A DNA stretch of 64,000 nucleotides from the NCBI GenBank assembly GCA_002213445.1, contig NJIE01000024.1, positions 62,001 to 126,000 on the forward strand, given 5' to 3'. This document shows positions 1-64,000 of the stretch, piece after piece. The notes under the pieces are model-generated. The model saw only the letters and a list, made by a program, of their open reading frames with translations. It ran no database searches and was not told the origin of the DNA. Within the stretch, counting starts at the first letter, position 1. Each line of letters opens with the position of its first letter. Made by a program: the position numbers and the translations under genes. Source of the stretch: Xenophilus sp. AP218F (lineage in GTDB: Bacteria > Pseudomonadota > Gammaproteobacteria > Burkholderiales > Chromobacteriaceae).

Positions 1-315
1 ATGCGCCAACTGTTTTTCGTGATAGCGGCGCACGCGCTCGGCGGCGGCGGACAATGCCTGGCGCACGTCCGCCGACAGGCGCTGGAAAGCGGCTTCCAGC
101 TCGGCGCGGTCAAGCGTCAGCTCGGCCATGCTCGCCGCGCGCATGCGGTCGAAACGGTTGGTGTAGTCGATCACCGCCGCGTCGCCGCGCGCCTTGACGT
201 CATCGCAGATCGCGGCGACGGCGGCGTCCACCGCCGGGTCTTGCGCGGTCTCGAAGGCCAGCAGCGCCTGGAGGCGGGCAGCGAAATCGGACTGGGAGGA
301 AGACAGCTTTTGCAT
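1..315 (-). CDS. hisD: Histidinol dehydrogenase, N-terminal part (cut by window edge)
   Basis: Only the first 105 codons are in the window; the gene runs off the left edge. The translation starts MQKLSSSQSDFAARLQALL and continues with VDAAVAAICDDVKARGDAAVIDYTNRFD in pieces typical of the HisD N-terminus, which precedes the NAD-binding and zinc-binding parts. HisD oxidises histidinol to histidine in the last two steps of histidine synthesis. It lies downstream of hisG on the same strand, as in many betaproteobacterial his operons, with an unusual 190-bp spacer holding a small palindromic element. A GGGG-containing ribosome site precedes the ATG. The assignment rests on the partial sequence plus context. 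Confidence 0.85.
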   Translation of the reverse strand, partial: MQKLSSSQSDFAARLQALLAFETAQDPAVDAAVAAICDDVKARGDAAVIDYTNRFDRMRAASMAELTLDRAELEAAFQRLSADVRQALSAAAERVRRYHEKQLAH

Positions 316-353
316 GATGAACCCCGTATTTTTTGCCGCGGCAGCAGGCTGAG

Positions 354-473
354 ATGCTTTTGATTAGCCGCGGAATCCACAGAAAAACACGGAAGGAAAA
401 GCGAAGAACCCAAACAGGCGATCATGCTTTTTCTGTGGTGTTCCGTGGATTCCTTGGCTAAAAATGCTTTTGA
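354..473. repeat. MITE-like palindromic element with 10-bp direct repeats
   Basis: The sequence ATGCTTTTGA occurs at 354-363 and again at 464-473. Between them lies a 100-bp imperfect palindrome that begins TTAGCC and carries GGAATCCAC on the left, with GTGGATTCC and GGCTAA on the right. Inner arms also pair partly (CACAGAAAAA against TTTTTCTGTG). It sits in the spacer between hisG and hisD. The layout resembles a small non-autonomous element with target-site duplications, but ATGCTTTT also occurs once inside, so the duplication could be fortuitous. Confidence 0.55.
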
Positions 474-505
474 ACGCCCTGCCGCCCGGCGGCCGAAACT
501 GATTT

Positions 506-1147
506 TCAGGCAGGCACCGCGCCGGCGAAGGCGTCCAGCACCGGCTGGATGGTGTCGTACTTGAGCTTGAGCGCGGCCTGATTGACCACCAGCCGCGAGC
601 TGATGTCGATGATGTGCTCCACCGCCGCCAGCTTGTTGGCGCGCAGGGTGCCGCCGGTGGAGACCAGATCGACGATGGCGTCGGCCAGTCCCACCAGCGG
701 CGCCAGCTCCATCGAGCCGTACAGCTTGATGATGTCGACGTGCACGCCCTTCTTGGCGAAGTGCTCGCGGGCGATCTGCGGGTACTTGGTGGCGATCTTC
801 AGCCGCGCGCCCTGCCGCACCGCGGCGTCGTAATCGTAGCCTTCCGGCACCGCCACCATCATCCTGCACTTGGCGATATTGAGATCCAGCGGCTGGTACA
901 GGCCAGCGCCGCCGTGCTCGATCAGCACGTCGCGCCCGGCGATGCCAAGATCGGCCGCGCCGTACTGGACGTAGGTGGGCACGTCGGAAGCGCGCACGAT
1001 CACCAGTTGCACCTCGGGATGGTTGGTGCCGATGATCAGCTTGCGCGAGGATTCGGGCGCTTCGGCCGGCACGATGCCGGCTGCGGCCAGCAAGGGCAGC
1101 GTTTCTTCAAAAATGCGGCCCTTGGACAGGGCGATGGTCAGCTTCAT
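506..1147 (-). CDS. hisG: ATP phosphoribosyltransferase, short form
   Basis: The 213-residue protein starts [20 protein letters not shown] and has the phosphate-binding ending ATP-PRT motif [15 protein letters not shown] near residue 160. It catalyses the first committed step of histidine synthesis, joining ATP and PRPP. The length matches the short HisG-S class, which lacks the C-terminal regulatory domain and works as an octamer with the HisRS-like subunit HisZ; hisZ is not in this window. It is followed by hisD after about 190 bp and preceded by a PilZ-protein gene 31 bp away on the same strand. Confidence 0.96.
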
Positions 1148-1178
1148 GATTCTCTACTGCGAATGGAGGAATTCGGGC

Positions 1179-1943
1179 TCAACCCAGCATGGCGCGGCGT
1201 TCGCGCTCCAGCTGGCCGACGTAACGCTGGATCAGCGTTTCCATGGCCGGCTTCAGGTTGAGATAAGAGCAGCCGATGCGCACCGCGTCGTTGCCGTTGC
1301 GCATCCTGGACACCAGCCGGTGGCGCACTTCGATGCCCAGCGCCAAGGAACCGAACGGCTTGAGTTCTATCGCGCAGTTCTGGTACTGCTGGCCGATGTC
1401 GAAGCCCAGCGTGCCGGTGCTGGGCAGCCACAGGCTCATGCCGCCCAGGCTGATGTCGAACAGCGCCAGGTCCATAGGATGATGCGGATAATCGGCGATA
1501 TGGCAGAACACCGGGTGCGACAGCGGGGTCTGGATGCGGAAGAACTCGCGGCGTTGCAGCTTGATCACCTGCTCGGGCAAATCGCACTCGAAGGCCGAGC
1601 GGCCGTCCACCGTCACCCTGCGCGCCTGGCCGGTGACGAACTGGGTCTTGACGCCTTCCGGCGAGCAGACGAAAACGTTGCGTTCGCTGGCCAGCACCTG
1701 GCTGTTGGTGTCCTCGTCCGCGCCCCAGTCAAAGGTGAAGCGGCCGCCCTGGTAATCGACGTCCAGCAGCCGGGTGAGGATGAAATTCTTCCCGCGATTG
1801 GCGAACACCGTCACCATGTGGCCGTGCTTGGCGATGCTGCTCAGGTGATGGGCAACCTCCACCGGCGTGGCCAGGGTGAACTTGGCCAGATCCAGCGGCT
1901 GCTGCGAATCGGACAGGTTGCCGGGAGTATTGTCGTTGTTCAC
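1179..1943 (-). CDS. ycgR: YcgR-type flagellar brake protein (PilZ domain)
   Basis: This 254-residue protein has an N-terminal YcgR domain (about residues 20-125) followed by a PilZ domain. The c-di-GMP-binding residues are visible as QRREFFR (RxxxR type) and DISLGGMSL (DxSxxG). In the known family, c-di-GMP-bound YcgR binds the flagellar motor and slows swimming. Translation starts at a GTG codon with GGAA upstream. It lies just upstream of hisG on the same strand, which is probably a chance neighbour because no functional link is known. The motifs make the family assignment firm; the motility role is from the family. Confidence 0.9.
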   Translation of the reverse strand: MNNDNTPGNLSDSQQPLDLAKFTLATPVEVAHHLSSIAKHGHMVTVFANRGKNFILTRLLDVDYQGGRFTFDWGADEDTNSQVLASERNVFVCSPEGVKTQFVTGQARRVTVDGRSAFECDLPEQVIKLQRREFFRIQTPLSHPVFCHIADYPHHPMDLALFDISLGGMSLWLPSTGTLGFDIGQQYQNCAIELKPFGSLALGIEVRHRLVSRMRNGNDAVRIGCSYLNLKPAMETLIQRYVGQLERERRAMLG

Positions 1944-1996
1944 GGGGTTCCGACTTTCATGGCTGCAAAGGACGGGGTTGACGGCGTAGAACCAGT

Positions 1997-2590
1997 TTAG
2001 CGCAACAGCTGTCGAATATCATAAGTCAAGTTGGCCGCGGACGTGCCGTAGGCCTCGAACACCCGCAAGCGGCCTTCCTTGTCCAGCAAATAGGAACCGG
2101 CGCTGTGATCGACGCTGTAGCTGCCGCCCGGCGTCGGCACCTGCTGGGCCACCACCTTGTACTGCTTGCTCACCTTGGCGATGGCCTCTTCGCTGCCGGT
2201 CAGGCCGACGAAAGCCGGGTTGAAGTGCGGTACATAACCGGCCAGCACCTGCGGCGTATCGCGCTTGGGATCGACGCTGATGAACAACACCTGCACCTTG
2301 GCGGCGTCCGCGCCCAGCTGCTTCATCACGCTGGCGTACTCCAGCATCGTGGTCGGGCAGACGTCCGGGCAATGGGTATAGCCGAAGAACAACGCCACCA
2401 CCTTGCCCTTGTAGGCCGCCAGGCTTTGCGGCTTGCCGTGGTGGTCGGTCAGGCTGAAATCGCCGCCCATGCTGGCGTCTTCGATCACCGTGCCCTTCAC
2501 CTCCAGCGGCGGCGGGGCGCACCCGACCAGCGCGGCGGTCAGCGACAGGGCGCACATCATCTGGATAAATCTGGATAGAAATACTGGCAT
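1997..2590 (-). CDS. SCO1/SenC family copper chaperone lipoprotein
   Basis: The protein (about 197 residues from the ATG at 2590) begins with a membrane-targeting segment ending in a lipobox-like ALVGC, then a thioredoxin fold. The copper ligands are seen as CPDVC (CxxxC) and a later histidine in SVDHSAGSYLLD. SCO proteins deliver copper to the CuA site of cytochrome c oxidase or handle thiol chemistry in the periplasm. A TTG nine bases upstream could also start it, but the ATG has GAGAG in front. The divergent neighbour is a DUF2909 membrane peptide, a family often found next to cytochrome oxidase assembly genes. Confidence 0.9.
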   Translation of the reverse strand: MPVFLSRFIQMMCALSLTAALVGCAPPPLEVKGTVIEDASMGGDFSLTDHHGKPQSLAAYKGKVVALFFGYTHCPDVCPTTMLEYASVMKQLGADAAKVQVLFISVDPKRDTPQVLAGYVPHFNPAFVGLTGSEEAIAKVSKQYKVVAQQVPTPGGSYSVDHSAGSYLLDKEGRLRVFEAYGTSAANLTYDIRQLLR

Positions 2591-2825
2591 CGCTCTCAAT
2601 CAATCGGAAAATCGTCGCGCTCGCCGCCGCGAATGGCCGCAAACGCACCAAGCCCTGAGCATACTGACGATGCGACAGCCCGGCAACTTGCCGCCGGCCG
2701 CCCTCGCCGCCATACTGAAAGCACACGGCGAGCGCGGCGCGCTCGCCCACGCATGGCGACAAGCGGTCCGTCCGCCCAAACGCCGCATCCGCTTGCCCAC
2801 GCCAGCCCGCCAGGAGGGCGCCGCC

Positions 2826-3038
2826 ATGACGCTATTGCTGCTGCTTTCGCTCGCCTGCATCGCACTGGTGCTGTTCCGCCATCTTCTGGCCCAGCTGCGG
2901 CTGGAGCCTGGCCCGCCGCCATCCATCCGCTCGCTGACCTTGCGGCTGGGCCTGTCGCTCGGCCTGCTGCTGCTGCTGCTGCTGGGGGCGGTGTTCGGCT
3001 GGTGGCGGGCCCCCGCCGGACATCCCCCCTCGCCATAA
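2826..3038 (+). CDS. Small twin-transmembrane protein, DUF2909 type
   Basis: A 70-residue protein with two predicted membrane helices: LLLLLSLACIALVLF near the start and LGLSLGLLLLLLLGAVFGWW near residues 41-60. The loop carries SIRSLTLR, which resembles the conserved RALTxRI block of DUF2909 proteins found beside SURF1 and cytochrome oxidase genes. The ATG is preceded by a strong AGGAGG at 2812-2817, which supports this start over longer readings. Its location opposite the Sco1 gene fits a respiratory-complex assembly setting. The exact function of the family is unknown to me. Confidence 0.75.
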   Translation: MTLLLLLSLACIALVLFRHLLAQLRLEPGPPPSIRSLTLRLGLSLGLLLLLLLGAVFGWWRAPAGHPPSP

Positions 3039-3193
3039 CGCGCGCCCCGGCTGACGGTGCACCGCGCGTTCCTGCCGGATGCGAATTATCCAGATTGGAA
3101 ATTCTGTGCTTGCAACGGGCAACAAATCGCCTTTAATGGAATCTGCCCGCTTCCCGTGCCGAACCACCGTCTGGATACTCCCAAAGCGCAACC

Positions 3194-4468
3194 ATGCCAG
3201 CCACAGAAACCGCCCGTTTCCATCCTCTTTTTTTCAGCCGGCTGGAGCAGCTGGCCGTCCGCCGCCCGCTCAGGCTCGGCGAAGATCTGTTCGCCGCCGA
3301 CGGCGGCAAGCTGCTGGCCAAAGGCAGCCTGCTCTCCGCCGACTGGCGCGCCCGCCTGCATGGCCAGCGCCTGCAACCGCCGCTGGAAACCTGCCTTGAC
3401 GTCGAAGGCTTCGCCGCGGCGGCCGCGATCAAGGAGGCGGCTCGCCGCCAGTGGGCGCGCTTCCCGCTGTTGCAGGTCCTGTTCGTCCGTCCGGCCGACC
3501 GCAACGCCTGCCTCGCCATTCTGGAAACCTTGCCGCTGAACGCGCCGCTCAACCTCTATCTGGCGCTGATGGAGGTCGACGGCAAGCTGGACGACCATAT
3601 CCGCGCCTGCCTGCTGGCCATCGGCATTTCGCGCCTGCTGGCCTTGCCCAGCAATCAGCAGCATCAACTGGCGCTGGCGGCGCTGTTGCGCGATATCGGC
3701 CAGTTCTACCTCGATCCGGCGCAAATCGAAGCCCGCCACCAGCTGGACGCCGCCGCCTGGCGGCATTACGCCGACCACCCGCGCATCAGCTCCAAACAGA
3801 TACTCGCCGTCTGCCAGCTCAAGCAGCCCGAACCGATCGTGCGGGCGGTGCTGCAGCATCATGAACGGCTGGACGGCAGCGGCTACCCGGCGCACGGCCG
3901 CGGCGAACAGGTGGACATCGGCGGGCAGGTGCTATTGGCGGCCGACACGGTGAGCGAATTGCTGGCGCGCTACCCGGACGCCCAGGCGCGCATCGACATC
4001 GCGCTGAAAATCCAGCCGGAAGAGATGGACTACGCCATCGTCTCGGCGCTCTGCCAGCTGCTGCGCCGGCTGGATGTCCCCGCCGCCGGTCCCGCGCCGG
4101 TGGCCGCAGAAGCCCTGCACCAGCTGCTGCATCATATCGGCCGCATCACCCAGCAATTCTGGCGCCTGAAAGAAGAGGAAGGCGAATTGTCCGCCGCGGG
4201 CCAGACGCTGCTGGACGACACCATGCAGCGCTTCAACGCCATCCAGCGCTCGCTGTTCAGCACCGGGGCCGACGAAATCGAACAATTGCCGGCGCAGGAC
4301 GACCTGATCCGGCGCGAGCTGGACGGCGTGGTCTGCGAGATTCGCTGGCGGCTCTCCAGTCTGGCGCGCGAAATCGCATTGCGGCAGGGACAACTGCCCG
4401 AGGCGGAACGAGGGGAGTTCATGACCCTGGCCCGGCTGCTGATGCCGGGCGAGGACGATCACGACTGA
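3194..4468 (+). CDS. HD-GYP-related protein with degenerate HD motif
   Basis: A 424-residue protein whose middle part (about 140-260) resembles HD-GYP c-di-GMP phosphodiesterases. The GYP block HHERLDGSGYP is intact at residues 222-232, and DHP is present at 194-196. The HD pair itself reads R166-D167 (LLRDIG), so a key metal-binding histidine is missing. It may therefore bind but not hydrolyse c-di-GMP, or hydrolyse it poorly. The C-terminal 130 residues are helical with no recognised domain. Its end overlaps the end of bioD by 10 bp in a convergent arrangement. The loss of activity is an inference. Confidence 0.85.
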   Translation: MPATETARFHPLFFSRLEQLAVRRPLRLGEDLFAADGGKLLAKGSLLSADWRARLHGQRLQPPLETCLDVEGFAAAAAIKEAARRQWARFPLLQVLFVRPADRNACLAILETLPLNAPLNLYLALMEVDGKLDDHIRACLLAIGISRLLALPSNQQHQLALAALLRDIGQFYLDPAQIEARHQLDAAAWRHYADHPRISSKQILAVCQLKQPEPIVRAVLQHHERLDGSGYPAHGRGEQVDIGGQVLLAADTVSELLARYPDAQARIDIALKIQPEEMDYAIVSALCQLLRRLDVPAAGPAPVAAEALHQLLHHIGRITQQFWRLKEEEGELSAAGQTLLDDTMQRFNAIQRSLFSTGADEIEQLPAQDDLIRRELDGVVCEIRWRLSSLAREIALRQGQLPEAERGEFMTLARLLMPGEDDHD

Positions 4469-5085
4469 TACGGAATTTCCAGCAGCAGCGGCGCCGGAAT
4501 ATGGCGCCGCAGCGTATCCAGGTTCTCGGCGTAAGCCGCCTGCCTGGGCTGCGGACAGTTGGCCACCCAGCCGGCCAGCGCGAGCCCGCTGTCCGCTATC
4601 GCGCGTGCGGTCAGCAGCGCATGATTGATGCACCCCAGCCGCATGCCCACCACCAGAATCACCGGCAGGCCCAGCGATTGCGCCATATCGGACATGAACA
4701 GCGTATCGGACAGCGGTGCGAGCCAGCCGCCCGCGCCTTCCACCAGCACGATGTCGCCCTGCTCCGCCAGCCGCCGATAATGTTCGGCGACGCGGGCCGG
4801 ATCGATCGCCACGCCCGCTTCGCGCGCGGCGATATGCGGCGAGACCGGCGGCAGGAAACGGTAGGGATTCATCAATTCGAGATCGGTCTGGCCGGTCGCG
4901 GCGGTGAGCCGCGCCACATCGTCGTTATGCCAGCTGCCGTCGGCCTGGATGTCGCAACCGGAGGCCACCGGCTTCATCGCCAGCACGCGCTTGCCCTGGC
5001 GCTGGTACAGGCGGATCAGCTCGACCGCGGAATGGGTTTTGCCGATCTCGGTGTCGGTGCCGGTAATGAAATAGCCCTGGCTCAT
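4459..5085 (-). CDS. bioD: ATP-dependent dethiobiotin synthetase
   Basis: The 208-residue protein carries the BioD P-loop GTDTEIGKTH at residues 8-17, MKPVASGC, and VEGAGGWLAPLSD. It closes the ureido ring of dethiobiotin from diaminopelargonic acid, CO2 and ATP. Its ATG overlaps the TGA of the upstream acyltransferase gene (ATGA). The first 79 codons are almost identical to a second, truncated bioD 5' end at 7549-7812, so this intact copy sits downstream of an inserted segment. It probably relies on the promoter of the acyltransferase or upstream acetyltransferase gene. Confidence 0.96.
   Translation of the reverse strand: MSQGYFITGTDTEIGKTHSAVELIRLYQRQGKRVLAMKPVASGCDIQADGSWHNDDVARLTAATGQTDLELMNPYRFLPPVSPHIAAREAGVAIDPARVAEHYRRLAEQGDIVLVEGAGGWLAPLSDTLFMSDMAQSLGLPVILVVGMRLGCINHALLTARAIADSGLALAGWVANCPQPRQAAYAENLDTLRRHIPAPLLLEIPYQS
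4848..5085 (-). repeat. Direct repeat copy A (bioD 5' end)
   Basis: This 238-bp stretch matches 7575-7812 in the same orientation with a constant offset of 2727 and a single difference (T at 4905, C at 7632). The match ends exactly at the bioD ATG on one side. The two copies flank the acyltransferase gene. Confidence 0.95.
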
Positions 5086-7112
5086 AACTTCCCTCTGGGC
5101 ATACCCGGCACCACTTGAGCAGTGCGCATGCCTGCTGCCGCTTTTAAAGGCAAACGTCGCAAATACATCTGGTACAAAGCATGGCTGCCGTACAGGTTGA
5201 GGTGGCCATAATCGCCGTTCTTATAGATAGGCATGCCTGCCCACGACAACTGGCATCGGCCATTTTGACAGAATGCATGATAGGTATCGATAATGCTCAC
5301 CTGCTGATATTTATCACGGATAGACTCCAAAATCGGCATGTATTGTTCATATCCAGACTCAGACCGCTCAATGGGAAAGCTGCACTCTCTATTTCCTGAC
5401 ACATACAAACTATTATAGAGATTGCAATTGATTAGCTCTTTAGGCATATATGGAATGTCATTGAACAATACCACTTGCTTGCCTGCATTCACCAAAACTG
5501 CCACAGTTTGCTCCAATTTATCGCCAAACTCATTTCTTACAAAACCATGGCCGGAAGGTAAGTTACTAGACGTGTTGTTATATGCGGCCCAAGCGCCAGA
5601 CATGAAAACAGTACCGATCTCCCGGTGCTCTAGCAGGTACTGCATTACCTGCTTATTTCGTTGCGCGCAAGCTTTGTCATGCTCTCTCAAGGCCGGATCT
5701 CCCTGCTGGTCCGCTTGTTTCATCAATGGCGGGCACATGCTATAGGCCGCATCCTGCACCGACATTTCTTGATCCTTGCCTAGTTTATCGACAAAGTAGA
5801 TCAAATGATAAGCATGGGAATCTCCCCACAGGAAGCCTTTTTTCGCCGCGCCCTGCCGTCCCAGCACACAGGCTTCAGCATCTGTGACTCCCGGCTGGCC
5901 CCAACACTGCGCCGCCCTTGGTTCGTCCCAGACATTGGCCTTGCTCACTTGGTAAAGCTTCGTCATCCCATCAGGGTAAACAAAGGACAACTCATCCGTA
6001 TGCTTCGCCAAAATCAAAAACATGGTGCAGACAGCAGCCGGGCTCGCCAAAAATATCCCGATAGCCCGCTTCCATGGCATGGCCTTTAGACGCAGCGGCT
6101 GCTCTACCAGCTTGTGCGTGAATAACGCTGCCATATAGGATGCGGCAAACGCACATAGCACTAATTTCCAACCGTTAAACTGAAAATAACGACAGAAATA
6201 CAGCACCGGCCAATGCCATAAATAAAGACAATAAGACAGTTTTCCAAAATGCACGAAAACCGCTTGTTCTAACAGCGCCCGATTCAAGAAGCGAGCGCGC
6301 CGCGACGCAAAAATCAGCAACACGCTGGCCAACACCGGAAGTAAAGCGGAAAAACCGGGGAACGCCACCTGCTTATCAAAGCCTACAGCTGCTAGGAGAA
6401 TCGCCAGCAAAGCTAGCAGGAGTACCACATCAGCCCACCACGCTCGTCGCACCTGCCCTTGCCTTCTTTCATACAAGGCCAAAGCGACACCGGGAATGAA
6501 CTCAAAGATGCGACCGAGAAATGAATAGTAACCGCTAGAGGGATCCAGCCTCAGCAAGTGCAACGACCACGCCAAAGAGCCAGCAAAAACCACGATACCC
6601 AACCCGATCAGCACCCGGAAGCGTTTGATCAGCAGGAATGCCAACACCAACGGCAAGCATAGATAAAATTGCTCTTCGATCGAAAGTGACCAAATATGCA
6701 ATAGCGGAATCTGCTCGGCCTCGGTGGCGAAGTAACCTACATTTTTGGCTTGATACAGATTGGACAGGAAGAAGAACACATAGCAGGCGTTCTTCACCAG
6801 ATCATAAAGCCTTTCCGGAATATTGAATAAAGCGGTAAATATTAGCGTACTCACCACAACTAGCAGCAGAGAAGGAACCAGCCTTTTAGCCCGCTTGGCG
6901 TAAAAACTGGAAAAGCGAAACTGCCCCGCTTCGATATCCATTGCTAGAACCGTGGTTACTACAAAGCCAGATATCACAAAAAAGACATCGACACCGATAA
7001 AACCGCCGGAAAAATGAGGTACCGAAGCATGACAGAGCATGACTAACAACACGGCAATGGCACGTAGGCCATCTATATCTGCCCGGTATGGGAATTGGTT
7101 TTTTTGTAACAT
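5082..7112 (-). CDS. OafA/YrhL-type O-acyltransferase with SGNH tail
   Basis: A 676-residue membrane acyltransferase. It begins with the family hallmark YRADIDGLRAIAVLLVMLCH, where the histidine is catalytic, followed by about ten membrane helices to residue 370. The C-terminal periplasmic part is SGNH-like, with GDSHAYHL near residue 440 and a late YGHLNLYGSHALYQ that supplies the catalytic His. Such proteins O-acetylate O-antigen, capsule or peptidoglycan sugars. The gene is AT-richer than its surroundings, has a weak ribosome site, and lies between duplicated bioD ends, so it looks horizontally acquired. The sugar target is unknown. Confidence 0.92.
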   Translation of the reverse strand: MLQKNQFPYRADIDGLRAIAVLLVMLCHASVPHFSGGFIGVDVFFVISGFVVTTVLAMDIEAGQFRFSSFYAKRAKRLVPSLLLVVVSTLIFTALFNIPERLYDLVKNACYVFFFLSNLYQAKNVGYFATEAEQIPLLHIWSLSIEEQFYLCLPLVLAFLLIKRFRVLIGLGIVVFAGSLAWSLHLLRLDPSSGYYSFLGRIFEFIPGVALALYERRQGQVRRAWWADVVLLLALLAILLAAVGFDKQVAFPGFSALLPVLASVLLIFASRRARFLNRALLEQAVFVHFGKLSYCLYLWHWPVLYFCRYFQFNGWKLVLCAFAASYMAALFTHKLVEQPLRLKAMPWKRAIGIFLASPAAVCTMFLILAKHTDELSFVYPDGMTKLYQVSKANVWDEPRAAQCWGQPGVTDAEACVLGRQGAAKKGFLWGDSHAYHLIYFVDKLGKDQEMSVQDAAYSMCPPLMKQADQQGDPALREHDKACAQRNKQVMQYLLEHREIGTVFMSGAWAAYNNTSSNLPSGHGFVRNEFGDKLEQTVAVLVNAGKQVVLFNDIPYMPKELINCNLYNSLYVSGNRECSFPIERSESGYEQYMPILESIRDKYQQVSIIDTYHAFCQNGRCQLSWAGMPIYKNGDYGHLNLYGSHALYQMYLRRLPLKAAAGMRTAQVVPGMPRGKL

Positions 7113-7350
7113 TTAAATACAATCAATATTTCTTTGCTATGTTGGACTAGAAGCAAGCATTGCCCTTGGCTCCCGATGGCAGCTCTATCTGATCGCAAAC
7201 ACATAGACAAGGAGAACGGCTGGCAACAGGCCGACCGACGCAACCAGAGAAGCCGCACTTCGCCCCATGCCGTTTCTCTCTCGTTCAACGACACGGATGG
7301 CTAGAGTTCGGAAGCTAGGCGGACATCATGTAGTAGATCGGGGAATATAG

Positions 7351-7372
7351 CAGTTTTCCCGGTAGAAAACTG
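7351..7372. repeat. Short perfect inverted repeat in the acyltransferase upstream region
   Basis: CAGTTTTC and GAAAACTG form a perfect 8-bp stem around CCGGTA. It lies in the 460-bp non-coding stretch (7113-7574) between the acyltransferase start and repeat copy B. That stretch holds no convincing ORF and could contain the promoter or debris from the insertion event. Confidence 0.4.
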
Positions 7373-7548
7373 TAGTGGTCCACCATTTGCGGTAGCCTAA
7401 TGAGTCCGAAGAATAACTTAGATGGTACAGCTGCCACCTCAACCAAGTTGCTCCATTAGCAGGGCGTGTCATACTTTCAGCCTATCATTCAAGCTTGCAG
7501 CCGCTTACCCTCCCCCTTTGAACAAGACCATATCGTTGGCCTGGCATG

Positions 7549-7812
7549 CTAAGCCATCAGCGTCAACGACACCCGCGGCAGGAAACGGTAGGGATTCATC
7601 AATTCGAGATCGGTCTGGCCGGTCGCGGCGGCGAGCCGCGCCACATCGTCGTTATGCCAGCTGCCGTCGGCCTGGATGTCGCAACCGGAGGCCACCGGCT
7701 TCATCGCCAGCACGCGCTTGCCCTGGCGCTGGTACAGGCGGATCAGCTCGACCGCGGAATGGGTTTTGCCGATCTCGGTGTCGGTGCCGGTAATGAAATA
7801 GCCCTGGCTCAT
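7549..7812 (-). pseudogene. bioD: Truncated bioD (5' fragment)
   Basis: The reading frame starts MSQGYFITGTDTEIGKTH like intact BioD and matches it for 79 residues (one change, T to A). After PYRFLP it runs into unrelated codons and stops at residue 87. The P-loop is kept but the carboxylate-binding and dimer parts are lost, so no activity is expected. Its ATG overlaps the stop of the upstream XAT acetyltransferase (ATGA), which suggests this is the ancestral bioD start position that was split when the acyltransferase segment arrived. Confidence 0.9.
7575..7812 (-). repeat. Direct repeat copy B (bioD 5' end)
   Basis: This is the partner of 4848-5085, 237 of 238 bases identical, in the same orientation. 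Identity starts and stops abruptly, which fits a recent duplication rather than gene conversion over a long tract. Confidence 0.95.
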
Positions 7813-8468
7813 GCCTGTCCTTCCTGTGTTGTCTGATCGAATGCGCGGCTCGCCGCCTCCAGCGCCGCGATGTCGGCCGCGCAGATCTCCCGTTTGAGCG
7901 CCTGGAATTTTGCCTCCGGCCAATCGTACAGTCTCAGCGCCAGCAGCCTGGCGATCACGTCCGGCGCGAAGCGATGGCGGATCAGGCTGGCCGGACTGCC
8001 GCCGACCACGCTGTACGGTTCCACATCGCGCGTGACCACGCTGCCGGCGGCGACGATGGCGCCCTCGCCTATCGTCACGCCGGGCATGAGCATCGCCCGC
8101 ATGCCTATCCACGCGCCGTCGGCGATCACGGTATCGCCCTTGCCCTGGTAAGACTCGGCCAGAAAGTCGACGAAGGGGTAGAGACTGAACCAGTCGGCCC
8201 GGTGAGTATGGTTGCCGCCCATCAGGATCACCGCCTCGGCGCCGATGCAGACATAGTCGCCGATATGCAGCTGATCGATTTCCCACTGCGGCCGCCACGC
8301 CGCGCGGCTGTAGGCGTCGCCGTAGAGATAGCGCACCACGCTGGCTTCGAAGCCATCGTCCCAGGCGTGGCTGTAGTAACTATGGCTGCCCTTGATATGG
8401 ATATTGGGATTGGTGACGGTCTGGTGGAGCATCTCCACTTGCGACCAATGCTTGTCGCTGGCTTGCAT
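7809..8468 (-). CDS. XAT/CatB-like left-handed beta-helix acetyltransferase
   Basis: A 219-residue hexapeptide-repeat acetyltransferase. It has IHIKGSHSYYSH at the start, the active-site histidine region ILMGGNHTHRADW and hexapeptide turns around IADGAWIGMRAMLMPGVTIG and GSVVTRDVEPYSVVGGSPA. This matches the xenobiotic acetyltransferase class that includes streptogramin and chloramphenicol (CatB) acetyltransferases. Many chromosomal members act on unknown small molecules or sugars, so resistance is not certain. It overlaps the start of the bioD fragment. A perfect inverted repeat lies 8 bp upstream of its ATG and may be an operator. Confidence 0.9.
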   Translation of the reverse strand: MQASDKHWSQVEMLHQTVTNPNIHIKGSHSYYSHAWDDGFEASVVRYLYGDAYSRAAWRPQWEIDQLHIGDYVCIGAEAVILMGGNHTHRADWFSLYPFVDFLAESYQGKGDTVIADGAWIGMRAMLMPGVTIGEGAIVAAGSVVTRDVEPYSVVGGSPASLIRHRFAPDVIARLLALRLYDWPEAKFQALKREICAADIAALEAASRAFDQTTQEGQA

Positions 8469-8476
8469 CTGCGTTC

Positions 8477-8493
8477 AACCTGAATGTCAGGTT
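8477..8493. promoter_or_regulatory. Palindrome upstream of the XAT gene
   Basis: AACCTGA and TCAGGTT form a perfect 7-bp inverted repeat around ATG. It lies immediately upstream of the acetyltransferase start, in its leader or promoter. The rest of the 363-bp gap (8469-8831) up to leuA holds no gene that I can support. Confidence 0.4.
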
Positions 8494-8831
8494 GGCAGTT
8501 CTACACCACCCTCGCCGCTCCGCCAAGCTCGCCAAACAAAACCCCGGCCAGAAACCATGCGAGGACGCCGACCTCATGGGTCGGCAGTCTGCCGCATGGC
8601 CTTGTGAGCCGGGGCGAATGGGTTCGGCCTTGTGGGCCTGCGGTTTTCACCTGCGATAAAGTGAAATCCTGCTGACGGTCGGGCTGGCGTCGCGAGCCGG
8701 GTCCATGCAAGGCCGGGATGGAAAACCTTGCCGAACCGGCCGGCTGCCTACGCCGCCGCGCCGTCGGATATCGGCAGCTTGCGCCGGGCCACTACGCAAC
8801 CGGCGAAACTGCTCTGAATCGATCAAGCCAT

Positions 8832-10622
<1,791 letters not shown>

Positions 10623-10652
10623 CTGATGTGCTCCTGCAGCATGTTTTGAACC

Positions 10653-10681
10653 AAGCTACCGACAGCAGGACAACTCGTCAA
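10653..10681 (-). promoter_or_regulatory. Candidate leuA promoter
   Basis: On the minus strand TTGACG (10681-10676) is followed after 17 bases by TAGCTT (10658-10653), about 30 bases before the ATG at 10622. The -35 match is good and the -10 match is only fair. Confidence 0.45.
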
Positions 10682-10730
10682 ACATTGGCGTAGAAGTTGT
10701 TGTTAATTTGCCATACGCCCACGTCCAATT

Positions 10731-10763
10731 CGATGTTTTTAGACATTACGTCTAAAAACATCG
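10731..10763. promoter_or_regulatory. Perfect 14-bp-arm palindrome between leuA and psd
   Basis: CGATGTTTTTAGAC, then ATTAC, then GTCTAAAAACATCG: both arms match perfectly over 14 bases. It is about 50 bp upstream of the candidate leuA -35 box and about 180 bp before psd's -10. There is no T-run directly after it on the leuA strand, so an operator is more likely than a terminator. The HTH-like segment of LeuA is an obvious but untested candidate to bind it. The rest of the 359-bp leuA-psd gap shows only promoters. Confidence 0.55.
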
Positions 10764-10944
10764 CCTTTTTCGCCTCTTCGGCCCGGCCCTCCACGCGCCG
10801 CCTTCCCGCCGCCAGCCATCCCGCTTCCATATCCGCGGCCATCTCCGCCGTCGCCTAGCGGGCCGCGATCGGCCCCATCGCGCGCCGTTTATGCCAATCG
10901 CTGGTCGATAGACCGGCTCGCGCGGGCGTCGCCGCCACATGGGT

Positions 10945-10950
10945 TATAAT
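10945..10950 (+). promoter_or_regulatory. Consensus -10 box for psd
   Basis: A perfect TATAAT lies 32 bp before the psd GTG start. No good -35 is seen at the usual distance. Confidence 0.5.
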
Positions 10951-10981
10951 CGGCGGTTTATACCGAATTCGAGAGACGCCT

Positions 10982-11824
10982 GTGTCCGAGCGCCTGTTCG
11001 TGCTGTCCCAGCACCTTATGCCCAAGCTTGCCCTCACCCGCCTGTTCGGCCTGTTCGCCGAATGGCGCGCCGGCTGGCTGACCCGCGCCGCGATCCGGCG
11101 CTTTGTCGCGCGTTATCAGGTAGACATGTCCGAAGCCGCCGACAGCGACATCGCCGGCTACGCCACCTTCAACGATTTCTTCACTCGCGCGCTCAAGCCC
11201 GGCGCGCGGCCGATGGCCGACAGCCGCCTGGTCTGCCCGGTGGATGGCGCGGTCAGCCAGTTCGGCGCGATTGAAAACGGCCAGATCTTCCAGGCCAAAG
11301 GCCGCCATTACAGCGCCGCCGCGCTGCTGGCCGGCAACGCGGCCCTGGCCTCCCGCTTCGCCGACGGCCACTTCGCCACCATTTACCTCAGCCCGCGCGA
11401 TTACCACCGCGTCCACATGCCCAGCGCCGGCCGGCTGCTGGAAATGACTTACGTTCCGGGCGATCTGTATTCGGTGAATCCGGCCACCGCTCGCGGCGTC
11501 GATCGGCTGTTCGCCCGCAACGAGCGGGTGGTGTGCCTGTTCGAAGGCGACGACGGCCAGCCCTTCGTGATGGTGCTGGTGGGCGCGACCATCGTCGGCA
11601 GCATGGCCACCGTCTGGCACGGCGTGGTCAATCCGCCGCGCCGCCCCGCCATCCACAGCTGGGACTACCGCCAGCAGGACATCCGCCTGGCCAAGGGCGA
11701 AGAAATGGGCCGCTTCCAGCTGGGCTCCACCGTGGTGCTGTTGTACCCGGCCGGCCCGCTGCGCTTTGACACCTCCTGGCAGCCGGCCAAGCCGGTGCGG
11801 CTGGGCGAAGCCATGGCGGACTGA
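10982..11824 (+). CDS. psd: Phosphatidylserine decarboxylase proenzyme
   Basis: The 280-residue protein contains YLSPRDYHRVHMP, VNPATARGVDRLFARNERV and the self-cleavage motif LGSTVVLLYP near residue 250, where the serine becomes the pyruvoyl group. It makes phosphatidylethanolamine from phosphatidylserine at the inner membrane. The chosen start is GTG with GAGAG in front; an ATG 13 codons later would also retain the whole catalytic domain. A rho-independent terminator follows within 25 bp, so it appears to be a single-gene unit. Confidence 0.95.
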   Translation: MSERLFVLSQHLMPKLALTRLFGLFAEWRAGWLTRAAIRRFVARYQVDMSEAADSDIAGYATFNDFFTRALKPGARPMADSRLVCPVDGAVSQFGAIENGQIFQAKGRHYSAAALLAGNAALASRFADGHFATIYLSPRDYHRVHMPSAGRLLEMTYVPGDLYSVNPATARGVDRLFARNERVVCLFEGDDGQPFVMVLVGATIVGSMATVWHGVVNPPRRPAIHSWDYRQQDIRLAKGEEMGRFQLGSTVVLLYPAGPLRFDTSWQPAKPVRLGEAMAD

Positions 11825-11845
11825 CCCGCCCCCGCCGCCATCCGG

Positions 11846-11869
11846 ACGACGCCCAGGCGTCGTTTTTTT
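11846..11869 (+). terminator. Terminator of psd
   Basis: ACGACGCC and GGCGTCGT form an 8-bp stem with a two-base loop followed by seven T. Confidence 0.85.
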
Positions 11870-11906
11870 CATGCCCGCGAGGGCAAGTCGCAGGCGCGCC
11901 GGACAT

Positions 11907-11935
11907 GAAAAAAGCCGGGCGACGCCGCCCGGCTT
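11907..11935 (-). terminator. Terminator of ilvC
   Basis: On the minus strand AGCCGGGCGGC pairs with the following GCCCGGCT and a run of six T follows. It lies 30 bp after the ilvC stop. Confidence 0.85.
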
Positions 11936-11965
11936 GCTGAATGCTGGCTCCGCCGAGGCGGGCGA

Positions 11966-13538
<1,573 letters not shown>

Positions 13539-13548
13539 ACCGGCCGCC

Positions 13549-15315
13549 TCAGCACATATTGCCGTAGTCACGGTTGTTCTCGAAAGGCACCTGCTGGATG
13601 TCGCGCATGTGCGGCGGCAGGTCCATCTGATCCAGCCCCTTGCCGTTCTGGATCATCGGGAACACGTTTTCGGACTGATCGGTGCGGAAGTCCATGAACA
13701 CCAGCCGGTCTTTCAGCCTGGCGCTGAACGCCTCCCTCAACGCCGGCTCCACGTCGGACGGATTTTCAATCAGGAAGCCGACGTGGCCGTAGGCCTCGGC
13801 GATCTTGACGAAGTCCGGCAGCGCGTCCATGTAGGACTCGGAGTAACGGGTGCCGTAGAAGAACTGCTGCCACTGGCGCACCATGCCCAGGTAGCGGTTG
13901 TTCAAGGCCAGCACCTTGACCGGCGTGTGGTATTGCTTGGCGGTGGACAGCTCCTGGATGTTCATCTGGATCGAGCCTTCGCCGGTGATGCAGGCGACGG
14001 TGGCGTCCGGATTGGCCAGTTGCGCGCCGATGGCCGCCGGCAGGCCGAAGCCCATGGTGCCGAGGCCGCCGGAGTTGAGCCATTGCCTGGGGCTGTCGAA
14101 CTTGTAATACTGCGCCGCCCACATCTGGTGCTGGCCGACGTCGGAGGTGACGATGGCGCGGCCGCCGGTCAGCTCGTACAGCTTCTCCACCACGAACTGC
14201 GGCTTGATCAGCTCGCCGGACTGGGCGTAGCGCAAACAGTCGTGGCCGCGCCACTCCTCGATCTGCTGCCACCAGCGGTTGAGCCCGTGGCCGTCGGGCT
14301 TCTGCCCGGACTGGCGCAGTTGCTCCAGCATTTCCTTGAGCACCAGCTTGACGTCGCCGACGATGGGCACGTCGGCCTTGACCCGCTTGGAAATCGACGA
14401 TGGATCGACGTCGATGTGGATGACCTTCTTGGGCTGGGCCAGGAACAGCGACGGCACGCTGATGACGCGGTCATCGAAACGCGCGCCGATGGCCAGTAGC
14501 ACGTCGCAGTGCTGCATCGCCATATTGGCTTCGTACGTGCCGTGCATGCCGAGCATGCCGAGGAACTGGCGATCGGAACCCGGATAGGCGCCCAGGCCCA
14601 TCAGGGTGTTGGTACACGGCAGGTTGAGCGCGCGCGCAAGCTCGGTGACTTCCGCCGCCGCGTCGCCCTGCACCGCGCCGCCGCCCACGTAAAGGTAGGG
14701 GCGCTTGGCCTCCAGCAGCAGATTGACCGCTTTCTTGATCTGCCCCGGGTGGCCGCGCGTGGCCGGCACGTAGGAGCGGATGTGCACGCTGTCCGGATAG
14801 GCGAACTCGGCGCGCTGCTGGGTGACGTCCTTGGGGATGTCCACCACCACCGGACCCGGACGGCCGGACTTGGCGATATAAAAGGCCTTCTTGATGGTGG
14901 CCGCGATCTGGCCGACGTCCTTGACCAGGAAGTTGTGCTTCACGCACGGGCGGGTAATCCCCACCATATCGACTTCCTGGAAGGCGTCCTGGCCGATGAC
15001 CGGCGACGGCACCTGGCCGGAGATCACCACCAGCGGAATGGAATCCATGTAGGCGGTGGCGATGCCGGTGACGGCGTTGGTCGCGCCGGGACCGGAAGTC
15101 ACCAGCGCCACGCCGATCTTGTCGCTGGAGCGGGAGTAGGCATCGGCCGCGTGCACGGCCGCCTGCTCGTGGCGCACCAGCACGTGCTTGAACTTGTCCT
15201 GCCGGAAGATGGCATCGTAGATTTCCAGAACCGCGCCGCCAGGGTAGCCGAAGACGAATTCGACCCCTTCTTCCTGCAGGCAGCGGACTACTATTTCAGC
15301 GCCCGATATCTGCAT
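13549..15315 (-). CDS. ilvI: Acetolactate synthase large (catalytic) subunit
   Basis: A 588-residue TPP enzyme. It has the N-terminal VFGYPGGAVLEIYD with the catalytic glutamate block HEQAAVHAADAYSR, a central FAD-binding domain, and the TPP motif ITGEGSIQMNIQEL ending with LNNRYLGMVRQW. The motif reads GEG instead of the usual GDG, which I recall as normal for betaproteobacterial enzymes. It condenses pyruvate into acetolactate or acetohydroxybutyrate. It is the first gene of the ilvI-ilvN-ilvC operon. Confidence 0.96.
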   Translation of the reverse strand: MQISGAEIVVRCLQEEGVEFVFGYPGGAVLEIYDAIFRQDKFKHVLVRHEQAAVHAADAYSRSSDKIGVALVTSGPGATNAVTGIATAYMDSIPLVVISGQVPSPVIGQDAFQEVDMVGITRPCVKHNFLVKDVGQIAATIKKAFYIAKSGRPGPVVVDIPKDVTQQRAEFAYPDSVHIRSYVPATRGHPGQIKKAVNLLLEAKRPYLYVGGGAVQGDAAAEVTELARALNLPCTNTLMGLGAYPGSDRQFLGMLGMHGTYEANMAMQHCDVLLAIGARFDDRVISVPSLFLAQPKKVIHIDVDPSSISKRVKADVPIVGDVKLVLKEMLEQLRQSGQKPDGHGLNRWWQQIEEWRGHDCLRYAQSGELIKPQFVVEKLYELTGGRAIVTSDVGQHQMWAAQYYKFDSPRQWLNSGGLGTMGFGLPAAIGAQLANPDATVACITGEGSIQMNIQELSTAKQYHTPVKVLALNNRYLGMVRQWQQFFYGTRYSESYMDALPDFVKIAEAYGHVGFLIENPSDVEPALREAFSARLKDRLVFMDFRTDQSENVFPMIQNGKGLDQMDLPPHMRDIQQVPFENNRDYGNMC

Positions 15316-15358
15316 ATTGCCTCTTTATTAATTTAGTTTCATCCCGTAGTGTTCGATG

Positions 15359-15388
15359 ACCTTAGCGTATTGGCCAAAGCACGGTCAA
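15359..15388 (-). promoter_or_regulatory. Candidate promoter of the ilv operon
   Basis: On the minus strand TTGACC (15388-15383) and TAAGGT (15364-15359) are separated by 18 bases, 44 bases before the ilvI ATG. No leader peptide rich in branched-chain codons was seen. Confidence 0.4.
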
Positions 15389-15509
15389 GTGCTTTTGTGC
15401 AGGTGCAAAATGACGCTAAACCACGGTTAATTCAGGGAAAAAACTCGGCCTAGCCTAGCGCTTCCTGCTCTGATACCATCTTTGGTTGGCATCAACCTGA
15501 AACGCACAG

Positions 15510-16076
15510 ATGGCAAGCCGCAAGGAAATGGCCGACTTCCTGGAGTCGGTGGAAAAACGCGCCTTCAAACAGGCCCTATACGCGGTGCGGCAGGAAGAGA
15601 GCGCGCTGGACATCGTGCAAGATTCGATGATGAAACTGGCCGATCGTTACCCCCACGCGCCGGCCGAAGAGCTGCCGCTGATTTTCCAGCGCATCCTGCA
15701 AAACACGATCCGCGACTATTACCGACGCAACAAAGTCCGCCGCTTTGTCAGCACCCTGCTGTCCTCGCTCATCCCCACCCATGCCGAAGACGACAGCATG
15801 GACCCGCTGGAAACCCTGGACGTGGCCGCCGACGAGGCCCACGCCAACCCGGAACAGTGGTACGCCCGCAAGGAAGTGGCGCAGATGATAGACGCCTCCC
15901 TGCAGCTGCTGCCCGCCCGTCAACGCGAGGCCTTTTTGCTGCGTTACTGGGAGGGACTGGATGTTGCCGAAACGGCCAGAGTCATGGGTTGCTCGGAAGG
16001 CAGCGTGAAAACGCACTGCTCGCGGGCCAACCATACCCTGGCCGCCATTCTTGCGCAGAAGGGAGTGCTGCTATGA
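15510..16076 (+). CDS. ECF-type RNA polymerase sigma factor
   Basis: The 188-residue protein has sigma region 2 (ALDIVQDSMMKLADRYP, DYYRRNKVRR) and region 4 (LPARQREAFLLRYWEGLDVAETARVMG, SEGSVKTHCSRA in pieces). It directs RNA polymerase to a set of promoters that cannot be named here. It heads a four-gene block with DUF3619, DUF3106 and RDD proteins, an arrangement I know from other Betaproteobacteria. Its stop overlaps the next ATG (ATGA). The DUF3619 protein is a plausible membrane-bound regulator of the sigma factor. Confidence 0.93.
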   Translation: MASRKEMADFLESVEKRAFKQALYAVRQEESALDIVQDSMMKLADRYPHAPAEELPLIFQRILQNTIRDYYRRNKVRRFVSTLLSSLIPTHAEDDSMDPLETLDVAADEAHANPEQWYARKEVAQMIDASLQLLPARQREAFLLRYWEGLDVAETARVMGCSEGSVKTHCSRANHTLAAILAQKGVLL

Positions 16077-16453
16077 AATCCAATCACGATAGCCAGGGCG
16101 ACCATTTGCCGGCCCATATCGCCCGAATCCTGGACAACCCCGCCGCCGCCCCGACGCCTGAGCAGCAGGCCAGACTGCGCCAGGGCCGCCTGCGCGCGCT
16201 GGAACACTTTGACCGCAAGGCCGCCGAAAGAATCGGCGCCCAGGAAAAGCTGGGCCTGTGGGCGCAACGCCATACGCGCCTGTTGCGCCGCGGCACCGCT
16301 GCGCTGAGTTTCGCCGTGATCACCGGCGCCGGACTGATGGTGGTCGGGGAGCTGCTGGCCGAAGAAGAAGCCGTCGATACCGCGGTGCTGTCGCAGGACC
16401 TGCCGCTCGAATCGCTGCTGGAACCGCACTTCAGCCGGGGGATGCATGATTAA
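16073..16453 (+). CDS. DUF3619 family membrane protein, possible anti-sigma partner
   Basis: A 126-residue protein starting MKSNHDSQGDHLPAHIARIL, with a hydrophilic N-terminal half and one membrane helix (AALSFAVITGAGLMVVGELL). The shape (cytoplasmic part, one helix, short periplasmic tail) suits an anti-sigma factor, but this is inferred from position after the sigma gene. Start and stop overlap both neighbours, so translation is coupled. Confidence 0.82.
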   Translation: MKSNHDSQGDHLPAHIARILDNPAAAPTPEQQARLRQGRLRALEHFDRKAAERIGAQEKLGLWAQRHTRLLRRGTAALSFAVITGAGLMVVGELLAEEEAVDTAVLSQDLPLESLLEPHFSRGMHD

Positions 16454-16835
16454 GGCGCGCCGTCTGGCCCTGGCTTTCTGCCTGATCAGCCTAGCCGCCC
16501 CCCTCGTCCACGCCTCCCCGCCGGAAAATCCGCGCTGGAACCAGCTTGACGCCAAGGCGCAGGAAGTGCTCGCGCCGCTGGCCAGCGAGTGGGATCGCTA
16601 CGCCCCGAGCAAGAAGAAGAACCTGCTGGCCATCGTGCCCCAGTTCGCCGACCTGCCGCCGCAACAGCAAAAGCGGGTGCAGCAACGGCTGAAGGCCTGG
16701 TCGGAGCTGAGCCAGGCGCAGCGCGAGCAAATCCGGAGCAACTGGAAAAAACTGCAACAGCTTCCCCCCGAACAGCGGGCGCAAGTGATCCTGCGCCTGC
16801 AACAGCAATACGGCAAGATGGATGCCTCCCGATAA
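16446..16835 (+). CDS. DUF3106 family secreted protein
   Basis: A 129-residue protein with a signal peptide (LALAFCLISLAAPLVHA) and a mature helical part rich in Q, R and P: WNQLDAKAQEVLAPLASEWD, PPQQQKRVQQRLKAW, LPPEQRAQVILRLQQQ. The repeating LPPEQR-like phrases resemble Spy/CpxP-type periplasmic helical proteins, and DUF3106 is the family that I recognise. The function is unknown; the operon setting suggests an envelope-stress role. Confidence 0.82.
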   Translation: MIKARRLALAFCLISLAAPLVHASPPENPRWNQLDAKAQEVLAPLASEWDRYAPSKKKNLLAIVPQFADLPPQQQKRVQQRLKAWSELSQAQREQIRSNWKKLQQLPPEQRAQVILRLQQQYGKMDASR

Positions 16836-17376
16836 CGCGATGAAATCCGAAACGCCCGGCCTGGCCCGTTGCCTGGCCAGCCTGTTCTACGAGCTGCTGC
16901 TGGTGGCCGCCCTGCTGCTTGCCGTCAGCGCCGCGGCCACGCCGCTGCAATTGCTGCTGGGCCAGGACTCCTGGGCTTTCCATACCCTGCTGCAAATGCT
17001 GCTGCTCTCCGCCCTGTTCGCCTATTTCGGCTACTGCTGGGTCAAGAGCGGGCAGACCGTGGCGATGAAGACCTGGCATATCAAGCTGGTGGCGGCCAGC
17101 GGCGCGACGCTTACCTGGCAGCAGGCGCTGGTCCGCTTCGCCATCGCCGCCGCGCTGTTCATCGGCCTGCCGGTCGTCTCCTATCTCGGCTGGATGCGCA
17201 GCTATGGCCAGCAGAACATCGCCGTCTGGCTGGCGCTGTCCTGGTGCCTGCTGCCCTTCCTCGCCCGTTTTTACGACAAGGACGGCCGCTTCCTGCATGA
17301 CCGTCTGGCCGGCACGCGGCTGCTCAAGCTGCCCAAGCCGGAGCGCAAGCGCAAAGCCGCCGACAAGGCGGCCTGA
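16822..17376 (+). CDS. RDD family inner-membrane protein
   Basis: A 184-residue membrane protein with four hydrophobic segments. It has the RDD-type features GLARCLASLFYELLL near the start and RFYDKDGRFLHDRLAGTRLL near the end. A second ATG at 16840 is equally plausible because neither has a clear ribosome site. The family function is undefined; some members have been linked to ion exchange. It closes the sigma-DUF3619-DUF3106 block. Confidence 0.85.
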   Translation: MPPDNAMKSETPGLARCLASLFYELLLVAALLLAVSAAATPLQLLLGQDSWAFHTLLQMLLLSALFAYFGYCWVKSGQTVAMKTWHIKLVAASGATLTWQQALVRFAIAAALFIGLPVVSYLGWMRSYGQQNIAVWLALSWCLLPFLARFYDKDGRFLHDRLAGTRLLKLPKPERKRKAADKAA

Positions 17377-17641
17377 GCCGCGCGCCCCCTTCCTTGCTGC
17401 CTCATCGCCACCGCCCCGCTCATCCAAGCCAGCAGGCCCTGACAGGCCTGGGACGAGAGTTTCGGATCGTCGGGGCGCATGCCTCATCCTTTGCGGGTTT
17501 GCGCCGCGGCGGGCGGCGCGGCGCGGCGCGGCGCTGACATGCCCGCCGCTCGCAATGATGCCCCCGCAGCGAAGCGCTGCTGACAGCACGCTGGCAGCAG
17601 CGGCGGCGCACACTGACGGCATGCCAACAGCGGAGAACGAC

Positions 17642-18433
17642 ATGCCATTCGATCATCAGCGCGGACACTATCTGGAAGTGGACGACGCCCGCCTCTACTT
17701 CGAAGAAAGCGGCAACCCCGCCGGGCCGCCGCTATTGCTCATGCACGGCGGCCTGGGCTGCCTGCTCGACTTCAACGCCCTGCGGGAACAACTGCCCGCG
17801 GACTGGCGCTTGATCGCCATGGACTGGCGCGGCCACGGCCGCTCCACGCTGGGAAGCGCGCCGCTGACCTACCTGCGCCATCAACGCGACGCCGAAGCGC
17901 TGCTCGCCCGCCTTGGCCTGCGCCGCGCCGTCCTGCTCGGCTTCAGCGACGGCGGCATCGCCGCCCTGCGCCTGGCCGCCGCGCGGCCGGACGCATTCGC
18001 CGCCGTCATCGCGCTGGGCGCGCACTGGCGCGCGCCGGAAGGCGCGGCGCGGGACGCGCTGGCCGGCGTGAACGCCGCCGTTTGGGAAAGCCGACGCCCC
18101 GCCGCGGTCGCCCATTACCGGGCCGTCAACCCGCAACCGGACTTCGAGCGCCTGGCGCAGGCCGTGGTCAGACTCTGGCTGGACCGGTCCGAAGACGGCT
18201 ACCCCGGAGAGCGGGTGCGCGCGATCGGCGCGCCGACGCTGTTGATCCGCGGCGACGGGGACTTTCTGCTGCCGCTGGACGAGCTGGCCCAACTGCAAAC
18301 TCGCATCGCCGGCGCGCAGCTGTGCAACGTCCCCTACGCCCGCCACGACGTTCACAACGAAGCGACCGAATTCGTCGCCCTCGCCGTCAACGCCTGCCTG
18401 CGCCGGCTCGACACCGGCCCCGGCCAGCCCTGA
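17642..18433 (+). CDS. Alpha/beta hydrolase
   Basis: A 263-residue alpha/beta hydrolase fold protein with the oxyanion HGGLG motif, the nucleophile elbow GFSDGG, a late acidic residue in IRGDGDFLLP and the histidine in YARHDVHNEA. The substrate cannot be told from sequence; ester or lactone hydrolysis is likely. The ATG at 17642 has GGAG at the right distance, so it is preferred to the ATG at 17621. It is preceded by a 265-bp gap with nothing recognisable and followed by a two-way terminator. Confidence 0.88.
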   Translation: MPFDHQRGHYLEVDDARLYFEESGNPAGPPLLLMHGGLGCLLDFNALREQLPADWRLIAMDWRGHGRSTLGSAPLTYLRHQRDAEALLARLGLRRAVLLGFSDGGIAALRLAAARPDAFAAVIALGAHWRAPEGAARDALAGVNAAVWESRRPAAVAHYRAVNPQPDFERLAQAVVRLWLDRSEDGYPGERVRAIGAPTLLIRGDGDFLLPLDELAQLQTRIAGAQLCNVPYARHDVHNEATEFVALAVNACLRRLDTGPGQP

Positions 18434-18494
18434 GTCCGTCCGCCGGCTTACCCACAGCCATGCGAATCGGCGCAACTTATCCACAGCGGACGTG

Positions 18495-18525
18495 AAAACG
18501 GCGACGCCAGGCGTCGCCGTTTCTT
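18495..18525. terminator. Two-way terminator between hydrolase and guaD
   Basis: AACGGCGACGCC and GGCGTCGCCGTT form a 12-bp stem with almost no loop, with T-rich sequence on both sides in the appropriate strand. It serves convergent genes. Confidence 0.8.
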
Positions 18526-18540
18526 ATCCAACCGTCGCGT

Positions 18541-19896
18541 TCAGCGCGCATGCGCCGCCTTGCCGGCCACATAAGTCGCCGCGATGGCGCGATCGTCGCC
18601 CAGCATCATCTGCACGAACAGCGTTTCGTCCAGGTCGCGGACGTAACGCATCCGGTAGTCGAGCAGCGGCGTGGAGCGCAAATCCAGCACTGCAAGATCG
18701 GCCTCCATGCCCACCTCCACGCTGCCCACCCGCTGCGCGATGCCCAAGGCCTCGGCCCCGCCGCGCGTCGCCAAGTAAAAGGCCTGCGCCGCGGTCAGCG
18801 GCTGGCCGTGGAACTGGGCGGCCTTGTAAGCCTCGTTCATCGTCTGCAGCATCGAAAAACTGGTGCCGGCGCCGATATCGGTGCCCAGCCCCAGCTTCAC
18901 CGGCCGCTCCGCGCGGCAGACCCGGCGCGCGTTGAGGCAGCCGGAGCCGAGAAAGAAATTGGAGGTCGGGCAGTGCGCCAGCGACGCGCCGCTGGCGTGG
19001 AAGGCGGCCAACTCGTCTTCGGACAGGTGGATGCCGTGGCCGTAAATGGCGCGCGGCCGCAGCAGGCCGTAGCGCTCGTAAACGCGGGTGTAGTCCTGGC
19101 AAGCGGGGAACAACTGCGCCACCCAGGCCACTTCGTCCAGGTTTTCCGATACGTGCGACTGGATCAGGACGTCCGGAAACTCCGCCGCCAGCGCGCCCAG
19201 CATCTCCAGCTGGCCGTGGCTGGAAGTCGGCGCGAAGCGCGGAGTGATCACGTACTCGGCGCGGCCGCGGCCGTGCCAGCGCTCGATCAGCGCGCGCGAT
19301 TCCTCGTAGGCCCTGAGCGGCGTATCCAGCAGCGCCTCCGGCGCGTGGCGGTCCATGCACACCTTGCCGGCCATGATGCGCAGATCCAGGCACGCCGCCT
19401 CTTCGAACAGCGCGTCCACCGCGCCGGCGTGCACGGTGCCGAACACGCAGCTGGAGGTGACGCCGTTGCGCAGCTGCTCGGCCAGAAACACCTTGACCAC
19501 CTCGCGGGCGTGCTCCGGATCGGCGAAGCCCTGCTCGGCGACGAAGGTGTAGCGATTGAGCCAGTCGATCAGTTGCTCGCCGAAGGCGGCGATCATCTCG
19601 GTTTGCGGATAATGGACGTGGCAGTCGATGAAACCCGGCAGGATCAGGTGATCCGGGTAATGCGCCACCTCCACGCCGGCCTCCAGCGTCGGCAACAGCT
19701 CGCGCGCCGCGCCGCGCGCGACGATGCGTCCCTCCTCCATCACCACCAGCGCGTCGCGCTCAAAGCTTATGCAGTCGTCGACGGGCTGCAGGAAGGGATT
19801 GCCGCGGAAGGTCAGCACATCGCCGCGTAACGCCGTTTTCAAATCATCGCTCCTCTGGACGGGCAGGACGGCCGCCGCGGGCGCGGATGCCGTCAT
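18541..19896 (-). CDS. guaD: Guanine deaminase
   Basis: A 451-residue amidohydrolase with zinc ligands in PGFIDCHVHYPQ, QSHVSEN, YGHGIHLSEDE and GLGTDIGAGTS. The length and motif spacing match guanine deaminases, which turn guanine into xanthine. A MarR-type regulator is transcribed divergently 184 bp away, and a perfect 19-bp palindrome lies just before the ATG. This suggests that purine salvage or breakdown controls the pair. Confidence 0.93.
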   Translation of the reverse strand: MTASAPAAAVLPVQRSDDLKTALRGDVLTFRGNPFLQPVDDCISFERDALVVMEEGRIVARGAARELLPTLEAGVEVAHYPDHLILPGFIDCHVHYPQTEMIAAFGEQLIDWLNRYTFVAEQGFADPEHAREVVKVFLAEQLRNGVTSSCVFGTVHAGAVDALFEEAACLDLRIMAGKVCMDRHAPEALLDTPLRAYEESRALIERWHGRGRAEYVITPRFAPTSSHGQLEMLGALAAEFPDVLIQSHVSENLDEVAWVAQLFPACQDYTRVYERYGLLRPRAIYGHGIHLSEDELAAFHASGASLAHCPTSNFFLGSGCLNARRVCRAERPVKLGLGTDIGAGTSFSMLQTMNEAYKAAQFHGQPLTAAQAFYLATRGGAEALGIAQRVGSVEVGMEADLAVLDLRSTPLLDYRMRYVRDLDETLFVQMMLGDDRAIAATYVAGKAAHAR

Positions 19897-19904
19897 CTAT
19901 CTTC

Positions 19905-19923
19905 AAGTAAAGATTCTTTACTT
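19905..19923. promoter_or_regulatory. Perfect 19-bp palindrome at the guaD start
   Basis: AAGTAAAGA and TCTTTACTT flank a single T. It lies 9 bp upstream of the guaD ATG, in the guaD-marR divergent region. MarR dimers bind palindromes of this size, so it is a likely operator for the adjacent regulator. A second shorter palindrome, TTCATATGAA, lies at 19992-20001. Confidence 0.6.
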
Positions 19924-20080
19924 CTAAATATTAGCAGGATTTGCCGCCAGCGCAAGCCCGCTCCCATCCGGGCTTGATTACGCACATATGTTTCATATGA
20001 AGATAATATATTTTCAAGTCGTGCTAATCTTGCACCCGGGAACCGATCGCAGCTTTTACCTTTATTCAGGAACAAGCAGG

Positions 20081-20578
20081 ATGCAGCACGCACCAGACCA
20101 GATTGACCGTATCGTTGCCTTATGGAACGAAGTTCGCCCCGACCTAGACACCTCCGCCACCGAAGTCATCGGCCGCATCGTGCGGATGGAATACTTCATC
20201 ACCCGCCGCGTTTTGCATGACCTGGCGCGCCACAATCTGAACGTGGGGGAATTCGACGTGCTGGCGGCGCTGCGCCGCGGCGGCGAGCCCTACCAGTTGT
20301 CGCCCAACCAGCTGCAAGGCATGGTGCTGATTTCCTCGGGCGCGCTGACCAACCGCATCAACCGTCTGGAAGAAGCCGGCCTCGTCAGCCGTTCGCCCGA
20401 TCCGGACGACCGCCGCGGCGTGATCGTGACGCTGACGCCCAAGGGCTTCCAGGTGATCGAAGACGCCGCCGGCCACCATCTGGCCGCCGAGGCCGAGCTG
20501 ATGGAGATGCTGGACGACGAAGAACGCCAGACCCTGGCGCGGCTGCTGAAGAAAATGCTGCAAGCGCAGGAAGACTAG
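20081..20578 (+). CDS. MarR family transcriptional regulator
   Basis: A 165-residue winged-helix regulator: LNVGEFDVLAALRRGGEPYQLSPNQL, ISSGALTNRINRLEEAGLV and the wing SPDPDDRRGVIVTLTPKG in pieces. The N-terminal extension before the winged helix recalls the urate/xanthine-responsive HucR/PecS/MftR group, and the divergent guaD supports a purine ligand, but this is an inference. AGGAA lies before the ATG. A terminator follows. Confidence 0.92.
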   Translation: MQHAPDQIDRIVALWNEVRPDLDTSATEVIGRIVRMEYFITRRVLHDLARHNLNVGEFDVLAALRRGGEPYQLSPNQLQGMVLISSGALTNRINRLEEAGLVSRSPDPDDRRGVIVTLTPKGFQVIEDAAGHHLAAEAELMEMLDDEERQTLARLLKKMLQAQED

Positions 20579-20583
20579 CCAAG

Positions 20584-20612
20584 AAAAAACCGGCCCATGG
20601 CCGGTTTTTTTG
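20584..20612. terminator. Two-way terminator after the marR gene
   Basis: CCGGCC and GGCCGG around CAT, with an A-run before and a T-run after. It serves the regulator on the plus strand and the lytic transglycosylase on the minus strand. Confidence 0.85.
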
Positions 20613-20633
20613 CGTTCAACGCTCGCGATCCCC

Positions 20634-21257
20634 TCAGGGCAGGGCCGCCGTGCGCACGGGCGCCGGCGCCTGCCACGCCCAGCGGTTCTTCCAGGCGCCC
20701 ATCACCAGATTGGGATACTCCGCCCGCCCCAGGCTGCCGTTGTAGCGGCCGAGCGCGCGGAACAGGTTGCCGCGCTCCACGTCCAGGTAATAACGCAGGA
20801 TGGTGCAGCCGTAACGCAGATTGGTGGTGAGATCGAACAGATTGTGCCGCGGGTTGCCGATATGGCGCACCCAGAACGGCATCACCTGCATCAGGCCGCG
20901 CGCGCCCGCGCCAGATACCGCGTATTTGTTGAAGCCGCTCTCCACCTGGATCAGGCCCAGCACCAGTTGCGGGTCCAGACCGGCGCGGGTGGCTTCGTAC
21001 TGGATGGCGGTGAGCAGCCGTTCGCGCACCCAGGGGTCGGGAATGCGCTTTTGCAGCCGGCGCGACATCTCGGCCAGCCAGGCCTGGCCCAGGCGCGGGT
21101 CGTCGAACACCAGCCGCGGCGCGTTGGCGTCCGACACCGAACGGTGCATGGTGGACGCCACGTTGGCCGCCAGCGCCTCCTCCTTTTGCGCGCCGGCCCA
21201 TGCCGGCGTCGCCGCCAGCGCAAGACAAACGCTCAGAAGAAGGCGCATCGGTTTCAT
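20634..21257 (-). CDS. Lytic transglycosylase (SLT domain)
   Basis: A 207-residue exported protein. The signal peptide [16 protein letters not shown] is followed by the SLT domain with catalytic glutamate in [20 protein letters not shown] and RYNGSLG. It cleaves the glycan strands of peptidoglycan with anhydro-ring formation. Its ATG overlaps the proS stop (ATGA), so the two are cotranscribed. Which lytic transglycosylase group it belongs to cannot be settled by eye. Confidence 0.9.
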
Positions 21258-22963
21258 CGGATCAGTTTGCTCAGCAGATGATCCAGAATAGCATCGGCAG
21301 CGACGGCAGTGGCTTCGCTGTCGCGGCGGTGCTGGTACTCGACCTTGCCGTCCTTCAGGCCGCGGTCGCCGATGGTGACGCGGTGCGGCGCGCCGATCAG
21401 CTCCCAGTCGGCGAACATCGCGCCCGGGCGCTCGCCGCGGTCGTCCAGGATCACGTCCACGCCGCGCGCCAGCAGCTCGGCGTGCAGCTTGTCGGCGGCT
21501 TCCTTCACCGCCTCGGAGCGGTCGTAGCCCACCGGGCAGATCACCGCCGCGAACGGGGCGATGGCGTCGGGCCAGATCATGCCCTTGTCGTCGAAGTTCT
21601 GCTCGATGGCCGCGCCCAGGATGCGGGTCACGCCGATGCCGTAGCAGCCCATCTCGAACGGCTTGGGTTTGCCGTCCTCGTCGAGGAAGGTGGCGTTCAT
21701 CGCCTCGGAGTACTTGGTGCCGAGGTAGAACACGTGGCCCACTTCGATGCCGCGCTGGATGGCGAGCGGGCCGTTGCCGCAGGGGCTGGCGTCGCCTTCC
21801 ACCACGTTGCGGATGTCGGCCACCTCCGGCTCGGCGCAGTCGCGGCCGAAGTTGGCGCCGGTGTAGTGCTGGTCGTCCTCATTCGCGCCGATGACGAAGT
21901 CGGCCATCCTGGCGACGGTGCGGTCGGCGATGACGCGGCCCTTGAAGCCCACCGGGCCCAGCGAGCCGGGATTGGCGCCGAAGGCGTCGCGGATAGCCGC
22001 CGGGCTGGCGAAGGTCAGCGGCTTCTTGACGCCGGCGATCTTCTCGGCCTTCACTTCGTTCAGTTCGTGGTCGCCACGCACCAGCATCAGCACCGCTTCG
22101 TCATGCTCGCCTTCCACCACCACCGCCTTGACGGTCTGGCGGATATCCACTTTCAGGAAGCCCACCAGCTCGGCGATGGTCTTGATCCTGGGGGTGTGCA
22201 CCTTGCTCAGCGCGGCGGCCGCGGCCGGGCGCTCGCCGGCCGGGGCCAGCGCTTCGGCCAGCTCGATGTTGGCGGCGTAGTCGGAGTTCGGGCAGTAGAC
22301 GATGGCGTCTTCGCCGGTGTCGGCGATCACCTGGAATTCATGCGAGCGGTCGCCGCCGATGGCGCCGGTGTCGGCCGCCACCGCGCGGTAGGTCAGGCCC
22401 ATGCGGTCGAAGATGCGGCGATAGGCGGCGTACATGTTTTCGTAGCTCTTGCCGGCGTCTTCAGCGCTGCGGTCGAACGAGTACGCGTCCTTCATCGTGA
22501 ATTCGCGACCGCGCATCACGCCGAAGCGCGGGCGGCGCTCGTCGCGGAACTTGGTCTGGATCTGGTAGAAGTTCTTCGGCAGCGCGCGGTAGCTTTTCAG
22601 TTCGCGGCGGGCGATATCGGTGATCACTTCCTCGGCGGTCGGCTGCAAGGCGAAGTCGCGCTCGTGCCGGTCCTTGAAGCGCAGCAGCTCGGCGCCCATC
22701 TTGTCCCAGCGGCCGGTTTCTTGCCACAGCTCGGCCGGTTGCACCACCGGCAGGCTCACTTCGATCGCGCCGGCGCGGTTCATTTCTTCGCGCACGATGG
22801 CTTCCACCTTGCGCACCACGCGCAGGCCCATCGGCATCCAAGAGTAAATGCCCGCGGCTTGCTTGCGGATGAAACCGGCGCGCAGCATCAGTTTCTGACT
22901 GACGATGTCGGCGTCGGCGGGGGCTTCTTTCAGGGTGGAAATGAAAAACTGCGATGCGCGCAT
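21254..22963 (-). CDS. proS: Prolyl-tRNA synthetase, bacterial type
   Basis: From the ATG at 22963 the enzyme has 569 residues and starts [20 protein letters not shown], as do homologues. Class II motifs are visible (motif 2 [19 protein letters not shown], motif 3 [14 protein letters not shown]), and the YbaK-like editing insertion lies at about residues 230-400. It charges tRNA-Pro. AAGGA precedes this ATG, so longer readings are rejected. The lytic transglycosylase gene overlaps its end. Confidence 0.96.
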
Positions 22964-23344
22964 GATGCGTCCTTGGGATTCTGCTAAATGACGTCGATTG
23001 TAGCGTTTGCGGGGGCTTGCGTCCAAGCTTCCCCTCCCCCGCCGCCTGGCCTATAAAGCAGCGTGCCGGCGGAAAGCGAATGACCGATATCGGCCCGGAA
23101 TCGCCATTTTTCACCCTTTCGGCCAGTTGTTGCAGTACAACAACCCTGAGCCTGTCCGGGACCGCGGCGCTTTGCTCGCCGCCGGGTCTTGGAGTAATCT
23201 GCGCGCAGCCGGGCTTTTTATATGGCTTTTTTACACCCGTTCCGTCAGCGCATGGCCGGACGGGATTTGCTTTTGGAAAAGCGCCGGACTCACTCCGCCG
23301 CCGCGCGCTTCGCGCCGGCGACGCACACACAGTTATGGAAGCTT

Positions 23345-25210
23345 ATGCAGGATCACAAAAAACAGGCGATGGCCGGCCTGACCCTGGCTGCGCTCGGCGT
23401 AGTCTACGGCGATATCGGCACCAGCCCGCTGTATACCTTGCGCGAATGCTTTGTCAGCCAGAACCTCCCCACCAGCCCTGACAATATTTTCGGCATTCTG
23501 TCGTTGATCTTCTGGTCGCTGGTCTTCGTGGTGTCGGTGAAATACGTGGCCTTCGTGCTGCGCGCCGACAACCGCGGCGAGGGCGGCATCATGGCGCTGA
23601 TGGCTCTGGCCCGCCATTACACCACCCACGCCGCGCGCTGGAAGATCGTGGTGCTGGGCCTGTTCGGCGCGGCGCTGTTCTACGGCGACGCCATCATCAC
23701 GCCGGCGGTGTCGGTGCTGTCGGCCGCCGAGGGGATGAAGGTGATCTCCCCGGCGATGGAGGCCTACGTGCTGCCGGTGGCCATCGCCGTGCTGCTCAGC
23801 CTGTTCGTGGTGCAGCGTTACGGCACCGCCAGCGTCGGCCTGCTGTTCGGCCCGATCATGACGATCTGGTTCAGCGTGCTGGGCCTGCTCGGCATTCTGG
23901 AAATCCTCAAGGAGCCGGCGGTGCTGCAGGCGCTCAACCCGTGGCACGCGGTGGATTTCCTGCACCGCAACGGTTTTCACGCCTTCCTGACGCTGGGCTC
24001 GGTGGTGCTGGCGCTGACCGGCGCGGAGGCGCTGTACGCCGACATGGGCCACTTCGGCAAGTCGCCGATCCGCCGCGCCTGGTTCTCGCTGGTGCTGCCC
24101 GGCCTCGCGCTCAACTACTTCGGCCAGGGGGCGCTGCTGATGCAGAACCCCAAGGCCATCGAAAACCCGTTCTACCTGCTGGCGCCGGAATGGGCGCTGC
24201 TGCCGATGATCGTGCTGGCCACGCTGGCCACGGTGATCGCCTCGCAGGCGGTGATCTCGGGCGCGTATTCGCTGACCCGCCAGGCCATCCTGCTGGGCTA
24301 CTGCCCGCGGCTGGAAGTGCGCCACACCTCCGAGAAGGAAATCGGCCAGATCTACATGCCCTTCATCAACTGGGCGCTGCTGATCTCGGTGATCGTGGTC
24401 ATCCTCACCTTCAAGACCTCGTCCAGCCTGGCCGCCGCCTACGGCATCGCCGTCACCGGCACCATGCTGATCACCACGGTGCTGTTCTTCGTGGTGGCGC
24501 GCGTCAACTGGCGCTGGCCGTTGCCGCTGGCGCTGGGCATCACCGTGTTCTTCGGCGCCATCGACACCGCCTTCTTCGCCGCCAACATCCACAAGGTGGC
24601 CGACGGCGGCTGGCTGCCGCTGGTGATGGGCATGGCCATCTTCACGCTGATGAGCACCTGGAAGCAGGGCCGCGAGCTGCTGTTCGGCCGCCTGCGCGAA
24701 CAGGCGCTGCCGCTGGACAGCTTCATCGAGAACCTGGAAGCCTATCCGCCGGCGCGGGTGCAGGGCACCTCGGTGTTCCTGACCAGCACCCTGCACGGCG
24801 TGCCGCACGCGCTGCTGCACAACCTCAAGCACAACAAGGTGCTGCACGAGCGGGTGGTGCTGATGACCATCCGCACCGAAGACGTGCCCTACGTCGCCGA
24901 AGACGAGCGGCTGGAGGTGGTGCAGATGTCGGCCTCCTTCTGGCGCGTGGTGGCGCGCTACGGCTTCAAGGAAGATCCGAACGTGCTGCAAGTGCTGGAC
25001 CTGTGCGGCGAACAGGGCGTGGCTTTCGAGCTGATGGACACCTCGTTCTTCCTGTCGCGCGAGACCATCGTCTCCACCGAGCGGCCGGGCATGGCGCGCT
25101 GGCGCGAGAAGCTGTTCGTGTGGATGAGCAAGAACGCGATGCGCGCCACCGACTTCTTCCAGGTGCCCACCAACCGGGTGGTGGAGCTGGGCGCGCAAGT
25201 CGAGCTGTAA
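23345..25210 (+). CDS. kup: Low-affinity potassium transport protein Kup
   Basis: From the ATG at 23345 the protein has 621 residues, the usual Kup length. It starts MQDHKKQAMAGLTLAALGVV and continues with the signature YGDIGTSPLYTLRE, twelve membrane helices and a cytoplasmic C-terminal domain. It imports K+ together with protons. GGAAG lies before this start; an upstream in-frame GTG/ATG extension of 41 residues lacks homology to the family. A strong terminator follows. Confidence 0.94.
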   Translation: MQDHKKQAMAGLTLAALGVVYGDIGTSPLYTLRECFVSQNLPTSPDNIFGILSLIFWSLVFVVSVKYVAFVLRADNRGEGGIMALMALARHYTTHAARWKIVVLGLFGAALFYGDAIITPAVSVLSAAEGMKVISPAMEAYVLPVAIAVLLSLFVVQRYGTASVGLLFGPIMTIWFSVLGLLGILEILKEPAVLQALNPWHAVDFLHRNGFHAFLTLGSVVLALTGAEALYADMGHFGKSPIRRAWFSLVLPGLALNYFGQGALLMQNPKAIENPFYLLAPEWALLPMIVLATLATVIASQAVISGAYSLTRQAILLGYCPRLEVRHTSEKEIGQIYMPFINWALLISVIVVILTFKTSSSLAAAYGIAVTGTMLITTVLFFVVARVNWRWPLPLALGITVFFGAIDTAFFAANIHKVADGGWLPLVMGMAIFTLMSTWKQGRELLFGRLREQALPLDSFIENLEAYPPARVQGTSVFLTSTLHGVPHALLHNLKHNKVLHERVVLMTIRTEDVPYVAEDERLEVVQMSASFWRVVARYGFKEDPNVLQVLDLCGEQGVAFELMDTSFFLSRETIVSTERPGMARWREKLFVWMSKNAMRATDFFQVPTNRVVELGAQVEL

Positions 25211-25224
25211 GCGTCCCGCTACAG

Positions 25225-25256
25225 AAAAAGGCAGGCGGAAATCGCCTGCCTTTTTT
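25225..25256. terminator. Terminator of kup
   Basis: GGCAGGCG and CGCCTGCC form an 8-bp stem around GAAAT, with five A before and six T after. Confidence 0.88.
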
Positions 25257-25285
25257 CATGCCCGCGCGGCGGGCGGCCGCGGCGG

Positions 25286-25301
25286 TTCGGAAATTTCCGA
25301 A
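25286..25301. repeat. 16-bp perfect palindrome between kup and the GNAT-AmpD gene
   Basis: TTCGGAAATTTCCGAA is self-complementary over all 16 bases. It lies in the gap between the kup terminator and the convergent gene; no function can be assigned. Confidence 0.35.
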
Positions 25302-25379
25302 AATGGTTTTACATTGAGAGACTTAACCATGCCGACAGCGTGGTCGTCTGGCGCGCCCGCTCCGCCTGTAGCCGGGCGG

Positions 25380-26399
25380 CTACAATTTCAGGCCGGTTTC
25401 CGCCTGCGCCCTCGCCCAGTCGAAGTGCGGGCCGGGGTCGGTCTTGCGCCCCGGCGCGATGTGCTCGTGGCCGGCGATGGCCAGCAGCGGCAGGTGGCGG
25501 CGCAGTTCCTGCGCCAGCGCCGCCAGCGTCCGGTACTGCGCTTCGCCGAACGGTTCGAAATCGCAGCCTTCCAGCTCCACCCCCAGCGAGAAGTCGTTGC
25601 ACTTGTCGCGGCCGCGCCAGCTGGAGACGCCGGCGTGCCAGGCGCGCTGCCAGACCGGCACGAACTGCAGCAGCTGGCCGTCGCGGCGGATGAAGAAGTG
25701 CGACGACACCCGCAGCTGGGCGATCTCGCGGTAAAAGGGGTGCTCGTCCGGGTCGAGGCGATTGCCGAACAGCTGCTCGACGCCCGGTCCGCCGTAGCGA
25801 TAAGGCGGCAGGCTGATATTGTGAATCACCAGCAACTCCGGCCTGCCCTCCGGACTGCGCGCGTCGCAGTTGGGCGATGGCTGCTGCAAGGCGCCGCGCA
25901 GCCAGCCGTTGCGCTGCAGGGCCAGCTGCGGCGGCGTGGCCGGCCGGTACTGCATATGCCACAACACCAGCCCGTCCGGCACGCTCCAGCGCCGCTCCAG
26001 CACGAAGCCCGCCTTGTGATAAAGCGCGATGGCGGCGGCGTTGACCTCGGCGGTGTCCACGCTGACCCGGCTCTCGCCCTGCAAGGCGCGGTTGAGCAGG
26101 CGATAGCCCCAGCCCTGGCACAGATGCGCCGGGTCCACCACCGTGCGTTCGATATGCATGCCGCCGTCGGCGCGGCGGGAGGTGGCCACCAGCCCGCGCA
26201 GCGTTTCGCCCTCGAAAGCCCCCCATATCCAGTACGGGCAGGCGGCCACCGCCGCCAGGTCCGGCCACATCACCGGCAATTGCGGGTAATCCAGCCACGC
26301 CACCTCCAGTTGGTGCGCGGCCAGTTGCAAGCGCCAGGCTTGCCGGGCCAGGGACGCGTCCCCAACATCCAGCGCCCTGACCTCGAACGGCAGCTCCAT
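25380..26399 (-). CDS. GNAT acetyltransferase-AmpD amidase fusion
   Basis: From the ATG at 26399 the protein has 339 residues in two parts. Residues 1-155 are GNAT-like, with the acetyl-CoA loop LCQGWGYRLLNRAL and the C-terminal ALYHKAGFVLERRW. Residues 165-339 closely match AmpD: zinc ligands in VIHNISLPP and GHEHIAPGRKTDPGP, plus RWHAGVS-like RAWHAGVSSW and CNDFSLGVELEG. AmpD cleaves the peptide from anhydromuramyl-peptides in cytoplasmic recycling and thereby controls AmpC induction. The two domains share one uninterrupted frame. A Met between them lacks a good ribosome site. What the GNAT part acetylates is unknown. Confidence 0.88.
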   Translation of the reverse strand: MELPFEVRALDVGDASLARQAWRLQLAAHQLEVAWLDYPQLPVMWPDLAAVAACPYWIWGAFEGETLRGLVATSRRADGGMHIERTVVDPAHLCQGWGYRLLNRALQGESRVSVDTAEVNAAAIALYHKAGFVLERRWSVPDGLVLWHMQYRPATPPQLALQRNGWLRGALQQPSPNCDARSPEGRPELLVIHNISLPPYRYGGPGVEQLFGNRLDPDEHPFYREIAQLRVSSHFFIRRDGQLLQFVPVWQRAWHAGVSSWRGRDKCNDFSLGVELEGCDFEPFGEAQYRTLAALAQELRRHLPLLAIAGHEHIAPGRKTDPGPHFDWARAQAETGLKL

Positions 26400-26562
26400 C
26401 TCATCCTTTCCGCCGGCCAAACACAGCCGGGCTATCATAATGACAGGCCGCGCCATTCTACCCGAGCGGCCCGCGCCGCAATACGCCGGTCACATCCGGC
26501 AGGCAGGCTGACGGTCTGTCCCGGCGCGGCGTCCGACAACGCGCCCGACCAACAGTAGCAGG

Positions 26563-26586
26563 GTCTCAAGTTCCATCCCTTGAGAC
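26563..26586 (+). promoter_or_regulatory. Inverted repeat before the hemerythrin gene
   Basis: GTCTCAAG and CTTGAGAC form perfect 8-bp arms around an 8-base centre, 68 bp upstream of the ATG. It could be an operator or a leader hairpin. Confidence 0.4.
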
Positions 26587-26653
26587 GTATCATGTTAGGG
26601 GACACGCCATTCCGGCAGAATATCCGCCGACTTCAACGCAGGAGACCACCCCC

Positions 26654-27181
26654 ATGCTCAGCCTGAACGCCTTGGGCGGCGACGCCGCCCCCAGCTTCGA
26701 ACAACCGCTGGAAATGCTGCAAGCCTGCCACGACAAGATCCGCCGCTTTTGCGACCAGCTGGACAAGCTGCCGCCTTACATCGCCGAGCACGGCGTCAAC
26801 GAGGCCGCCAAAAACGCCATCAACGACGTGGTGCGCTATTTCGACGTGGCCGGCCCCGCCCACCACAGCGACGAGGAAGAGGAGCTGTTCCCGCTGATCC
26901 TGGAGCGGGTGCCCACCGCCGCCTCGCGGCTGGAGCAGCTGTCGGCCGAACACGGCTATCTGCACTCCTGCTGGAACGCGATCCGCGACGACCTGATCGC
27001 GCTGCGCGACGGCAAGATCGGCGCCATCAGCAAGAACGAACTGCAGGAATTCGCGCGCCAGTACCGCGAGCACGCGGCCGCCGAGGAAGTCTGGCTGTTT
27101 CCCACCGCCGGCAGCACGCTCAGCGCCGACGAAATGCGCGCAGCCGGCGCGCGCATGGCCGCGCGCCGCCAGCAGGCCTGA
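26654..27181 (+). CDS. Hemerythrin-like iron-binding protein
   Basis: A 175-residue four-helix protein of the hemerythrin HHE class. The expected iron ligands are present in order: H in ACHDKIRRF, H in AHHSDEEEELFPLI with the acidic cluster, H in EHGYLHSCWN and H in YREHAAAEEVWLFP. Such proteins bind O2 or NO or repair iron-sulfur centres; the choice cannot be made from sequence. It is a single gene with its own terminator. Confidence 0.88.
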   Translation: MLSLNALGGDAAPSFEQPLEMLQACHDKIRRFCDQLDKLPPYIAEHGVNEAAKNAINDVVRYFDVAGPAHHSDEEEELFPLILERVPTAASRLEQLSAEHGYLHSCWNAIRDDLIALRDGKIGAISKNELQEFARQYREHAAAEEVWLFPTAGSTLSADEMRAAGARMAARRQQA

Positions 27182-27205
27182 AACCGACGCTCCGCCCGAT
27201 ATGCG

Positions 27206-27231
27206 AAAAGGCCGCCCGGAGGCGGCCTTTC
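27206..27231. terminator. Two-way terminator between hemerythrin gene and tal
   Basis: AAAGGCCGCC and GGCGGCCTTT pair perfectly around CGGA between two convergent genes. Confidence 0.85.
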
Positions 27232-27249
27232 TCATGCGCGCGATCGCGA

Positions 27250-28311
27250 TCAGGCGGTCAGTTGCAGCAGCTTGGCGAAAGCGTCTTCAAACAGCTTCAG
27301 GCCGTCCTGTTGCAGCTTCTCGCCCGCGGCGGCCAGATCCACGCCGGCAGCTTCCACTTCGGCCAGCAGGGCCTTGGCTTCGTCCATCGCCACCGGCAGG
27401 GTGAGCGCGGCTTCGCCGTGGTCGCGGAACGCGTCCAGGGTAGCGTCCGGCACGGTGTTGACGGTTTCGTCGCCGATCAGGCTTTCCACATACATCACAT
27501 CGCGGTAAGCCGCGTTCTTGGTGCCGGTGGATGCCCACAGCAGGAACTGCGGACGCGCGCCGGCGGCCTTCAGCTCGGCGAATTCCGCGCCATGGAAGCG
27601 CTCCTGGTAACGCGCGTACGCGGCCTTGGTCAGCGCGATGGCCACCTTGCCCTGATGCTTCGCGGCGACCTGCGGGTCCAGCAGGCTGTCGACGCGGGAC
27701 AGGAAGAAGCTGGCCACGGCCTTGACGTGGCCGACGTCCTTGCCGTCCGCCTTGCGGGCCTTGAGGCCGGCGATGTAGGCGTCCCATACCGCGTCCACTT
27801 GCGGCAGCGAGAACAGCAGGGTGATGTTGACGTTGACGCCTTCGCGGGTCAGCGCTTCAAAGGCGCGGATGCCTTCCGGCGTGGCCGGAATCTTGATCAT
27901 GGCGTTGGCGCGGTCGATTTCGGCCCACAGGCGGCGCGCGGCGGCCAGAGTGCCGGCTTCGTCGCGCGACAGTTCCGGCGACACTTCCAGGCTGACGTAG
28001 CCATCGTCGCCGCGGGTGGACTGGTACTGCGGCAGCAACAGATCGCACGCGGCGCGGATGTCGGCCACCACCAGACGCTCGTAGCGCGCTTCGGCGGACA
28101 ACGACGCATCCTGCTTCAATACGGCCAGCTCGCCCTGATAGCTCTGGTCGGTGCTGATGGCCTTGTAGAAGATGGCCGGGTTGGAAGTGACGCCGGCGAT
28201 GCCGTCGTCGGCCAGCAGGCGCGCGAGTTCGCCGGAGGCGATCAGTTCACGGGACAGATTGTCCAGCCAGATGCGCTGGCCGAAGGGACGAATGGCTTGA
28301 AGTCGGTTCAT
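27250..28311 (-). CDS. tal: Transaldolase (subfamily 2)
   Basis: From the ATG at 28311 the enzyme has 353 residues and starts MNRLQAIRPFGQRIWLDNLS. It has GVTSNPAIFYKAI, MIKIPATPEGIRA with the Schiff-base lysine, and NVNITLLFSLPQ. It moves dihydroxyacetone units between sugar phosphates in the pentose phosphate pathway. The length and motif style fit the longer subfamily 2 rather than the E. coli TalB type. The downstream two-way terminator ends the unit. Confidence 0.94.
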   Translation of the reverse strand: MNRLQAIRPFGQRIWLDNLSRELIASGELARLLADDGIAGVTSNPAIFYKAISTDQSYQGELAVLKQDASLSAEARYERLVVADIRAACDLLLPQYQSTRGDDGYVSLEVSPELSRDEAGTLAAARRLWAEIDRANAMIKIPATPEGIRAFEALTREGVNVNITLLFSLPQVDAVWDAYIAGLKARKADGKDVGHVKAVASFFLSRVDSLLDPQVAAKHQGKVAIALTKAAYARYQERFHGAEFAELKAAGARPQFLLWASTGTKNAAYRDVMYVESLIGDETVNTVPDATLDAFRDHGEAALTLPVAMDEAKALLAEVEAAGVDLAAAGEKLQQDGLKLFEDAFAKLLQLTA

Positions 28312-28499
28312 GGTGATGCGGTCCAGGGGAAAGACTTGACTATGTGGACCCACATCCTAGCGCGGGAAAATCTTCACGCCAAGGGAATTGTCACCGGAGC
28401 TTGTCCTATATCTAGCCCGCATCCGATGACGGCCCGTAATTTTCCCATCCGCGCCGCTCAGGCCGGCTAACTCCCTGTAGCGACAAGGTTTCAGGCGCG

Positions 28500-29807
28500 T
28501 CAGGCGGCCTGCGCGCCGCTGCGCCGCTCGCGCGGAAACACTACGCAGAAGGTGCTGCCCTTGTCCGGCTCGCTCTTGATCTCCAGCCGCGCCTGATGGC
28601 GGGCCAGCACGTGCTTGACGATGGCGAGGCCAAGGCCGGTGCCGCCGCTGCCGCGCGAACGGCCGCGGTCCACCCGGTAGAAGCGCTCGGTCAGCCGCGG
28701 AATGTGTTCGCGCGGGATGCCGATGCCGGTATCGCTCACCGAGAAGCGCAGCGACTCGCCCTCTTCCTTCCAGGCCAGGGTGATGCTGCCGCCTTCCGGC
28801 GTGTAGCGCACCGCGTTGGATACCAGGTTGCCGAAGGCGGAGTGCAGCTCCTGGCTGCTGCCCCACAGCACGGCCGGACAACAGCCGGCCTGTTCGATGC
28901 GATGCCGGCCCTGCGACAGGCCTTCCGCCTCCACCAGCAGCGTGTCCATCATCTCGCGCATGTCGATGCGCTCGGCCGCCGCGCCCTTGGGGTTGTTCTC
29001 CAGCCGCGACAGCGTCAGCAGGTCTTCCACCAGGCTTTGCATCCGCCGCGACTGCTCCATCATCATCGGCAGGAACTGGCGGAAGGTGCGGTCGTCCACC
29101 TCGGGCATGTCGCCCAGCGTTTCCAGAAAGCCTCCGATCACCGTCAGCGGCGTGCGCAGCTCGTGAGAGACGTTGGCGACGAAATCGCGGTGCACGGTCT
29201 GCACCCGCTCCAGCTGGGTGATGTCGCGGGTGAGCATCAATTTGCGGGTGGAATCGAACGGCACCAGCTGCAACGAGATCACCAGCTCGCGCGGCTGGCT
29301 GAAGCTGAGCACCAGCGGCTGGCTGAAGCTGGCCTTGTGCATATAGGCGTGAAACGCCGGCTGGCGGATCAGATTGAGAATCTGGTTGCCGACGTCCTGC
29401 TTGCGGTCCAGGCCCAGATGCTCCACCGCCATCGGGTTGATCCACTCGATGCGGTCGTTTTCGTCCAGCACCACCACGCCGTCCGGCATCGCCTCGCCAG
29501 CATTGATGAAGCGTTCCAGCACGTGGGTCAGCTTCTTCTTGCTCTGGCTCTGGCTGCGCATGGTGCGAAACAGGCTCATGAACACCGAGTGCCAGACGCC
29601 GAAACCGTCCGGCACCCGCTCGGCGGTGGGGTGGCCCAGCCAGCGCAACAACAGGGCCATGTGGTAGAGGTTGAACGCCAGCCAGGCGGCCAGGCAGATT
29701 TCCACCACGATCAGCGCGTCCTGCGCCGACCCCGCCAGCCAGAAGGCGAATCCGGCGGCGACGATGGCGATGCCCCACCCCATCGTCCTTTTCAGGAATT
29801 CACGCAT
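28500..29807 (-). CDS. phoR: Phosphate regulon sensor kinase PhoR
   Basis: A 435-residue histidine kinase with two N-terminal membrane helices, a PhoR-type linker, a PAS domain (DGVVVLDENDRIEWINPMA), the phosphorylated histidine in ANVSHELRTPLTV near residue 215 and an HATPase domain (NLVSNAVRYTP, DTGIGIPREH, GGTGLGLAIV). It senses phosphate limitation through the Pst system and phosphorylates PhoB. It follows phoB by 6 bp on the same strand. Confidence 0.94.
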   Translation of the reverse strand: MREFLKRTMGWGIAIVAAGFAFWLAGSAQDALIVVEICLAAWLAFNLYHMALLLRWLGHPTAERVPDGFGVWHSVFMSLFRTMRSQSQSKKKLTHVLERFINAGEAMPDGVVVLDENDRIEWINPMAVEHLGLDRKQDVGNQILNLIRQPAFHAYMHKASFSQPLVLSFSQPRELVISLQLVPFDSTRKLMLTRDITQLERVQTVHRDFVANVSHELRTPLTVIGGFLETLGDMPEVDDRTFRQFLPMMMEQSRRMQSLVEDLLTLSRLENNPKGAAAERIDMREMMDTLLVEAEGLSQGRHRIEQAGCCPAVLWGSSQELHSAFGNLVSNAVRYTPEGGSITLAWKEEGESLRFSVSDTGIGIPREHIPRLTERFYRVDRGRSRGSGGTGLGLAIVKHVLARHQARLEIKSEPDKGSTFCVVFPRERRSGAQAA

Positions 29808-29813
29808 CGCATC

Positions 29814-30503
29814 TCACTGTTGCACGGAGAAACGGTAGCCGGTGCCGCGCACGGTCTGGATCAGGCTGTCGTGGCGGGTGTTTTCCAGCGCGCTGCGCAG
29901 GCGGCGGATATGCACGTCCACGGTGCGCTCCTCGACGAAGACGTGGTCGCCCCACACCTGGTCCAGCAGTTGGGCGCGAGAGTGCACCCGCTCCGGATGG
30001 GTCATGAAGAAATGCAGCAGGCGGAACTCGGTCGGCCCCAGATCGATGACGCTGCCGTTGCCGGTGACGCGGTGCGTTACCGGGTCCAGCCTGAGGCCTT
30101 GCACGTCGACCGCGTCGTCGGTCATCTGCGGCGCGCGGCGACGCAGCACCGCCTTGATGCGTGCCAACAGCTCGCGAGGCGAGAAAGGCTTGGTGATGTA
30201 ATCGTCGGCGCCGGTTTCCAGGCCGGTGACCTTGTCCTGCTCGTCCGAGCGAGCGGTCAGCATGATGATGGGAATGTGGCGGGTACGCTCGTCGGCGCGC
30301 AGGCGCTTGGCCACGTCCACGCCGCTGGCGCCGGGCAGCATCCAGTCCAGCAGCACCAGATCTGGCAAGGCGTTGCGCACCAGGGTCAGCGCGGCCTCGG
30401 CGGTGCTGGCGCGCAGCACATGGTGACCGGCCTGCGCCAGATTGAAGGCGATCAGTTCCTGAATGGCCGGTTCGTCTTCAACCAGCAAGATGTTGGCTGC
30501 CAT
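29814..30503 (-). CDS. phoB: Phosphate regulon response regulator PhoB
   Basis: From the ATG at 30503 the protein has 229 residues, exactly the usual PhoB length. The receiver domain shows ILLVEDE, the phospho-acceptor DLVLLDWMLPG and KPFSPREL; the C-terminal OmpR-type winged helix ends RTVDVHIRRLRSAL and RGTGYRF. It activates phosphate-starvation genes. A Pho box upstream indicates self-activation. A longer reading of 13 residues has no homology and is rejected. Confidence 0.95.
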   Translation of the reverse strand: MAANILLVEDEPAIQELIAFNLAQAGHHVLRASTAEAALTLVRNALPDLVLLDWMLPGASGVDVAKRLRADERTRHIPIIMLTARSDEQDKVTGLETGADDYITKPFSPRELLARIKAVLRRRAPQMTDDAVDVQGLRLDPVTHRVTGNGSVIDLGPTEFRLLHFFMTHPERVHSRAQLLDQVWGDHVFVEERTVDVHIRRLRSALENTRHDSLIQTVRGTGYRFSVQQ

Positions 30504-30549
30504 GTTAGTCCATCCTCGATTGTAGGTGCGGCAAGGATACAAATGGCGG

Positions 30550-30566
30550 ATGACAGGAATATGACA
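30550..30566 (-). promoter_or_regulatory. Pho box upstream of phoB
   Basis: On the minus strand TGTCAT is repeated with an 11-bp period (TGTCATATTCCTGTCAT), matching the known PhoB site of two such repeats. It lies 47 bp before the phoB ATG, and TTGTAT downstream may serve as the -10. Confidence 0.75.
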
Positions 30567-30634
30567 TGTCTTGGAATTCGTGTTTCCGTCACATTTTCGA
30601 TCATTTTCCCCGCCCCGTCACCCTGGCGGCGGAC

Positions 30635-30666
30635 AAAAAAAACGGGCCTGCCGCAAGGCAGACCCG
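30635..30666 (-). terminator. Strong terminator on the minus strand upstream of phoB
   Basis: On the minus strand CGGGTCTGCC pairs with GGCAGGCCCG around TTGC (10-bp stem including one U-G pair), followed by eight T. No coding gene ends here, so it should end a separate transcript. Confidence 0.85.
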
Positions 30667-30822
30667 GAATGGTCATTCGTCCAAATACCTAATCGATTTG
30701 ATCTGAGACCAGGGACAAAGAGATCACCAGGACAGTTTCAAATGAGGTCTACGGGACAAAACTCATCCGCAACATATCTGGCAGGGGGCGCGTGGCGGGA
30801 CAGTGCCGCGCACCCCGATACG
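30635..30822 (-). ncRNA. Candidate structured small RNA between phoB and the Lrp-type gene
   Basis: The minus strand can fold a chain of hairpins before the terminator: GGGGUGCG with CGCGCCCC (30785-30816), GGAUGAG with CUCAUUU (30739-30768) and GAUCU with AGAUC (30701-30725). Several pairs are G-U on this strand but would be A-C mismatches on the other, which favours this strand. GUCC recurs in four unpaired stretches (complements of 30712, 30730, 30753 and 30797). TAGAAT at 30834-30829 could be the -10 box, so the 5' end near 30822 is a guess. I do not recognise it as 6S, SRP or another known RNA. Confidence 0.5.
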
Positions 30823-30933
30823 GCCAGCATTCTACGTAGCAATCCGGCTACATGGCGGTGCAAAAATGTGGTTTTATCAACAATTGCCTTAATTTTTCAA
30901 GTTTGTATCGTCATAAAACCTTAGAATCGAAAT

Positions 30934-31377
30934 ATGGATCGCTACGACAAGAAAATCCTGCGCGCCCTGCACGAAAACGCCCGGGTCAGCTTCGCCGAAC
31001 TGGCCCGGCGGGTGAACCTGTCGGCTCCCGCCATCGCCGACAGGGTGGCCAAGCTGGAGCAGGCCGGCGTGATCACCGGCTACCACGCCCGGATCGACCC
31101 CAGCCGCGTGGGCCTGCCCATCTCCTGCCTGATCGAACTGACAGTCAAGCATCTGGAGTACTACCTGGTGATCGAGCAGATCCGCAACACGCCGGAGGTG
31201 ATCGAATGCGCCTCCATCACCGGCACCAGCGGCCTGATGATCAAGGTGGCGGTGGACACCATGCCGGCGCTGCAGGCGCTGATCGCCCGGTTGATGCAGT
31301 TCGGCGACACCAAAACCTCCATCATCATCGACATGCCGGTGCCGCCGCGCATGCCGCCGCTGCCCGAGGGCGAGTAG
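30934..31377 (+). CDS. Lrp/AsnC family transcriptional regulator
   Basis: A 147-residue regulator with the AsnC-type HTH (MDRYDKKILRALHENARVSF, LSAPAIADRVAKLEQAGVITGY) and the RAM/AsnC ligand domain (SITGTSGLMIKVAVDTM). Such proteins sense amino acids and often control a divergent or nearby gene. Here the divergent side holds the candidate small RNA and phoB. It is a single gene ended by a two-way terminator shared with gapA. The ligand is unknown. Confidence 0.92.
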   Translation: MDRYDKKILRALHENARVSFAELARRVNLSAPAIADRVAKLEQAGVITGYHARIDPSRVGLPISCLIELTVKHLEYYLVIEQIRNTPEVIECASITGTSGLMIKVAVDTMPALQALIARLMQFGDTKTSIIIDMPVPPRMPPLPEGE

Positions 31378-31409
31378 CCGCCGCCGGCCCAGGCGGGCCC
31401 GGACAAACA

Positions 31410-31440
31410 AAAAGGCCAGCCCGGAAGGGCTGGCCTTGTT
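31410..31440. terminator. Two-way terminator between lrp-type gene and gapA
   Basis: AAGGCCAGCCC and GGGCTGGCCTT form an 11-bp stem around GGAA. Confidence 0.85.
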
Positions 31441-31457
31441 CGCTCTGGCGTCGCGGC

Positions 31458-32612
<1,155 letters not shown>

Positions 32613-32619
32613 CTACCAT

Positions 32620-32632
32620 GGGACAGTGTCCC
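32620..32632. promoter_or_regulatory. Perfect 13-bp palindrome upstream of gapA
   Basis: GGGACA and TGTCCC flank a single G, 160 bp before the gapA ATG. GGGACA/AGGACA also recurs four times at 30712-30802, so a common binding protein is possible but unproven. Confidence 0.4.
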
Positions 32633-32678
32633 GAAAGTTGAAACAGCGCAAGGTTTTCGGCCTCACGCTGTCACTTTC
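32633..32678 (-). other. Long imperfect hairpin between nagE and gapA
   Basis: GAAAGT and ACAGCG on one side pair with CGCTGT and ACTTTC on the other, with AGG/CCT inside. It has no T-run, so it is not a normal terminator. It might be an mRNA-processing or stability element between nagE and gapA. Confidence 0.35.
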
Positions 32679-32734
32679 TACCCGTTTACCGCTGTAATCA
32701 ACCAACTACATCAGTAATGGGCGAATTACCAACA

Positions 32735-34408
32735 TCAGCCCTGCAAGGCCGCCGCGTATTGGCCGGCATCCTGCTCCAGCACCACGTGCAGCAGGTTGGC
32801 GGAGATGGCGGAGACGCCGCTGGCGCCCAGCTTGCGCAGCGCGGCCTCGTCCACGCGGCCGGCGTCGGCCACTTCCACCCGCAGGCGGCTGCCCGCCACC
32901 GCTTCGATCTTGCGCACGTTGTCCTGACCGCCCAGCGCCTTGAGCCAGGCGGCCTTGTCGATGGCGAGGCCTTCCAGCGCCGCCGTCTTGCCCGCCGCCG
33001 GGGCGGAGGGTTCGGCGCCGACGCCGGAACCCAGCGCGGTGCGGATTTCATCGGCGACCAGGTCCGCTTCCGGCCCCAACACCACTTGCACGCTGCCGGC
33101 GGCCGGCTTGATCAGGCCGCGGGAGCCCAGGCTCTTCAGCGCCAGCTCGTCCACCTTGTCGTTGCTGGCCACTTGCAGACGCAGACGGGTGGTGCAGGCG
33201 TCGACCGACTTCAGGTTGGCCGCGCCGCCCAGGGCGGAGATGAAGGCGCGAGCGCGTTCGGTGCCGGAGGCCAGCGCGGCGGCGGATACCGCCACGTCTT
33301 CGCGGCCCGGGGTTTTCAGGTCGAACTTCTTGATGAAGAACACGAACAGGCCGTAGTACAGCGCGAAGTAGGCGGCGCCCACCGGCAACAGGTACAACGG
33401 GTTGGTGGAGATGCCGTAGTTGATCACGTAGTCGAACAGGCCGGCGGAGAAGCCGAAGCCGAGCTTGACGTTGAGCAGGTGCATGATGGCCATCGACAGG
33501 CCGGTGAGCACCGCGTGGATCGCGTACAGGGCCGGAGCCAGGAACATGAAGGCGAATTCAACCGGCTCGGTCACGCCGGTGAGCATCGCGGTCAACGCCA
33601 GCGAGAACAGCAGGCCGCCGACGGCCGCCTTGTTTTCCGGCTTGGCGGTGCGGTACATAGCCAGGCAGGCGGCCGGCAGGCCGAACATCATCACCGGGAA
33701 GAAGCCGGCCATGAACATGCCCGCGCTCTTGTCGCCGGCGAAGAAACGGGTCAGGTCGCCGTGCACCACCTTGCCGGCGGCGTCGGTGAAGTCGCCCAGC
33801 TGGAACCAGAAGATGTTGTTGAGGATGTGGTGCAGACCGGTGACGATCAGCAGGCGGTTGAGCACGCCGAACACGAAAGCGCCCACCTCTCCCAGGCCGA
33901 TCAGCCAGTGGCCGGTGCTGCTGATGGCGTCCTGCACCGGCAGCCAGACATGGCCCAGCACCGCGCCCAGCACCAGGGCTGTGAAGCCGGTGACGATGGG
34001 CACGAAACGCTTGCCGCCGAAGAAGGCGAGGTAGCTGGGCAGCGCGATGTCCTTGTAGCGGTTGTAGAGCGCTCCGGCCACCAGGCCGGACAGGATCCCG
34101 GACAGCACGCCCATGTTGATCTTGGCGTCGATGGTCTTGAGCACGGCGGTGATCACCAGATAGCCGATGGCGCCGGCCAGGCCGGCGGTGCCGTTGTTGT
34201 CCTTGGCGAAACCCACCGCCACGCCGATGGCGAAGATCAGCGCCAGGTTGCCGAAGATCGCGTCCCCGGCCTGCGCCATCATCGCGATGCCCAGCATGTC
34301 AGGCTGGCCCAGCCGCAACAGCAGGCCCGCCACCGGCAATACGGCGATCGGCAGCATCAGGGCGCGCCCCAGCTGCTGGATGCCGGCAAATTTGTTAAGA
34401 GTACTCAC
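32735..34408 (-). CDS. nagE: GlcNAc-type PTS permease EIICB with a second, cysteine-less EIIB
   Basis: A 557-residue PTS transporter. The EIIC domain (about 1-370) has ten hydrophobic segments and NKAAVGG and TGVTEPVEFAFMF typical of glucose/GlcNAc permeases. The EIIB domain (about 385-460) has the phosphorylated cysteine in VDACTTRLRLQV. A second EIIB-like domain (about 485-557) follows, but reads VAGSRLRVEV where the cysteine should be, so it cannot carry phosphate. No EIIA is attached; the next gene supplies one. Substrate choice (GlcNAc) comes from the nagA and deaminase neighbours. Confidence 0.92.
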   Translation of the reverse strand: MSTLNKFAGIQQLGRALMLPIAVLPVAGLLLRLGQPDMLGIAMMAQAGDAIFGNLALIFAIGVAVGFAKDNNGTAGLAGAIGYLVITAVLKTIDAKINMGVLSGILSGLVAGALYNRYKDIALPSYLAFFGGKRFVPIVTGFTALVLGAVLGHVWLPVQDAISSTGHWLIGLGEVGAFVFGVLNRLLIVTGLHHILNNIFWFQLGDFTDAAGKVVHGDLTRFFAGDKSAGMFMAGFFPVMMFGLPAACLAMYRTAKPENKAAVGGLLFSLALTAMLTGVTEPVEFAFMFLAPALYAIHAVLTGLSMAIMHLLNVKLGFGFSAGLFDYVINYGISTNPLYLLPVGAAYFALYYGLFVFFIKKFDLKTPGREDVAVSAAALASGTERARAFISALGGAANLKSVDACTTRLRLQVASNDKVDELALKSLGSRGLIKPAAGSVQVVLGPEADLVADEIRTALGSGVGAEPSAPAAGKTAALEGLAIDKAAWLKALGGQDNVRKIEAVAGSRLRVEVADAGRVDEAALRKLGASGVSAISANLLHVVLEQDAGQYAAALQG

Positions 34409-34507
34409 AACACATCTCCCAGGTTAGTTGAGCACCGCCTTGTTATGCTTCGGCGGCTACCCAGCACATCACGATTGACAATGAATTGCTGGTCCACAAC
34501 ATGCTGC

Positions 34508-37012
<2,505 letters not shown>

Positions 37013-37089
37013 CGGGACTCCTTATTATTGCTTGCCATTCTTCCAGAGCGGCCGCGTTGTCCCGCAACGACAGCCGCTCCATTCGCCGC

Positions 37090-38092
37090 TTAGCGCGTGC
37101 AGGTCACCTTGGAGAGGTGGCGCGGAACGTCGGGGTTCAAACCGCGCGCTTCGGAAAGGCGCGCCGCCATCAGGTAGAAGCTCTGGATCGCCAGCAGCGG
37201 GTCCAGCGCCTCGTCGTCGGCCACCGCCAGCGTGAGGTCGCGGCTATCGACATCGGCCGGGGCGGCCAACAGCACCTTGGCGCCGCGGCCGCGCATTTCC
37301 GCGGCCAGCGCGATCAGGCCCTGCTGTTCCGGACCGCGCGGCGCGAACACCAAGAGCGGGTAGCCTTCGTCGATCAACGCCATCGGGCCGTGCTTGATTT
37401 CCGCGCCGGAGAAGGCCTCGGCCTGGATGGCGCAGGTTTCCTTGAATTTCAGCGCCGCTTCCAGCGCCACGGCGAAGCCCAGGCCGCGGCCCACCACCAT
37501 GATGCGTTCGGCCGGCTTGAGCACGTCGATGGCGACGCTCCAGTCCTGGCGAGTGGCTTCGGTCAGCGCCTGCGGCAGGCTGTCCAGCGCCGCCAGCAGC
37601 TTGGCGTCGTTTTGCCAGTGGGCCACCAGCCGGGCCACCGCCGACAGCGAGGTGATATAGCTCTTGGTGGCGGCCACGCTCTTTTCTTCGCCGGCGCACA
37701 GCGGCACCGCCCATTCGCAGGCGGCGGCCAGCGGCGATTCGTGCTTGTTGACGAGGGCGACGGTATGCGCGCCGGCCGCGGCCAGCGCCTTCATGGTGTC
37801 CACCAGATCGGGGCTTTGGCCCGACTGCGACAGGGCGACGGCCAGCTGGCCCTTCACCGCCAGCGGCGCCTGATGCAGGGTGAGGATGGACATCGGCAGG
37901 GATACCACCGGCACGCCCAGGCGCTGCATCACCAGATAGGCCAGATAGTTGGCGGCGTGGTCGGAGCTGCCGCGCGCCACCGTCAGGGCCAGGCCCGGAC
38001 GCTGCTTGGCCAGCGCGCGCCCCAGCGCGGCCAGGCCTTCATCGGCGTACATGTGTTGAGCGGATACCGCTTCGGCTGCGAACAGCGCTTCT

Positions 38093-38112
<20 letters not shown>
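37090..38112 (-). CDS. SIS-domain glucosamine-6-phosphate deaminase (NagB-II type)
   Basis: A 340-residue double-SIS protein (ARGSSDHAANYLAYLVM, ALSQSGQSPDLVDTM, FSGAEIKHGPMALIDEGYP). It lacks the glutaminase domain of GlmS. In nag operons this type converts GlcN6P to fructose 6-phosphate plus ammonia in place of classical NagB. The start used is TTG at 38112 with GGGAGA in front; the ATG at 38100 has no ribosome site but is possible. It overlaps the end of nagA by 20 bp, so the two are translated together. Confidence 0.9.
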
Positions 38113-39207
<1,095 letters not shown>

Positions 39208-39211
<4 letters not shown>

Positions 39212-39942
39212 CGTTTCAGCTCTGCCACAAAGTCGTAATAATCGTTTCGGCAGTAAGTGTCGGTGAGTTCGATCGCCACGTTGTCGACGTTGTAGCCGAT
39301 ACGGGTGATCAGCAGCATCGCCTCGCCCGGCTTGATGCCGGCCAGCGTGGCGATGTCACCAGTGGCATTTACTGCCCGGATATGCTGCAAGGCGCGCACC
39401 ACCGAATGGCCCAGTTGGTCCAGGTGGGCGTACAGCGACGTGCCGACAGCCAGGGGGTTCGGCAAATAGGAAACCGGCATGGTGCTCATTTCAATCGCCA
39501 TCACCACGCCATCGGCCAGCCGTTGGCGTTTCAGCCGCGACACCTGGGCAGTGGGCGACAGGCCGAGCTTGATCACTTCGTCGTTGCTGGGGGCGAATAC
39601 GCCCCGCTCCAGCCATACCGACGACGGCGTGAAGCCTCGCCTGCGCAGCTGCTCGGTAAAGCCGGTCAGGCTGGAGAGCGGCTGTTCCAGCCGCGGAGTG
39701 ATGAAGGTGCCGGAGCCCTGGCGGCGACGAATCATGCCCTGCTCCAGCAACACGTCCATCGCCTTGCGCGCGGTGACGCGCGAGATGCCCAGTTCTTCGG
39801 AAAAAGTGCGCTCCGAGGGCAACGCCTCGTCGGCCTGCCACCAGCCGGCGTTGATCGCGTCGGCCAGCTTGCGCGACAGCTGCAGATACAGCGGCGTGGT
39901 CAGGTTCTCGTCGGGTTTCAAAGCTAGCCAGCGGTTTTCCAT
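39208..39942 (-). CDS. GntR/HutC family regulator of GlcNAc genes (NagR/NagQ type)
   Basis: A 244-residue regulator with the GntR winged helix (LPSERTFSEELGISRVTARKAMDVLLEQG, RRRQGSGTFI in pieces) and a UTRA ligand domain (SLYAHLDQLGHSVVRALQ). Relatives NagR, YvoA and DasR respond to GlcN6P or GlcNAc6P. It heads the nag operon, and three GGTATT-type repeats lie about 105-140 bp upstream. The ATG at 39942 is chosen; an upstream TTG at 39954 is possible. Control of both the nag genes and the divergent LPMO gene is plausible. Confidence 0.9.
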
Positions 39943-40048
39943 AGTCGTCTGCAAGTGGTCTTGAAAAGGCCAGTGTAAACCCTGCTGGCCGGCCAGACAG
40001 CAATCACCTTCGCGAGCCGTCTAGTTTCGTTGCTACATTGCCAGCCAC

Positions 40049-40084
40049 GGTAATACCACATTAATACCACGTCAATACCAATTG
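40049..40084. promoter_or_regulatory. Triple GGTATT repeat, likely NagR operator
   Basis: On the minus strand TTGGTATTG, GTGGTATTA and GTGGTATTACC follow one another with a 12-13 bp period; the last is nearly palindromic (GGTATTACC). They lie between the nag regulator and the LPMO gene. Confidence 0.55.
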
Positions 40085-40292
40085 TCAGGCCAGTCGTATT
40101 TCATTCCCTCCGCATGGCAACAAAACCACACTGCGATCCCGGAGTTATCCGGCCAGCCCGCAGAAGGAACAGGGCAGACCACCAACAGGCCAATTTCCGC
40201 CGCACTCTGACCCGCGGCGCGCAACGGCGGCCAGGCTTTGCCCCGCTCGCGGCGGCGCATGCCAATTTGCCCCCTCAACCACAGGAGTCGAC

Positions 40293-41273
40293 ATGAAACG
40301 CTCGTCAATCGCCGCCTCAGGACTGGCGCTGGCCTGCCTGAGCGCCCCGCTCTTCGCTCACGGCACGATGGAGGTGCCGATCAATCGGGTGTACGCCTGC
40401 TATCAGGAAGGGCCGGAGGCGCCGAAATCCGCGGCTTGCCGCGAAGCGCAACGACTGGGCGGCAGCGCCGCCATGTATGACTGGAACGGCATCAACCAGA
40501 ACCCGCCCGGAGACAAGCACCAGGCGGTGGTGCCGGATGGCCAGCTGTGCGCCGGCGGCCAGAAACGATTCCAGGGCTTCAACCTCCCCCGCGGCGACTG
40601 GACGGCCACGCCCATCGCCCCGGACGCGGATGGCCAGTTCGAGTTCGTCTACCTCGCCAGCGCCCCGCACGCCACGCGCTATTTCCGCTTTTATGTCACC
40701 CGCGATGGCTGGAACCCGCAGCAAGCGCTCGCCTGGGCGGATCTGGAACTGTTCGCCAGCCATGACGGCACGCCGCCGCTGCGCGACGGCCGCTACCGGA
40801 TCAAGGTCAAGCTCCCGCCCGGCAAGCAGGGAGCGCACATCATTTACAACGTGTGGAAACGATCGGATAGCGAAGAGGCGTTCTATTCATGCTCGGACGT
40901 CCGCTTTGTCGCGCCGCTCGCCAAGACAGCCCGCGGCGAATCGTGGCGCGAAGCCGGCCAGCTGCGGGCCAGGGCCGCGCTGCCCGCCGGCAGCAGCGCC
41001 GTCTTGCGCGTGTTCGACGCGCAGGGGCGCGATGTGGAAAGCCATCGCGTCGCGCTGGACGGCATCCGCGGCCAGGCCAAGGCCTGGCCCTACTGGTTGG
41101 CGCGCGAAGTCAACGCCCGCTCGCGCATCGTGCGCATAGGAGAAATGCGCGTCGCCGACGGGCAGGCGACGATAGAGCCCGTCGCCGACGCCAGCCGCAA
41201 CCGCGTCTATTTCAGCGATGCCCACCCCGGCTATCGCTATGCGCTGGACTTGCGCCAGGGCGACGGCGCCTAG
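40293..41273 (+). CDS. Lytic polysaccharide monooxygenase, AA10 family, with C-terminal extension
   Basis: A 326-residue secreted protein. The signal peptide ends AFA, leaving mature HGTMEVPINRVYACY, so the N-terminal histidine that forms the copper brace is in place. The AA10 catalytic domain spans about residues 23-205 with the second histidine in YLASAPHATRYFRFYVT and a WKRSDSEEAFYSCSDV block. The C-terminal 110 residues resemble the extra domain of GbpA-type chitin-binding proteins. It oxidatively cleaves chitin or cellulose; the divergent GlcNAc operon favours chitin. Confidence 0.92.
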   Translation: MKRSSIAASGLALACLSAPLFAHGTMEVPINRVYACYQEGPEAPKSAACREAQRLGGSAAMYDWNGINQNPPGDKHQAVVPDGQLCAGGQKRFQGFNLPRGDWTATPIAPDADGQFEFVYLASAPHATRYFRFYVTRDGWNPQQALAWADLELFASHDGTPPLRDGRYRIKVKLPPGKQGAHIIYNVWKRSDSEEAFYSCSDVRFVAPLAKTARGESWREAGQLRARAALPAGSSAVLRVFDAQGRDVESHRVALDGIRGQAKAWPYWLAREVNARSRIVRIGEMRVADGQATIEPVADASRNRVYFSDAHPGYRYALDLRQGDGA

Positions 41274-41278
41274 GCATG

Positions 41279-41307
41279 AAAAAGGCCGCGGCAAGCGCGG
41301 CCTTTCT
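41279..41307. terminator. Two-way terminator between LPMO gene and tolQ
   Basis: AAAGGCCGCG and CGCGGCCTTT pair over 10 bp around GCAAG. Confidence 0.85.
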
Positions 41308-41324
41308 CGCATGCGACGGCAGGC

Positions 41325-41993
41325 TTAACGCGTGGCCAGACGCTGCAGGATATTGGAAAACTCTTCCATATAGGTGTCGAAGCGCGTCGCCAGGCGGTCG
41401 ACGTCGGTGGCGAAGCGGTTGTACGCCACCACCGCCGGAATCGCCGCGAACAGGCCGATGGCGGTCGCCACCAGCGCTTCGGCGATGCCGGGCGCCACCG
41501 TGCTGAGCGTCGCCTGTCCGGCGTTGCCCAGACCGATGAAGGCATGCATGATGCCCCACACCGTGCCGAACAAACCGATATAAGGACTGACCGAGCCGAC
41601 GGTGGCCAGGAACGAGGTGTGGCTGTCCAGAGCGTCCAGCTCGCGCTGGGCCGCGGCGCGCATGGCGCGGCGGGAGCCATCCATGATGTCGGACAGCTCG
41701 GCGCCGCTGCGGCCGCGCAGCTTCAGGAATTCGGCGAAACCGGACTGGAAGATGCGCTCCATGCCGACGGTATCGCTGCGGCGGCTGGCGTCTTCGTACA
41801 GACGATTGAGATCCGCACCGCTCCAGAAATTGCGTTCGAACTCCTCGCTATTGCGCTTGGCGGCGCGCAGCACCGAAATCTTGTTGAAGATCAGCGCCCA
41901 GGACAAGACGGAAGTGATGGCGAGCCCGGCCATCACCAGCTGCACCATCAGGCTCGCGTCCAGGATCAGGCTAATAAATGAAATCTGTTGCAC
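41325..41993 (-). CDS. tolQ: TolQ-type proton channel subunit
   Basis: A 222-residue MotA/TolQ/ExbB family protein with three membrane helices: VMAGLAITSVLSWALIF, SPYIGLFGTVWGIMHAFIGLG and GIAEALVATAIGLFAAIPAVVAYN. The SYIGLFGTV-type pore motif is intact. Sequence reads as TolQ rather than ExbB, although the two can be hard to separate. No tolR follows: a terminator and the convergent LPMO gene lie directly downstream. It follows the YrdC-type gene after 25 bp and may share its promoter. Confidence 0.88.
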   Translation of the reverse strand: MQQISFISLILDASLMVQLVMAGLAITSVLSWALIFNKISVLRAAKRNSEEFERNFWSGADLNRLYEDASRRSDTVGMERIFQSGFAEFLKLRGRSGAELSDIMDGSRRAMRAAAQRELDALDSHTSFLATVGSVSPYIGLFGTVWGIMHAFIGLGNAGQATLSTVAPGIAEALVATAIGLFAAIPAVVAYNRFATDVDRLATRFDTYMEEFSNILQRLATR

Positions 41994-42018
41994 GGTGGTT
42001 CCTCAATTCGTCAGCCGG

Positions 42019-42609
42019 TTAGCGTAACACGCGGCCGCTTTCCAGATCGATGATGGTGGACGGTTTGCGCCGCTTGCCTATACGCCCCGGCAAAGTCAGC
42101 ACCTTGTCCTTGAAAGCCTGCCGGCAAGCGCGCGCGGTTTTCAGCGACTGCTGGCCGGCGCGGTTGGCCGAGGTGGACACCAGCGCGGTTCCCAGCGCGC
42201 GGCAAAGCGCGGCCGCCTCGCCGTGAGCCGTCACCCGCACCGCGATCTTGTCATGCCGTCCGCGCAACGCCGGCGGCGCCCGCCGCGACGCCTTCAGCAA
42301 AAAGGTATATGGACCGGGCCAATAGCGCGCCAGTTCCGCTTTTTGCGCCAGGCCAAGCGGCTGGATCAGATGGCGGATCTGCCCGATATCGGCGGCGATC
42401 ACGATCAGGCCCTTGTGATTGGGCCGCGCCTTGAGCGCCAGCACGCGGCGAATCGCCCGCACGTCCAGCGGATTGCAACCCAAACCGAAGCAGGACTCGG
42501 TGGAATAGGCGATGACGCCGCCGCGCTTGAGCTCGGCGCGGGCGCGCTGCTGCAAACGCCGGCCAGGCAAGGACGGCAGGGGGCGCCAGGCGCCAGGGGG
42601 AAACTTCAT
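42019..42609 (-). CDS. tsaC: YrdC/Sua5 family threonylcarbamoyl-AMP synthase
   Basis: From the ATG at 42609 the protein has 196 residues of YrdC fold: LKRGGVIAYSTESCFGLGCNP, LKARPNHKGLIVIAADIGQI, YWPGPYTFLLKA and ALVSTSANRAGQQ. It makes threonylcarbamoyl-AMP for the t6A modification of tRNA. No good ribosome site is seen at this ATG, and an in-frame ATG at 42702 would add 31 residues without family similarity. It precedes tolQ by 25 bp. Confidence 0.88.
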   Translation of the reverse strand: MKFPPGAWRPLPSLPGRRLQQRARAELKRGGVIAYSTESCFGLGCNPLDVRAIRRVLALKARPNHKGLIVIAADIGQIRHLIQPLGLAQKAELARYWPGPYTFLLKASRRAPPALRGRHDKIAVRVTAHGEAAALCRALGTALVSTSANRAGQQSLKTARACRQAFKDKVLTLPGRIGKRRKPSTIIDLESGRVLR

Positions 42610-42749
42610 GGCAAAGAAGAGGACAAGCGCAAAGGGCTTATTGTAAAGGCAAAACGAGGCGTGCGCGGAGGGAATGCGCACAAAATCGACAGGCCAGCTC
42701 ATGGCGTGGTTGGCGATCCCAGCCGGCCTGCCGCTGCGGCAAACAAGCG

Positions 42750-42971
42750 TCAGCGACGGGAAGCGCCGCTACGGCAACTCCCGGGCCGATCCGCGTCGCG
42801 CCAGGCATAGCAGCGCAACGGAACGCCGTCTTCATGCTGAAACTGTTTCAACCAATACACCAATCGACACCAGCACCGACGCTCATGCGTCATGAAATGG
42901 AATAGCCGCTGCCTGCGACTTCCAGGCTCCGGATCGGCCGGCGCCTCAAGCTGGCCAGTTTGCTTGCTCAT
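42750..42971 (-). CDS. Small hypothetical protein
   Basis: A 73-residue ORF starting at an ATG with GGAG 8 bases upstream. The translation, MSKQTGQLEAPADPEPGSRR followed by LFHFMTHERRCWCRLVYWLKQF in part, is rich in W, C, H and R. I do not recognise a family, and it may be a chance ORF; the ribosome site and AT-rich upstream sequence are the only support. Confidence 0.35.
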   Translation of the reverse strand: MSKQTGQLEAPADPEPGSRRQRLFHFMTHERRCWCRLVYWLKQFQHEDGVPLRCYAWRDADRPGSCRSGASRR

Positions 42972-43443
42972 GCTCATCACTCCGTCGAATGAGACAGCCA
43001 CATCTCGCCGTCATGCATGGCAAATATATGCGAGGCACCCTAAAAAGCCCGTCAAATCCGCGCAGTAAGACGTGAATTTTCTATAAAAACACCGCCTGAC
43101 CACCCACCCCAACAACATCCACGAATATCCCTCTCCAATTGCATTGGAGCGGTTTCTTGGCGTGAGATAGATCACTTAAAAATCAAACACAACCGATTAC
43201 GCAACAATACGTATATCCATTCTTCATTTTTAAGTAGACAATTGAACGTGTTTATGCATTTTTAGATATAAACTGCCAAAAATGCAGCATGTCGTGACAA
43301 ACCAACCCCATGGAATGCATAATTACACATTTTTACTTAACTAATAGTGTCTAATTTCTTTCTTACATGAAACGCTTTTCGCTCTCTAGCGCGCAATCTC
43401 CAAGCTCAAGCACACTTCAGCCCAACATGGGATCGCATACCGC
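42972..43443. other. AT-rich non-coding region upstream of the capsule locus
   Basis: This 472-bp stretch is far more AT-rich than the flanking genes and holds no credible ORF. It contains a CRP-type site and TTGAAC (43242) with TATAAA (43267) spaced by 19 bases as a possible promoter. It is the likely control region of the kps operon, with a leader of about 170 bases. No JUMPstart/ops element was found. Confidence 0.6.
43162..43175. promoter_or_regulatory. CRP/Vfr-like binding site
   Basis: GTGA-GATAGA-TCAC has both half-sites of the TGTGA-N6-TCACA consensus, missing only the outermost bases. It lies about 270 bp before kpsM and 67 bp before the candidate -35. Confidence 0.5.
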
Positions 43444-44250
43444 ATGGCAGCGGTAAGGCCGGGCAACCACAGCCCAATGCGGCGTGGCTGGAAAATCATG
43501 CGCAACTCTGTGCATGCCCTTTTCCTGCGCGAGCTGAAAACACGATTCGGCGAATACCGGCTGGGCTACCTGTGGGCGCTGCTGGAACCCGTCGCGCATA
43601 TGGTGGTGATGCTGGGCATACTCGGCTACCTGATGCATCGCGTCATGCCGGATATCTCTTTCCCGTTATTCCTGATCTGCGGCATTGTTCCCTATTCATT
43701 GTTCTCCAACGTTGCCACCCGCTCTCTTAACGCCATGGACGCCAACCGCGGCTTGTTCAGCTATCGCCCCGTCCATCCAGTCGATGCGCTTCTAGCCCGA
43801 ACACTACTGGAGTTGTTAATCCAGAGCGCTTGCTTTGTCGTACTGCTTCTCTGCCTGCGGCTTCTCGGCGAGCCTATGGTTTTCGACGCTATACCGCAAA
43901 TAGTCATGATCTGGTTAGCGTTAACCATCCTATCCCAGGGCATTGGCTTCACCTTCATGGTGCTAGGACACAGCTTCAAGGCTGCGGACAAGATTTTGCC
44001 TATCTTGATCCGGCCCATGTATTTCGCCAGCGGCGTGATGTTTCCCCTGCATATCATTCCTTCCGAGTATCGCTGGTTGGTCGACTGGAATCCCTTGCTT
44101 CATGCCTTTGAACTCATGCGGCACACTCTTTCTCCAAGCTACCCCTTATACGGAGTCAGCCTTACCTATCTCTGGCTCTGCTCGCTGATCTGTATGTTCA
44201 GCGGCTTGCTGCTTTACAAGGGCCGCGAACCGGCCATGCTCCGCTCATGA
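43444..44250 (+). CDS. kpsM: Capsule polysaccharide ABC transporter, permease
   Basis: A 268-residue ABC-2 type permease of the KpsM/CtrC/BexB group. ALFLRELKTRFGEYRLGYLWALLEP (seen in pieces), MHRVMPDISFPLFLICGIVPY and YRPVHPVDALLARTLLE closely follow the known family pattern; six membrane helices are predicted. With KpsT it moves the lipid-linked capsule chain across the inner membrane. An internal ATG at 43477 would give a start closer to E. coli KpsM. Its stop overlaps the kpsT ATG. It is the first gene of the locus. Confidence 0.93.
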   Translation: MAAVRPGNHSPMRRGWKIMRNSVHALFLRELKTRFGEYRLGYLWALLEPVAHMVVMLGILGYLMHRVMPDISFPLFLICGIVPYSLFSNVATRSLNAMDANRGLFSYRPVHPVDALLARTLLELLIQSACFVVLLLCLRLLGEPMVFDAIPQIVMIWLALTILSQGIGFTFMVLGHSFKAADKILPILIRPMYFASGVMFPLHIIPSEYRWLVDWNPLLHAFELMRHTLSPSYPLYGVSLTYLWLCSLICMFSGLLLYKGREPAMLRS

Positions 44251-44918
44251 TCAAGATCCGCAACCTGACCAAGTCCTACCGCACGCCCAGCGGCCGGCAT
44301 TATGTGTTCAAGAATCTCAACCTGGACATTCCATCCGGCGTCAGCGTCGGCTTGATCGGCCGCAATGGCGCCGGCAAATCCACGCTGTTGCGCATCATCG
44401 GCGGCATGGACAGGCCAGACAGAGGCCAAGTCGATACCGACTCCAGCATCTCCTGGCCAGTGGGGCTGGCCAGCGGTTTTCAGGGCAGCATGACTGGGCG
44501 GGAAAACGTCAAGTTCGTCGCCCGGCTCTATGCAGAAAAGCACGAACTGCGCGACAAGGTCGCCTTTGTGGAAGCCTTTGCCGAACTCGGCAAGCATTTC
44601 GACATGCCAATCAAAACTTATTCATCTGGCATGCGATCCAGGCTGGGCTTTGGCCTCTCCATGGCCTTTGATTTCGATTACTACCTGATCGACGAGGTCA
44701 CCGCCGTAGGCGATGCCAGCTTTCGAGGCAAAAGCGCCAGATTGATAGAAGAAAAACGCCAACGCAGCCAGTTCTTGATGGTTTCGCACGGCATGGACGA
44801 AATCAAACGCTTCTGCGACGCCGCGCTGCTGATAGGCCGCAGCGGCGTCCATTATTTCAACGATATCGACGAGGCCATTGCGGCCTACGGGAAAGAAGAA
44901 GATGTTCAGGTGGCTTGA
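44247..44918 (+). CDS. kpsT: Capsule polysaccharide ABC transporter, ATPase
   Basis: A 223-residue ABC ATPase. It has Walker A GRNGAGKST, the KpsT-type SGVSVGLIGRNG start, signature YSSGMRSRLGF and Walker B YYLIDEVTAVGD. It powers export through KpsM. It overlaps kpsM (ATGA) and overlaps the start of the next gene by 17 bp, so the exporter genes are translationally linked. Confidence 0.94.
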   Translation: MIKIRNLTKSYRTPSGRHYVFKNLNLDIPSGVSVGLIGRNGAGKSTLLRIIGGMDRPDRGQVDTDSSISWPVGLASGFQGSMTGRENVKFVARLYAEKHELRDKVAFVEAFAELGKHFDMPIKTYSSGMRSRLGFGLSMAFDFDYYLIDEVTAVGDASFRGKSARLIEEKRQRSQFLMVSHGMDEIKRFCDAALLIGRSGVHYFNDIDEAIAAYGKEEDVQVA

Positions 44919-46098
44919 CAACCTACGCACCGCAAAATCGCTGCAACCCGGACCGGATGGCGCTGCCGCCTTGCCCATGCCGGCAAACCCGGCCCCCAGC
45001 CTGCTTCAAAAATTCAGCCAGGACCGCCTGGCCCTGTTGCTGATTGTCCTGCCCGTTGCCTCGGCCAGCCTGTATTTTCTGACGCTCTCTCAGGACCGCT
45101 ACGCCAGTGAGTCCCAGGTTATCGTCAAAAGAGGCGCGGATAACAAGGGAATGAGCCTTGATCTCGGATCCTTGCTAGGCGGATCGCCGTCTACTTTGCG
45201 CGAAGACGCGATACTGCTGCAGCAATATATCCACTCCCCTGACATGCTGGCCCGGCTGGATAAAAGCCTCAATCTGAAACAAGCGTTTGGCGCAGCCGCC
45301 GGTTGGGATGTGCTGTACCGGCTCCCCGCCGACGCCAGCAAAGAGCAATTCCTGGATTATTTCCGCGCCCGGGTTGAGGCGCAGTTTGATGAAAAAACTT
45401 CTCTGCTGAAAATCCGCACCCAAGGCTTTGATCCGGTATTCGCCCAAAAACTGAATCAGGCGATCCTGGCGGAGAGCGAGCGCTTCATCAACGAGCTATC
45501 GCACAAAATCAGCCGCGAGGACGTGGCCTTCGCGCAAAGAGAAGTGGACAACGCTTACGCGCAACTCAACCAGGCCAAAGAACAATTGCTGAACTATCAG
45601 AACCGCCATGGCCTGATCGATCCCCACGCCCAGGCCCAGGCCACTGGCCAGCTGGTGGCGGAGCTGGAGGGCAAGCAAGCGCAGCTGGAAGCGGAGCTGC
45701 GCAACTTGCAAAGCTATCTGCAAGCCGACTCGCCGCAAGTGGTCGCTGCGCAAAATGCGCTAAACGCCATCAAGGCGCAAATCGCCAAAGAGAAAGCAAA
45801 ACTGGTTTCTCCGGAGGACGACAAGCTCAACCGCAAAGCCGCCCAGTTCCAGGAGATCAAAGCCCAGGTGGAATTCCGCGCCGATCTCTACAAGCTTGCC
45901 TTGACCGCGCTGGAAAAATCCAAAGTCGCCGCGGTGCACAAATTGAAGAATCTGGCGGTAATCAGCACTCCGCAACAACCGGAAGACGCCGAGTACCCGC
46001 GCAAACTATACGTGCTGGCATCGCTGCTATTCATCTGTAGCCTGCTGTACGGCACGGCGCGCCTGACCATCTCCATTATCGAAGATCACAAGATTTGA
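44902..46098 (+). CDS. kpsE: Capsule export inner-membrane protein, KpsE/CtrB type
   Basis: From the ATG at 44902 the protein has 398 residues. One membrane helix near residue 50 (LLLIVLPVASASLYFLTLS), a periplasmic Wzz/PCP part with YASESQVIVKRG, a long coiled coil (about 190-340) and a second helix near the C-terminus give the KpsE layout. It links the ABC transporter with the outer-membrane channel KpsD in group 2 capsule export. It is followed by kpsD after one base. Confidence 0.92.
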   Translation: MFRWLDNLRTAKSLQPGPDGAAALPMPANPAPSLLQKFSQDRLALLLIVLPVASASLYFLTLSQDRYASESQVIVKRGADNKGMSLDLGSLLGGSPSTLREDAILLQQYIHSPDMLARLDKSLNLKQAFGAAAGWDVLYRLPADASKEQFLDYFRARVEAQFDEKTSLLKIRTQGFDPVFAQKLNQAILAESERFINELSHKISREDVAFAQREVDNAYAQLNQAKEQLLNYQNRHGLIDPHAQAQATGQLVAELEGKQAQLEAELRNLQSYLQADSPQVVAAQNALNAIKAQIAKEKAKLVSPEDDKLNRKAAQFQEIKAQVEFRADLYKLALTALEKSKVAAVHKLKNLAVISTPQQPEDAEYPRKLYVLASLLFICSLLYGTARLTISIIEDHKI

Positions 46099-46099
46099 C

Positions 46100-47767
46100 A
46101 TGCGCCTGACACCTATCGCCCTATTGTTCGCATCCGGGGTGGCATTAGCCATGCCCAACGCCATGTCGACCCTTGGCAACTCCACAGCCGAGCTCGACCA
46201 GCTGGCCGCGCTGAAATCCCGCCAATCTGCAGTGGATGCGGCGCAACCCGCGCCAGCCATCGAACCGCAGGTGCCGATTCAGCCACCCAGCAGAATGTTC
46301 GGCTCACAACTGTTTGGCGGCGCGTTCCGCCACAGCACCGGGATGGGCTTCAATCCGGACTACCAGATCAGCATTGGCGACCGCATCGCGGTGCGGCTGT
46401 GGGGCGCCTTCATGTTTGACGGCCAGATGATCGTCGACCCCCAAGGCAATATCTTCATCCCCAACGTTGGTCCGGTAACCGTAGCCGGCACTCGCAACGG
46501 CGACCTCAACAATCTGATAGCCAACCATGTGCGCCGCGTCTACAAGGCCAATGTCAATGCTTACGCCTCGCTGGACATCGCCCAGCCGGTCAAGGTATTC
46601 GTCACCGGCTTCGTCAAGCAGCCCGGCCTGTACGGCGGCATCGCCGCCGATAGCGTGCTGAGCTATCTGGACAAGGCCGGCGGGGTGGATGCGGAGCGCG
46701 GCAGCTATGTAGACATCAGCGTACGACGCCATGGAGCGGTGCGAAAACAAATCAACCTGTATGACTTCCTGCTCAAGGGCAAGCTGGATCTGGTGCAATT
46801 TTCCGATGGCGACGTGATTGTCGTGGGTCCCCGCCAGCACACCTTCGCCGTCTCCGGAGAAGTCTTCAACAACAACGATTTCGAGTTTCCCCAAAACCGG
46901 ATCAGCGTGAACGATGCCCTGGCGATGGCCCGCCCCAAGCCAGGCGCTACCCATATCAGCATCATCCGCCGCCAAGGCAGCGAAAAAACCAGCGAATACT
47001 ACCCGCTGGCTGCCGCGGGAGCGGTGCAACTGAATGACGGAGACCAGCTGAGCGTTACCGCCGACCGCTACGCCGGCACCATCCAGGTGCGGGTAGAAGG
47101 CGCTCACTCCGGCGAACACGCCATCGTCTTGCCATATGGAGCCACCATGGCCGACGTCTTGGCCAAGGTCCGCGCCAGCAGCATGTCCCAAATCAACGCG
47201 ATCCAGCTATTCCGCAAATCCGTCGCCGAGCGCCAAAAAGCCATGCTGGCCCTGTCTCTGCAAAAGCTGCAGGAAACCGCCTTCTCCGCCCGTTCCTCCA
47301 CCAAGGAGGAGGCCGACCTGCGCACTCGCGAAGCCGAGCTGATAGAACGCTTCGTTGCCAAAGCGGGGAAAGTGGAGCCCAAGGGCCAGGTGGTTCTCAA
47401 CGAAAAAGCCCTGCAAACCACCCTGCTGGAAGACGGCGACGTGATCCGCATACCGGAAAAAACCAGCGTGGTGATGGTGCACGGCGATGTGCTGTTTCCC
47501 AACGCCGTCAGCTGGCAATCGGGCCTGAACGTAGGAGATTACGTAGAACAAGTCGGCGGCTACAACCAAAGCGCCGACAAATCCCGCCTGATACTCATGA
47601 GGCAAAACGGCGAAGCGCTACCTGTCAGCGCCAGCGCCAAAGTCGCCGCCGGCGACGAAGTCATGGTAATGCCGAAAATAGACAGCAAGAACATCGAAGT
47701 CACGCGCGGCATTACTCAGATTCTTTATCAGATCGCAGTAGCGGCAAAAGTAATTCTCGATTTGTAG
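46100..47767 (+). CDS. kpsD: Polysaccharide export protein, KpsD/CtrA type
   Basis: A 555-residue periplasmic/outer-membrane export protein. After a signal peptide (LLFASGVALA) comes the polysaccharide-export domain (DYQISIGDRIAVRLWG, VDPQGNIFIPNVGPV, VFVTGFVKQPGLYGG) and several SLBB-like domains (VSGEVFNNNDFEFPQ; VHGDVLFPNAVSWQSG). The absence of a lipobox cysteine fits KpsD rather than the lipoprotein Wza. It completes the envelope-spanning capsule exporter. Confidence 0.92.
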   Translation: MRLTPIALLFASGVALAMPNAMSTLGNSTAELDQLAALKSRQSAVDAAQPAPAIEPQVPIQPPSRMFGSQLFGGAFRHSTGMGFNPDYQISIGDRIAVRLWGAFMFDGQMIVDPQGNIFIPNVGPVTVAGTRNGDLNNLIANHVRRVYKANVNAYASLDIAQPVKVFVTGFVKQPGLYGGIAADSVLSYLDKAGGVDAERGSYVDISVRRHGAVRKQINLYDFLLKGKLDLVQFSDGDVIVVGPRQHTFAVSGEVFNNNDFEFPQNRISVNDALAMARPKPGATHISIIRRQGSEKTSEYYPLAAAGAVQLNDGDQLSVTADRYAGTIQVRVEGAHSGEHAIVLPYGATMADVLAKVRASSMSQINAIQLFRKSVAERQKAMLALSLQKLQETAFSARSSTKEEADLRTREAELIERFVAKAGKVEPKGQVVLNEKALQTTLLEDGDVIRIPEKTSVVMVHGDVLFPNAVSWQSGLNVGDYVEQVGGYNQSADKSRLILMRQNGEALPVSASAKVAAGDEVMVMPKIDSKNIEVTRGITQILYQIAVAAKVILDL

Positions 47768-47864
47768 TGCTACATGGCGCATTCGCGCGCAGGCGGGAAT
47801 CTAGCAAAACACAAAGTAAAGATGGCTAAAACCGCCAAACAATGTGATTTCAGGAGTTAGTTAA

Positions 47865-49583
47865 GTGAACCGTATCATCGTTATTGGCCACCCGACATCG
47901 GGCTATGAAACAGTAGAGCACACCTTGCACCAATGCGGCATGCAGCCCGCTCAACCCTCCCGCCGAGAAAGACTTTCACCGCAAGACATCACCGCTACCT
48001 TGCGTAAAGTCCATGGCATTGCCTCCCCAGATGAGGCCACTCAAGAGGACGACATTGCTCAGGTCGATCTCAATCCACTATGGCACGGCATGGCGATGGA
48101 CTTGATGCTGGGCAATCTGGAACAGCCCCTTTGGGGCTGGGCAGACCCAGACGCCATCACTACCCTCAATTACTGGTCTGAGCTGGACCCCCGTCTAACA
48201 TTTGTGCTTGTCTACGACGAACCGCATCGAGTGCTGATGGAAGCCAGCGTCCGGCCATCCCCTCCCACGCTTGAAGACACGCAGCGACTGCTGGACAACT
48301 GGGCAGCCTACAATGGCACGCTGTTGCGCTTCTACCTGCGCCATCGCGATCGCTGCCTGCTGGTGCATGCCCAACAAGTCCGCCGCGAAGCCGGCCGCTA
48401 TGTCCAGCAGCTACAACCGATGCTGGATGCAGCCCTAAACCAGCTGCCCGAACAGAGCCCCGCCGACCTGCCCGTGCTGGCGCAAACAACCCGCGTCAGC
48501 CCAGCCCTAGTGCCAGCTCAACGCTTGAATGCCATCGCCGCGCTAACCGGACTAGATAGCGGGCTGATTGAACAGACTCTGCGAGCCAACGATACAGAAC
48601 GCTATCTGCTGGATGACATCCTGCGCACAACCCACCCCTTGAGCCTGCAACGCTACGCCGAGCTGCAAGCCTCCGCCTCCCTGCCGTTAGATCCGCCCTT
48701 ATACGCACCTACGCAAGCCACACCCGCCTGGACCGCCTGGGTACAACAGCGCGCATTGATGGCCAATCTGGCCAACCGATTGCATAGCGCATACCAACAA
48801 GTTTCAGCAGAACTGGATGACGCCCAGCGCCACCATGCTCGCTTAACCGAGCAGCACCGCGCCCAGCTTAGCCAACTGCAAAACCAACACCAACAAAGCC
48901 TGAACGAACAAGAGAAGGAAATTCAACGCAGCCGCGAAGAAGCTGAGCTATTGCAGGGTCAATTACATCAGGTGCAAGAAGAACTAGAGCAACACTACCT
49001 GCGCAAACAGGAGTTGGAAAAACGCACCGACGAGCTGGACGCGGAGCTCAAACGCCAAAATGAAGCGCATGCCAAAGCCCTAAAGGCCAGGCTAGAAAAT
49101 GCAGGCCAAGAGCAAATAAAATCTCTGCATCAGGAAAACGAGACGCTGCTCGGACGACTGCACCAAGCTCAGGAAGAACTGGAGCGCTTTTACCTCGAAA
49201 ACCAACACTTGAAAATGCAGCAAACACCTGCCAAGCCTCCACTATATGGAGCTGCCGAGCGCGTCAAACAGCAGTTGGACTATAGGCTAGGTTCTGTGAT
49301 GATAAAAAAATCACATACATTTAGCGGATGGGTTGGAATGCCTCTCGCACTGATCGCTGAAGCTCGGCTGTACAGGAAAGAAATGAAGCAAATAGATGAG
49401 AAAAATCTCCCCCCGATCCACGAGTACTATGACTCTGAAAAAGCAGAACAAACAAAGAAACACCTATCGTACCGACTGGGGTTTACCTTATTAAATAATT
49501 ATAAAACACCATTCGGCTGGACTAAACTGCCATTCTTACTTACCAGAGAGATAAGTGAGTTTAGACGCCGAAAAATGCAGTAA
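47865..49583 (+). CDS. Sulfotransferase-like/coiled-coil protein with C-terminal YRLG repeats
   Basis: A 572-residue protein with three parts. Residues 1-190 look like a degenerate sulfotransferase-type P-loop domain: IVIGHPTSGYETVEHTLHQC at the start and VLVYDEPHRVLMEASVR later; the usual GxPRSGT residues are altered, so catalysis is doubtful. Residues about 310-455 are a coiled coil. The tail has two copies of a 40-residue motif, at 470-509 (YRLGSVMIKKSHTFSGWVGMP) and 533-572 (YRLGFTLLNNYKTPFGWTKLP). It may scaffold synthesis enzymes on the exporter. The function is not established; base composition falls toward the 3' end. Confidence 0.75.
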   Translation: MNRIIVIGHPTSGYETVEHTLHQCGMQPAQPSRRERLSPQDITATLRKVHGIASPDEATQEDDIAQVDLNPLWHGMAMDLMLGNLEQPLWGWADPDAITTLNYWSELDPRLTFVLVYDEPHRVLMEASVRPSPPTLEDTQRLLDNWAAYNGTLLRFYLRHRDRCLLVHAQQVRREAGRYVQQLQPMLDAALNQLPEQSPADLPVLAQTTRVSPALVPAQRLNAIAALTGLDSGLIEQTLRANDTERYLLDDILRTTHPLSLQRYAELQASASLPLDPPLYAPTQATPAWTAWVQQRALMANLANRLHSAYQQVSAELDDAQRHHARLTEQHRAQLSQLQNQHQQSLNEQEKEIQRSREEAELLQGQLHQVQEELEQHYLRKQELEKRTDELDAELKRQNEAHAKALKARLENAGQEQIKSLHQENETLLGRLHQAQEELERFYLENQHLKMQQTPAKPPLYGAAERVKQQLDYRLGSVMIKKSHTFSGWVGMPLALIAEARLYRKEMKQIDEKNLPPIHEYYDSEKAEQTKKHLSYRLGFTLLNNYKTPFGWTKLPFLLTREISEFRRRKMQ

Positions 49584-49703
49584 AAAATGAAATCTTCCGC
49601 AACAATCATCAAAGGATAACCACTTTCAAATTTCATGCAAACATTCGAAATTTAAACATTCCATTCTTAATTTAAATTAAACAAATTCAAATTTTTGATA
49701 ATC

Positions 49704-52700
49704 ATGAATTTAAAAAAAGTACACCAGCTTGCCGCTGAAAATAAAATCAGCGACGCCATTGAAATTCTCGAGTCGCTCTCAATAAAGTTTCCTGAGTTTT
49801 CTTTGTACAAAGAAAAAATGGAAGGATATAGAAAGCTTTTAGGGAATAATGGTGGGAAAATATCGCCCACATCTAAAACCTCTCGCACTGCGCTTATAAA
49901 GTCACCACCAAAACAAAACGCAAATCTAGTAGAAAAAATAGCCTATGGTTCATATCTTGGCGCTTATGAGAGCACATCCAAAGCGCGAGCCTGGCTTTCA
50001 AGCTTACTAAAAGAAAATAAAGAAAACATCCAAATTCTTGTAGAGCTTGCCAAGTTAGATATGGCGGATGAACGCTTCAAGGATGCGCTTACTAAAGCCA
50101 AAATTGCAATTCGTATTGACAAGAATCAATCCGCGCCTTTTAAAATTGCAGAGCAAGCATCTATTGAATTGGGAGATTTCAAATCTGCAAATCAGTATTT
50201 TTTGGACCACCCCAAGCACAAGAATCCACCAGAGCCAAGAAAGCGTGGAAAAAACCCAACGCTAGGGAGCAATTTTGTGCTACCTCCCAATATTGGCGAA
50301 GGAAATGATTACACACACATACTGTATAAATCGAGCCTTTTTACAGCTTCGAGAGAAAAGTATACAAAGAGAGCTTCGATTATAGTACCGGTTTACAATC
50401 GCCATAAAATTCTGGCGAATACCTTGGCTGCCCTGACACATCAGACCTATCCAAATGATTTGATGGATATCATCGTTGTTGATGATGGGAGTAACGATGG
50501 CGTATTTGATGTTATAAGAAAATACGAAAGCAAATTGCATTTATACTATGGCCGCCAAATAGATAAAGGGTTTAGAGTTTCAGCGGCAAGAAATATCGGC
50601 CTAAAAATGGCAAAAGGGGACTCCATCATCCTTCTGGATGCTGATATCCTGCCATGCCCTAATGATATTGAAAACTACATGAAAATTTTACATGTAGCCG
50701 ATGATGCTGTGCTTATTGGGCATCGCCGTTATGTTGACGTGTCCAACATTACTGATGATCAAATCCTGGCAAATCCTGAAGCTGCACTAAATCTTCCGAG
50801 CATAAACCCCAATAATGATGTTGCCGATCACCGAGACACAAGCGGTGAGTCCATAGACTGGCGCCTCCCAGTATACAAGAAAACAAATAATCTAATTAAT
50901 GACCCCTGGCCGTTTACCAAGGGTGCCGCAGGAAATCTGGCATTCTCCAAAAAATTGCTTGCCAAAGCTGGACTTTTTGACGAGGAATTTACTGCGTGGG
51001 GATGTGAGGACACCGAGTTCAGCTATCGTCTTTACAATGCCGGTGCATACTTTATTCCGATGTTAAATATTGTTTCCCTTCACCAAGAGCCGTTAGGAAA
51101 TAAGACTGAGAATCCATCCACCGCAGGTGAGAGTTTCCGAGCAGCTGGCCATAGATTTACCAAAAATTTACTAGCAAAGAAATGTCCATCACCCGTAACA
51201 CGAAAATATAGCGAGCATAAAGATTTCACCGTTCCAAAAGTCTCAATATATATACCTGCTTACAACGCGGAACAGTATATTGTTGATGCTATCAACAGCT
51301 GCCTGAAGCAGAATTTTGATGATTTAGAAATTTGCATTTGTAATGATGGATCAACAGACAATACGCTAGATGTTCTATCAAGGAATTTCGGCAACAACCC
51401 GAAAGTACGCTGGGTTACACAGCCAAACTCTGGCATTGGCGCTGCAACCAATACGGCTATTGCCATGTGCCGCGGACTTTACATTGGACAACTTGATGCA
51501 GATGATCTGCTTAAGCAAGGTGCCGTTCGCGCTTGCGTGCAAGTTCTTGATTCAATGGCAGTTGATGCTGTTTATACTGACTGTGATTACATTGATAGCC
51601 ATGGAAATTATATTCGGGATGGCTGGTGCGGAGGGGAGTTCGAAAAGGAATGGATGGCAACCGGTATGATTGCTACACATTTCAGAATGTTCCGGAAACG
51701 TACTTGGAATCGTACCAGCGGCTGCAATGAAAGAATTAAAAATGCAGTGGATCTAGACTTATGGCTTAAGTTAAACGAAAAAGCTAAAATCCATCACATA
51801 CATGATGTTTTTTATAGCTATCGCTGGCATGGTACCAACACATCCATTAGAGAGAGAAAACTTCAAGAAAAGAACCATTTGAGAGTAGTTGAAGATAGCC
51901 TCTCAAGAATTGGAATGAGCCGATACTGGCAGGTAAAGTCTACGGGAAACAAACTAAACCCAAGAGAATTCCAGATTGCAGAAATAGAACAACCGGTAGC
52001 CGTTACACCCAAAGACATAATAATCTTAATTCCTACATGCCTAAAATATAAGAATAAGGCCGCAGCAGTCCGGGATACATGGAAAAAAAATGCCGAGAAA
52101 ATAGGCTTCCGCTGCTTTTTCTTGATGGGAGACCCCACTATTGACATAGCCAAGGTCCAAGATGACACAATATATGTCCCCTGCCGAGATGACTATGAGT
52201 CTTTACTAGTAAAACTTTGCATGGGCTATGAGTTCATCTACAAATCAATCTCTGACTTTACTCATATCTATAAAATTGATGATGACTGCTTCTTGAACCT
52301 AGACAAGCTTGTCAAAGATATTCTCCCCCAATTAGCCTATTTACAATATGCGGGAGGTGCAACACACCCCAAGGGTGCAAAAATGAACAACAAGTGGCAC
52401 TTTGGGAAATGCAGCGACGCTAATTTCGACAAGCCATATAAATTTGACAAAGCCCCCTATGAATTTGCCAAAGGGGGTTATGGCTATTTCCTCAGAAAAG
52501 ACATACTGCCATTGATATATCAAAAAAAAGATGAGCTCTTATCTGAGATAGATAATCACATTTACTCATTCGAGGATGTGAGAATTTCTGAAATACTAGG
52601 ATCAAAAAATATACTAGCAAAGCTATTAAAAAATTATCACATCGGACGAAATGGCGACGCACCCCCGGAAAATTTAACTGTTATATTTGACATTTCAAAC

Positions 52701-52778
52701 CCTTCAGAAATAAAAGACCTGAATGAATCAAAAAAAACGAGAAGATTAATTGAGCAGCCATCTCTATCTGCACTCTGA
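49704..52778 (+). CDS. Three-domain glycosyltransferase: two GT2 domains (chondroitin/hyaluronan synthase-like) plus GT31-like domain
   Basis: A 1024-residue protein. An N-terminal helical/TPR-like region (1-220) is followed by GT2 domain A (about 224-460; SIIVPVYNRHKIL, DVVDDGS-like VVDDGS, LLDADI at 311-316, WGCEDTEFSYRLYNAG), GT2 domain B (about 511-745; VSIYIPAYNAEQYI, CICNDGSTDNTLDVL, GQLDADD at 595-601) and a third domain (about 770-985). A and B, including WGxED, YHQEP-like LHQEPLG, and HFRMF, line up with Pasteurella PmHAS/PmCS and E. coli KfoC, which add GlcA and HexNAc alternately. The third has GT31 marks: AAVRDTW, KIDDDCFLN at 857-865 and FEDVRISEI. The AT-rich gene lacks a clear ribosome site. 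The polymer identity is inferred. Confidence 0.85.
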   Translation: MNLKKVHQLAAENKISDAIEILESLSIKFPEFSLYKEKMEGYRKLLGNNGGKISPTSKTSRTALIKSPPKQNANLVEKIAYGSYLGAYESTSKARAWLSSLLKENKENIQILVELAKLDMADERFKDALTKAKIAIRIDKNQSAPFKIAEQASIELGDFKSANQYFLDHPKHKNPPEPRKRGKNPTLGSNFVLPPNIGEGNDYTHILYKSSLFTASREKYTKRASIIVPVYNRHKILANTLAALTHQTYPNDLMDIIVVDDGSNDGVFDVIRKYESKLHLYYGRQIDKGFRVSAARNIGLKMAKGDSIILLDADILPCPNDIENYMKILHVADDAVLIGHRRYVDVSNITDDQILANPEAALNLPSINPNNDVADHRDTSGESIDWRLPVYKKTNNLINDPWPFTKGAAGNLAFSKKLLAKAGLFDEEFTAWGCEDTEFSYRLYNAGAYFIPMLNIVSLHQEPLGNKTENPSTAGESFRAAGHRFTKNLLAKKCPSPVTRKYSEHKDFTVPKVSIYIPAYNAEQYIVDAINSCLKQNFDDLEICICNDGSTDNTLDVLSRNFGNNPKVRWVTQPNSGIGAATNTAIAMCRGLYIGQLDADDLLKQGAVRACVQVLDSMAVDAVYTDCDYIDSHGNYIRDGWCGGEFEKEWMATGMIATHFRMFRKRTWNRTSGCNERIKNAVDLDLWLKLNEKAKIHHIHDVFYSYRWHGTNTSIRERKLQEKNHLRVVEDSLSRIGMSRYWQVKSTGNKLNPREFQIAEIEQPVAVTPKDIIILIPTCLKYKNKAAAVRDTWKKNAEKIGFRCFFLMGDPTIDIAKVQDDTIYVPCRDDYESLLVKLCMGYEFIYKSISDFTHIYKIDDDCFLNLDKLVKDILPQLAYLQYAGGATHPKGAKMNNKWHFGKCSDANFDKPYKFDKAPYEFAKGGYGYFLRKDILPLIYQKKDELLSEIDNHIYSFEDVRISEILGSKNILAKLLKNYHIGRNGDAPPENLTVIFDISNPSEIKDLNESKKTRRLIEQPSLSAL

Positions 52779-52991
52779 TTCCAATCGGTTCATTACAAAA
52801 TTCATTTGCCTAATTTTTTCACTATCGCCTGCATGTAACGTGGAGATCAGTTTTAATCTGCGGAAATCAACTTTAGCCACTTACCAATACTTTACTCATC
52901 AATTTTATACCACTTTTCGCCTTGCCATATATAGAAATGTTTTATTATAGGCACCAAAAGGGATATTGTGCATAAATCAAAAAGGAACCTA

Positions 52992-53894
52992 ATGCCATCT
53001 ACAGAAAAACCTCAAATTTCAATCTGCACTATTACGTATGAAGATGAATTTTCCTTGCTTTTTATTCAAGCAAAATCAATTGCGAAATATGTAGACCCCT
53101 CTCTGGTAAAAGAAATATTCATAATTACAAATAACGCAATAACCGGGAGGAATGAAAAATACTTGGAAGGGGCCATAGAAATACTGAAGAAGCACGGCTT
53201 TCATGTGAAGAGAAGCCACTGCTCTGACCTAATCCCGCAAGACAGAATTATTCATGGCGGAGACTGGCGCACACAGCAGATCCTGAAATTATGGATTGCG
53301 AGAGAAATTTCCACCCCTTGGTATATGGTATTAGACAGCAAAAATCACTTCATTCGCCCAATAAATAAAAATATACTATTCCACAATGGAAAGGCAATTT
53401 CATTTCTTTGGCAATGTAGTGAGGCATTAAAGCCATGGCTAAAAGCTTCTGCAAAAGCAATTGACTTTGAGTTAATTAATGTAGAATCGCCATCAATGCC
53501 TACGGCCACTCCGTATATATTAAACACATTATTCACTCAAAATCTGCTTTCAGATATCAAACCCGATATAATTGAGCTATTCAATAAGCATCGGCAAGCA
53601 ACCGAGTTTTTCTTGTATTTTAGCTATATACAAAAAAAGGGAGTTATGGAGGACTTGTATAGCTTTGGAACGCAGTTCTATGCAACATTCTTTAACTCTT
53701 ACCCAAGCACAGGAGAGCAAATGAATTCATTAGTTAACCACGCAGCGCTCCCATCAACATTTTCAGTTGGCATTCACAGGAATAGATTTAGAATCGGCGA
53801 TAAATTCGTCCTAAAATTTGCTAAAGAATTATGGTTAAAAGAAGGTTTTATTGATACTGAAGATGAGTTCAACGAAATTTCGGCGAGCATTTAA
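52992..53894 (+). CDS. DUF6492-type putative glycosyltransferase
   Basis: From the ATG at 52992 (AAGGA upstream) the protein has 300 residues. It begins QISICTITYEDEFSLLFIQAKSIAKYV and later has WYMVLDSKNHFIRPI, the block I associate with DUF6492 proteins found in polysaccharide loci. It is probably a GT-A-like sugar transferase, with the LDSKNH stretch in the place of a metal-binding motif. A GTG at 52968 would extend it by 8 residues. It is AT-rich like the preceding gene; the 213 bp between them contain nothing recognisable. Confidence 0.7.
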   Translation: MPSTEKPQISICTITYEDEFSLLFIQAKSIAKYVDPSLVKEIFIITNNAITGRNEKYLEGAIEILKKHGFHVKRSHCSDLIPQDRIIHGGDWRTQQILKLWIAREISTPWYMVLDSKNHFIRPINKNILFHNGKAISFLWQCSEALKPWLKASAKAIDFELINVESPSMPTATPYILNTLFTQNLLSDIKPDIIELFNKHRQATEFFLYFSYIQKKGVMEDLYSFGTQFYATFFNSYPSTGEQMNSLVNHAALPSTFSVGIHRNRFRIGDKFVLKFAKELWLKEGFIDTEDEFNEISASI

Positions 53895-53924
53895 TTTTTC
53901 CCCAATAAAATCAAGTAATATTTC

Positions 53925-55094
53925 ATGAAAATTACTATCGCCGGCACAGGTTATGTCGGCCTCTCTAACGCCATACTACTGGCGCAACACCACAACGTGG
54001 TGGCGCTGGATATTGACTATACCAAGGTACAGATGATCAATGACCGGCTGTCGCCTATTGCGGACGCCGAAATCAAATACTTTCTGGCAGAAAAACCACT
54101 CAAGCTGCACGCCACGCTGGACAAGCAGCAGGCCTATCGTGACGCAGACTTTGTCATCATCGCCACGCCAACGGATTACGACCCGGTCAGCAACTACTTC
54201 AATACCTCGTCGGTGGAGGCAGTGATACGGGACGTGATGGCCATAAACCCGCGAGCGGTGATGGTGATCAAGTCCACTATTCCGGTTGGGTTTACCGAAC
54301 GGCTCAAGCGCGAGCTGGGCTGCGACAATCTGATCTTCTCGCCGGAGTTTCTGCGCGAGGGCAAGGCGCTGCACGACAATTTGCATCCTTCGCGCATCGT
54401 GGTGGGCGAGCGTTCGGAACGCGGCCAGCAATTTGCCAACTTGCTGTGCGAAGGCGCCATCCGCCAGGATATCCCGGTATTGCTGACCGACAATACCGAG
54501 GCGGAGGCGATCAAGCTGTTTGCCAATACCTATCTGGCCATGCGCGTGGCCTATTTCAACGAGCTGGATACCTACGCGGCCATCCATGGTCTGGATGCGC
54601 GCCAGATCATTGAGGGCGTGGGACTGGACCCGCGCATTGGTGCCCATTACAACAATCCGTCATTTGGCTACGGCGGCTATTGTCTGCCCAAGGATACCAA
54701 GCAGCTGCTGGCCAATTACCAGGATGTGCCGCAAAACCTGATCCGCGCCATTGTGGATGCCAATACCACGCGCAAAGATTTTGTGGCGGAAGACATCCTT
54801 CGCCGCCAACCCAAAATCGTGGGAATACACCGCCTGATCATGAAGGCCGGTAGCGACAATTTCCGCGCCAGCAGTGTGCAGGGCATCATGAAGCGGCTGA
54901 AGGCCAAGGGGGTGGAAGTGGTGATCTACGAACCTGCGCTGAAAGAGGACGCTTTTTTCAACTCGCGGGTGGTTCGTGATCTTGCCAGTTTCAAACAACT
55001 GGCTGATGTGATTGTGGCCAACCGCCGCGTACCCGAGCTGGCCGATGTGGCCGACAAGGTATATACCCGCGACCTGTTTGGCGGGGATGCCTGA
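53925..55094 (+). CDS. ugd: UDP-glucose 6-dehydrogenase
   Basis: A 389-residue NAD-dependent sugar-nucleotide dehydrogenase. It starts [20 protein letters not shown] (Rossmann), has [20 protein letters not shown] and the catalytic cysteine in [14 protein letters not shown]. The short length is that of capsule-locus enzymes such as KfiD and HasB. It oxidises UDP-glucose to UDP-glucuronate, the precursor expected by a glycosaminoglycan-type polymerase. Here base composition returns to normal, so the AT-rich cassette ends just before it. Confidence 0.95.
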
Positions 55095-55109
55095 AATGAG
55101 CAGGGCTGT

Positions 55110-56594
55110 ATGCTGAACAGGCTGCGCTTCAACTGGCATTACCGGCGCAAGCATTTTGTCCGTGCGCTGGCGTACTCGGGCCTGGGTACGCGCACAGGGT
55201 TTTCCGGTAAAACGCTGTGGGCACTGTACCAGGTGGGCATGCTGGCAACCGTGGCGCAAACCACGAAAGCCCCCTCAGGCCTGCGCGGGCGGTTTGCCCA
55301 AACGGTTGCCCTGGCAGCTTGCGGGCAGCCGGAAGAGGCCCGACGCGGGCTGGCGCGCATGCGTCGGCACGCGGGCTGGCGTGGTTGTCTGGCGCCGCTG
55401 TCAAAAGCGTTGGCACCTTATCTGCCGGAAGAAGCTTTGCAGCTGGCGGAAAAATCGGGCAAGACCGGGCCGGGCTTGCGCCTGGCTCTGCTGCTGGCCA
55501 ATGGGCATCAGGCCGATGCCAAAGCATTGCTGGATAGCCAGTCCAAACTAGCAGCAAAGACAGAGCCCGAGCTGCATCTGCTGCGCACCAATGCCCTGAG
55601 TGGCTCACCGAGTGAACAACTGCAACGACTGAATGCCTACCTGGCAACCTACAATATTGCGCCATTGCATTTGCTGGATGCCTCCCTACCGCCTTCGCCG
55701 TTCAACGTCGGGGCTGCGCCGCGCGCCCAAACCGCAACCGGCCCGCTGGTAACGGTGCTGATGACAACCTATCGCACCGGCAATCTGGCGATAGCCGCCA
55801 TTCAGTCCATCCTGCAACAGAGCTACACCAATCTGGAACTGATCATCATTGATGATGGCAGCGACGACTCTACGGTAGATCTGATAACGGCACAGACGGC
55901 GCTGGACTCAAGAGTCAGGATCGTACAGTTAGCAGACAATATGGGTACCTACGCGGCCAAACTGATAGGACTGTCCCAGGCCAGGGGCGAGTTTGTCACC
56001 TGTCAGGATTCTGACGACTGGGCGCACCCTGAGAAGATTGAGCGTCAGTTGGCACCGCTGCTACAGGACGAGCAATTGGTCTGTACGGTATCCAATTGGG
56101 TACGCATGAGGAGCGACGGCTCATTTTATTCGCGCATGGTTTACCCGCTGACCAGGCTGAACCCCTCGTCACCGTTGTTCCGCCGCCAGCGCGTAGTCGA
56201 AACTACTGGGGCCTGGGATTGCGTGCGTACCGGCGCCGATAGCGAATTTCTGGCCCGGTTGAAGCTGGTTTTTGGCCCGAACGCGGTGAAAAAGATCAAT
56301 CAACCGCTGGTTCTGGGCAGCCACAGACCTGACTCGTTGATGACGGCCAGTGCTACCGGCTATTCGACGTCCGGTGTTTCTCGACCACGCCTGGCGTATT
56401 GGGAAAGCTGGAATCGCTGGCATATCCACTGCCTAGCCGCAGGCAAAGTGCCGATGATGTCTTTGAATCAGCAAGACCCGGCAATGTCACGCCCCTTCGT
56501 TGCGCCCGAAGCATTGCAAATATGTGCGCAATCCATTCCGGCGGAGCTGTATCAGAAAATCATCGCCAATTACCCTCTTCCCCACTATTGCTGA
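55110..56594 (+). CDS. GT2 glycosyltransferase with helical N-terminal region
   Basis: A 494-residue protein. Residues 1-200 are helical and repeat-like ([37 protein letters not shown]). Residues about 210-400 are a GT2 domain: [40 protein letters not shown] and [19 protein letters not shown], which carry the nucleotide and metal aspartates. The donor and acceptor are unknown; it may add a side branch or start the chain. It lies 15 bp after ugd, in the same operon. Confidence 0.85.
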
Positions 56595-56634
56595 GCGCAG
56601 CTCTAATCATTTCTGCCAAAGCAAAATTTTTGAA

Positions 56635-57528
56635 ATGAAAACTATGACAAACAACACCAATTTCAAGATCAAAAAAGCCATTTTCCCGGTTGCCGGCATG
56701 GGCACTCGCTTCTTGCCCGCTACCAAAGCCAGCCCAAAAGAAATGCTGCCCATTGTTGACAAGCCGCTGATCCAGTACGCGGTGGAAGAAGCGGTAGCCG
56801 CTGGCATCACCGAACTGGTGTTCATTACCGGCCGCAACAAGCGCAGCATTGAAGATCACTTCGACAAAGCCTACGAACTCGAAACCGAACTCGAGATTCG
56901 CAACAAACATAAGCTGCTGCAACTGACGCAAGACATTATTCCCCCCAACGTGTCCTGCCTGTATATCCGCCAGCCGGAAGCGCTAGGTTTGGGCCATGCC
57001 GTGCTGTGCGCGCAACCTGCCGTGGGCGACGAGCCTTTCGCCGTGATCCTGGCCGATGATCTGATGGACAGCGAACCGGGGGCGCTGATGCAGATGGTGA
57101 AACTGTACGAACAGCAAGCGACTTCGATTCTCGGCGTGGAAGATGTGCCGCGCGAAGCGACCGGCTCCTACGGCATCGTAGAAACCCGCCTTGCCGACGA
57201 CGGCGTGCAGCGGGTTTGCAGTATCGTTGAAAAACCTCATCCCGACGTTGCTCCCTCGACCTTGGCCGTGGTGGGTCGTTACATTCTGACCCCTCGCATA
57301 TTCGACAAGCTTAAAAAAGTACAACCCGGGGCTGGCGGCGAGATCCAGCTAACGGATGGGATCGCAGCGCTGATGAAAGACGAATGCGTGCTGGCGATGC
57401 CGCTGGCAGGCACGCGCTACGATTGCGGCTCCAAATTGGGCTACTTGAAAGCCACAGTCAATTTCGGGCTCAAGCATCCGGAAACACGCCAGGCCTTCTC
57501 CAAACATCTGGCTGAAATCGAACTGTGA
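56635..57528 (+). CDS. galU: UTP-glucose-1-phosphate uridylyltransferase
   Basis: From the ATG at 56635 the enzyme has 297 residues: [24 protein letters not shown] (in pieces, the nucleotide loop), [32 protein letters not shown] and [10 protein letters not shown]. It makes UDP-glucose, feeding the neighbouring ugd. The ATG at 56644 is an alternative start. Its stop overlaps the GTG start of kpsC (GTGA), so capsule precursor supply and chain initiation are coupled. Confidence 0.95.
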
Positions 57529-59555
57529 CCGTCGCCATCTTCTCCTCAGGCATCGCCCGCATCCCGCATCTGGCAGCCTTGCTGGGGCTGCCAGTGCGGC
57601 ACTTCCGTAGCCAAGGAACATCGGATACGACCACACTGACTGCGGTAGCTGGCTGGGGGTTGCGGCCATCGTCCCGGCGCGCGCAAGCGTTTGCCCGCGC
57701 GCGCGCGCTTCCCTACTGGTCGCTTGAGGATGGGTTTCTGCGCTCGCTGGGCTTGGGCGTGGATGGAACCCCGCCGCTATCCATCGTGCGAGACGATATC
57801 GGCATCTATTACGATGCGACCCGCCCTTCCCGGTTGGAAGAGATGCTGAACACCTCCCAACTGACTGACGAGCAACAGCGGGAGGCTGCCAAGGGACTGG
57901 AATGGATACGATGCCACCGCTTATCCAAATACAATCACGCACCGCGACTGACACTGCCCAAACGAGGCGATAAGCCCCGCGTGTTGGTGCTGGATCAAAC
58001 CGAGGGCGATGTTTCGGTGCGGCTGGGCGGGGCCGGAGCGGCGGCATTTGCCGACATGCTGGCATCCGCCCGCCGGGAACACCCTGACGCCGAGTTATGG
58101 GTCAAAACACACCCGGACGTGGTGGCCGGCAAAAAGCGGGGATATCTGCCTAAAGTCCCGGATGGCATCAGTCTGCAGGCCGAAGACATCTGCCCGCAAA
58201 CGCTGCTGTCCCAGGTGGATGTGGTTTATACGGCTACCTCGCATATGGGTTTTGAAGCGCTGGTAGCGGGCTGCAAGGTGGTCTGCTTCGGGATGCCCTG
58301 GTATGCCGGCTGGGGCTTGACCGATGACAGACATCCGGAGATGCCGGCGCTGCGCCAGCGCCGCCGCCGTCAATGCACGCTGGAAGAGTTGTTTCACGCC
58401 GCTTATCTGCGCTATGCCCGTTATATTCAGCCGGAAACCGGCGAGCCGGGTTCTTTTTTCGACGTGGCGGAATGGATACGCCTCAATCGCGAGCTGCGCG
58501 AACAATCCAGCGGCACGCTGTGGTGCGTCGGCATGACCTTGTGGAAGCGCGCTGTGGTATGGCCTTTCCTCAAATCGCCGGCCAATCGGCTGCGCTTTGT
58601 CCGCAAGTTGCCGCAACATTTGCCGGAGAACAGCAAGGTGGTGGCCTGGGGCATGAAGGCCGAGCTTCGCGAAGCATGCAGGGCAAGAAATATCCCGCTG
58701 CTGGCGATGGAGGACGGCTTTTTGCGCTCGGTCGGATTGGGCTCTCACTTGCTGCCGCCGCTGTCTTTGGTGGTGGATGGCGGCGGGCTTTATTACGCCT
58801 ATCAGTCGGACAGCGATTTGCAACGCCATCTGAATACGGCGCGCCCAAGCGCTGAGGAGTGTCAGCGGGCCAGCCGGCTGCGGGCCAGATTGGTGGCCGG
58901 CAGGATCAGCAAATACAACGTGGGCAGCGCCTTCCAGCTTGACCCCGGGGCGGCAGACAAGCTGATTGTATTGGTGCCGGGACAAGTGGAGGATGACGCC
59001 TCCATTCGTTTGGGATCGCCCGTCGTCCACAGCAACCTGGCTCTGCTCCAGGCCGCTCGGGCTGCGCGCCCTGATGCCTGGATTATCTACAAGCCGCACC
59101 CGGATGTGGTATCCGGCAATCGCGCAGGCCATATCGACGCCGGCCAATTGGCCGCGCTGGCCGATCAGGTGGTCGAAAATGCCGATATCTCGGGCTGCAT
59201 AGCCGCCGCCGACGAAATTCACACCATGACTTCGCTGGCCGGCTTTGAGGCGCTGCTGCAAGGCAAGGCCGTGCATTGCCATGGCGCGCCGTTTTATGCG
59301 GGCTGGGGCCTGACGCGCGACCACATTCCCTTGCCGCGCAGGCAGCGCCGCCTCAGCCTGGACGAGCTGGTGCACGGCGCGCTGATCGCTTACCCCCGCT
59401 ACATCATCCCCGGCAAAGCGGGATACGCCAGGGTGGAGGCGGTGGTGGATTTGCTGATGCGGCAAAAAAACGACGTGAAAGCATCGTCGCTGCGCACCAA
59501 CTGGTGCGCCAGGCAATGGCGCAAAGCCAGAGGGCTGCTGGATACCTTTTTGTGA
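57525..59555 (+). CDS. kpsC: Capsule beta-Kdo transferase KpsC
   Basis: A 676-residue protein made of two homologous halves. Each has the same series of motifs: [14 protein letters not shown] / [21 protein letters not shown] / [22 protein letters not shown] / [15 protein letters not shown], and [12 protein letters not shown] / [12 protein letters not shown]. KpsC builds the poly-beta-Kdo linker on lyso-phosphatidylglycerol on which group 2 capsules are assembled, each half having a different Kdo transferase activity. The GTG start overlaps the galU stop. Kdo precursor genes kpsF and kpsU are not in the window. Confidence 0.95.
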
Positions 59556-59695
59556 AGCCGGCCATTCAGACCCGGCAAATCCGCCAAATGCGACGTCGAT
59601 CAAACCGATCGACATGAATATGGCATTAAAATGCTGAAAGCTTGCGGTTGTTAACCGCCTTTCTATTGAAAAATAAAAGAATCGCAAAACTGATC

Positions 59696-61018
59696 ATGCT
59701 GGCCGCACAATCTCTGCTCAAACATAAACGACTGCTGCTGTTGCAAGGCCCGATGGGCAACTTCTTCAACCGATTGGCGGACTGGCTGAGCGCGCATGAC
59801 ATCGAGTCGCGCAAGGTCAATTTCAATGGCGGCGACTGGCTGTTTCATCGCCGTCCGGGCACCGCGCACTATCAGGGCAAACCTTCCAGCTTCAGCCGCT
59901 GGCTGCGTTCCTATATCCGGAAGGAAGGAATAGACGGCATTGTCTGCTTTGGCGATTGCCGGCGTCCGCACCGGGTTGCCGCGCTGGTCGCCAAGGAGAT
60001 GGGAATCGCCTTCTACGCTTTTGAAGAAGGTTACTTGCGGCCGGACTATGTGACACTGGAGGAAGGCGGCGTCAACGCCTTCTCCCAGCTGGCCAGCCAA
60101 CCTGCCCGCTACATCGAGCATGAGCCGGTTCACAGCGAACGGCCACTGCCGACTCGCCCCTCGTTCCGGCGCATGGGTCTGACCGCCATGGCCTACTACG
60201 CGGCAGGCTGGTTTCTGCGCCGACAATTCCCGCACTACCGCCATCACAAGGATTTCTCGCCATTTCGCGAGTGTTTCTTCTGGGTGCGCGCCGGTTGGCG
60301 CAAGCAGGTTTATCGGTTGACCGAGGCCAAGCTTGTCCGCCGCATCGCCGAAGAGTGGCGCGGTCAGTATTTTCTGGTTGCTTTGCAGGTTTTCAACGAC
60401 AGCCAGATCCACCAGCACAGCCACTATCAGGATATTCGCGACTTCATAGCGGAAATCATCCAGGCGTTCGCAACGCAAGCCGGCGCCGAGCATCAGCTGG
60501 TTTTCAAGCATCACCCCATGGATAGGGGTCATAGGCATTATGGTCGCTTCATTCAGGAGCAGGCCTGCCTCGCGGGCGTTGTGGAACGGGTGCACTACGT
60601 GCACGACGCCCATCTGCCGACGCTGCTGAAACGCAGCCGCGGCGTCATCACCATCAACAGCACGGTTGGTTTGTCGGCGATTCACCACGGCAAGCCCACC
60701 ATCGTCATGGGCAGGGCTTTCTACGATATTCAGGGCCTCACCTTCCAGGGAGAGCTGAAACGATTCTGGAACGAGCCTTATGCCGTCAATCAGGAGCTAT
60801 ACGGCAAACTGCGTTCCTACATGATCAAGCACACTCAGCTGAATGGCGCCTTCTTCGGCGAATCCCACTGGATGCGCCACCCCAAGTTGGCGCCGCGCGC
60901 ATCGTATTGGCAACCCGCGCTCCGGGCTGGTCAGGTCGCGGCGCTGCTGCTTTTTCTGGACATCGCCGCGGATGGCGAACTGGGCTGGTTGCTGGAATGG
61001 CTTGCCAGTTTGGGCTGA
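59696..61018 (+). CDS. kpsS: Capsule beta-Kdo transferase KpsS
   Basis: From the ATG at 59696 the protein has 440 residues with the KpsS pattern: LLLLQGPMGNFFNRLADWL, CFGDCRRPHRVAAL, AFEEGYLRPDYVTLEEGGVNA (in pieces), LQVFNDSQIHQHSHYQDIRDF and VFKHHPMDRGHRHYG. It adds the first Kdo to the phosphatidylglycerol anchor before KpsC extends it. An in-frame TTG at 59642 would lengthen it by 18 residues. It ends the capsule locus on this side, 140 bp after kpsC. Confidence 0.95.
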   Translation: MLAAQSLLKHKRLLLLQGPMGNFFNRLADWLSAHDIESRKVNFNGGDWLFHRRPGTAHYQGKPSSFSRWLRSYIRKEGIDGIVCFGDCRRPHRVAALVAKEMGIAFYAFEEGYLRPDYVTLEEGGVNAFSQLASQPARYIEHEPVHSERPLPTRPSFRRMGLTAMAYYAAGWFLRRQFPHYRHHKDFSPFRECFFWVRAGWRKQVYRLTEAKLVRRIAEEWRGQYFLVALQVFNDSQIHQHSHYQDIRDFIAEIIQAFATQAGAEHQLVFKHHPMDRGHRHYGRFIQEQACLAGVVERVHYVHDAHLPTLLKRSRGVITINSTVGLSAIHHGKPTIVMGRAFYDIQGLTFQGELKRFWNEPYAVNQELYGKLRSYMIKHTQLNGAFFGESHWMRHPKLAPRASYWQPALRAGQVAALLLFLDIAADGELGWLLEWLASLG

Positions 61019-61152
61019 TGCGCCAAACATTCCAAAAGCATTGGCGAAGTGTAAAAATAAGAAAATTGTATTTAATTTTATTAAGTTGAATGGCATGATC
61101 GGCCTTGGCATCGCCGCACCCTTTCCTCAACACCAATGCACGGACAACAATC

Positions 61153-61638
61153 ATGAAAACCAAATGGCTACTGCCCGTACTGCTTGCTTTTTCCGCCGCC
61201 CCCGCGCTGGCTGACGTCTCCATCCTGGTTCCCTTCGCCTCCAAGCACTACGGCTGCGACCACAAAAAGCACAGCTGCGACTTTCACCAGTTCAACCCCG
61301 GACTGGGACTGGAGTGGTCCCCGCAAGAATACAGCTGGGGCCGTCCCATCGTTCGCGCCGCGGGCTATAGCGATTCCGCCGCAAAATTCGCCTACTTTGT
61401 CGCTGGCGGCTGGCGCAAGGATTTCAATATTGTCGACGACGTGAAATTAGGCTTGGGAATCTACGCCGGTTATCTGAACGGCTCGGACCAGAACGGGTTC
61501 GCCGCGCTGCCATTCGTGTCGGTCGGCTACAAGAAATTGTCTTTCGAAGTGGGCTACGGCGATTCCAAAGCCGGCCATCACAAGCACAAGGAGGATGTGA
61601 ACCACATCCTTACCTTCAGCGCCAGATACGATCTGTAA
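61153..61638 (+). CDS. Small outer-membrane beta-barrel protein, PagP-like in pattern
   Basis: A 161-residue exported protein with signal peptide LLPVLLAFSAAPALA. The mature part alternates short amphipathic strands ending in a C-terminal aromatic-hydrophobic pattern (FSARYDL), as in outer-membrane barrels. LGLGIYAGYL followed by ALPFVSVGYKKLSFEVGYG resembles the matching strands of PagP, but catalytic residues cannot be confirmed. A HYGCDHKKHSCDFH segment near the mature N-terminus could bind metal or form a disulfide. The start follows the signal peptide; a terminator comes after the gene. Confidence 0.7.
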   Translation: MKTKWLLPVLLAFSAAPALADVSILVPFASKHYGCDHKKHSCDFHQFNPGLGLEWSPQEYSWGRPIVRAAGYSDSAAKFAYFVAGGWRKDFNIVDDVKLGLGIYAGYLNGSDQNGFAALPFVSVGYKKLSFEVGYGDSKAGHHKHKEDVNHILTFSARYDL

Positions 61639-61692
61639 TCGAACGCCAAGGCCCGAGCCTGCAAGCCGCGCAGGTTCAATCGGTTTCAGATG

Positions 61693-61725
61693 AAAAAAAG
61701 CAGCAGTTTTACTGCTGCTTTTTTT
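61693..61725. terminator. Two-way terminator between the barrel-protein gene and galE
   Basis: AAGCAGCAGT and ACTGCTGCTT pair over 10 bp around TTT, with seven A before and seven T after. Confidence 0.9.
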
Positions 61726-61736
61726 CATGGCATCGC

Positions 61737-62741
61737 TCACGGATAGCCTGCAGGATTCCGGCTTTGCCAGCGCCAGCTGTCGCGGCACATGTCTTCCAGC
61801 GTTTTTTCCGCCTTCCAGCCCAATAGCTTTTCCGCCGCCGCCGGATTGGCCCAGCACTCGGCGATGTCGCCCGGGCGGCGCGCCACGATGCGGTATGGCA
61901 CCTGGCAGCCGTTGACCCGCTCGAACGCCTGCACCATGTCCAGCACCGAATAACCCTTGCCGGTTCCCAGATTCACGGTCAGCAGTCCCGGCTCGCGGGC
62001 CAGCGCCTGCACCGCCTTGACGTGGCCGGCGGCCAGATCCACCACATGGATGTAGTCGCGCACGCCGGTGCCGTCGTGGGTGGGGTAGTCGCTGCCGAAT
62101 ACCTGCAGCTCCGCCAGCTTGCCGCAGGCCACCTGCGAGATGAACGGCATCAGATTGTTGGGAATGCCGTTGGGGTCTTCGCCGATGTCGCCGCTCTCAT
62201 GCGCGCCGATGGGGTTGAAATAGCGCAGCAGCGCGATATTCCAGTCCGGTTCGGCCCGGGCGAAGTCGCGCAGCATATCTTCCACGATCAGCTTGCTGCG
62301 GCCGTAGGGGTTGGTTGCCGACAACGGGAAGGATTCCGTGATCGGCACCGAAGCCGGGTTGCCGTAAACGGTGGCGGAAGAGCTGAACACGAAATTGCGC
62401 ACCCCGTGCCGCTTCATCGCCCGCAGCAGGCACAGAGTGCCGGCGACGTTGTTCTCGTAATACTCCAGCGGCTTTTCCACCGATTCGCCCACCGCCTTCA
62501 AGCCGGCGAAATGAATGACCGCCTGGATCGGGTGGCGAAACGCCTGTTCCAGCGCCTCCGGGTCGCGGATGTCGCCCTCGATGAAAGTCAGCTTCTTGCC
62601 GGCCAGTTGCTCGACGCGGCGCAAGGCTTCCGCCTTGCTGTTGCACAGATTGTCCAATACCGCCAGCTCATGGCCGGCCTCCAGCAATTGCACGCAGGTA
62701 TGCGAACCGATATAGCCGGCCCCGCCCGTCACCAAGATCAT
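61737..62741 (-). CDS. galE: UDP-glucose 4-epimerase
   Basis: From the ATG at 62741 the enzyme has 334 residues: MILVTGGAGYIGSHTCVQLL, VIHFAGLKAVGESVEKPLEYY, SSSATVYGNP, the catalytic NPYGRSKLIVE and GTGVRDYIHVVDLA. It interconverts UDP-Glc and UDP-Gal, and may also act on UDP-GlcNAc/GalNAc, which matters if the capsule contains GalNAc or galactose. An ATG at 62753 is an alternative start. It is transcribed toward the capsule locus but separated from it by a two-way terminator. Confidence 0.95.
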   Translation of the reverse strand: MILVTGGAGYIGSHTCVQLLEAGHELAVLDNLCNSKAEALRRVEQLAGKKLTFIEGDIRDPEALEQAFRHPIQAVIHFAGLKAVGESVEKPLEYYENNVAGTLCLLRAMKRHGVRNFVFSSSATVYGNPASVPITESFPLSATNPYGRSKLIVEDMLRDFARAEPDWNIALLRYFNPIGAHESGDIGEDPNGIPNNLMPFISQVACGKLAELQVFGSDYPTHDGTGVRDYIHVVDLAAGHVKAVQALAREPGLLTVNLGTGKGYSVLDMVQAFERVNGCQVPYRIVARRPGDIAECWANPAAAEKLLGWKAEKTLEDMCRDSWRWQSRNPAGYP

Positions 62742-62843
62742 GATTCGTCCCATCTCTTCCAAAATGAGACCCGAGTTTAAGGGAAAAGCGGATAGCAAAA
62801 CAGCACCCGCAGGCGCTGTTTCGGCAGGAAGGCGGGTCGAGGC

Positions 62844-64000
62844 CTAGTGCTTGCGTCCTATCGCCTTGGCGCCGATGTCGCGGCGCAGCTGCTTGCCTGA
62901 GAAGTGGATCTGATCGGCGGCGGCGTAAGCGCGGCCTTGCGCCATCTTGACGCTGTCGCCCAAGCCCACGGCGCACAGCACCCGGCCGCCGTGGCTGAGC
63001 AGCTGCCGCTCTTCGTCCAGCCGGGTGCCGGCGTGGAACACCACGGCGTCGTCGGCTTCGGCCGGGATGCCGCTGATCAGGTCGCCCTTGCGCGGGTCTT
63101 CCGGATAGCCGGCGGCGGCCAGCACCACGCCCAAGGCCACGCGCCGGTCCCACTCCGCTTCCACCTGGTCCAGCCGTCCGTTGACGCCGGCGTCCAGCAG
63201 GATGGTGAAGTCGGTTTTCAGCCTGGCCATGATGGGCTGGGTTTCCGGATCGCCGAAGCGGCAGTTGAATTCGATGGTGTGCGGCTTGCCTTGCGCGTCT
63301 ATCATCAGCCCGGCGTAGAGGAAGCCGGTGTAGGGATGGCCGTCCTTCTTCATGCCCAGCACCGTCGGCGTGATGATTTCGCGCATCACCCGGTTGTGCA
63401 CCGCCGGGGTGACTACCGGAGCCGGGCTGTAGGCGCCCATGCCGCCGGTGTTGGGGCCGCGGTCGCCGTCCAGGAGCCGCTTGTGGTCCTGGCTGGTGGC
63501 CATCGGCAGCACGTGGTCGCCGTCCACCATCACGATGAAGCTGGCTTCCTCGCCTTGCAGGAAGTCTTCGATCACCACCCGGCTGCCGGCGTCGCCCATC
63601 TTGTTGGCGAGCAGCATGTCGTCGATGGCCGCGTGGGCCTCGGCCAGCGTCATCGCCACCACCACGCCCTTGCCTGCGGCCAGGCCGTCGGCCTTGATCA
63701 CGATGGGCGCGCCCTTGCCGTCGACATAGGCATGCGCGGCGGCGGCGTCGGTGAAGGTCTGGTAGGCGGCGGTGGGGATGCCGTGGCGCTGCATGAAGGC
63801 CTTGGCGAAGTCCTTGGAGCTTTCCAGCTGGGCGCAATAGCGGGTGGGGCCGAAGATGCGCAGGCCGGCGTCGCGGAAGGCGTCCACCACGCCGGCGGCA
63901 AGCGGCGCTTCCGGGCCGACCACGGTCAATTCGATCTTCTCGCGCCTGGCGAAGTCCAGCCACTCGGCCACCGAGTTGAGATCGACATTGGTGAGATTGG
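62844..64000 (-). CDS. purD: Phosphoribosylamine-glycine ligase, C-terminal part (cut by window edge)
   Basis: The frame stays open to the right edge, so the N-terminus is missing. Visible ATP-grasp features are VVGPEAPLAAGVVDAF, VIKADGLAAGKGVVVAM, GPNTGGMGAYSPAP, GFLYAGLMI and IEFNCRFGDPETQ. The enzyme makes glycinamide ribonucleotide in purine synthesis. The C-terminal 386 residues are present and intact. A GTG at 63971 inside the frame is not the true start because homology continues upstream. Confidence 0.95.
   Translation of the reverse strand, partial: NLTNVDLNSVAEWLDFARREKIELTVVGPEAPLAAGVVDAFRDAGLRIFGPTRYCAQLESSKDFAKAFMQRHGIPTAAYQTFTDAAAAHAYVDGKGAPIVIKADGLAAGKGVVVAMTLAEAHAAIDDMLLANKMGDAGSRVVIEDFLQGEEASFIVMVDGDHVLPMATSQDHKRLLDGDRGPNTGGMGAYSPAPVVTPAVHNRVMREIITPTVLGMKKDGHPYTGFLYAGLMIDAQGKPHTIEFNCRFGDPETQPIMARLKTDFTILLDAGVNGRLDQVEAEWDRRVALGVVLAAAGYPEDPRKGDLISGIPAEADDAVVFHAGTRLDEERQLLSHGGRVLCAVGLGDSVKMAQGRAYAAADQIHFSGKQLRRDIGAKAIGRKH

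Follow-up and report, generated by a model that had tools for sequence, protein, structure and literature searches.

To our knowledge, no bacterial glycosaminoglycan (GAG) synthase described to date makes anything but plain hyaluronan, chondroitin or heparosan. In KfoC of Escherichia coli K4, domain A transfers GalNAc and domain B transfers GlcA, and the K4 capsule is presumably transporter-dependent with a UDP-GlcA supply, like the locus described here. Multi-domain polymerases of transporter-dependent capsules usually hold one active site per repeat sugar. GT31 enzymes are mostly inverting beta-1,3-transferases. According to a report on the human enzymes (PMC12748766), CHSY1 and CHSY3 (GT31 plus GT7) carry a GalNAc transferase domain with KfoC as a close structural homologue, the GT31 domain of CHSY3 transfers GlcA, and the partner CHPF, which lacks a DxD motif, is inactive in the human complex.

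The nearest report of sulfated GAG-like bacterial polymers that we found concerns Pontiella, with a cluster of GT2 and GT4 genes, and this 2020 paper states that prokaryotes were not known to encode GAG-active sulfotransferases (PMC7356697). A 2024 paper mentions in passing GAG sulfotransferases from pathogenic bacteria and gives the capsule of Vibrio KMM 8419 as a sulfated rhamnose-glucose polymer, not a GAG (PMC11641403), and the polysaccharide HE800 of a deep-sea bacterium is called hyaluronan-like in a further paper (PMC3705409). A first-pass annotation of the sequence studied here knew of no described enzyme of the order GT2-GT2-GT31, and we likewise found no description of such a polymerase in searches of an open-access collection that mostly lacks subscription journals.

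The window, a stretch of 64,000 nucleotides from Xenophilus sp. AP218F, carries on its plus strand an uninterrupted open reading frame from an ATG at 49704 to a stop at 52778, encoding 1024 amino acids. By Pfam, residues 225-460 and 514-643 are GT2-type domains, and residues 788-961 match Galactosyl_T (PF01762) with E 1e-11 and 45.5 bits, where the cut-off is 23; Fringe (PF02434) scored 27.6 bits, its cut-off being 21. None of the 25 NCBIfam models among the matches listed (32 matched) exceeded its own cut-off. Domain A contains DAD (312-314) and WGCED (432-436), domain B contains DAD (598-600) and HFRMF, and in domain C both DDD (859-861) and ED (957-958) are intact. The helices of the N-terminal region (Table 1) come from a full-length AF2 model of low confidence, built from four sequences (pLDDT 47) and not used for fold claims; in the counterpart of this region, TPRs are clear by Pfam in the Thiomargarita and BB31 homologues introduced below.

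The same domain order was found in Colwellia marinimaniae MTCD1, a Thiomargarita MAG and the Thiotrichales MAG BB31, and the fifth fused protein is in genome G1072. Since four other genomes, including a named strain, share it, the reading frame is not an assembly artefact, and the order is that of a small recurring family. All five GT31 domains scored over the Pfam cut-off (window 45.5, Colwellia 41.3, Thiomargarita 45.4, BB31 38.4 and G1072 30.8 bits). Identity to the window core was 65% for G1072, 60% for Colwellia, 50% for Thiomargarita, 47% for BB31 and 43% for KfoC, and the GT31 domains of the other four fused proteins were 41-51% identical to that of the window.

Table 1. Features of the capsule locus and of the synthase, in window coordinates.
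Feature	Position	Strand	Support
KpsM-like permease and KpsT-like ATPase	43444..44918	+	ABC2_membrane and ABC_tran over cut-off; NF050053 (KpsM) 176.7 bits vs 300
KpsE-like protein and Poly_export/SLBB outer-membrane export protein	44878..47767	+	TIGR01010 349 bits vs cut-off 437.5; Poly_export over cut-off
Coiled-coil protein	47865..49583	+	41% full-length homologue in E. coli pAL.H8; without Pfam support
Synthase, N-terminal helical, TPR-like region (residues 1-170)	49704..50213	+	TPR_19/TPR_14 at 79-129, below cut-off
Synthase, domain A (about 221-460), GT2, KfoC A1-like, predicted HexNAc transferase	50364..51083	+	activity by homology
Synthase, domain B (about 510-743), GT2, KfoC A2-like, predicted GlcA transferase	51231..51932	+	activity by homology
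Synthase, domain C (about 766-1010), GT31 type	51999..52733	+	Pfam, PDB profile, fold search, alignment
DUF6492 protein, second gene of AT-rich cassette	52968..53894	+	DUF6492 63.2 bits vs 22.9
UDP-glucose 6-dehydrogenase type (Ugd-type)	53925..55094	+	NF011631 705 bits vs cut-off 757; over cut-off of broader TIGR03026
GT2 protein	55110..56594	+	best PDB match heparosan synthase B, 108 bits; common to other capsule loci
GalU	56500..57528	+	TIGR01099 over cut-off, match from residue 57
Two Capsule_synth proteins, KpsC-like and KpsS-like	57525..61018	+	PF05159 322.5 and 282.7 bits
PagP-like gene, between capsule genes and GalE	61105-61638		23.6 bits vs cut-off 24
GalE-type epimerase	61737..62798	-	Cys at E. 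coli GalE Tyr299 position

Compared with the PDB, residues 189-743 of the window synthase matched KfoC (2z86/2z87) with 471 bits, the next different molecule reaching 62 bits. The identity to KfoC extended over 558 columns, the part of KfoC compared being residues 58-607. The DxD of both sites and the WGxED of domain A were present in all eight aligned cores, KfoC among them, with D312/D314, W432-G433-x-E435-D436 and D598/D600 of the window synthase kept in 8/8. The HFRMF of KfoC domain B is retained in the window, Colwellia, G1072 and the second core of G1097 and appears as HFRLF in G1102, QFRCY in Thiomargarita and PFRFY in BB31; immediately before this motif, KfoC has His and the window synthase Thr. 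Owing to these differences, specificity may vary, above all in the Thiomargarita branch. On domain A, Glyco_transf_7C exceeded the Pfam cut-off in three of the five fused proteins, scored 21.0 bits, slightly short of the cut-off of 23, in the window, and did not appear among the matches listed for G1072.

The C-terminal 275 residues alone found human B3GalT5 in the PDB (1.1e-6), and a profile of the five homologous GT31 domains matched B3GalT5 (4e-9), B3GalT6 (6e-4) and B3GNT2 (4e-3); unrelated chains began at 0.07. A model of this domain was of moderate confidence (pLDDT 56.5). In Foldseek, all 30 chains at E <= 0.001 were GT31 structures, and in the VIA fold search the first five rows were GT31, with one non-GT31 row in the tie range; TM-scores were under 0.5. 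The first fold matches, at low TM-scores, were B3GNT2, B3GalT5, B3GalT6 and the human chondroitin polymerase CHSY3-CHPF; AfGfsA, also among the matches, we counted as GT31. The GT31-domain profile scored 62-94 bits on four other bacterial GT31-type proteins, which had been found by searching with this domain, against 5.3 bits for the best of 200 shuffled sequences, so the match is not due to chance. A recent transfer of the domain from an animal to a bacterium is not favoured, since these four bacterial domains outscored the best human chain (39 bits), the two sets of scores coming from separate searches whose profiles, both built on the same five sequences, differed slightly. Within the fused proteins ED is kept in 5/5 and DDD in 4/5; the G1072 copy reads NDD and has also lost nearby glycines, for which reason it may be weak.

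Taken together, Pfam, the KfoC match and the fold search bear out the three-domain architecture proposed in the first-pass annotation, and it recurs in the small family described above. The motifs named there are all present in the translation, and the KfoC match upholds the GAG-synthase-type core and the relationship of domains A and B to such enzymes. The GT31 assignment agrees with the sequence profiles (Pfam, PDB) and with the fold found in the C-terminal part, the model being of moderate quality, and its limits, residues 770-985, were about right. The branching role that the annotation gave the third domain stays a prediction.

The KfoC-type core is rare in the genomes sampled. With thresholds set for each search, the own genome included and samples that partly overlap, core matches were found in 2/369 genomes of the class (own and G475), 1/61 of the own family (own genome counted), 1/398 of the phylum sample (own), 6/42 of the order of G475 and 2/246 of the family of C. 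marinimaniae. Searches with the GT31 domain alone gave a match only in the own genome and G248 among 300 genomes of the order, and PF01762 only in the own genome and G475 among 321 of the class. A scan of genome contigs with two short peptide patterns, both from the N-terminal fifth of the synthase, yielded at least four loci, a lower bound; three of them, in Colwellia marinimaniae MTCD1, the Thiomargarita MAG and BB31, match the window synthase from about residue 100 to the end. The fourth, a Pedobacter protein (L020) with 27% identity over 223-717, was dropped as a family member. A second gene of G475 (L017, 46-1122, minus strand), which ends at a stop near the contig edge, is 65% identical to the front of the window core over 231 residues, better than the long G475 gene, and its neighbour carries the coiled-coil motif LHQVQEELE that is also found in the window protein at 47865-49583.

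None of 939 matching plasmid records covered 80% of the window synthase, and eight records matched its GT31 part. Plasmid proteins of Thalassococcus, Sulfitobacter and Shinella share the GT31 domain, in the same range of scores to the fused-family profile, but join it to other partners (lectin-type, Glyco_tranf_2_4); the Sulfitobacter D7 protein has GT31 and two GT2 stretches. Annotated sulfotransferase genes lie near the plasmid GT31 genes in all three records inspected, of the eight. In Roseobacter plasmids, L010 (3598-7728, 1376 residues) and L012 (675-6740, 2021 residues) combine a galectin-type lectin match, below the cut-off in L012, with GT31 and Glyco_tranf_2_4, again with annotated sulfotransferase genes nearby. 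For two proteins from Roseobacter plasmids, which end in a GT4-type tail, the match lies mostly in domain B. Among viral contigs no relative of the synthase was found in two scans, one without any pattern match and the other with 55, and phage records held no match for the GT31 domain or for the 47865 protein.

Cores without GT31 were found in G1097, G1102 (both by Pfam) and G1106 (by sequence match), and G1329 is probably core-only as well, its match stopping before GT31 in a 663-residue open frame. Two loci, L038 (5883-10709, minus strand, 1608 residues) and L039 (6198-10616, minus strand, 1472 residues), each encode two tandem KfoC-type cores, and near each lies a gene joining SPASM, a weak radical-SAM match and Sulfotransfer_2. 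In a tree of ten cores, from which the first G1106 core, the two plasmid proteins and G1329 were left out, the window, Colwellia and G1072 formed one group (100/100) and Thiomargarita and BB31 another (100/100), which the core-only rows joined with a support of 84/90; KfoC was a long branch. The GT31 tree gave the same two groups. As the core-only rows group with Thiomargarita and BB31, the presence of GT31 needs two changes on the tree, and either one fusion with losses or two fusions to the core are possible.

Sulfotransferases are fused or nearby in three of the four other GT2-GT2-GT31 genomes. In BB31, Sulfotransfer_3 and Sulfotransfer_2 follow GT31 on one polypeptide of 1858 residues. The G1072 synthase is accompanied by a TPR-Stf0 sulfotransferase and by a protein in which Sulfotransfer_3, Sulfotransfer_2 and GT47 are combined. 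The Colwellia gene has as neighbours an exostosin GT47, a GT10 fucosyltransferase-type protein and a Sulfotransfer_2 protein; beyond a transposase-like gene follow two genes of GDP-fucose type, which we take to be a GDP-fucose pathway. The tail of the Thiomargarita synthase is Caps_synth-like (22.1 bits, below the cut-off of 24.5), and none of nine neighbouring ORFs scanned with Pfam was a sulfotransferase. Among the core-only relatives, sulfotransferases are fused in G1102 and nearby in G1097 and G1106. PF03567, which presumably holds the animal chondroitin and uronyl sulfotransferases, had no match in the window's own genome, nor in any of 14 control genomes. Tentatively, the GT2-GT2-GT31 polymerases could represent an undescribed bacterial GAG group making chondroitin-like chains with an extra beta-1,3-linked sugar, sulfated in several lineages and in Colwellia also fucosylated, by families that animals use, with polymerisation, GT31 transfer and sulfation on a single polypeptide in BB31.

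In the window, the synthase is preceded by KpsM-, KpsT-, KpsE- and Poly_export-type genes and the coiled-coil protein and followed, in order, by the DUF6492, Ugd-type, GT2, GalU, two Capsule_synth, PagP-like and GalE genes. These Kps-type genes, with a dehydrogenase under the cut-off of the UDP-glucose-specific model, make up a capsule locus with a UDP-GlcA supply, a role predicted for the Ugd-type gene at 53925-55094. The KpsC-like and KpsS-like proteins presumably serve linker synthesis. GalU probably starts further in than the listed TTG, as its TIGR01099 match begins well inside. The Cys of the GalE-type epimerase is shared by PDB chains 1lrk and 3enk and, we assume, permits UDP-GlcNAc/GalNAc epimerisation; a supply of UDP-GalNAc by this enzyme is possible. 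The DUF6492 protein, for which there was neither a useful PDB match nor a plasmid match, is perhaps another transferase. Close to the capsule locus, at 40293-41273, lies an LPMO_10 plus GbpA_2 protein of the chitin-binding oxygenase type.

The synthase and DUF6492 genes form an AT-rich cassette inside the Kps-type locus, with GC contents of 0.407 and 0.370 compared to 0.612 for the window and 0.54-0.63 for the other capsule-locus genes. Genome G682 keeps the frame, with 60-78% identity for KpsM-, T-, E- and D-type genes, 54% for the 55110 gene, 85% for GalU, 66% for KpsC and 59% for KpsS, but differs in the middle, which is occupied by other glycosyltransferases, a UDP-GlcNAc 2-epimerase and a sugar dehydrogenase that is only 24% like Ugd. 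The E. coli plasmid pAL.H8, of type IncY and from a pond isolate (L048, NZ_CP082350.1, 10536-31752), has a similar Kps-type frame by annotation and encodes homologues of the window proteins at 47865-49583 (41%) and 55110-56594 (53%). Since the shared frame encloses different middles in G682 and pAL.H8, the serotype-specific, variable part of the locus seems to consist of the synthase, DUF6492 and Ugd. The 55110 GT2 protein was dropped as part of the special function because it is common to loci with other cassettes. The 47865 protein had no match among the G682-stretch ORFs of at least 150 aa, and none in the 179 further genomes of the order that were searched. Its pAL.H8 homologue is annotated as 'sulfotransferase family protein' or 'DUF8374 domain-containing protein' (the latter also in RefSeq); sulfotransferase being an annotation label only, with no such Pfam match at E <= 1, this role was rejected.

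We consider it moderately likely that the window protein is a capsule polymerase whose domains A and B make a GlcA/HexNAc backbone, probably chondroitin-like, while an active GT31 domain adds a further sugar to the same chain. In this reading the capsule is of group-2 type (ABC-transporter) and the gene supplies its serotype-specific polymerase. HexNAc (probably GalNAc) and GlcA would be added in turn by domains A and B, as in KfoC, and the GT31 domain would act as an inverting beta-1,3-transferase that places one further sugar, most likely a side branch, on the chain as it grows, while the N-terminal helical region may hold the synthase to the Kps export complex. From homology and context we infer the donors, the linkages, the branch, the role of the N-terminal region and the action of the third domain on the nascent chain. 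The branch has a strong rival in a third backbone residue: in a linear trisaccharide repeat each of the three domains would add one residue. The usual rule for transporter-dependent capsule polymerases of one active site per repeat sugar speaks for such a repeat, as does the tandem pair of cores in one 1608-residue protein of G1097. However, domains A and B keep the KfoC motifs, which suggests that each still accepts the other's product, and core-only relatives exist; we prefer the branch because these two domains look little changed, and regard the trisaccharide as distinctly less probable.

It is rather unlikely that the GT31 domain is a second beta-1,3-GlcA transferase, as in CHSY1/CHSY3, or acts at the start or end of the chain, leaving the repeat unchanged, since by homology domain B already supplies GlcA transfer and the B3GalT and B3GNT2 structures score equally well or higher. 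Least probable of all, and improbable in its own right, is a catalytically dead scaffold. Its precedent is CHPF, inactive and without a DxD motif in the human complex (PMC12748766), and the changed DDD of G1072 would fit it; against this, DDD is kept in four and ED in all five fused proteins, with the other four domains 41-51% identical to that of the window.

If an active GT31 domain indeed extends a chondroitin-like chain, a polymerase with a built-in third transferase and sulfotransferase-linked relatives would offer an animal-free way to branched or sulfated chondroitin. The family would make it testable whether bacteria naturally produce chondroitin-sulfate-like polymers and hints at bacterial polysaccharides nearer to the sugars of animal connective tissue than expected. 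The domain set also bears on the kinship of the animal chondroitin synthases (GT31 plus GT7) with the bacterial ones (GT2 plus GT2).

The window synthase shares with KfoC the tandem GT2-GT2 core, the DxD of both sites and WGxED; KfoC, compared over residues 58-607, presumably lacks the GT31 domain and the long N-terminal helical region, both of which the window synthase has. With vertebrate B3GalT5, B3GalT6 and B3GNT2 the GT31 domain shares profile and fold matches and the DxD and ED motifs, but at about 20% identity, and those enzymes are, we assume, not fused to GT2 domains. Human CHSY1 and CHSY3 likewise hold a GT31 domain and a KfoC-like GalNAc transferase domain, but with GT31 first, without a second GT2 domain, and as Golgi proteins in heterodimers with CHPF. 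Their layout, an N-terminal GT31 followed by a C-terminal GT7, was not found in the window protein, where GT31 is C-terminal and Glyco_transf_7C scores under the cut-off. The window protein may unite a KfoC-type core with the GT31 type that animals use for chondroitin polymerisation.
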